Shown here: piece by piece, positions 1-33,926 of the stretch
Position numbering within the stretch: position 1 is the first letter of the stretch
How the letters are laid out: every line of letters begins with the position of its first letter
Origin: Terramyces sp. JEL0728
Taxonomy: Eukaryota; Chytridiomycota; Chytridiomycetes; Rhizophydiales; Terramycetaceae
DNA: 33,926 nt
Direction: 5' to 3'
Assembly: GCA_027603945.1 (NCBI GenBank)
Contig: JADIIU010000134.1
Coordinates: 1 to 33,926 of the forward strand
Translations under genes and position numbers: made by a program
Notes under the pieces: generated by a model
The model's input: the letters and a program-made list of their open reading frames with translations, nothing else
Told to the model about the DNA's origin: nothing
Databases searched by the model: none

Positions 1-240
1 AATAATTCTGGTCATGTGATAAGAAAATTGCATAACCTTGTACCACCAAGATACAATTTCGACAAGCAGAACAGCAACTTTAGGTAACGCATACAGAGGG
101 TCTAGATTTCTAACCAAACCGCATCTCGAGGTATGGAAACGATCCTCGCAAAAGATTTCGATTGAAAAGGAGAAATCCTTAATTTCGGCATTCTTTCCGC
201 CTAAAAATAAAGCCTCGGATTTTAGGAAATTTATTTTCGA

Positions 241-966
241 ATGATCAAGCTACTCGCATCGCTATTCATTGCAACTCGTTTGCAAACCGTAGCTGCAGCA
301 CCGACTTGCGCCAACCCTGTTGCAGAGTGGGGACAGTGTTCTGGAATCGGATATACCGGTTCTACTTGTTGCGCTGCAGGATTAACTTGTGTTTCCCTCA
401 CTGTGTGGTGGGGATCCTGCCAAGTAGTTGCAACTACTTCAGCCAATCCTATTACCACGACTAAGGCTGCAACCTCTACTACCAATTCAGCGCAACCTCC
501 TACAACCTCTTCCGCTGGAACTACTGCTGCTACTAAAACAACTACAACCAGCTCAACTCCGACAGCTTGCGCCAACCCTGTTGCAGAGTGGGGACAATGC
601 TCTGGAAATGGGTATACTGGCTCTACTTGTTGCGCTCCCGGTTTAACTTGTGTTTCCCTCAGTGTGTGGTGGGGAAGTTGCCAAAATGTGCCAACTACAT
701 CTACAAGTAAAAGCGTCACCACCACTATTGCCGGCACTACTACTATTGCAACAACTACTGCAGCCGCTACCACCACTAAGACAGCAACCTCTACTACCAC
801 TGCTGCTACTAAAACAACTACAACCAGCTCAACTCCGACAGCTTGCGCCAACCCTGTTGCAGAGTGGGGACAATGTTCTGGAAATGGCTATACTGGCTCT
901 ACTTGTTGTGCAGCAGGCTTGAGATGTGTTTCCCTCAGTGTATGGTGGGGAAGCTGTCAAGTATGA
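241..966 (+). CDS. Secreted protein with three CBM1 cellulose-binding domains
   Basis: A 241-residue protein. A signal peptide covers about residues 1-19 and ends at AAAP. Three near-identical CBM1 modules follow at about residues 23-61, 109-147 and 202-240. Each has WGQCSG, the conserved cysteines and a C-terminal VWWGSCQ that supplies two of the flat aromatic residues CBM1 uses to stack on crystalline polysaccharide. Thr/Ser/Ala-rich linkers, probably O-glycosylated, separate them. There is no catalytic domain, so this is not a complete cellulase. By family knowledge it should bind cellulose or chitin outside the cell, as an adhesin, scaffold or wall protein. The ATG at 241 is chosen because the signal peptide starts there. 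It is intronless and convergent with HSP104, with 142 bp between the stop codons. Confidence 0.9.
   Translation: MIKLLASLFIATRLQTVAAAPTCANPVAEWGQCSGIGYTGSTCCAAGLTCVSLTVWWGSCQVVATTSANPITTTKAATSTTNSAQPPTTSSAGTTAATKTTTTSSTPTACANPVAEWGQCSGNGYTGSTCCAPGLTCVSLSVWWGSCQNVPTTSTSKSVTTTIAGTTTIATTTAAATTTKTATSTTTAATKTTTTSSTPTACANPVAEWGQCSGNGYTGSTCCAAGLRCVSLSVWWGSCQV
525..875 (+). repeat. Recent internal duplication in the CBM1 gene
   Basis: Bases 525-599 and 801-875 are identical over 75 bp, at an offset of 276 bp (92 codons, so the frame is kept). The block covers the end of the Thr-rich linker and the start of the CBM1 module. The following 50 bp of the two copies differ only at scattered positions. This indicates recent tandem duplication or gene conversion of a linker-plus-module unit. 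Confidence 0.85.
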
Positions 967-1108
967 AGTTAAATGGTCTGCAGAGATCTTGTTTAGCATC
1001 ACAAATAAAGTCATTTTCAGCGAGTTTGGTTTCTAAAACAGCTCTTAGTCGACCTATCAAACAAAACAAAATGCCTTTAGCAGTTTTACATGAATATTTT
1101 ATTATTGT

Positions 1109-3772
1109 TTAATTTTCAACCTCCATTTCTTGGGCACGATCAGTAATAGACAACACTAGACTTTCATCAATATCGTGATAAATAACACCTCCCTCCTTTT
1201 CGGGCTTGGTTAATATACAAACGGCTGAATGTTCAGGTAGAGCACCACAGAGAATCGACTTTGCCAAATTGGTAACGAGCAAACGTTCGAGGTATCTTCG
1301 CAGTGGTCTTGCGCCATATAGTGGATCGTATGCTTGATCAAGAACATATTGAGCAGCTTTGTCAGTAATAACCAAAGTAGTGTTGCGAGCCTCAAGTCTT
1401 TTTCCGACATCAGAGAGTTGAATATTAACGATTTTGATCAATTCTTTCTTTCTCAATGGATGGAATATAACAATGTCTGTGATTCTGTTGAGAAGTTCTG
1501 GTTTGAATGTTCCGCGAACTTGAGCCATTACGTTTCCTTCAACAACTTTGTCCACACTATCAGCAGATTGGAGGTAGCTTGAGCCAACATTGGAAGTCAT
1601 AATAACAACAGTATTGGAAAAGTCAACGGTACGTCCTTTGCCGTCAGTCAATCTACCATCGTCGAGAACTTGGAGCAGAATGTTCAATACTTGGGGGTGA
1701 GCCTTTTCAATTTCATCAAACAAGATTACGCAGTATGGATGTTTGCGAACTGCTTCAGTGAGTTGGCCGCCTTCATCATAGCCAATATAACCAGGAGGAG
1801 AGCCAATAAGTCTAGAAACAGCATGGGATTCCATGTATTCAGACATATCGATACGAACGAGTCCTTTCTTGTCGTCGTCAAACAATTCTTTTGCCAAAGT
1901 CTTTGATAGCTCAGTTTTTCCTGTACCAGTAGGACCTAGGAAGAGGAACGAACCGATGGTGCCAGTTCCAGATAGCCCAGCCCTGGATCTAAGGACGGCT
2001 TCAGCAACAGCTTTGACTGCTTCATCCTGTCCAATAACACGTTTGTGAAGCGCAGCTTCAAGGTTCAATAGACGATCAATTTGGGACTTGTTGAGACGAG
2101 ATACAGGAATTCCAGTCCATTTTGAAACAACATCCATGATTTGCTCAGCAAAGACATGTTCAGTAACTAGTCTTCCTTCTTGTGATCCAGTTTCGTACAG
2201 CTTTGCTTTTTCAAGCTCGTTTTGTTGTTCCAGGTGTTGAATACGCTTCTGAAGATCTGGAACGGCGCCGTATTTCAAGTCGGCAGCCAGGGCAAGATCG
2301 TATCTTCTTTCAGCATCAGAGATCTTGGTTTTGAGTTCTTCCATCTTTTGTTGTAATGTTCGTAATTCATCAACTCTTCCTTTTTCAGCTTCATACTTGA
2401 CTTTCAATGGTATGATTTGTTCTCTGAATTTGGCCAGCTCTTCATTAACTTTTACCAGTCTTTGCACGCTGGCAGCATCCTTTTCCTTTGCAAGAGCAGT
2501 AGCTTCGATTTCAAGTTGAAGAATCTTTCTGTTGAGGATATCAATTGCTTCAGGCTGGGTTTCCAATTGCACTCTAGCGTTTGCACACGCTTCGTCTACC
2601 AAGTCAATTGCTTTGTCAGGAAGGAATCGGTTGGTGATGTATCTATCAGATAAGGTAGCAGCCGCAACTAGAGCAGCATCAGCAATGCGGACACCATGGA
2701 ATGCTTCCCATTTCTCTCTGATACCACGCAAGATGGAAATAGTAGATTCAACCGATGGTTCGCCAACCAAAACTTGCTGGAATCTTCTTTCAAAAGCAGG
2801 ATCCTTTTCAACATGCTTTTGATATTCGTTCAGAGTTGTAGCGCCGATCAATCTGAGCTCGCCTCTAGCCAACATTGGTTTCAATAGATTCGCAGCATCG
2901 AGGGAACCTTCAGAGGCACCAGCACCCAGGACTGTGTGAATTTCATCAATGAATAAGATTACATTTCCAGCATCAGTGACTTCCTTTAGCACAGCTTTGA
3001 GTCTTTCTTCAAACTCTCCTCTGTATTTAGCACCAGCAATCAAAGCCCCCATATCAAGAGAGAAAAGTCTGCCCTGAAGAGAGGCAGGGACATCTTTTCT
3101 GAGTATTCGCTGTGCGAGTCCTTCAACAATAGCAGTTTTCCCCACACCAGGTTCGCCAATCAAGATAGGATTGTTTTTTGTTCTTCTAGCCAGTACCCTG
3201 ATAACTCTTCTAATTTCATCATCTCTTCCAATACAAGGATCAAGTTTCCCATCTTGAGCAAGTTTGAGCATATCAGTTGCGTATTTACCCAGCGCATCAA
3301 AAGTAGAATCGGCAGATTTCGAGTCAATATGTCTGCTTCCTCTAACTTGAGATACAGTTTGTTCGATTGCTTTCTGGTTTCCTCCTGCTGATTCCAAATT
3401 TGAAGAGACTTCCTTGTTTTCCAAAAGAGCGAGAATCAAATGATCAATAGAGATATGAGAGTCCTTTTGTCGGGTGCGCAAGTCGTTGGCATCTTTTAAT
3501 AATTTAGCAAAAGACGGATGGAATGATAATTCGGTTGGTGGTGGGTTTTGTGAGGGCTTCTTTACTAGCAGTGACCGTAGTTTTCTTTCGCATTGTAATG
3601 GATCAGCACCAGATTTCTGTAGAATATTTTTGAACAGTTGGTCTGGTTCATCCATTAAGCTAATTGCCACATGAACAGCATCTAGCTGAACATGAGCCAT
3701 TTCCGTGCATAATTGTTGTGCGTTGGAAATAATTTGGGTTGTTTTGTCTGTAAAACTTTCTGGAGATAACAT
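1109..3772 (-). CDS. HSP104: Hsp104/ClpB-type AAA+ protein disaggregase
   Basis: An 887-residue hexameric ATPase that threads aggregated proteins through its pore, working with Hsp70/Hsp40. The Clp N-domain spans about residues 1-145. The first AAA+ module has Walker A GEPGVGKT (206-213), Walker B ILFIDE (272-277) and pore loop KYRGEFEER (249-257). A coiled-coil middle domain lies at about 405-525. The second module has Walker A GPTGTGKT (613-620), pore loop GYIGYDEGG (660-668) and Walker B VILFDE (681-686). There is no mitochondrial presequence, and the length matches yeast Hsp104 (908 aa), so the cytosolic form is likely rather than mitochondrial Hsp78. It ends in a short acidic tail (EMEVEN). 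Intronless, with a heat-shock promoter directly upstream. Confidence 0.97.
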
Positions 3773-3800
3773 TTTCTAACGGATCTGCTTGAGGGTGGGA

Positions 3801-3807
3801 ATTTATA
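3801..3807 (-). promoter_or_regulatory. TATA box of HSP104
   Basis: Read on the minus strand, TATAAAT lies 28 bp upstream of the HSP104 ATG, between the start codon and the heat-shock-element array. The position suits a core promoter with a short 5' leader. Confidence 0.55.
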
Positions 3808-3832
3808 TTCGTGAGTAATTTTTACTTTGAGA

Positions 3833-3870
3833 TGCATGATTTTTCTAGAAAACTCGTGACATTTCCAGCA
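3833..3870. promoter_or_regulatory. Heat-shock element array upstream of HSP104
   Basis: Plus-strand triplets at exact 5-bp spacing alternate in the HSF pattern TTCnnGAA: TGC 3833, GAT 3838, TTC 3843, GAA 3848, CTC 3853, GAC 3858, TTC 3863, GCA 3868. Three units are perfect and the other five have one mismatch each. The array lies about 60-100 bp upstream of the ATG and about 25-60 bp upstream of the TATA box. This phased, alternating layout is the known binding architecture of trimeric heat-shock factor. Heat induction is inferred. Confidence 0.7.
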
Positions 3871-4089
3871 AAATGTTGGACAAAGTGCAATAGTTTAGAA
3901 TGCACTATAATATTTTGTATCCAATCTACGCTTTCGTAGACGCAATGTAATAGCTTACAGAAATAGGCAGGTTGTTTGATGATTTTAATTTCAACTCCAA
4001 CCAATGAAAGGTGCCAATGCAACTCTAGTAAAGTTCAAGCAGGCACAGAGAAGTCTTTTCAAAAACTAAAAACGTGCCAAAAAAATTAA

Positions 4090-4587
4090 ATGCAACTAAT
4101 CAGCAAATTCTTGCTCCAACCAACCAGTAGAATATATTACGGAGTATATATAGCCGGCATTGCATTAACAAAAAACTACTTTGCTCCCCAATCAAAAGTA
4201 TCTTCGTTGATTTTGCATTCAGTATGGATAGGGTCGGTTGGAGCAATTTCTTTTATGGAGCAATGGGTGAAATCGCTTGCTCCTACAGCCAAAAAGACTC
4301 AACTAATGGATGTTGGCAGACACGTTAACTCTGCATTGAACATTGTTGAACGTATATTCGCCTTCTTTTCCATTCTGTATGCCCAAACCTACTACGACTA
4401 CATCCCATTTTGTATTATCCAGCTGCAAACTTGGTATACCCTTCCGATATTGCGTCACAGGGCCAAATTGATGATTAGGAAATTTCCTATTGCTTGGTCC
4501 TATGTATCTACTATGCAAGTTGCGCTGGAGGCGATCAAGATGAAGTATTTGATTTACATTGTATCCGCAATTGCATATAAACTTTAA
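4090..4587 (+). CDS. Small multi-pass membrane protein, function unknown
   Basis: 165 residues with likely membrane segments at about 36-57, 80-107 and 145-162, and a weaker one at about 15-30. A polar stretch in the middle (VGRHVNSALNIVE, about residues 75-87) is the most motif-like part. I do not recognise the family and assign no function. It starts at the first ATG after an A-rich leader, is intronless and lies 213 bp ahead of the TDP2-like gene on the same strand. The base composition and uninterrupted hydrophobic pattern support real coding. Confidence 0.65.
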   Translation: MQLISKFLLQPTSRIYYGVYIAGIALTKNYFAPQSKVSSLILHSVWIGSVGAISFMEQWVKSLAPTAKKTQLMDVGRHVNSALNIVERIFAFFSILYAQTYYDYIPFCIIQLQTWYTLPILRHRAKLMIRKFPIAWSYVSTMQVALEAIKMKYLIYIVSAIAYKL

Positions 4588-4800
4588 ATTATCCCAATTT
4601 TATGTTCCTTGCCTTGTCGTAATTGGCATAATGATCTGTCTTGTTGGATGGACAATCGATGTGATCATACAAGTAATTCAAGACTGGTTTGCAATCATAA
4701 AGATGACCATTTGCTCATTGTCAATCACGCAAATTACGTGGCAAATCTATGACTCACTTGTGGTATTTAAACACTGAATTTGCAGTTCCAAGACATTTTC

Positions 4801-5619
4801 ATGCACCTCGCTGGCTACATAAATAGTAACTCTTTCTTTTATCCGAAATGGTCTGCGATACAATTACCTCACAAGAAATCAACGACGCAGAAAACCCTTT
4901 CAATTGTAACATTTAATATTTGGTTTGACGGACTGCTGCAACAAGAAAGATATGCCGCGCTGATAAATGAAATATCAAAACACAGTCCAGATGTGATTTG
5001 CCTGCAAGAATGTAATTCTGGGTCACAAAAACAACTTTCGGAACATCCGTACATCAAACAAAACTACATTCTCACGGATATAAACATGGAGTCGTTTGAT
5101 ACTTGGTACGGAATAGTGATGCTCATCAAAAAAGAATTGACAATCAACTCGATCGAAAAAATTCCATTTCAAACACGAATGGGAAGATACTTGATAAAAA
5201 CAAACATTTCTGTAAATGGTCGAGATATATCTATAGGCACCAGTCACTTTGAATCTGGATTCAATGATTTTGAAATGAGGAAACAGCAGTGGCAAGATTC
5301 AACTACAAACTTGCAAGGCACATCTATACTCTGCGGTGATTTCAATATCCATGATGACGAAAATGAGACAGAGATCTTGGCTAGTCTTGGATGGAAAGAT
5401 ACCTGGTTTGATGGCGAAAAGAAATCAAAGGATGTAGATAGAGGTGGCATTACGTTTGGGCATTGGAAAGGTGGAAAGGAACGGAGGTTGGATAGGGTGC
5501 TGTATAAAGGATTGAAACCGACTTTTATTGAAATTATCGGCGATTATGTTTTGGAAGGGTTTCCAGCCCCAATTTACATTTCTGATCATATGGGTGTGTA
5601 CACTACATTTCAAGTATAA
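4801..5619 (+). CDS. TDP2-like endonuclease/exonuclease/phosphatase-fold phosphodiesterase
   Basis: 272 residues from the first ATG. The open frame begins 21 bp earlier, but at a TTG. It belongs to the Mg-dependent EEP superfamily, with motifs in order: TFNI (N39), LQE (E70), TSHFES (H149), GDFNIHD (D180, N182), LDRVLY (D231) and SDH (D262, H263). The segment before the catalytic His (MGRYLI then TSHFES) and the GDxN block match tyrosyl-DNA phosphodiesterase 2, which removes topoisomerase II peptide adducts from 5' DNA ends. The TDP2 assignment is an inference from these motifs; another small EEP phosphodiesterase is possible. No ubiquitin-binding N-terminal domain is present. Intronless. Confidence 0.75.
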   Translation: MHLAGYINSNSFFYPKWSAIQLPHKKSTTQKTLSIVTFNIWFDGLLQQERYAALINEISKHSPDVICLQECNSGSQKQLSEHPYIKQNYILTDINMESFDTWYGIVMLIKKELTINSIEKIPFQTRMGRYLIKTNISVNGRDISIGTSHFESGFNDFEMRKQQWQDSTTNLQGTSILCGDFNIHDDENETEILASLGWKDTWFDGEKKSKDVDRGGITFGHWKGGKERRLDRVLYKGLKPTFIEIIGDYVLEGFPAPIYISDHMGVYTTFQV

Positions 5620-6126
5620 ACTAGTATTTTTATTACATTTAGTGTGTGAGAGCATTTTAATCAACTGGGAGATAATTTGGCAGGATATCAAAAGATTACT
5701 CTAGCTAATAAAACTTTCAAGTTCGAATGCTGAGCTATTGCTTTAAACAGCGACTTTTTGCATTGTCAGCAAATCCGGATTCGGCAATTGGTCGGTTCGT
5801 TTACTGATTCATCTTTGAAGGTTTCATAACAAAAACATTCAAAATAACTGCATAGCACACGATCAACTTTGGTGCTGAACCAAATTAAGGCGGATATTGT
5901 AATCCGCTTGTTTTATTCCAGGCTTCTTCAAAGAACGCGTAATTGCCATTAATATAGTACTTGTTCGTATTGCTCAAGTTCCACGGTAATGGACTTATGA
6001 CCCTATTATCTCTGTACAAGGAGGTGGGAATGGAATATCCATCATGGCCCTCTAAATATTTAGATATACGCCACTTTCGTACAAAACTCTAGACCTCTCA
6101 TTTGACAGCAGATCGATAGATTATTA
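5620..6126. other. Intergenic region with an orphan open frame on the minus strand
   Basis: 507 bp without a confident gene. Minus-strand 6088-5885 is open for 67 codons between stops and reads like protein (for example EGHDGYSIP and GNYAFFEEAW), but it has no ATG and no usable intron of the local class. It may be a relic exon or chance. A 6-bp inverted repeat (GCGGAT 5890-5895, ATCCGC 5902-5907) covers its end. Confidence 0.35.
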
Positions 6127-8421
6127 ATGAACGCAGTACTCTGCATTTTGGATCCCAGCGTCGATAAATACGATTTTACGCGCACTATTTTTCCATTGGA
6201 AACAACAATATTATTGATCACCACGGTCAAGATAAATCACACTGCCACTGAATGCTTGGTAATACCGGACGCAGAACACAGGCAAGATGAAGTCAAGGAG
6301 ACAATCCTTGCTTGGCACAAAAAATACAGCATTTCTCATATTTACAACAATGACGAGATGTTGGTGGAATTCACTGCTGCAGTTGCTTCAGAGCTCAACC
6401 TTCATACCAATCTTTCTAAAGAAACGGCCAAGTTTTATCGCAACAAACTAGAAATGCGAAACAGGCTTGTGAAAAGTAATCTAAAGACCTTGCCATTCTG
6501 TGACGTAAACACCAGCGAAGACGTGAAACAGTTTCTGAACAAGTACTCATTTCCATGCATTGTACGGCCAGTGGATGAATGCTCTTCAAATGGCATCCAC
6601 GTAATTCGTAACTGGGAAGATTATTACAAGTACGCACCAGAAATTAACCAATCTCACTACAAACAGTTTTGCGAACGGTTCTTGGAAAAACCACAAATGT
6701 ACCTTTGCAATGGATTTGCTGCAAACGGCAAAGTAACAAACCTATGGCCAATGCAGGGAGTTGGGACACAGTTGGACTTGTTTGAAAACGCAATCAGCTG
6801 TGGACGGATTTCCATTTTACCCAGCGATGCAGAATTTGCAAAGTTGAAAATATTTTGTGAAAGTATCATCAAAGCAATCTCTGCCCCTAAACATCTAACG
6901 TTTCATATGGAGCTATTCAAAGTTAACGGAGAGTTTTTCTTGTGTGAAATTGCTGCTAGAAAACCAGGCGGTACACTCTGCTGGATGGTTGATCAATCTG
7001 AAGAAATCCCGTATTTATTCTTCCATATGGATGTGTACCTCTCGCTGGGCTTGCAGCCAATCTTGAATCCAGGTTCAGAATTGAAAAGAAAGAGAACTTG
7101 CGAATGGGCGATACCAAGCAATCAACATGGCTCCCACCAAGAGATATCTGAAAAAATTCACCGCATGCATTTTCAAATTAATGGTACTCTTGAAAATGCT
7201 GTGATTGAAATGCCCAAAGTTCTTGCAGAAGAAAAGAAGCGGAGAGGAGCAAAGAATGTCGACAGTAAGCCAAGGGAAAAGCCTATTTTGAATTCTAAAG
7301 AGGATGTGGAACTTGCTGTAGGCGAGTCTGCTGGTAATAGATGCTACTTGTCCGTTACCGCTTGGTCAGTATTGCTCTTTTCACGCCTTTCTATGGGAGT
7401 GTTGGTTGGCTCATTTGCATCAATCAGCTCTTTGTTCTACATTTCATCTGCAATTACCGCATTGGGAACTGGATGGATTACTGATCGCTATGGCTGGAAT
7501 TTTACGATGGTAAAGATTTCTGCAATGATAGCTATCGCCAGTTGTTTCTTGGTGTATCAAACGACTTTTACCTCTGGAAACCAGGCTGTAATGGCAGTTT
7601 TAGGCATAGCAAACACAATGTCTTTTGTTTCTGTAACTGAAAAGTTGATGAAACATACCCAAATATCTTCAAGAGGCAGAATTATGGGTTGGATTGAAGC
7701 TTCATATTCCCTTGGGTTATTCATTGGACTCTCAATATCTGGAATGTTGGTCACGTACCCAACAACATTATTTTCAATGGTTGCGCTTATGGCAGTCAGT
7801 TTAGGGTTCAGTTTTTTGCTTAGAGGTCAGTCTTTACAGCAAGGAAATTCTGAATCGGTGGTTGGTATTTTCAAGAGTGGTAAAGCGGTCTACCTGTTGT
7901 TGTTGACAGCAATAGCTTCCTCAATATTCGCTCTCTCTGAATCAATGTTGACTCAAAATGTATTGAATATTCAGTCTGTGTCACCAACTACTATTGATTC
8001 AATTTTCTATCTGGTGTATACCGTAATTGCTGTGTCACTTGGCCAGGTTGCACATTCCTCTACTAAAAACACTTTTTTAGCACTAGGAACAGTTGTAGGC
8101 TTAACTGGCACATTTGGTTTGTCATACTCAACCACGGCTGCTTTATCGATCGTCATGGCGCTTTTAACATGCAGCGGTATCGCACTATTCCAAATTACAA
8201 TGATCCCAACAGTCCTACAGCTTGGAACCAATACAAACCAGTCTGGTAGGTTGATAGGACTCACTTACCTCTTTACTTGTCTCGGCGGGCTTTTGACATC
8301 TGCAATCTTCTCTGCTGAACCGAATTATAAATCTGTTGTTGGTAGTCTTGGCGGCGCTCTTTTGCTATTTCAGGTAATCTCCTATTCCAAGGTGATTTAC
8401 AAGTCAATTACGAGTAATTGA
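6127..8421 (+). CDS. Fusion protein: ATP-grasp ligase joined to an MFS transporter
   Basis: 764 residues in one uninterrupted frame. Residues about 1-330 form an ATP-grasp ligase: a pre-ATP-grasp region, then the nucleotide-binding block FPCIVRPVDECSSNGIHVI (142-160), then the metal-binding core HMELF...CEIAARKPGG (260-282; E262, E274, R278), close to dipeptide ligases of the BacD or carnosine synthase type. The usual VKP lysine reads VRP. A charged linker (about 365-400, KKRRGAK) leads to twelve hydrophobic segments (about 405-757). The first loop has the MFS signature GWITDRYGW. The inferred role is making a dipeptide or modified amino acid and moving it across a membrane. BacD and the exporter BacE are separate neighbours in Bacillus. 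The substrate is unknown. Confidence 0.88.
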   Translation: MNAVLCILDPSVDKYDFTRTIFPLETTILLITTVKINHTATECLVIPDAEHRQDEVKETILAWHKKYSISHIYNNDEMLVEFTAAVASELNLHTNLSKETAKFYRNKLEMRNRLVKSNLKTLPFCDVNTSEDVKQFLNKYSFPCIVRPVDECSSNGIHVIRNWEDYYKYAPEINQSHYKQFCERFLEKPQMYLCNGFAANGKVTNLWPMQGVGTQLDLFENAISCGRISILPSDAEFAKLKIFCESIIKAISAPKHLTFHMELFKVNGEFFLCEIAARKPGGTLCWMVDQSEEIPYLFFHMDVYLSLGLQPILNPGSELKRKRTCEWAIPSNQHGSHQEISEKIHRMHFQINGTLENAVIEMPKVLAEEKKRRGAKNVDSKPREKPILNSKEDVELAVGESAGNRCYLSVTAWSVLLFSRLSMGVLVGSFASISSLFYISSAITALGTGWITDRYGWNFTMVKISAMIAIASCFLVYQTTFTSGNQAVMAVLGIANTMSFVSVTEKLMKHTQISSRGRIMGWIEASYSLGLFIGLSISGMLVTYPTTLFSMVALMAVSLGFSFLLRGQSLQQGNSESVVGIFKSGKAVYLLLLTAIASSIFALSESMLTQNVLNIQSVSPTTIDSIFYLVYTVIAVSLGQVAHSSTKNTFLALGTVVGLTGTFGLSYSTTAALSIVMALLTCSGIALFQITMIPTVLQLGTNTNQSGRLIGLTYLFTCLGGLLTSAIFSAEPNYKSVVGSLGGALLLFQVISYSKVIYKSITSN

Positions 8422-8823
8422 AACCATAATAAATTTCATGGTTACATTTTAGGCATGTGTTATTGCGTCGCGAACTTGGCAGGTTCGAATCCAGGTATCT
8501 GTTGGACAATTTCAATTATTTCGAGATTCCAGCCATAACCCGCCACTTCCAGCCACTCGGAGATTTTTTTCCAAAGGCTTGGCTAGGTTTTTTTTTCAAA
8601 TGTAGATTTTCACACTTACACTTTTAAAAGGTAAGAACCCAGCAGCATGTCAGTCAACAAGGATTCTTTTACAATTCAACCTACTTGCAACCACAGGGAC
8701 ATTTAAATTGGTAGGATAACAGTAGAAAATGTTACTCTGTGCAGCTCGTAGGTGCATTTATGAATCTCTTATCACGTTTACGTTGACAAGACGACACCAT
8801 AAATGCAGGTCTAACCGTTAGAA
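8422..8823. other. Intergenic region upstream of uS8
   Basis: 402 bp. A tRNA T-loop-like string (GGTTCGAATCC, about 8482-8492) is present, but no tRNA folds around it. T-tracts lie at 8565-8600. No gene is recognised. It presumably holds the uS8 promoter; no clear TATA box is seen. Confidence 0.4.
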
Positions 8824-9391
8824 ATGGTCCGTATCTCTGTCCTCGCTGATTGTCTCAAGAGCATTGTTAACGCTGAAAAGGCTGGAAAACGTCAAGTTCA
8901 AGTCCGTCCTTCCTCCAAGGTCATTGTCAAGTTCTTGTCTGTTATGCAAAAGCATGGTAAGTCCCAATAGTTTCGCATGTATAACTGGATGCTGTCGGAT
9001 AATATCAATGGATATTCATCTTTTAAGCATGCGATATAACAACGTGATGTCTTACAACTTGAATATCGTTCAAAAGAGTTCAAGATTTATAACAACACGA
9101 CATTTCACCAAGGACTTTACTAATTCTTTAGGTTACATTGGTGAATTTGAAATCGTCGATGACCACCGTTCTGGAAAAATCATTATCCAGCTTATTGGTC
9201 GCTTGAACAAGTGTGGTGTTATTTCACCAAGATTCAACGTCAAGCAAAAGGATATTGAAACCTGGATCAACAACCTTTTGCCATCTCGTCAATTCGGTTT
9301 CCTCGTCTTGACCACCTCTGCCGGTATCATGGACCACGAAGAAGCCCGTAGAAAGAAGACTGGTGGTAAAATCCTTGGATTCTTCTACTAA
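8824..9391 (+). CDS. RPS22: Ribosomal protein uS8 (Rps22/RPS15A), with one long intron
   Basis: Exons 8824-8956 and 9132-9391 join to 393 nt, giving 130 residues, the standard length of eukaryotic uS8. The joined protein begins [14 protein letters not shown] and keeps family blocks such as [32 protein letters not shown] and [14 protein letters not shown], ending in GKILGFFY. It is a core protein of the small ribosomal subunit. The 175-nt intron (GTAAGT...TTTAG) is phase 1, splits the Gly codon of KHGYIGEF and has a TACTAAT branch-like site 7 nt before its final AG. It is about eight times longer than every other intron in this window and appears to carry an H/ACA snoRNA. AATAAA follows the stop. 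Confidence 0.97.
8974..9105 (+). ncRNA. Candidate H/ACA snoRNA inside the uS8 intron
   Basis: The fold is hairpin-hinge-hairpin-tail. Hairpin 1 is closed by CGCATG 8974-8979 with CATGCG 9028-9033 and topped by AATATC-aatg-GATATT (9001-9016), with GATG 8988-8991 able to pair CATC 9017-9020. The H box ATATAA (9034-9039, fits ANANNA) follows directly. Hairpin 2 has basal CGTG 9043-9046 with CACG 9096-9099, an 11/11-nt internal loop, and upper stem CTTGAA 9058-9063 with TTCAAG 9079-9084. ACA is at 9100-9102, followed by three nt. Upper stem 2 ends 15 nt before ACA, matching the 14-16 nt rule for a pseudouridylation pocket. If read by that rule, the pocket predicts a target near AUAAAU-UN-UUGUAAG; no rRNA match was checked. 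Confidence 0.6.
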
Positions 9392-9923
9392 ATGTTTCTA
9401 ATAAACCTTTAACATTATATATTGTAAATTCAATGTTTTCATTTTATCGATACAGCTCTGTAGGGTTTTTGTAGCAATCAAGTGTGTTTGTCTTCCACAA
9501 AACCTTTGTGTTTCTCATATGCCGAAAACTTTTAGCCTTGAAAATTGTAGTAACACCGAAATGCATGGATATATTGAGAGGGGTTTCAATATATAATTAC
9601 CAAAGAGCGACGATTGTTTTATTTTGTGGAATATAGCCAATCAGTCTGAAACGCGAAAACCTGGGACTATCGTTTGGTGATTTTGTACCACCATTTGCGT
9701 GAATGTGAAAGACATAAAAAACAGTACAGCTACCATTAGCTCATAAGTACCACCCTGCTCGCTTTACTCTAGCAAATTGAATTCACAATTATTCCTTTTG
9801 TGTCGCTGTGTTTCTCTCTACTGCTCTCTTTGCTGATTAAAAGCAATATTTCAATCCCCCGAAAAGGTAAACGGATGGCGAATATAAAAACACCAATTTT
9901 CCACCATTGCTGATTGATACCCA
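9392..9923. other. Intergenic region between uS8 and the first HMG-box gene
   Basis: 532 bp, AT-rich. It holds the uS8 3' end (AATAAA near 9400), a CCAAT string near 9639 and, at its far end, the TATA box of the HMG-box gene. No further gene is recognised. Confidence 0.45.
9883..9890 (+). promoter_or_regulatory. TATA box of the first HMG-box gene
   Basis: TATAAAAA ends 33 bp before the ATG at 9924, a good position for a core promoter with a short leader. Confidence 0.45.
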
Positions 9924-10250
9924 ATGCAAGATCAAGTAAAGAAGCCACTAAACGCATATTTCTACTACCGAAAAGCAAAACGCAACGAAATAATGACAGA
10001 GCATCCAAATATAAACTCTATGCAAGTTGCAATAATAGCAGCCAAGCAATGGAAATCGGAACCAAATTCAGTGAAGCAAATATACAGGCAGATGTCGAAA
10101 AAAGCCTTTGAGGAGCATAAAATCAATCATCCGAATTTCATATGGCAGACAGGAAAGCGAAAGAGAGACGATTCTTATATTGTAAACTTGCAGTGCAATT
10201 ATGAAGTCTTTGATGACCTCGTGAAGGGTTTTCTGGAGGAGTTTAATTGA
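9924..10250 (+). CDS. HMG-box DNA-binding protein, copy 1
   Basis: 108 residues, mostly one HMG box (about residues 5-75): KKPLNAYFYYRKAKRNEI, a central W (KQWKSEP) and IYRQMSKKAFEEHK...HPNFIW. The pattern resembles the MATA/sequence-specific HMG class, in which the box bends AT-rich DNA in the minor groove. A short C-terminal motif (FDDLVKGFLEEF) is shared with the next gene. No intron interrupts the box, unlike in its neighbour. The start is the first ATG after the TATA box. The role is probably transcriptional; target and pathway are unknown. Mating-type function is possible, as MAT HMG proteins are of this class, but nothing here proves it. Confidence 0.8.
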   Translation: MQDQVKKPLNAYFYYRKAKRNEIMTEHPNINSMQVAIIAAKQWKSEPNSVKQIYRQMSKKAFEEHKINHPNFIWQTGKRKRDDSYIVNLQCNYEVFDDLVKGFLEEFN

Positions 10251-10570
10251 ATCAATTGTAATATACTTACTGCTAAGTTAGCGTTTCGGTCTAGTTACGA
10301 TTAGATTTTCATGATTCTGTATTGGCAAAGGCAAACTGCAATCTTATTATAGTTGTTGAATTACCCTTGAGGCAGTCGAGTAAGAGCAAAGCACCATAGT
10401 GTATTACATCCCAACATCCCAAAGAGTAGAGGCTTCATTGTGCTTAATTTTTGTCAGAAATATGTCTAGTTTTTCGGTGATTTGCCGAAAATAATTCGGT
10501 GGACCATAAACTTTCAGACCCAACATCCGAATCGGTACAGTAATAAATGTCTGAAGAATAGTTTCCCCCA
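10251..10570. other. Intergenic region between the two HMG-box genes, with an inverted repeat
   Basis: 320 bp. TTTTCGG (10471-10477) and CCGAAAA (10485-10491) form a perfect 7-bp inverted repeat with a 7-nt spacer, about 80 bp upstream of the second HMG-box ATG. It could be a regulator site or a weak hairpin. No gene is supported here; the minus-strand open frame overlapping the second HMG-box gene is a shadow. Confidence 0.4.
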
Positions 10571-11065
10571 ATGAAAGCAAATGCAAAAGTAAAGAAACCA
10601 CTGAACGCATTCTTTTTCTACAAGACTGTACTTGCCATCTAACCATAGGAAAAGAAAAAAGAGATTGTACAAAGTTACACCATAGCCAGTTCAAACGAGA
10701 TTTCAAAAATAGCTGCAATATTGTGGAAGAACGAACCTGAATTCGTAAAAGATATCTATCGCAAAATGTCTAGGAAAGCGTTTCAAGAGCATAAGCTGAG
10801 CCATCCTGATTATGTCTGGAATGTAGGAAGAAAACATGTCGAGTCGGAGGATGGATCAGCGGTATCCAGTAAAGAAAGCGTGCAGTCGTCTCCAGAATAT
10901 CCACTGCTAACCTTTCGTACCTTGGACGAATTTATACAAAGCTTTGTGCAAGAATTCCGATTACCAGCTCAACTTGACTCTGTGCAGTCAATCGAGCGAT
11001 ACTACTATCCTGTATTTGATCAAGGCTTACTCTCTTTGCAACCTTCTCACCAAAATAATAATTGA
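10571..11065 (+). CDS. HMG-box DNA-binding protein, copy 2, with a 21-nt intron
   Basis: Exons 10571-10627 and 10649-11065 join to 474 nt, or 157 residues. The 21-nt intron (10628-10648; starts GTACTT, has CTAAC, ends CATAG) interrupts the HMG box just after KKPLNAFFFYKT. Once removed, the box aligns with copy 1 without a gap (KKPLNAFFFYKTEKKKEI against KKPLNAYFYYRKAKRNEI). If retained, the intron gives an in-frame TAA. The box continues through ILWKNEP and IYRKMSRKAFQEHK...HPDYVW. The C-terminal motif LDEFIQSFVQEF is shared with copy 1, followed by a longer tail. The two genes are a tandem duplicate. The stop is only 26 bp from the convergent Rab GAP stop. Confidence 0.85.
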
Positions 11066-11091
11066 TGCCTTTATTCTATAAATAAATATTC

Positions 11092-14000
11092 CTACTGCGA
11101 TTTGCTTGTCCATACCACTTTCACTCTGCCCAAATTTTGGCCTATACTCCATGTACGTTCAAAGTATTCAACAAATACGCTTTGACTCAATACTGCAAGT
11201 AGAAATTCGTTGAAGCTAAGCAAAAAGGATGATTTGTTGTCTTTTCCTGCTTCGTGCTTGTTGTTGCCCATTTTTAAAGCTGCAGATAAAAACGAAGACA
11301 CTGCTCGTAAATATGTTTCCTCCTCTCTTTCATCCACTTTTTTCGATTTTTGAAACATTTCCAAGAACGAATCCATGATTGCTTTTAGTTCTACGTTATC
11401 CAAGTATCCATCTCCATCCAAATCATATAGATCAAACATGAACCGTAAGCGAGTGTGCAAAGGTTGTTTCATTAATGCATCTAGTACGTGAACCATTGCT
11501 GCAAGGTCCACAATAAATCCAATATCGTTGACATCTGCTCCAACTCTTTTTTGGCGCTGTACAAAGTTAAACTGAAAAGAACAGTAATAGTAGATACGGT
11601 CGATAATAGACATGGCAAACTCTTCAGCTACATTTTCATTGGATTTAGCACCAGACAGACCTTCAAATTAGCTTGATAATACCTGTTGCAGTCTTGTGGA
11701 ACGGCGACACCACTTTAAAAATCCTCCTAAAATCGCTGAGAGAGATTGTTTTCTGCGTTGGGTCATTTCGTTGAGTTGAAGAGAGTGTATATCGTCTTAA
11801 TAACCCCCAGCCTCCTTTGTTTGATAGTATAACTCGCATAGATAACTCTGACTCCTTTTCTGATTTAGACAACTGTGCCGATTCGCCCTCTGGATCTTCC
11901 TCTTCGTCCCCGTGAATATATTCCAATCTTCGTACTTCATCATAAACAAATCCAACTTCATCATTGCTTAGAGATACTTGTTCGCACAGTGTGCGCACTT
12001 GAGACTTTCGGTTGGTAGCTTCCATACGATGTACAACCGCTAGTCTATACTTCATTCTACAGGTTTCAATAACTTCAGTCGTAATCAACGGCCCGAGAAC
12101 ATTACAAACATCATTCATCAATACATTATAGAGCGCTTTGCCGGTCAAGGTTGTAACTTCCCCTTTGGTATCAACTACCGTGGGGGAAACAGGCGAATCA
12201 GGACTTCCCTCTTGAATTCCCAATCTAGAAAAAAAGTCTTTCAACACGGCAACGAAAATGTCATCGTCCTTACCACGTTGGATTAACGATGCCTCGTTGA
12301 CTTTTAGAACACCAACTGCCACCCAAAATAAGAATTTTGGCCCTTGCAAAAAGAAACTATCCAAAAATTTGATGGCTATGTGAAGGGAAACCGAATTTAG
12401 ATACAAGCAAAGGAACCACGGCACTGAAAATGTAGACAAGTCCAATTGAAGTTTGTTTAAATGCGCGGATAAGTTTGGCAAGTGTTGAGCTACCAGCTGC
12501 GTAAAAACCGATTGATCAACCACACTTCCAACCAGAGTCTTTGTATAATGGTCAGGCAGTAGTCTTTCGACAATCACACCTACAGTTTAATTCTCAGTTA
12601 CAAAGCAACCAAAAAGCATCTTCTTCTCGCAAATACAGCAAAAGCACCGCGCTAATGATATTTAGGGCTTGCGCATATCCAATTGCAGGGTTTCTCCAAG
12701 AAAATGCAGTTAAAACCCTTCTAAGTGCATCGATTCCGACAGAAGTCTGATACGCCGGGTGTTCTGGTAAACTTCTACAGTTAATTCCTTGTACCTCCTG
12801 ACATCCTTTTCAATTTCTTCAGCAAAAGGATTAATATTATTCTCGTTGTTCTTCAATAGGTCTTCGTAGTACCCTGCAGGTGGTTTAGAGTACCAAGCTC
12901 CTGAAATCAGCATCCAAAAATCCCCTCTGTAAATATCCGGCACTCCATTTGTAGAAAGAATTAGTTCCTGGAGTAGTTTTACATCTTTTACAATACAGAC
13001 ATCTCTTCCGAGTTTTTCAAAATACTCTGACCATTTGTTTACATCTGATTGAGTAGAGCGATCTATTTCCGAATTGGCTTTTTTGCCAACCTGTGGAAAT
13101 ACAAACTTCAAGCCACTGGTTTGAATATATAATTTTGTTCCGTCCAAATCAGCGATTTGCGGTGAATCAACGGAAGTTTGCGACACACTGCTTGTTCTTC
13201 TATGCCTAATTTTGATATCAGCCATTTGTGGGCCATTTCGCCCGCCAATAATCATATCCTCATCAAATTTCCAATCAACGGTCTTAATTCTGGCGAAAAG
13301 TTCATCAGTTACACGATCTCTGCTCTTACTACTTGTGAAACTAAACCAGATTTCCATTTTGTTTTTGGTAGAAATTACAAGGTAGCCTGATAGTGATATA
13401 GACAACTTTAATCCTGACGTTAAAGCTGTTGGCGGCTGTTTCTTTACGGATACGATATGTGCATAGGGTATTACAAGGATTGTTTGTGGGTCAGATTGCG
13501 AATCAAACAGCATGGAGGTAGAACTGACTTGGTTTACAAGTACAGGCGGTATAGAACAGAAGTTTACAAAATTCTGAGAAAGGTACAGGTTTCCCGCAAC
13601 AAACGACGAAGTTGATTTAATGAATAAATGCGAGGGAGATTCTTCCATTGTGATTGTTTCCTGATAAGACAATCGAAACAAGTTTCTAAATTCCAAATTT
13701 CTAATTTGATCGTCCAAATCTGGCAATGAATTTACAATCGCGGTTTTGATGTGCGAGTATCTAGCAATCAGTATATGCTTGGTATCAGCAGGATCTAACT
13801 CTGCTTGTGACTCTTGATTCATTTCAAATATATCTGTTTCTCCTAAATTTGATTCCTTCACTTTATGGCTGGTGTCATTCCCGTACTCCTCCCTCGACCG
13901 CACCATCAACAAACCACCCCCTTTATTCATTACGTTGTTGCTCAAATCACCAGTCAAGTTGGAGTTGTTCTTTGAAAACATCTCTGATGAAGCCGATAGC

Positions 14001-14865
14001 GAATTTTCAGCTCCTTTGATCAACCTGTTCATGGCTGCATTACATAAACTGCATAATATTCGAAATACTTCTTTTCTGTCTGCAGAAAGGGTAAACTGAT
14101 ACTGCATAAGGAATAATTACCGATTGGTCTTTGGTGCCTACTTGAATGGAATCCATGGCGAGTAACTTTTTGGAATTCACAATTTCCAGAGAGTTGACAT
14201 CGCGATAGAGGACAGAGAGCTCAATATCCGGCTCGCCTGGTTCCGGTTTGTCTTTCTTTCCAATAAAATAGAATGTATTTCTACAGATACTGAGGCTTCC
14301 TCTTATGTTATTTTCAGAAAATGAACATTCGTACACTGCGTTACCCACCAATTACCGTTCAATAAAACATCATCTTCTGCATTGAATTTACTGTTTAAAA
14401 TCAATTTATATTCCGCCAGTTTGGATTGGGCTGCGACTGTTTGCGGGTCTACATTAACAACACTTACTAGCGTGTTCCAAAACCATTTCTTCAAATTGTT
14501 TCAGCAACAGCTGGTCAAATTGCTCTGTATTCTGCTTCGACGCTTTCGAGTCCAGCTTGTTTAGTTTCATCAAATAGTTCTTTTCAACCCAGTTCCAATC
14601 CTAAATTAAAATAACTCACTTGATGAATCTTTTCAAACGTATCGTCGACCGCAATCACATACTTTGCTTTCTGCGTTTGCAATATAATCCTAAAATCGTA
14701 TTCCGAAACTGATTTCTTGAACCCATCTTTTTGAGTTGATAAACTTGAAAAGAATGACCGGAGCGTATCTGGTTTTTTAGATTGGAGTATAAAGTGTGTG
14801 TTTCCTGCCTTGTCTTGCCAACTTCCTGCTGGTAATGTCGACTGGTCTGTTGGCTTTATGAACAT
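11092..14865 (-). CDS. GRAM-TBC-EF-hand Rab GTPase-activating protein (TBC1D9/Gyp2-like)
   Basis: Eight exons (14865-14620, 14600-14468, 14448-14356, 14335-14121, 14101-12795, 12774-12602, 12579-11683, 11660-11092) join to 3633 nt, or 1210 residues. The seven introns are 19, 19, 20, 19, 20, 22 and 22 nt. Two GRAM domains lie at about 137-250 and 365-495. The Rab-GAP TBC domain spans about 620-840 and has both catalytic fingers: IEKDVRR (IxxDxxR, split by the 12775-12794 intron) and GYAQ (YxQ). The C-terminal EF-hand loop is [12 protein letters not shown]. By family, it stimulates GTP hydrolysis on Rab proteins in membrane traffic. The start ATG at 14865 is chosen because MFIKP... aligns with the family N-terminus; the open frame runs further upstream only from a TTG. 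Confidence 0.93.
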
Positions 14866-14892
14866 GAACGCGAACTGAAACTTTTTTCCAAC

Positions 14893-15306
14893 ATGACACT
14901 CATTTTGCCTCCACAATATTCCAGAAGAATATTATTTGTCGCTCACTTTATTTGGATATCAATCATAACAGCGATTGCACATGAATTATATTTTTGTGCT
15001 TTGCTTTGCTTTATTGTCTGGGTAACTTCAATTAATTACTGGAGCCATCCTATCAAAGGATTACGGAGGACAATCGATATTCTGTGTGCTAGCTTGGGCT
15101 TTTTATACCATTGGATACTAGCTTACGGTAGTATCTATCAGCTGCAATACTACATGGTAGTGCTAACGGGATTCTTTTTGTATTTCTTGGCCAGACAGTC
15201 CAATAATCAGAATTACAGCTCAATGTTCCACTGCGGCCTCCATATGTGCGGAAATATCTCCAATATCATATTATATTTGGGGTACAAGAAGCAGAGCATT
15301 CAATAA
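14893..15306 (+). CDS. Small four-helix membrane protein, function unknown
   Basis: 137 residues with hydrophobic segments at about 10-28, 31-49, 65-80 and 84-100, plus a Cys/His-containing C-terminal part (MFHCGLHMCGN, about 114-124) leading to a further hydrophobic stretch. I do not recognise the family. Its ATG lies only 27 bp from the divergent start codon of the Rab GAP gene, so the two must share a promoter or have overlapping 5' leaders. It is convergent with the FAD monooxygenase, 70 bp apart at the stops. Intronless. Real coding is likely from the regular hydrophobic pattern and the absence of another explanation. Confidence 0.6.
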   Translation: MTLILPPQYSRRILFVAHFIWISIITAIAHELYFCALLCFIVWVTSINYWSHPIKGLRRTIDILCASLGFLYHWILAYGSIYQLQYYMVVLTGFFLYFLARQSNNQNYSSMFHCGLHMCGNISNIILYLGYKKQSIQ

Positions 15307-15376
15307 ATCAATTTATTTTTCACATGCCAAAATATAAAGTTGAAAGCTGACAATTACTGTCATCAAGTAGTAATCA

Positions 15377-17068
15377 TTATTCGTGCATGACTCTGGTTGA
15401 AAATAACGAATTTGGATCCCCAGTTTCTTCAACCACACTGAATCTTTTAAAATACTTGGCAAGTGCCCCAAAGCCAAGACAAGCAGTCACCAACCCAACA
15501 TACCCGTCAGGCCGAATCACCATAATCCCCTTCCTCAACTTGCATTTCGCATACAAATCGCGCTCATCAATCGGAACAGCAATCATATCAGTTACTTGCG
15601 GGAATTTCTTCAACACACTCTCACGATTCCGCAAGCCATATTGCATAGTATCGTTAGAATCAGCAAAGTAAACTACTTTAAATCCAGGTGTCAATGTCAA
15701 GAAATCTTTTTTCAAAGAATCGAGTGTTCGCGGATTGAACCTTTGTCCTGCACCATACTGCCCATCAAAGTACAGTTTGTTGTAAGCGTACCCGAGGTAC
15801 GACGTATATTCATCACACGACAAGAGCGATTTGTAAGTAGTGGAAAATCCTTGGCCATAGATTCTTTGAAAATGCTGCAATAACGTAAATGGGGGCAAGT
15901 TCATCGCTGAAAATAGAAGGGATTTGCCAATTGAAGACATTTTAGTAAGCATTGCAGTCATACCATCTATTTGTTTAGTAACTGCTTGAAGAACTAAAGT
16001 TGCTGCCCGTCGTTCTTCGTCATACGTTTCCAGCAATTCTAGGTTTGCAAACCCTTGAAGGACCATGGCTAGTTTCCAAGCCAAGTTGTTAGCATCATGA
16101 ATAGCAAAATTCATTCCAGATCCAGATTGAGGCGAAGTGAGATGAGCTGCATCGCCAACTAAGAATACATTCCTTCCATTCCCAAACCGGTCGACAATCC
16201 TGTTCTGTATCCTATACCCAGTCTTCCAAATAACCCTTTCAAACTTGAGGTCAGGATCTAAACGAGTGTTGGCCAAGTTGAGCAAGAACGAATCGGAAAG
16301 CTCTTTGTCGAAATAATATTGATCATGGTGATCTTTAGTTTCAGACAAGTACGGTTTTACGTCATCTGGTTGAACGTCCATACCTACCATCCACGTATTG
16401 TCCGGCATCCCCATGGCTATGGCAACACCTGAAGAGTTACCATACAAATTCAATCTGTTTCCAGACACATTCTTTAGCCCAGCAGCTTTAAAATGCGCTG
16501 CTACAGCAAGGGAGCCAGTTTCCCCAACTAATTCCAAACCTAATTGTTTCCTGATGGTAGATTTACCACCTTCGCAACTGACCAGATACTTTGTATAGCA
16601 CGTGATTGTTTCGTTGTTTGAGGTTATGGTTGCTTGGATTCTGTCTTGTTGATCATCAAATTCAATAATCTCTGAGGAGAAATGCACTTTGCCGCCTCTA
16701 CTTGTAATGTAATCCAGCAGCGTCTGTTCGACTAACCACTGTTCGGTACTTAGATGTCCTTTAGCCTCAGACAAGTCAGGTAAATCCAGCGCATTGGCGT
16801 TCAAAACAACATCATTCGACATCACAGTCGCATAATTAATCCAGTTTCCGTATTGTTTTAGTACATCAATTGCGTTGCCGTAACCTTCGAGTATCTCTTG
16901 AATTCGGATATGGAGGACTGACGCTTTAGTGTACTTGTGTTGAGCAGGTTGTTTTTCAAGGAGAAGGATTTTTGAAGGTTGGATTCCTTGGCGTAAGAGT
17001 TCGGATGTCAGTGTTAGCCCGGCAACTCCTGCTCCCGCTACTATTATATCGTATTCTTGCATGGACAT
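15377..17068 (-). CDS. FAD-dependent aromatic-ring monooxygenase (class A flavoprotein)
   Basis: 563 residues. An N-terminal Rossmann motif GAGVAG (12-17) with acidic E38 at the end of beta-2 binds FAD. The DG-like motif reads CEGGKSTIRKQLG (about 165-177). The second FAD motif VFLVGDAAHLTSPQSGSGMN (301-320, GD at 305-306) is very clear. The C-terminal third has the thioredoxin-like region of phenol-hydroxylase relatives, with MVIRPDGYVGLV. By family it uses NAD(P)H and oxygen to hydroxylate an aromatic substrate; the substrate cannot be read from sequence. A second ATG two codons in is an equally possible start. Intronless, about 166 bp downstream of the F-box/WD40 gene on the same strand. 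Confidence 0.88.
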   Translation of the reverse strand: MSMQEYDIIVAGAGVAGLTLTSELLRQGIQPSKILLLEKQPAQHKYTKASVLHIRIQEILEGYGNAIDVLKQYGNWINYATVMSNDVVLNANALDLPDLSEAKGHLSTEQWLVEQTLLDYITSRGGKVHFSSEIIEFDDQQDRIQATITSNNETITCYTKYLVSCEGGKSTIRKQLGLELVGETGSLAVAAHFKAAGLKNVSGNRLNLYGNSSGVAIAMGMPDNTWMVGMDVQPDDVKPYLSETKDHHDQYYFDKELSDSFLLNLANTRLDPDLKFERVIWKTGYRIQNRIVDRFGNGRNVFLVGDAAHLTSPQSGSGMNFAIHDANNLAWKLAMVLQGFANLELLETYDEERRAATLVLQAVTKQIDGMTAMLTKMSSIGKSLLFSAMNLPPFTLLQHFQRIYGQGFSTTYKSLLSCDEYTSYLGYAYNKLYFDGQYGAGQRFNPRTLDSLKKDFLTLTPGFKVVYFADSNDTMQYGLRNRESVLKKFPQVTDMIAVPIDERDLYAKCKLRKGIMVIRPDGYVGLVTACLGFGALAKYFKRFSVVEETGDPNSLFSTRVMHE

Positions 17069-17234
17069 GCTGGCTTTTCCTTGGCTTTATACTTTTTTGT
17101 AGGTGAATCACATCCTCGTGGTGCCACCTCATATATACTATCTGAAACAACTTACAGTCGGAGGCAGTACTCTAACTGTCGTTATTCATCGAGATCCTCA
17201 AAGAATTCCAAACATAGCCACTAATTCATTTTAT

Positions 17235-18516
17235 TCATACACTAAATATACCCATATCTTCCCCATTGGTAAAATCCCACATAATAATCTTATAATCCTA
17301 ATATTAATAATTGTTACCTGGCCACTGCTAATAATTTTAGTGCAATCAATTTGCAGATGAAAGACCCAACTACGGTGTGCATCCTTCATGTCTAGTATCA
17401 GATTTCCTCGAGTATCCCATACTTTGATTGATTGATCGTAACTCCCACTAACTAAAAAGTGTTTGTTGAATGCCAATGTGCGAACTAGCTCTGTGTGTTG
17501 TTCCAGAACGTTTACTAATTCGCCTGTATTCGCATCCCATATTCGTATGGTTTTATCGTTTGATCCGCTGATGATTGTTTTACCATCAAAATGAACACAT
17601 GCCAAGCCTCGAGTATGTCCTCTAAATTCTTTTAGCATAACGCCTTCAGTTATATCCCATAATTTTATAACACCGTCTCCACTAGCAGAAACAAGCTGTG
17701 TCTCGTGCAAGTAAATGCAATTCACAGCTGCAGAGTGGCCTTCAAGTGTCTTTACAAGTGCTCCTGTTTCTAAATCCCAAATCTTGATTGTAAAGTCTTT
17801 GGAGCAAGAAATAATATGCTTATCGCTAAAGCGAATATCGAGAACTGGAGCTCTATGCCCAGTCAAGACACGCAATTGCTCTCCGGTTTGAGTGTCCCAT
17901 ATTCTAATTGTGTGATCAGAACTACCAGAAATAATATACTGGCTGTTGAATTGTAAACACAAGACTGATCCTTGATGTCCCACCAGAGTCTTGTAGTTTT
18001 TATAGCTCTTTAAATCCCAGAATTTGATTGTCTTGTCTCTCGAGCCACTGATAATCTTTTCAGAATCAAATTGGATGCAGTAAACTGCGTCTGTATGTCC
18101 AGCCAAGAATTTAGCTTCAACATGCCCATTCCTCCAATTATCATCCAACCTAATCCTCTTTTGGTATAATTCCTTCCAATCTCCAGCAAATTGTTTAGGA
18201 ATATTAAATGATTTCAAGTAAAACTGTTTCCATACCATTGAATCGTTCCAAACATGGCTCCATTGCTTGGAAACCAGAAAAGTGGGATCAGTGATGTTTG
18301 TAAAGCCCAAGATATATGTACCCAGCTCATGAGGAAGGGTAGAAATGAAATCTAAATTAGCAACGGATACCTATTTTCAATACATCTTCGCCAAATGCAG
18401 AGTCAGTTGCGCTATGAGGTTCGTCGTCGTCTGTGACAATCTCCTTGATCAATAGTTTAGAAGGTGGAGCTTTTTTCAACCACCTATAATTAGGAATCAA
18501 AATACTTTTTAAACAT
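17235..18516 (-). CDS. F-box/WD40-repeat protein (SCF ubiquitin ligase receptor)
   Basis: Four exons (18516-18506, 18483-18371, 18351-17318, 17297-17235) join to 1221 nt, or 406 residues. Introns are 22, 19 and 20 nt. The F-box (FISTLPHELGTYILGF..., about residues 43-85) is split from its leader by the second intron. Seven WD40 repeats follow, each ending in a WD-type dipeptide (FWDL, IWDT, IWDL, LWDI, IWDA, VWDT, MWDF); the last needs the third intron removed. The architecture is that of the Fbw7/beta-TrCP/Met30 group, which binds Skp1 through the F-box and phosphorylated substrates through the propeller. Which orthologue it is cannot be said. Exon 1 is only 11 nt (ATG plus 8). Confidence 0.9.
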
Positions 18517-18845
18517 TGGTTTTTTTAGGTTTCGTTGTTTGAAAAACTCTAAAAATACCAATCAGCCACTTGGGCTGTATGTTTCAGGAGAGATCACTCT
18601 TGTAATAATACTTTAGAGGGTGATAGAAATATACAGCTGCGTATCTATCATTGGTTGGCAGTATTCCTATGGCTGTCTACACTTTGCCATCTGCCTATGA
18701 TCATTGGCAAATTCAAGGGCTTAACAGCACATTGACATTTCATTCACCATTCCTGCAAGATTGACTCGAATTCTCCGCCAATGATATCCAGAGTTTATGA
18801 TATTCGGATGTTCTACAAGCAGAGGGAAATGGGCAACAACAGTTT
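18517..18845. other. Intergenic region between F-box/WD40 and SGNH hydrolase genes
   Basis: 329 bp. CCAAT and ATTGG strings occur near 18559, 18654 and 18780, suiting the promoter of the minus-strand F-box gene. No gene is recognised. Confidence 0.35.
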
Positions 18846-19571
18846 TTATTTGAGAGAAGCAAGGAAATCAGTGACGATATCAGTCGCAATCTTTGCTGAC
18901 CGGTCATTAAAATGAGATCCGTCGCAGGTACAATAGAACCCTCTCGCATCACCAATGCTGTCATAAGAATAGAACCCAAACGACAACTTGTGCAAAAGGT
19001 AAATATAAATCATTCGTGGTGGATTAACCATAAATGCCAAGTCATGCGAAGCTATTTTGGTTGTGAGATTGTTCTTTCCGCACAGTTTCACCAGCGGAGT
19101 GTAGAAATCCATAAGATGGTAACTTGGCTGTGAAGCAACGATTTCATCAATGATCTTGTTGTAGGCGCGTAACTGGTCATTCAGCTTGGTATCTACGTGT
19201 TCCCCAATATGCTTGATATTCCCAATACCAATCGGTACAGTGCCATACTTTTCTTTCAAGATACCAAGCAGTTCCAAGAACTCTATTTTGAATTGTTGTG
19301 GAGTAGATTGTGGTCGGCCTTTCCTTCCTTCAGCAAAGAATCCCTTGGCCATCTCGGGAAATGAGGAATATACGTCATTACCTCCAGCGATAATAATGAT
19401 TGCTGTTGGGTTTGTAACTTGGAGCGTTTTCAATTGTTCAATCATCCCTGGTAGTTGTACTCCATTGAGTCCATGATTGTGGACCTTGAGGTCTGATGAT
19501 GCTAGAGAGTTTACCCAAGGAGTTCCCAGTGTGCCTGCAACTAAAGATGTTCCTAGTACTAGCAACGACAT
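18846..19571 (-). CDS. SGNH/GDSL-type hydrolase
   Basis: 241 residues. SGNH blocks are visible in order: block I GTSLVAG (S9 as nucleophile; the usual GDS reads GTS), block III GGND (63-66) with its oxyanion Asn, and block V DGSHFND (D217, H220) giving the catalytic Asp/His pair. The family hydrolyses esters of lipids, acetyl groups on sugars, or thioesters. The substrate is not evident, and there is no strong signal peptide, although the short hydrophobic start overlaps block I. Intronless. It is divergent from MDM34 across a 310-bp gap. Confidence 0.8.
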   Translation of the reverse strand: MSLLVLGTSLVAGTLGTPWVNSLASSDLKVHNHGLNGVQLPGMIEQLKTLQVTNPTAIIIIAGGNDVYSSFPEMAKGFFAEGRKGRPQSTPQQFKIEFLELLGILKEKYGTVPIGIGNIKHIGEHVDTKLNDQLRAYNKIIDEIVASQPSYHLMDFYTPLVKLCGKNNLTTKIASHDLAFMVNPPRMIYIYLLHKLSFGFYSYDSIGDARGFYCTCDGSHFNDRSAKIATDIVTDFLASLK

Positions 19572-19881
19572 GAAATAATTTGCAAAGAAAAAAGGAACAA
19601 TGGATGTTGGGTGTAGTCATGGATTAATCTCCTGCCATACTATTCTATCAAGCGCAAGAGTAATTCTGGCAGTTTATTGTTGCTCCAGAATATCAGCAAC
19701 AGCCAGCATGAGATATTATCTTGGTATTCTATCTCCAAGCAATTGCAGAATCCACACAGATTCGTCTTTCATTTCCCTTGCGTGCAATTTCCACTGTCTT
19801 TAGTGTCCGCCAAATATTCTTAATTGTGACGATGAATCACTGAAATATCCAAGTGGATATAAATTTTTCTGAAATCAAAAA
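19572..19881. other. Divergent intergenic region SGNH hydrolase / MDM34
   Basis: 310 bp between two divergent starts. Short coding-looking fragments exist on the minus strand around 19620-19760, but in-frame stops and the lack of consensus introns leave no usable gene. It probably holds the promoters of both neighbours. Confidence 0.35.
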
Positions 19882-21442
19882 ATGTCCTTCAGAGTGAACT
19901 GGCCATCATTCTCCAGTGATTTCATTGGAAAAGCAACAGAGCAGCTAACTACCGCTCTAAATACCGGAAAGAAACCGGAAAATATTGTTGGCGATATAAC
20001 AGTAACTGCCCTAAATATGGGGACCAAAGTAATTTCACGTTAAATATAGCCTCCTGATCTAGAGATTTTGGAAATTTCAGAGTTAATTCAGGATAGATTC
20101 AAGGGAATTTTCAAGCTTCAGTATCAAGGAGATGCTTCAATTGTTGTGCAAACTCAAGTACAGGCGAACCCGCTATCTACTCCGCCAAATGGAAGGATGC
20201 TAGGATCCAGGACAATGCTGTTAGCTCATCGACCCTTGGGTTATTCGTTTTTAATTTAGTTGTTCCAATGCAAATGCGGATTTCCAAACTCAAGCTCAAA
20301 GGAATCATTGTCCTGGTTGTAGACAAAGAAAGAGGAATCACTTTAGTGTTCAAGAACGATCCGCTTGAATCGGTCAACGTTTCATCCACATTTGATAATA
20401 TACCAAATATCAGACAATTGCTACAAAGACAAATAGAAAAACAGTTGAGGAATATGTTTCAGGAAGAATTGCCGCAAATGATCCACAATTTATCTTTGTT
20501 GTTGTTGCAAAAGGAAATCAGTAATAAGAAGGATGAAGACCAATCGCCTGTTCGCGAAACGAATTATTCAACTGAATTACCCCATGATTTGAAATGGAGA
20601 GGTATTTGTTTCTTATACAGGTAACGATCCGGTGTCTGGGTATAATTCAGATGAAGAGCGGAGCGGCTATATCCTATACAAATCACTAAACAGTTCAGTA
20701 GAGAACTCTGAACTTGGATTACAAAAATTGGTTGATTCCAGAAACAATTCAAGGATATTATTCGAAGATGATATGGAACCACAGGGATACTATCATGTAG
20801 GACTGGGCAAGATGTTGAATAATCAAGCCTTTGGTAACTGTTTTTTAATCAGACCTTAATGTTACTCCTCCAACACCGACAAAAAGATCAAGTTTTATTG
20901 GCATGTCGCCAATGGCCACCAGATCGTATCGTCCATCGAGACCCATATTTGTTGACGACGATACCGAATCAGTGCATTCAGCCTGGACCGCTCCGCCAAC
21001 ATCTAGTGTTCAAACATTGCAACAGACAGATGGAATACACTACCAACGGCCAAGTGTCCATAAACGTCCTTCAACTCTCTCAACTAAACCAACAGCACTT
21101 CGGCCACGCATGTCGCCAATCCAAGAAACGCCAGAAACATACCGAGTAATCTTGTCACCATCCGATAATGAAGTAACGGCACATTTAGCAAATCTAATGA
21201 CAAACTACCTAACGATATCACCCAACACACAAGATTTAAAGAACTTTACATTTCGAGGAAACTTGCCGTATGTCAACAGCCAAGTTAGTGTTGATTTGTT
21301 GGAAACCCAGAGTTTACCTGACCAGTTTAGTTATCGCAAGACTGTAAGGAGGCGAGCGCATCGAAGGGTGCATACTGTTAAAGTACCAAGTGGCATGTTT
21401 ACACCCAGTCGGCCTTCATCTGAAAACGGAGATGTAATATAA
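19882..21442 (+). CDS. MDM34: Mdm34, mitochondrial outer-membrane subunit of ERMES
   Basis: Five exons (19882-20028, 20050-20239, 20260-20601, 20621-20833, 20853-21442) join to 1482 nt, or 493 residues. Introns are 21, 20, 19 and 19 nt. The protein starts [14 protein letters not shown] and carries the SMP lipid-transfer domain over about residues 1-200, with typical strings [47 protein letters not shown] and [10 protein letters not shown]. By family it tethers mitochondria to the ER with Mmm1, Mdm12 and Mdm10 and helps move phospholipids. The C-terminal half is Ser/Pro-rich and ends in a basic stretch (RRRAHRRVH). Each intron break falls inside conserved text, so the gene looks disrupted unless spliced. 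Confidence 0.95.
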
Positions 21443-22057
21443 ATATTAAATTGTAACTGATTGCTAGTGTTATTGATTCTTGACTACAGGAGTGTAGAAA
21501 AATGCAAAGAAAGGCAACACACATTGGTGCATTCGGTGATTTCCCTTTGTGTCACTCATAGAGAATACTTGACAAGGAGCACCATAGGTTCATTACTGCC
21601 CACGATCGGTACTGCCTATGGGCACGTGAAGGTGTATTTCCGAAAAGCTGTTCCTAATAGTGGAGTTTGCTGGATTCAAACGCTGATACGAAATGCAATT
21701 TAGCATTCCCGACTGTTACTGGTTAAAGTTATTTGTGCAGCTGAATTCAAATATCTGCGGTAAAGCTCTATGGTGCTGTTGAATAATTCAGGACTTGCCT
21801 ATTTCAGTTTCGCCGGCAAAGAAAATATAATTTGCAATACTGGCAGGAGCTTCAGGTAGTGATCTCGCATCCTTTGGTAATCTTATCCAACAGTTGGTAT
21901 TTTTGGCAATCTAACGGACTAATTTGAATTTCAAACTTTTGTTCTTTTTGAATCCTGAAATATTCAATTCGGTACCACACCAAAAAGGCAGCGAAAATTC
22001 TCTTTTGCTTCGCCCACAAGATATATAACTGTCGAAAATCAAGCAATATCAATCAAA
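21443..22057. other. Intergenic region, no gene recognised
   Basis: 615 bp between MDM34 and the four-repeat Cys-rich gene. No conserved coding text was found on either strand, also when allowing for 19-22-nt introns. A 15-bp string at 21674-21688 recurs at 28465-28479. The far end holds the TATA box of the next gene. Confidence 0.4.
22022..22028 (+). promoter_or_regulatory. TATA box of the secreted Cys-rich gene
   Basis: TATATAA ends 29 bp before the ATG at 22058. Confidence 0.45.
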
Positions 22058-22555
22058 ATGAAATTCGCATTATTATCTATCGCTGCCATGGTTTCTGCCA
22101 ACCCGATGCCACAAGCAACTGCTCAAAACTGCCTTCAACAATGTCACAAGATGTTTCCTTTTGGCAACCAAGTAGGTAAACTTGTCCAGTGCCAAAATGT
22201 TTGTAACGCTTGTGCGCAACAGTGTGTACAATTATTCCCATTCGGCAACCAATTGGGAGAACAAACCCAATGTATCGCGCAGTGCACTCCGCAATCCGTT
22301 GTACCAACTGCCACCGTACCAGCACCACAGCCAACTGCTCCTGCCCCGCAACCAACTTCAACTATTTTTATCAGCTGTGATGCCAAGTGTGCTGCTCAAT
22401 TCCCATTCGGAAATCAACTCGATCAGCGTACCGCGTGCCAAAATACTTGTCAAGCTTGCCAAACTAGTTGCCATAAGCAGTTTCCATTTGGAAACCAAGT
22501 TGGAAAGTTTATTACTTGCTTGGAAACCGTCTGCCAAGTCAATCCATACCAATAA
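22058..22555 (+). CDS. Secreted Cys-rich protein with four FPFGNQ repeats
   Basis: 165 residues with a short signal peptide (about 1-14, MKFALLSIAAMVSA). Four copies of the pattern C-x3-C-x3-F-P-F-G-N-Q-x6-C-x3-C follow, two before and two after a Pro/Thr/Ala linker (about 88-103); the last copy has x4 between its final two cysteines. FPFGNQ is invariant in all four. Each unit has four cysteines, which suggests a small helical hairpin pinned by two disulfides. I do not recognise the family. A secreted or cell-surface role is inferred from the signal peptide and cysteines; effector, lectin-like or wall-associated roles are all open. Intronless, with its own TATA box. Confidence 0.8.
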   Translation: MKFALLSIAAMVSANPMPQATAQNCLQQCHKMFPFGNQVGKLVQCQNVCNACAQQCVQLFPFGNQLGEQTQCIAQCTPQSVVPTATVPAPQPTAPAPQPTSTIFISCDAKCAAQFPFGNQLDQRTACQNTCQACQTSCHKQFPFGNQVGKFITCLETVCQVNPYQ

Positions 22556-22793
22556 ATTTCTGGTGAATGTATACACTCGTTAGTAATTACCATTTGATTA
22601 TATCCGCAGACAATTGTACATATTACCACCAGCACACTCTTAGAACAAATAGATGCTGCGAAAATTGTCTCTTTTTGAGAGTAGTGCTTGTCTTTGAGTG
22701 GTTCCTTGAACCATGCGTAAATCAATCCGACTTGTACCAGATTGTTGCGGATAAAGTCTCGTGATGCCATTTAACTTGCCATAAAATTCAGAA

Positions 22794-23477
22794 ATGACAG
22801 ACAATTTGAAGTTGTACACTTACTGGAGAAGCTCTTGCTCCTGGAGAGTCCGCATTGCATTAAACTACAAAGAAATCGCATTCGATCCAATCCCAGTGAA
22901 TCTGGTTAAAGGGGAACAAGTACAACTAACTAACCCAGAATACTCGAGAATACAAGGAAAAGAATCCAAATGCTGTTGTCCCATCGCTATTATTCCCTGA
23001 TGGAACTATTGTCATTCAGTCCGCAACAATCATGGAGTTGCTGGAAGAATTGTATCCTCAAAAACCATTGTTACCGTCCGACCCATTCAAAAAAGCAACA
23101 GTAAGATCTATTTGCGCATTGATTGGCTGTGATATCCAACCAATTCAAAACCTCCGGGTATTGAATTATGTCGGCGAGACTAAGCAACAGTGGGCAGCTC
23201 ATTTTATTGATCTCGGATTCCAAGGTACAACGAATTAATGTAGCATTGGAAGCGTTATTGATTAAACATGGCGGTAAATATTGCTATGGGGATGGAATAA
23301 CACTCGCTGATGCTTATCTGGTTCCCCAAGTCTATAATGCCAAAAGGTTGATCTCGTTAATGTAGATGGGGCGTTGATATGAGCAGATATCCAGTTATTT
23401 CTGCAATTAATGACAGATTGGTCGAGTTGGAGCCATTCAAAAAAGCAGACCCTTCTGCCCAAGTAGATGCGCAATAA
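22794..23477 (+). CDS. GSTZ1: Maleylacetoacetate isomerase (zeta-class glutathione transferase)
   Basis: Four exons (22794-22919, 22939-23224, 23244-23346, 23366-23477) join to 627 nt, or 208 residues, the normal family length. All three introns are exactly 19 nt. The spliced protein has the zeta-GST glutathione signature [14 protein letters not shown] (active-site SSC at residues 13-15), then [35 protein letters not shown] and [13 protein letters not shown]. It catalyses glutathione-dependent cis-trans isomerisation of maleylacetoacetate to fumarylacetoacetate, the penultimate step of tyrosine and phenylalanine breakdown. None of the introns is a multiple of three, so each causes a frameshift if left in. 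The other tyrosine-degradation genes are not in this window. Confidence 0.96.
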
Positions 23478-23578
23478 ACTATTTTTCAACCGCCGTATGA
23501 TAGGTTTTACTGAGAATAGCTATATAATTCCTCCTATGTAATATCGCGAAAAAGGAGATTCTTTTTTTCCAAGCTAAA

Positions 23579-23951
23579 ATGGTAACCACAAACTCAAACT
23601 AGTCTGAAGTAGAAGAAACAATAAAGCGCTTGTCGTCGCACAAAGGAGTAGAAGGAATAGTAATTGTAAATATGGAAGGTACTACCCAGTAACAAAAGGA
23701 ATACCTATTCGTACAACTCTAGACCACGAAAAAACAATCCAACATTCAGCGCTAATCACTCAGTTAACCGCAAAAGCAAAGAGCATGATTCGTGACTTGG
23801 ATCCGCAGGTAATTTCTACTAATTTAGAATGATTTGACTTTTTTGAGAATTAGAAGCAAGAAACATGAGATTATGGTTGCTCCTGGTAATCTAGATTAAC
23901 GCAGATAAGGAATATATTTTAATTGTGCTACAAAATCCTCAACACCATTAG
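23579..23951 (+). CDS. DYNLRB: Roadblock/LC7 dynein light chain, five exons
   Basis: Exons 23579-23581, 23603-23678, 23699-23808, 23828-23885 and 23905-23951 join to 294 nt, or 97 residues, the standard length. Introns are 21, 20, 19 and 19 nt. The joined protein begins [20 protein letters not shown] and contains [47 protein letters not shown] and LIVLQNP, all typical of roadblock. It is a homodimeric light chain of cytoplasmic and axonemal dynein that binds the intermediate chain. Exon 1 is just the ATG. Unspliced, no exon stands out as an ORF. It lies 101 bp downstream of the isomerase on the same strand. Confidence 0.95.
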
Positions 23952-24429
23952 GGTTTAATAAATTATTTCTTTAATGTCGCGTACTAGTTTTGAATCTGAC
24001 ATAATTACACTGCAGAACCTTTGTAACATGACTGCAATTGCGCATTTAGATAACGAAAGTGTAACTATGAGATAAACGCGACTTCTGGAAAGACCTGCGA
24101 TAAATTTCCCGCTTGTGATCTAAAGGTTAGATAGTTCACACATGACTTTAAACGATTCAACTTGACTTTGTCACCTTGGCGCACTGACCAAGTGGGATTT
24201 CAAGAATCTAGGCGGTGCATGTTGATACTGCTCACATTGGTAATTTTCAGCCAAACCCAATGAAAAACACATATTCGGCCTTCCGCGACAAGTGTGTTGC
24301 TGCCGAACTGTCGACTCTATGTATTTTTCTTGCAATCACAAATCAAACCACCCTATTTGAAAGTACCAGATTGCTCAGCCACAGATTTACCGCATATTCA
24401 TAAAGCGTCTGCGGCGAAAAAATTTTGAA
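23952..24429. other. Intergenic region, no gene recognised
   Basis: 478 bp, AT-rich. A single TTCnnGAA dyad (TTCAAGAA, about 24200-24207) is present but isolated. No conserved coding text was seen, also when allowing for 19-22-nt introns. Confidence 0.4.
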
Positions 24430-25329
24430 ATGAAAGTTGCATTTGAAGAAACAACAATAGACATTGACGACAATATCCCTCCTCCGCTACCACCTAGAAA
24501 GAAACCACAGCCAACAGGCTATTTCTCGAGCTTTTTCAAGCAGCCGGAGCAGACTGAGCAAACTTGGTTGCAACGTACATATTACTCTTTCTTTAAAAAT
24601 CCAGAGGAACCTACACAAGATATCCCACTTACTACCCACACTAGAATACAATCGCAGCAATCAATGACCAACTCCACTATATCAATAGAATCTGCAGAGC
24701 AATGTACATTATGTCTTGGAAGTAGAACATTCAACAACGAAAAGTGTCCGTCCTGCAACGGAACCGGAAGTGCCCAATTCAAACAAAACATTTTCGACAA
24801 ATCCGTGTCTTATTTTTCAAACTTGTTCAAACCTAAACCAAAGAAACAGCCAGAACTGCCAACTATGCATGCAAACAACTCTCACGCTTCTGTTTCAACT
24901 CTTTTGACTCAAGAAAGTGTTGAACTCTGCTCGCTTTGCACAGGCACTAGAATATTCAACGGGAAAACGTGTATTAATTGCGATGGTAAAGGAAGAGCTC
25001 ACTCCAAAAACAAATTTGTTTCGTTCTTTGCTGATATGAAAAAGAATATCGATCAGTGGTTCCAGAAAGACGATAAACCAGAGCAGTACCTCAAGCGGAG
25101 CAAAATTCTATCTGTAAAAACTCTAAAGAAAACCAATTCTTTAGATCCTGGTGTTGCTAGTGACTGGGCGAGAGAGAAAGTTAATGCTCCGACTGCTCCA
25201 AAGAAAGTAATATCTAGACCTGCTGCTATTACTTCGCCTAAATTGGCTGCATTGTTTGAAGACTTGCAAGCTGCATCTGAAATTGATTTTACTGATATTT
25301 GTGTGCGCCATACTCATTCTGTTGCATAG
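24430..25329 (+). CDS. Protein with two DnaJ-like CxxC zinc clusters and a Pro-rich N-terminus
   Basis: 299 residues, no signal peptide, no obvious membrane segment. A proline-rich start (PPPLPPRKKP, about 17-26) looks like an SH3 or WW ligand. Two similar clusters follow: C92-x2-C95-x10-C106-x2-C109-NGTG and C167-x2-C170-x10-C181-x2-C184-DGKG. Each repeats the CxxCxG motif twice, as in the DnaJ zinc-binding region, so each probably binds one zinc. Between them, short aromatic repeats recur (YFSSFFKQP, YYSFFKNP, YFSNLFKPK, FVSFFAD), suggesting an old internal duplication. The C-terminal third is basic. No J-domain is present. I do not recognise the family; a chaperone-adaptor or scaffold role would be a guess. 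Confidence 0.7.
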   Translation: MKVAFEETTIDIDDNIPPPLPPRKKPQPTGYFSSFFKQPEQTEQTWLQRTYYSFFKNPEEPTQDIPLTTHTRIQSQQSMTNSTISIESAEQCTLCLGSRTFNNEKCPSCNGTGSAQFKQNIFDKSVSYFSNLFKPKPKKQPELPTMHANNSHASVSTLLTQESVELCSLCTGTRIFNGKTCINCDGKGRAHSKNKFVSFFADMKKNIDQWFQKDDKPEQYLKRSKILSVKTLKKTNSLDPGVASDWAREKVNAPTAPKKVISRPAAITSPKLAALFEDLQAASEIDFTDICVRHTHSVA

Positions 25330-25397
25330 TTGCATTAAATAAATTTATTATTGTCCTTATGGTAGTGTGATGCATCGGATATTCATCATGTCGGAAA

Positions 25398-25403
25398 TGA
25401 CGT
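25398..25403 (+). promoter_or_regulatory. TGACGT element upstream of seven-TM paralogue 1
   Basis: TGACGT (a CRE/bZIP half-palindrome) ends 15 bp before the ATG. A longer string, TGATGCATCGGATAT, lies at 25368-25382 and resembles TGACGTATCGGATAT upstream of paralogue 3 (28677-28691). Confidence 0.35.
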
Positions 25404-25418
25404 GAACTTTCCATTCTA

Positions 25419-26882
25419 ATGATATTCCAGTCACTTTGGACAACCTATGAATGTCAAGGAGTCCCGTCTGCATTTCTAATCTTCAACGATACATTAGACA
25501 CTGATCCGCAATTCTATTACTGGCTAAACTATGTCCCATATTGCGGGTACATTAATTTTCCAACGGCAACTGGCGAGGGCTGTTGTGTAAATTCTATAGA
25601 TTTAGCACAGGTGGATGGAAGCCAGGGTAGAACTAGCTGGCTGAACACGGAATTGGGTGATGTTTGGACAGTTTATAACGCGGCACACTCAAATGCCAAC
25701 GGACACACATATTGCCAGATAGCAAATACATCATTGGGCATATACGACGAGCCTGTAACTGCGTACTATATGAATAATAATCAATGTATATACGGGGGTA
25801 TCTGCAATGACACCACACTCACTATTTACCAAGAAATAACATGCCAAACAGCGATTGAATCGTTCGCAATTCAAGGCGGGCTCAATGAATATCAATCCAG
25901 CATTGGAAATGTGTCGGTATCTTTATTCACGTTTAATGAAGCCAGAAATTATGTAAATTGGATTACAAGCGCACCTGGAGGCGAAATAGTCAACCAAACA
26001 AAGACCCCGTTCGACAAATTTGCAGTGTTCTGCTTTGCAATATCGACATTAATAGCTATTGGCGTTTTTGGATACTATCTACGAAAGAAAAAACCATATT
26101 TCTTGATTATGGCTGCAATCTGTGTTGGCCGTACTATACTGGTAACCACATACTCTTTCACTGTATACTACGATACTTTGGCTTTGGCATGGACAGATAT
26201 AGTGATTGATGCTTCAAAAATTTATTATACTTTTGGAAATTATATTACCTGTTCAATGATCAACAGAATATTGAATATTCACAATGATTATAGAAAATTT
26301 ATTCTGTATATATTGGTTACTTTGGTCTACATTGGACTGGAGTGGCCCTTGTATATCCAAGATTCTCTCCTAATCAAAGCAGTTTCTGGATATATAGATT
26401 TGGACTATTACTACAGTATAAGCGCGACAGCATATTCAGCGGACAGTATCTACACATCATTCACATATATTTTCGATATTTCTCCAACTATCATTTTGTT
26501 TCTCAAGATTGTCGCACAGCAAATTCTCGTGCGTCAGAGAAAAGGACGGGAGACAACTCTCCATTCGTTGTTCCAAATGTACTGGAAAGTATTGGTTATT
26601 TTTGGTCTGCAAATCAGCCTTTGTGTGGTACAATTTCTATGCAATTACATTAAGAGTGGCACAAATTGGCTAGGAAGTGATCAAGCGGTACTTGATATGG
26701 GTGCGATCAGTCTCGCAATTCAAAATAATAATTATCTGCTCATCATCATATTGTATGAACATCTTTCATCATACGCTGCAGAATTTGTCAAGCCAAACAG
26801 AAAGCCAGTGGCTATGGCACCAGCAGAGTCTGTAAATAATGTGGAAAGGACTGCAAAAGTTTCCGGTACAATGAAATTGTGA
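25419..26882 (+). CDS. Seven-TM protein with Cys-rich N-terminal region, paralogue 1
   Basis: 487 residues. The N-terminal 200 residues carry eight cysteines (12, 42, 55, 56, 99, 123, 129, 142) and several N-glycosylation sequons, followed by seven hydrophobic segments from about residue 201 to 455 and a short polar tail. The start MIFQSLWTTYECQG is shared across the family; no signal peptide is visible. I see no DRY or NPxxY motif and do not recognise it as a known receptor class. A surface receptor or sensor is the natural inference from a disulfide-type N-terminal region plus seven helices. Closest to paralogue 2 (shared WTTYEC, GEGCC, NNNxCIYG). Intronless. Confidence 0.8.
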   Translation: MIFQSLWTTYECQGVPSAFLIFNDTLDTDPQFYYWLNYVPYCGYINFPTATGEGCCVNSIDLAQVDGSQGRTSWLNTELGDVWTVYNAAHSNANGHTYCQIANTSLGIYDEPVTAYYMNNNQCIYGGICNDTTLTIYQEITCQTAIESFAIQGGLNEYQSSIGNVSVSLFTFNEARNYVNWITSAPGGEIVNQTKTPFDKFAVFCFAISTLIAIGVFGYYLRKKKPYFLIMAAICVGRTILVTTYSFTVYYDTLALAWTDIVIDASKIYYTFGNYITCSMINRILNIHNDYRKFILYILVTLVYIGLEWPLYIQDSLLIKAVSGYIDLDYYYSISATAYSADSIYTSFTYIFDISPTIILFLKIVAQQILVRQRKGRETTLHSLFQMYWKVLVIFGLQISLCVVQFLCNYIKSGTNWLGSDQAVLDMGAISLAIQNNNYLLIIILYEHLSSYAAEFVKPNRKPVAMAPAESVNNVERTAKVSGTMKL

Positions 26883-26930
26883 ATCATTGCAAAAGATAAT
26901 AAAAATCTAGTGATGATGCTGCATTTCAAA

Positions 26931-26937
26931 TGACGCG
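26931..26937 (+). promoter_or_regulatory. TGACGCG element upstream of seven-TM paralogue 2
   Basis: TGACGCG ends 20 bp before the ATG, a one-base variant of the TGACGT element found before the other three paralogues. Confidence 0.25.
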
Positions 26938-26957
26938 TATAGTAATTTCTCCGACGA

Positions 26958-28433
26958 ATGATTTTACAGTCAATCTGGACTACCTATGAATGCACGGGTA
27001 CACCTTCATCATTCATGTTATTCAATGAATCGTATGCACCTGCAATCTACTATATCAATCCTATTCCATATTGCGGCATGAATAATTTTCCCAAAGAAAA
27101 TGGCGAAGGCTGCTGTATTTCATCTGTTGATTTAATAGCCTCGGGAGGAGTTTCGAGTTGGATAAATACATATCTTGATGATTTTTGGACAGTGTCAAAC
27201 TCTGCACATTCGTTGGCTAATGGACATACATACTGTGTTCTGGCAGATATATTTCTGGGCATGTACAATTACACTGAAACAATGTACTATTTAAATAATA
27301 ATGAATGTATATACGGAGCTCGGTGCCAGGACGATCTACTCACTATTTATCAGGATAATGATTGTCAGAATGAATTCGAAGTGTTTGCAATCTCGACTGC
27401 ACCTGCTGTTTATCAATCCGGTTTAGGAAATGTAACTGTGTCGCTTTACACGTTCAGCGATGCAAAGAATTACATTTCGTGGCATGCTTATGCGCCTTCA
27501 TACGAGTTTGCGCTTGGAACAGGAACCAATATCGAAAAATTTGCAGTATTTTGTTTTACATTGTCGATCCTAATTTCGCTATGTGTGTGGATATACTATA
27601 TACCCCGCAGAAAGACGTTAATCATAGTAATGTCTTTGATATGTCTCGCCAGAACTGTAACGTTTGTCGCTTATTCTTATGCACAATTCCCAACAACCTT
27701 GTCACTAACTTGGACGACGTTTATTCTAGATTTGGCCAAAATATACTGTTTATTGGGCAATTATATTACTTGCGATATGATGAGCAAGATCCTCAACATT
27801 AAGAACGATGCAAAACGATTTATATCATACGGGGTTGTTACACTAGCATTCCTTGGCCTGGAATGTATGAGTTGGTACCAGGATGTAATGCAAATGTACC
27901 CAGAAATTATTCCAGATTTGATCTTTTTTGAAAAGATTTGTTCGGTAGCATACCTGACTGACAATATCTATACCGGGTTTATTTTCTTTGTCGACAGTTT
28001 ACCCGTTGCGCTTCTGTTTTACAAAATAGTTGGCCAACAGAAGACAGCAAGGATCAAAGAAGGACAGGATTCATCTGTTGTTAGTCTGTTGAAGCAATAT
28101 TGGAAAATGTGTCTTATAATGGTGTTGCAAATCTGTGCGGGTATTGCTCACTTGTCGCTCAACTACATTGCATATTCCACAACTTTGCTTGGGGATGACA
28201 AGGTGGTACTATCAATGTCATCGGTATATCTACTAATTCAGAACAATCACAACCTCCTTATCATATTCTTATACGAATACCTGTGTTTATTTACCTGGGA
28301 GTTGGTTCATCCAAAGACTAATGATCCAATGCCACAAAAGCAGGTAATGTTGTTGGAGGTGGCCAGTTCAAATGCAAAGAATGCAGAAGCGACCGCAATT
28401 ATGAGTGGAACGGTTGAAGTTAAGCCTCTATGA
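26958..28433 (+). CDS. Seven-TM protein with Cys-rich N-terminal region, paralogue 2
   Basis: 491 residues, tandem to paralogue 1 with 75 bp between them. Same layout: ILQSIWTTYEC start, YCG, GEGCC, HTYC and CIYGARC cysteine blocks, then seven membrane segments beginning at KFAVFCFTLSILISL and ending near LLIIFLYEYLCLFTWELV. The loop before helix 2 is basic (RRK), as expected for a cytoplasmic side, which puts the Cys-rich region outside if the helix count is right. The C-terminal tail is short and polar. With paralogue 1 it forms one subfamily of the tandem cluster. Confidence 0.8.
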   Translation: MILQSIWTTYECTGTPSSFMLFNESYAPAIYYINPIPYCGMNNFPKENGEGCCISSVDLIASGGVSSWINTYLDDFWTVSNSAHSLANGHTYCVLADIFLGMYNYTETMYYLNNNECIYGARCQDDLLTIYQDNDCQNEFEVFAISTAPAVYQSGLGNVTVSLYTFSDAKNYISWHAYAPSYEFALGTGTNIEKFAVFCFTLSILISLCVWIYYIPRRKTLIIVMSLICLARTVTFVAYSYAQFPTTLSLTWTTFILDLAKIYCLLGNYITCDMMSKILNIKNDAKRFISYGVVTLAFLGLECMSWYQDVMQMYPEIIPDLIFFEKICSVAYLTDNIYTGFIFFVDSLPVALLFYKIVGQQKTARIKEGQDSSVVSLLKQYWKMCLIMVLQICAGIAHLSLNYIAYSTTLLGDDKVVLSMSSVYLLIQNNHNLLIIFLYEYLCLFTWELVHPKTNDPMPQKQVMLLEVASSNAKNAEATAIMSGTVEVKPL

Positions 28434-28770
28434 ATTCTACGGCACTTATCATTGCGTTTGCAGCATTCAAACGCTGATATCTGGTATCAGTTAAGAAAGT
28501 TTTAGTATCAAAATTTGTTTTTGCAATTTAGTTTTTGAACCATTCTCTCTTTATCGACAAAAGTCGAATGGGGCAAGACGCAGTGAATTAAATTGAATGG
28601 TGGAGCATAGAGTCTAACTATTTCAGGTGAATTTTTGGCTATTACGCGAAAACAATCAATTAATATTTCAATGCATTGACGTATCGGATATCAAAGCTAG
28701 TGATTGATGCTTTTTGCTTCCTATGGATCACGATATTGATTTCGCACATCGATAACGTCATCCTTTCTAA
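28434..28770. other. Intergenic region between seven-TM paralogues 2 and 3
   Basis: 337 bp. GCGTTTG (28454-28460) and CAAACGC (28468-28474) form a perfect 7-bp inverted repeat with a 7-nt loop, just after paralogue 2. The TGACGTATCGGATAT element is at 28677-28691. No gene is recognised. Confidence 0.4.
28755..28760 (-). promoter_or_regulatory. ACGTCA element upstream of seven-TM paralogue 3
   Basis: ACGTCA (TGACGT on the minus strand) ends 10 bp before the ATG. A second, longer copy, TGACGTATCGGATAT, lies at 28677-28691. Confidence 0.35.
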
Positions 28771-30297
28771 ATGGCAGTAGTTCTGCAGTCAATCTGGACA
28801 GGATTAGAGTGCCAAGGAATCCCAGATTCTCTCATCTTGTTCAATACTACTTTTGGCCCAGAGTACTATGCGTGGAACCCAATCAGCTTTTGCGGTTATT
28901 CTAAACAATCGTCAGTATTTGGAGATGGTTGCTGCGTGTCTTCAATAGATCTGTCTTATACAAGTGGCATGCAGAGTTGGTTAAATACAGCCCTGGTTGA
29001 AGAATGGACATTTGACAAGGCAGCCTTTAAATCGGCAAATAATCAAACTTATTGCATGGTACAAAGCCAGGATGTATATTTCAACACCAGCAGCGAGATT
29101 CTTTATGGCGTAAATGCAGTACTATATCGAAATACCGGCAAATGCATTTATGGAGCTGTGTGTTCAGGCGCTTGGGTTGATTTTTATAAAGATTTGGAGT
29201 GTACTGAGTTAATTGAACATATTGATTTCAATTCCTCTCCGCAAGCCATCTATCCCTCAAAATACCTTGGAAATGTAACCATTACTACGTACACTTTTAC
29301 AGAGGCAAAGAACTACGTTGACTGGACTACATTGCAGCCTGGTGCAGAATTGGTACCTGGATTCGGTTCAGCGTCAGGAGCGTTCTCACTCTTGTGTTCC
29401 ATACTATCAGTCATAGTGGCACTCATTGTATTTGGGTATTATTCATATGGTTTCTATTTGGGGAGGAAAACACAGCTGATGGCAGCACTAACTCTGGTCA
29501 ATTTAGCAAGAACAGTGTTGGCAATTATTTATTACTACGTCGTTTTTCCTTATAGCGAAACTGTAACTCAAATTATTACTGCGCTAGATTGTATGCGCAT
29601 CATCTTTTTAGGATTCAACTTTTTGAGCTGCGGGATGCTGGTAAAGATCCTCAATTTGAAATCCAACGTATACAAAGCAATTCCGTACATATTTGTTACG
29701 CTAGTATTCATTGCAATCGAAACGCCGCTTATATATATACATATCGTGATGCTTACACCTTCCTTACAAACAGACGCGGTTGCCCCGACATACAATGAAG
29801 TAGTGCTGTTTGCATACTATATGAATGGTGCAAACACTCTATTCCTGTTCCTTTTTGACTCTTTGCCGATTGTAATGCTGCTGATAAAGTTGCTTCTGAA
29901 GCAACAGCAAATGCAAAAACAAAAAGAAGGTAAAATCAACTACAAGACGATTATAAGAAAGTACTGGGTAATGCTGGTTGTATTAGTGATTCAGATTACT
30001 AATGGCGTGGCCTATATCACTGTGGACTACGAAGCAGACAATACTTTATGGCTTGGAAACGATAGAGGAGCCATCGCAATCACTCTATTCTACCTGTTTA
30101 TTATCAACTGGCACAACTTTGCCGTTATTATATTATTTGAATATCTAAGACACTTTACTTGGGAATTGGTCAATCCTCCTGCGTCAACTAATCTGCTGAC
30201 AAACAAACCGCGGATGCTGATGGATGAAGTCAACAACTCGACGAATTCAAAAGATGTAGCGAATACTATAAAAGGAGACAAGACTATCCTTCAATAA
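28771..30297 (+). CDS. Seven-TM protein with Cys-rich N-terminal region, paralogue 3
   Basis: 508 residues, starting MAVVLQSIWTGLECQG. It has the conserved cysteine blocks (FCG, GDGCC, TYC, CIYGAVC, LEC) and seven helices, the first near GAFSLLCSILSVIVAL and the last near NWHNFAVIILFEYLRHFTWELV. A basic loop between helices 5 and 6 (KQQQMQKQKEGK) suggests a cytoplasmic face. It is most like paralogue 4: both read LQSIW..LECQG, VDW/YDWTTLQPG and NGxxYITVxxEADNTLWLGND. The gap from paralogue 2 is the longest in the cluster (337 bp). Confidence 0.8.
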   Translation: MAVVLQSIWTGLECQGIPDSLILFNTTFGPEYYAWNPISFCGYSKQSSVFGDGCCVSSIDLSYTSGMQSWLNTALVEEWTFDKAAFKSANNQTYCMVQSQDVYFNTSSEILYGVNAVLYRNTGKCIYGAVCSGAWVDFYKDLECTELIEHIDFNSSPQAIYPSKYLGNVTITTYTFTEAKNYVDWTTLQPGAELVPGFGSASGAFSLLCSILSVIVALIVFGYYSYGFYLGRKTQLMAALTLVNLARTVLAIIYYYVVFPYSETVTQIITALDCMRIIFLGFNFLSCGMLVKILNLKSNVYKAIPYIFVTLVFIAIETPLIYIHIVMLTPSLQTDAVAPTYNEVVLFAYYMNGANTLFLFLFDSLPIVMLLIKLLLKQQQMQKQKEGKINYKTIIRKYWVMLVVLVIQITNGVAYITVDYEADNTLWLGNDRGAIAITLFYLFIINWHNFAVIILFEYLRHFTWELVNPPASTNLLTNKPRMLMDEVNNSTNSKDVANTIKGDKTILQ

Positions 30298-30323
30298 AAT
30301 TTACAACTTTTTAACCTTTTGAT

Positions 30324-30329
30324 ACGTCA
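30324..30329 (-). promoter_or_regulatory. ACGTCA element upstream of seven-TM paralogue 4
   Basis: ACGTCA ends 6 bp before the ATG. With its flank it reads GATACGTCA, the exact reverse complement of TGACGTATC at 28677-28685. Confidence 0.35.
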
Positions 30330-30335
30330 CTTTCA

Positions 30336-31847
30336 ATGACCATAGTACTGCAGTCCATATGGGCCGAATTAGAGTGCCAAGGTGTGCCAGACTCGCTAAT
30401 ATTATTCGATACCACACTCGGTCCACTCTATTATAACTGGAACCCAATCAGTTTTTGCGGAATGACAAATTTAGCAACCCCAAATGGCGATGGGTGTTGT
30501 ATATCTTCAATAGATGTAGAAGGCACGGATGGGATTTACAGCTGGTTGAATACTGCTCTAGTGGATGGCTGGAATTTTGCAAATGCAGCGTACGAGTCTG
30601 CGAATGGACATACTTACTGTATGCTGCAAAGTCAAGATGCAGTATTCACGACAAATGCCACCATCCTATCGCTAACCAATGCTGTATTGTATAGAAATAC
30701 TGGTGACTGCATCTATGGTGCTAAATGCACAGACTCTTCAGTGTCCCTTTACAGTGACCTGGAATGTACAAACTTTGTAGAACAGATTCCAGTCTATAAT
30801 AATCAAACAACTGATAGCGTTTCTGTCCAACTGGGAAATATTTCACTTTCAATGTACACATTTACGCAAGCAAAGAATTATTACGATTGGACCACCTTGC
30901 AACCTGGCTCAGAGTTAGTGCCTAGAACGGATACTATCGCTGGAGTTTTCGCTATTATTTTTGCCATTTTGTCATTGGCTGTCGGGCTGGCAGTGTTGGT
31001 ATACTATAGCTACAGTGTATACAAAGGGAAAAAGAAGTTGCTAATGGCGGCACTAACACTAATCAGTTTCACAAGGACCGTGCTTGATATAGTGTACACA
31101 TACGTGATTTTCACTGATAATCTGACTTTAAACTCACTCCACATTTCATTGGATACAGCAAAAATCATATTTCTCTGCTACAACCTGCTTACGTGCAACA
31201 TGCTTGTGAAAATCATGAATCTGAAATCAAGAAAATATCATTTTGTGCTTTATGCGATCGTCACTTGTGCATTTTTATTGATGGAAATCCCGCTACTGTA
31301 TGTGGATATCATTATGACTTTTCCAGACTTGGTAGAAACGGTAGACCTTTACAATCAATTCAGTCTGTTTTCCTACTACATCAATGATATCTACACATTG
31401 TTTATATTTCTATTCGATTCATTGCCAATACTTTTATTGTTTATTAAATTGGTTTACAAGCAACTGCAAGTGCAAAAACAAAAAGACGGTAAAACGAACC
31501 ACAAGTCAATAATCAGCAAGTACTGGATAGTGATATCAGTATTGGCAATCCAAATAACAAATGGAATAGTTTATATCACAGTCAATTTTGAAGCGAATAA
31601 TACTTTATGGCTGGGTAACGATCAAGCAGTGCTCTCAGTCTCACTATTCTATTTATTTGTCATAAATTGGCACAATTTTGGAGTTATAATCTTGTATGAA
31701 TATTTACGACATTTCACTTGGGAGTTGTTGAATCCTGCCTCATCTGTGCCTGAAAAGCCGTATCCAAAGATGCTTTTAGACCAAGTAAAGAACCCGCCAA
31801 ACTCTACTGAGCAAACAGTAAGGATTGACAAGACGATAATAAATTGA
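30336..31847 (+). CDS. Seven-TM protein with Cys-rich N-terminal region, paralogue 4
   Basis: 503 residues, only 38 bp after the stop of paralogue 3. It starts MTIVLQSIWAELECQG, keeps the cysteine blocks (FCG, GDGCC, TYC, CIYGAKC, LEC) and the WTTLQPGSELVP juxtamembrane string, then seven helices ending at NWHNFGVIILYEYLRHFTWELLNP. The basic loop KQLQVQKQKDGK between helices 5 and 6 matches paralogue 3. Together 3 and 4 form the second subfamily, so the cluster probably grew by two rounds of tandem duplication. Function unknown. Confidence 0.8.
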   Translation: MTIVLQSIWAELECQGVPDSLILFDTTLGPLYYNWNPISFCGMTNLATPNGDGCCISSIDVEGTDGIYSWLNTALVDGWNFANAAYESANGHTYCMLQSQDAVFTTNATILSLTNAVLYRNTGDCIYGAKCTDSSVSLYSDLECTNFVEQIPVYNNQTTDSVSVQLGNISLSMYTFTQAKNYYDWTTLQPGSELVPRTDTIAGVFAIIFAILSLAVGLAVLVYYSYSVYKGKKKLLMAALTLISFTRTVLDIVYTYVIFTDNLTLNSLHISLDTAKIIFLCYNLLTCNMLVKIMNLKSRKYHFVLYAIVTCAFLLMEIPLLYVDIIMTFPDLVETVDLYNQFSLFSYYINDIYTLFIFLFDSLPILLLFIKLVYKQLQVQKQKDGKTNHKSIISKYWIVISVLAIQITNGIVYITVNFEANNTLWLGNDQAVLSVSLFYLFVINWHNFGVIILYEYLRHFTWELLNPASSVPEKPYPKMLLDQVKNPPNSTEQTVRIDKTIIN

Positions 31848-31915
31848 CAATGTTTGCTTTCATAAATTACTATGAATTGAAATCACGGTGGCACTTACAA
31901 GTAGCTTCCTGATAG

Positions 31916-32227
31916 TTATAAATATCGTGCGGATACGAGTTCCTTGGATCTTGTGCTGCAAAAGTTATTGGCAGGCTCAATCACTGTTTCATCCACAATA
32001 ACTGGAAATTTCAAGTTGATGTGAAAAGGTGAATTGGTGTTGTGCAATAGCCATGCTATCCAGCTGTCTATTATTATAACGTATTTGGGATGAAGCGGAA
32101 ATGAAGGGGTTGAGGTATTCGGCTTACTTTGAATTACAGAATATATAGCTTGTAATGCTACTTGGAACTCACACAAGTTCAAAATCACAAACAACTCACA
32201 GTTCATCCTGTACAGCACTGGTCCCAT
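31916..32227 (-). CDS. Possible small protein, unrecognised
   Basis: An ATG-started frame of 103 residues (MGPVLYRMNCELFVILNL...). Its middle (LHPKYVIIIDSWIAWLLHNT) looks protein-like and the codons resemble those of neighbouring genes. It has no recognised motif, no signal peptide and no obvious membrane segment. It could be a complete small gene, one exon of a larger one, or chance. It fills part of an otherwise empty 710-bp gap. Confidence 0.3.
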   Translation of the reverse strand: MGPVLYRMNCELFVILNLCEFQVALQAIYSVIQSKPNTSTPSFPLHPKYVIIIDSWIAWLLHNTNSPFHINLKFPVIVDETVIEPANNFCSTRSKELVSARYL

Positions 32228-32510
32228 GCAAGTCCCTTCTATGGGCTAACAACTAACAGATTTAAATCTGGTACATGTTGCCGTGGGCTTTTTCTTTAAG
32301 ATTAATTTTGAAACCTTCAAGGGAAATTGAAGCAGGACTTTGCTTGCTGTTGCGACTTTTGAAGTAAGTAAATCATTTCCGTCAATGGGAATATTTTCTC
32401 TTGCAAATTTATTATATTTTCACTCTTGTTTCTGTTTGCTCCAGCTTGGGCTCTGTGGGGGCATCTTGGCTCAGAAATGAAAAAGCCTGCGTTTCAACCT
32501 CCAAAGCCAT

Positions 32511-32517
32511 TATAAAT
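32511..32517 (+). promoter_or_regulatory. TATA box of the secreted repeat-protein gene
   Basis: TATAAAT begins 47 bp before the ATG at 32558, at a usual distance for a TATA-driven gene with a short leader. Confidence 0.5.
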
Positions 32518-32557
32518 ACTTGACAGATGGCGGTGAGGTTTTAGAAACTCTGTAGAA

Positions 32558-33926
32558 ATGATTGCACATATTCTAGTTTTACTTGCTGCTGTCCAAGCTC
32601 GAAATTACTATGGCGGAAATACAAACAACTTGCAAGGTGACACTGGCACTACTGATGCCGCCGTCCCTGTAGTTACTACTACTGATGCAGCTCAAGCTAC
32701 TACTGACGCTGCCCAAGCTACCACCGACGCCGCTCAAACTACCGATGCACAAAATAACAATGGAAACCAAAATGGTGGAAATGTCCAAACTACCGATGCA
32801 CAAAATAACAATGGAAACCAAAATGGTGGAAATGCTCAAGCTACCACAGATGCTGCTGCACAAGCAACTACCGATGCCGCCAATGCTCAAACTACTGATG
32901 CTGCCAATGCTCAAACCACCGCAGATGCCAGCCAAACCACTGATGCAAACGCACAATCAACTACTACCTCAGCTGGGGCTGCACAAGCTTCTGTTGTTGC
33001 CAATGTTGACTCTTCCGCTTTGCCAAACGGAATTTCCAGCATCGCTCAACCTCCAACCAGCGAATTCTGCAAACAATTCCTTCCAAAAATCCCAGAAAAC
33101 AATGGTACTCAGCTCAAGCAAGGCGGTCAATCATGCTCCAGCACTGCAATGGGTCTTGTTCCAGACTTGAGCAAGATGATTAGCTCTTTGATTGTCCAAC
33201 CTGAATATGGTGCTACCATTGATGCATCTAAAAATAACACTGTTGTCGTAAAAACTCTCAACTTGGAAGCTGGCTTCTTCAACAACCCAAACACCCAATA
33301 CTATTTGGTTCCTGCTACTCTCAACAAAGCACAAATCCTGCAAGGACACCAACACGTTACTGTAGAACCGCTCATCAACGGAAACAACCCTCTCAACCCA
33401 AAGAACTTTACCTTCTTCAAGGGTATCAACGATGCTTCTGTCGATCCAGAAAAGGAACTCTTATCTGCCACTATCCCTGCTAATACTTTGAAGAACGATG
33501 GTGTATACAGAATCTGCACCATCTCTGGTACCGATGGCCATCAAACTCCAATTTCCCCAGTCGTCAAGAGAGGTTCTCAAGATGATTGTATCCGTATTAA
33601 TGTCATCAACTCCAAAGGTGGTCCAATCCACCAAAACACTGCTGATGACTCTGCTCAAAACACTCAAATAACTCAAAACGGACAAGGAACTGGTCAATCT
33701 GCCACCAACGACAACTCTGGTAAAGATGCTGCTGGCGGTAACATGAACCAACAAATGGCTGACAAGAATTCTCAAATTGGTGTTGATCCTAATGCTGTCA
33801 ATGGACAAGGTGCTCAAGTTATTGTAAACGGCGATGCTGGCAATGCTGGAAACAACAACGGTAACGCCGGAAACAACAACAACGCCAACAACAACAACGC
33901 CAACAACAACAACGCCAACAACAACA
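32558..33926 (+). CDS. Secreted fungal protein with repeats and a conserved domain, 3' end beyond window
   Basis: The frame stays open from the ATG to the window edge (456 codons), so the gene is truncated. A signal peptide (MIAHILVLLAAVQA, about 1-14) is followed by Thr/Asp/Ala/Gln-rich repeats (TTDA units) to about residue 145. A folded region at about 150-350 contains FCKQFLPKIP, CSSTAMG, a YYLVPATLN/GHQHVTVEPL block, FTFFKGIND and RICTISG...RGSQDDCIRINV. I recognise this as a domain found in secreted proteins of many fungi, with unknown function. A Gln/Asn/Gly-rich tail then runs into Asn repeats. Probably a wall or extracellular-matrix protein; intronless as far as seen. Confidence 0.85.
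   Translation, partial: MIAHILVLLAAVQARNYYGGNTNNLQGDTGTTDAAVPVVTTTDAAQATTDAAQATTDAAQTTDAQNNNGNQNGGNVQTTDAQNNNGNQNGGNAQATTDAAAQATTDAANAQTTDAANAQTTADASQTTDANAQSTTTSAGAAQASVVANVDSSALPNGISSIAQPPTSEFCKQFLPKIPENNGTQLKQGGQSCSSTAMGLVPDLSKMISSLIVQPEYGATIDASKNNTVVVKTLNLEAGFFNNPNTQYYLVPATLNKAQILQGHQHVTVEPLINGNNPLNPKNFTFFKGINDASVDPEKELLSATIPANTLKNDGVYRICTISGTDGHQTPISPVVKRGSQDDCIRINVINSKGGPIHQNTADDSAQNTQITQNGQGTGQSATNDNSGKDAAGGNMNQQMADKNSQIGVDPNAVNGQGAQVIVNGDAGNAGNNNGNAGNNNNANNNNANNNNANNN
32735..32836 (+). repeat. 51-bp tandem repeat, two copies
   Basis: 32735-32785 and 32786-32836 match at 49 of 51 positions, each encoding QTTDAQNNNGNQNGGN plus one residue. It is in frame, so copy-number change would lengthen the protein without breaking it. 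Confidence 0.9.
33872..33926 (+). repeat. 15-bp minisatellite encoding NNNNA
   Basis: Three perfect copies of AACAACAACAACGCC (33872-33916) and a partial fourth run into the window edge. They encode Asn-Asn-Asn-Asn-Ala in frame. The array may continue beyond the window. Confidence 0.9.

Follow-up and report, generated by a model that had tools for sequence, protein, structure and literature searches.

Introns of 19-22 nt, very probably spliceosomal, predominate in a nuclear genome of probably fungal grade

In the sampled parts of a 15.0-Mb genome, introns are as a rule 19-22 nt long, and their signature recurs across the whole of it. We consider it very probable, from their sequence, that these segments are U2-type GT-AG spliceosomal introns which have shrunk genome-wide to about the minimum into which both splice sites and a branch site fit, and which would be excised as such. 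At about 20 nt, they are close to the lower size limit of the spliced introns known from any cell, and they may provide a test case for the minimal splicing sequence. Ciliates and nucleomorphs aside, they would also mark how short an intron can naturally be and still be defined, in an intron-rich genome of a probably zoosporic, fungal-grade organism. An old question thereby becomes open to direct tests, namely in what order U1, U2 and U2AF make their contacts within 19 nt and whether splicing here requires U1. We know of no fungus whose introns are generally this short. Aligners and gene finders are commonly run with a minimum intron size above 20 nt, so that the annotation of a genome of this kind would show its genes broken into fragments or as pseudogenes.

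Introns and genes of the window

The window, that is, the whole stretch of DNA that was analysed (33,926 nt), had been described as carrying 22 such introns in six genes. All 22 segments lie at the coordinates and on the strands given in this preliminary description; each opens with GT and closes with AG, and eleven of them are 19 nt long, five 20 nt, three 21 nt and three 22 nt. The totals that it gives for the spliced genes agree as well. The frames are open after excision and their totals are multiples of three, namely 474 nt for the HMG gene, 3633 nt for the TBC gene (with a start at 14865, which is also the start picked by the gene finder), 1482 nt for the Mdm34-like gene and, as derived from protein lengths of 406, 208 and 97 aa plus the stop, 1221 nt for the WD40 gene, 627 nt for the GST gene and 294 nt for the roadblock gene. 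Removal of the segments recovers conserved proteins, as seen in PDB alignments (roadblock, GST-zeta) and Pfam matches (HMG_box, RabGAP-TBC, GRAM, WD40). Automated gene prediction placed 21 of these introns exactly. The one that it missed is the HMG intron, probably owing to an extended TBC model that runs into the HMG gene.

The HMG-box gene (10571..11065, plus strand; 157 aa spliced; Pfam HMG_box 3.4e-15 on the spliced protein) carries the 21-nt intron at 10628..10648. It adjoins an intronless HMG-box paralogue at 9924-10250, which does not have these 21 nt, and the two proteins align gap-free at the junction. On the minus strand, a GRAM/TBC/EF-hand Rab-GAP gene (11092..14865; Pfam RabGAP-TBC 1e-46, GRAM 6.9e-12) has seven short introns, of 19 nt at 14601..14619, 14449..14467 and 14102..14120, of 20 nt at 14336..14355 and 12775..12794, and of 22 nt at 12580..12601 and 11661..11682; the gene finder favours two extra, putative introns towards its C terminus. 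The WD40 gene (17235..18516, minus strand; 406 aa; Pfam WD40 7.4e-58), which presumably also contains an F-box and which the gene finder likewise models, has three, of 22 nt at 18484..18505, 19 nt at 18352..18370 and 20 nt at 17298..17317. The gene at 19882..21442 (plus strand), which we take to be Mdm34-like, rests on its open spliced frame and on the gene finder, and its protein had no match in Pfam. Its four short introns measure 21 nt (20029..20049), 20 nt (20240..20259) and 19 nt (20602..20620 and 20834..20852). For this gene, the gene finder adds a fifth intron at 21312-21330 and a different gene end.

In the last two genes, both on the plus strand, the alignment to a protein structure spans the junctions. 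The maleylacetoacetate isomerase / GST-zeta gene (22794..23477; 208 aa) matches PDB 2cz2 at 1.8e-56 across all three of its 19-nt introns, located at 22920..22938 (after residue 42), 23225..23243 and 23347..23365. The dynein light chain roadblock gene (23579..23951; 97 aa) matches PDB 9fqr at 4.8e-44, gap-free over residues 1-94. Its four introns are found at 23582..23602 (21 nt), 23679..23698 (20 nt), 23809..23827 (19 nt) and 23886..23904 (19 nt); the first one directly follows the start codon, and its terminal TAG is in frame with the ATG.

The short-intron picture has to be corrected on one point, as the genome has at least one long canonical intron. The ribosomal protein uS8 gene (8824..9391, plus strand; 130 aa; PDB uS8 3.3e-68, gap-free over 130 residues) is interrupted by a single intron of 175 nt (8957..9131), which runs from GTAAGT to TACTAATTCTTTAG and is given by both the PDB alignment and the gene finder. 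This is the only long intron verified in this analysis.

A crude motif count in the window is not decisive, with 10, 6, 3 and 6 occurrences at 19, 20, 21 and 22 nt against 11, 6, 6 and 6 in the reversed window. The support at the level of the window is the restored protein reading, and the statistical proof is that of the genome.

Intron lengths across the genome

The assembly comprises 15,016,339 bases in 231 contigs, and the length distribution was drawn from 234 kb of it (1.6%) together with gene predictions. In 200 kb of a second contig, C1, GTA..TAAY..AG pairs show a length peak only at 19-22 nt, and over the whole 15.0-Mb genome a strict 19-nt pattern has 3592 matches versus 485 for its reversed control. 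When the gene finder was given no splice-site or length information, 69 of its 126 GT-AG introns fell at 19-22 nt, against 9, 5, 5, 4, 8, 2 and 7 introns for seven decoy boundary pairs, which show no length peak. On the C1 peak, the pattern count and the decoys, a chance origin of the segments was rejected. Once trained, the gene finder placed 294 of 360 introns at 19-22 nt, and 307 of 325 with a length prior. With this prior, 316 introns measure 18-24 nt, one 16 nt and eight 46-249 nt; the mode is 20 nt. At least one intron is present in 94 of the 130 gene models, at a density of about 1.8 per kb of coding sequence. These models are to be read knowing that the gene finder is blind to introns of length 3n without stops and that in places it joined adjacent genes into one by spurious long introns; a few models are implausible, with 4 of 231 internal exons of 12 nt or less and two back-to-back introns in an ARL-like gene.

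Alternatives to splicing

It is highly improbable that the segments are kept in the mRNA, as in-frame inserts, programmed frameshifts or within pseudogenes, or that they are assembly errors. Such a reading can draw on the 75 of 316 short introns whose length is a multiple of three, 11 of which have no in-frame stop. However, retention would shift the frame or add a stop in 293 of 303 introns (cases which the gene finder favours), and the conserved proteins are continuous only after removal. Indeed, in PDB alignments of five proteins, 21 of the 22 covered junctions lie inside ungapped stretches: 4/4 for roadblock, where the first junction falls right at the sequence end; 3/3 for GST-zeta, with a 2-residue gap located 2-3 residues from the 22920..22938 junction; 5/5 for GPD1; 4/4 for the methylcrotonoyl-CoA carboxylase beta subunit; and 5/6 for dynamin, the remaining one being in a gapped stretch. 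Beyond the window, 5 of 11 selected proteins were compared with the PDB; DDX49 had no match there at the strict cut-off chosen, and CFAP53, a coiled coil, was left out of the junction count. Paralogues argue in the same direction. In tandem ADH genes, a 22-nt intron is cleanly present or absent at its exact boundary, and the near-identical copies L026 and L027 are set apart by two 1-nt indels, both of which fall within their predicted introns (121 nt), with none over 2241 nt of exon. Against the splicing reading, the introns of these copies show no raised substitution rate (0/119 versus 15/2241 in exons). In-frame peptides, pseudogenes and sequencing errors were rejected on the aligned junctions, the frame and stop count and the paralogue indels. 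The 3n introns also have in-frame stops in 64 of 75 cases in the real phase versus 39 and 40 of 75 in the two others, an excess that we do not use as evidence since 3n introns that lack a stop escape the gene finder in the first place.

We see next to no chance that the removal occurs at the DNA level, as it would if the genome were germline-like and carried short internal eliminated sequences of the ciliate kind. The short eliminated sequences of ciliates do overlap the 19-22-nt size, but they are TA-bounded and have no orientation, while the segments found here have GT..AG ends and a branch motif oriented with the host gene. The 130 gene models moreover use all three standard stops (88 TAA, 28 TGA, 14 TAG), and this explanation was rejected on both grounds.

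Splice sites and branch site

The branch-like motif noted in the preliminary description is real and occupies a fixed position, the branch A being at nt 14-15 in 226 of 303 introns and 5-6 nt before the intron end in 232 of 303. The best motif is TAAT in 128/303 and TAAC in 75/303. Only 182 of 316 short introns contain the complete YTAAY, the A being placed at nt 13-17, and 238 of 316 contain a TAAY/TTAY-like motif. The 3' end is usually TAG, mostly 5-6 nt past the branch, which leaves no room for a polypyrimidine tract. At the 5' splice site the consensus is GTAATT; the A at +3 (86%) keeps the GTA start, and the G at +5 is present in only 21% (0.14 bit). Among seven position pairs tested, -1G and +5G show no dependence (odds 0.92, p 0.78), and -1G and +4A tend to exclude one another (odds 0.44, p 0.0005). 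The latter is the pattern that something pairing across the junction would cause, and it speaks mildly against a lost or drastically altered U1. U12-type introns have an ATATCC or GTATCC 5' site and a TCCTTAAC branch, as against the GTAATT and YTAAY found here.

Such an anatomy suggests that the distance from the 5' splice site to the branch would act as a fixed ruler, most of the length variation being of 1-2 bases on either side of the branch, and that recognition would occur via intron definition, in a single step. The U2-branch helix (about nt 9-15) would follow almost directly on the nucleotides that U6 contacts (about +4 to +8), so the U1 and U2 snRNPs could hardly fit next to each other on 19 nt. 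U1 would then have to leave before U2 settles, to bind mostly exon sequence, or to play a reduced part, and such a constrained role fits a 5' splice site without G preference at +5. The genome retains SF1 and U2AF65. As only 2-3 nt separate the branch motif from the AG, U2AF65 could not bind a normal tract there.

Spliceosomal components

The preliminary description had proposed to inspect the snRNAs and splicing factors for changes, and this gave a divided result: U2, SF1 and U2AF65 were found, whereas limited searches did not find U1, the U6 snRNA or the U1-70K N domain. The U2 snRNA (140 bits, Rfam) carries GUGUAGUAUCUG, and the branch motif is complementary to its GUAGUA. SF1 has its SF1-HH, KH and zinc knuckle domains. 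U2AF65 scores 251.7 bits on unspliced DNA, under the curated 310.3, and its spliced protein matches human RRM1-2 at 9.1e-62; its gene is itself modelled with 19- and 20-nt introns. For U1, Rfam gave nothing in the 41 of 233 candidates scored, and the patterns ATACTTACCTG (4 matches versus 12 in the control) and TTACCT..ATCANGAAG (3 versus 9) returned no Rfam U1 among their matches. A search for the U1-70K N domain, run without a positive control, gave no candidate, and U1-70K was not recognised by eye in 19 RRM regions (about 18.5 kb), in which we recognised what we take to be Y14, SF3B4, SF3B6, CBP20, PPIE, PABP and an IST3-like protein. For U6, the 48 of 1328 candidates scored with Rfam gave two weak, sub-cut-off matches only (on C199 and C111). 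Both fall inside a predicted coding gene that is duplicated, where they overlap an intron of 20/21 nt, and they led no further; a U6 pattern had 3 matches versus 2 in the control, none of them U6 by Rfam. An Rfam scan of 200 kb of C1 and of the window gave no match at gathering scores.

A bolder and decidedly doubtful proposal is that the lineage has lost or drastically remodelled its U1 snRNP, so that some 20,000 introns of 19-22 nt, by extrapolation, would be recognised without the usual U1 pairing, with U6, U5 and Prp8 directly recognising a 5' splice site set at a constant 14-15 nt from the branch point. If true, this would make it a nuclear genome rich in introns whose splicing essentially dispenses with U1.

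Host lineage and known systems of tiny introns

The preliminary description had assigned these introns to a fungus. The gene content of the genome suggests that the host is probably a zoosporic, fungal-grade organism. Three CBM_1 ('fungal cellulose binding') domains occur within one protein (Pfam), the best match of Hsp104 is that of Calcarisporiella thermophila (1033 bits; a ClpB1 chain follows at 973), and the presumed Mdm34-like gene counts in the same direction; the fungal host is thereby supported and stays unproven. The zoosporic lineage is suggested by a CFAP53-like flagellar protein encoded on C1. No 5.8S rRNA was found when looked for as a taxonomic marker. The introns and their splicing could also be real in another flagellated eukaryote, such as an opisthokont relative or a lineage with known tiny introns, which we consider unlikely. 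The CFAP53-like protein would suit such a host, and for GPD1 and the carboxylase the highest scores come from chains that we take to be mammalian, well above yeast GPD1; the CBM_1 domains, the Hsp104 match (in spite of the close ClpB1 chain), the standard stop codons and the putative Mdm34-like gene stand against it.

Comparable introns exist elsewhere. In the chlorarachniophyte nucleomorph of Bigelowiella natans, GT-AG spliceosomal introns of about 18-21 nt are likewise the rule, with many per gene. However, the nucleomorph is the remnant nucleus of an endosymbiont and has a few hundred kb, whereas the present genome has 15,016,339 bases and encodes on C1 a mitochondrial-type carboxylase as well as the flagellar protein. 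Ciliate introns (15-16 nt in the heterotrichs Stentor and Blepharisma, about 20-34 nt in Paramecium) share the very narrow lengths, the fixed branch position, the GTA start and the weak 5' splice site, but they belong to another supergroup, and here the introns measure 19-22 nt alongside three standard stops. Cyanidioschyzon merolae splices its few dozen introns with a spliceosome devoid of U1; the likeness lies in the U1 components undetected here in limited searches, an absence which in our case is a non-detection. Yarrowia-type fungal introns, in which the branch motif is nearly fused to the 3' splice site, also have few bases between this motif and the AG, but differ in being long and in the strength of their 5' splice site, which is high. 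Finally, the microsporidia, a possibly related lineage, have short introns from about 23 nt and a short distance from branch to 3' site, but they retained few of them, as against the intron density of the genome described here.

Short introns in six genes of the window

Twenty-two introns of 19 to 22 nt had been described in six genes, which encode an HMG-box protein, a GRAM/TBC/EF-hand Rab-GAP (TBC), a WD40 protein, a Mdm34-like protein, a GST-zeta and a dynein light chain roadblock. Excised by coordinate and strand, all 22 start with GT and end with AG, their sizes are correct (11 of 19 nt, 5 of 20 nt, 3 of 21 nt and 3 of 22 nt), and once the flanks are joined the frames are open and have the lengths originally stated. 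Pfam recognises an HMG box, RabGAP-TBC with GRAM, WD40, GST and Roadblock in five of the spliced proteins, and no family in the sixth, which we name Mdm34-like. Conserved protein text is restored at the junctions of roadblock and GST-zeta, whose alignments with homologues span their introns. Between residues 1 and 94, the roadblock protein aligns without a gap to dynein light chain roadblock, spanning the four introns of a 294-nt gene, and the alignment of GST-zeta with maleylacetoacetate isomerase crosses all three introns, with a 2-residue gap located 2-3 residues away from the first. Elsewhere, in alignments with solved homologues, junctions fall in gap-free stretches for GPD1 (5/5), methylcrotonoyl-CoA carboxylase beta (4/4) and dynamin (5 of 6 covered junctions, the one at residue 324 lying in a gapped stretch and a seventh outside the alignment). 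Pooled with roadblock and GST-zeta, this makes 21 of 22 covered junctions.

Our gene finder exactly reproduced 21 of the 22 introns. For the TBC gene, its model runs beyond the stop first proposed via two more predicted short introns (11010-11095), and this extension overlaps the opposite-strand HMG gene. Two other predicted short introns, at 21312-21330 and 33797-33818, were absent from the original list.

Intron lengths beyond the window

The genome comprises 15,016,339 bases in 231 contigs, of which the window is contig 134. We built a simple gene model in which codon usage was learned from 44 long ORFs and intron length was left free, and applied it to 200 kb of contig 1 and the window. 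With the boundary dinucleotides as the sole splice information, and none on length, it placed 126 GT-AG introns, 69 of them at 19-22 nt; seven decoy dinucleotide pairs in the same model gave 2-9 introns at these lengths. Once it had been retrained eight times on its own predictions, 294 of 360 introns were of 19-22 nt, and gene fusions account for many of the longer ones. A second run took its length prior from the short introns, so that its length result is not independent: its 130 gene models contain 325 introns, of which 307 measure 19-22 nt and 316 measure 18-24 nt, the remaining ones being of 16 nt (one) and 46-249 nt (eight). In these gene predictions, the size class extends beyond the window. 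At least one intron is found in 94 of the 130 models, and short introns occur about 1.8 times per coding kb; extrapolated proportionally from 1.6% of the genome, the total would be about 20,000. Model faults include internal exons of 12 nt or less (4/231) and a back-to-back pair of introns placed in an ARL-like gene.

The signature can also be counted directly. In the 200 kb of contig 1, the spacing from GTA to TAAY-NN-AG gives 43 pairs at 19 nt and 35 at 20 nt, and 0-12 at each remaining length in the range of 12-119 nt; the TAAY-NNN-AG variant gives 38, 35 and 12 at 20, 21 and 22 nt, and 0-10 elsewhere. Over the whole genome, GTA-N8-TAAY-NN-AG has 1806 + 1786 matches, against 241 + 244 for the reversed control.

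Comparison of duplicated genes

Four pairs of regions (L026/L027, L050/L051, L055/L057 and L039/L040) are 95-99% identical, two of them each within one contig, and this near-identity and shared location point to recent segmental duplications or uncollapsed alleles. In the near-identical duplicates L026/L027, two 1-nt indels fall within 121 nt of predicted intron and none in 2241 nt of exon, each leaving an intron that measures 21 nt in one copy and 20 nt in the other; the other four indels lie outside gene models, one being a terminal overhang. Substitutions (0/119 intron versus 15/2241 exon positions) do not separate the two classes. The sole modelled intron of L050/L051, 28 nt with one substitution, looks weak, and L055/L057 and L039/L040 have no predicted introns. 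Of two tandem alcohol dehydrogenase genes of contig 1, 79% identical, one carries a 22-nt intron that is cleanly missing from the other, and this is the only internal indel of their alignment; a second, 19-nt modelled intron in one copy has the identical sequence in both and may be a false model. The HMG gene likewise differs from its intronless neighbour in the window by a 21-nt intron.

Intron anatomy and mechanism

The 5' splice site reads, in percent, A49 A50 G47 / G T A86 A53 T45 T56, with G at +5 in 21% (0.14 bit). Among seven position pairs tested, -1G shows no dependence on +5G (odds 0.92, p 0.78) and avoids +4A (odds 0.44, p 0.0005), which may reflect a trade-off of U5/U1 versus U6 contacts; +4A and +5G are weakly associated (odds 1.84, p 0.04). 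The branch-like motif noticed shortly 5' of the AG is borne out: TAAT (128), TAAC (75) and TTAT (27) are the top motifs among 303 introns, and the branch A lies 5-6 nt from the intron end in 232/303 and at nt 14-15 in 226/303. A YTAAY with its A within nt 13-17 is present in 182/316, this A being at nt 14 in 46/76 and nt 15 in 9/76 of the 19-nt introns, at nt 14 in 42/132 and nt 15 in 31/132 of those of 20 nt, at nt 15 in 23/72 of those of 21 nt and at nt 15-16 in 14/27 of those of 22 nt. The 3' ends are TAG (197), CAG (60), AAG (40) and GAG (6) (n=303), and the 3' splice site is the first AG from nt 14 onward in 298/316. Retention would cause a frameshift or a stop in 293/303, a figure that the gene finder itself favours.

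Removal of the segments by the spliceosome is the best-supported reading of these sequences. The constant distance from 5' site to branch suggests that introns may be defined in one rigid step, and the weak +5 position that U1 pairing would be reduced. Introns this short are the rule in chlorarachniophyte nucleomorphs and some ciliates; we know of no fungus where they are.

The sole long intron verified here is that of the uS8 ribosomal protein gene (8957-9131, 175 nt), with GTAAGT and TACTAAT, whose spliced protein aligns without gaps to solved uS8. It may be a sign of a second, small class of long introns with strong signals, for which one case is insufficient as proof.

Splicing machinery

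Among the components that the preliminary description had singled out, U2 snRNA, SF1 and U2AF65 were found and U1 was not detected by limited searches. U2 scores 140 bits, with a branch-recognition stretch of the usual form; the helix-hairpin, KH and zinc-knuckle domains of SF1 are all present, and its modelled introns are of 19, 15 (uncertain) and 20 nt; spliced U2AF65 matches human RRM1-RRM2 at 9.1e-62, with modelled introns of 20, 20, 19 and 19 nt. For U1, Rfam gave none (41 of 233 first-look candidates scored), and neither the canonical 5' end (4 matches versus 12 in the control) nor a relaxed version of it combined with the 70K loop (3 versus 9) gave a U1; the U1-70K N-terminal domain, searched for without a positive control, gave zero candidates. 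Two weak U6 matches fall inside a predicted coding gene, three U6 pattern matches are not U6 according to Rfam, and 5.8S rRNA was looked for and not found. Assembly gaps or limitations of the initial candidate screen suffice to explain the non-detection of U1, U6 and 5.8S.

Organism affinity and other loci

Several features support a zoosporic fungus or a close relative as host: three CBM_1 domains in one protein, an Hsp104 whose nearest solved structure is that of Calcarisporiella (a ClpB1 chain ranks behind), a CFAP53-like protein, standard stop codons and what we take to be an Mdm34-like gene.

In the window, a secreted-looking protein (241-966) has Thr-rich linkers between its three CBM_1 domains, and a single open frame (6127-8418) joins weak ATP-grasp/D-Ala-D-Ala-ligase-like matches to a Major Facilitator transporter domain. 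Four tandem intronless models (25419-31847) encode proteins of 472-508 aa without Pfam match, the final two sharing 71% DNA identity across 388 nt. On contig 1, about 10 membrane-protein models lie in tandem (14535-31090, regions L005-L007); four have a single 20-nt intron, and the products look, by eye, like seven-helix proteins.
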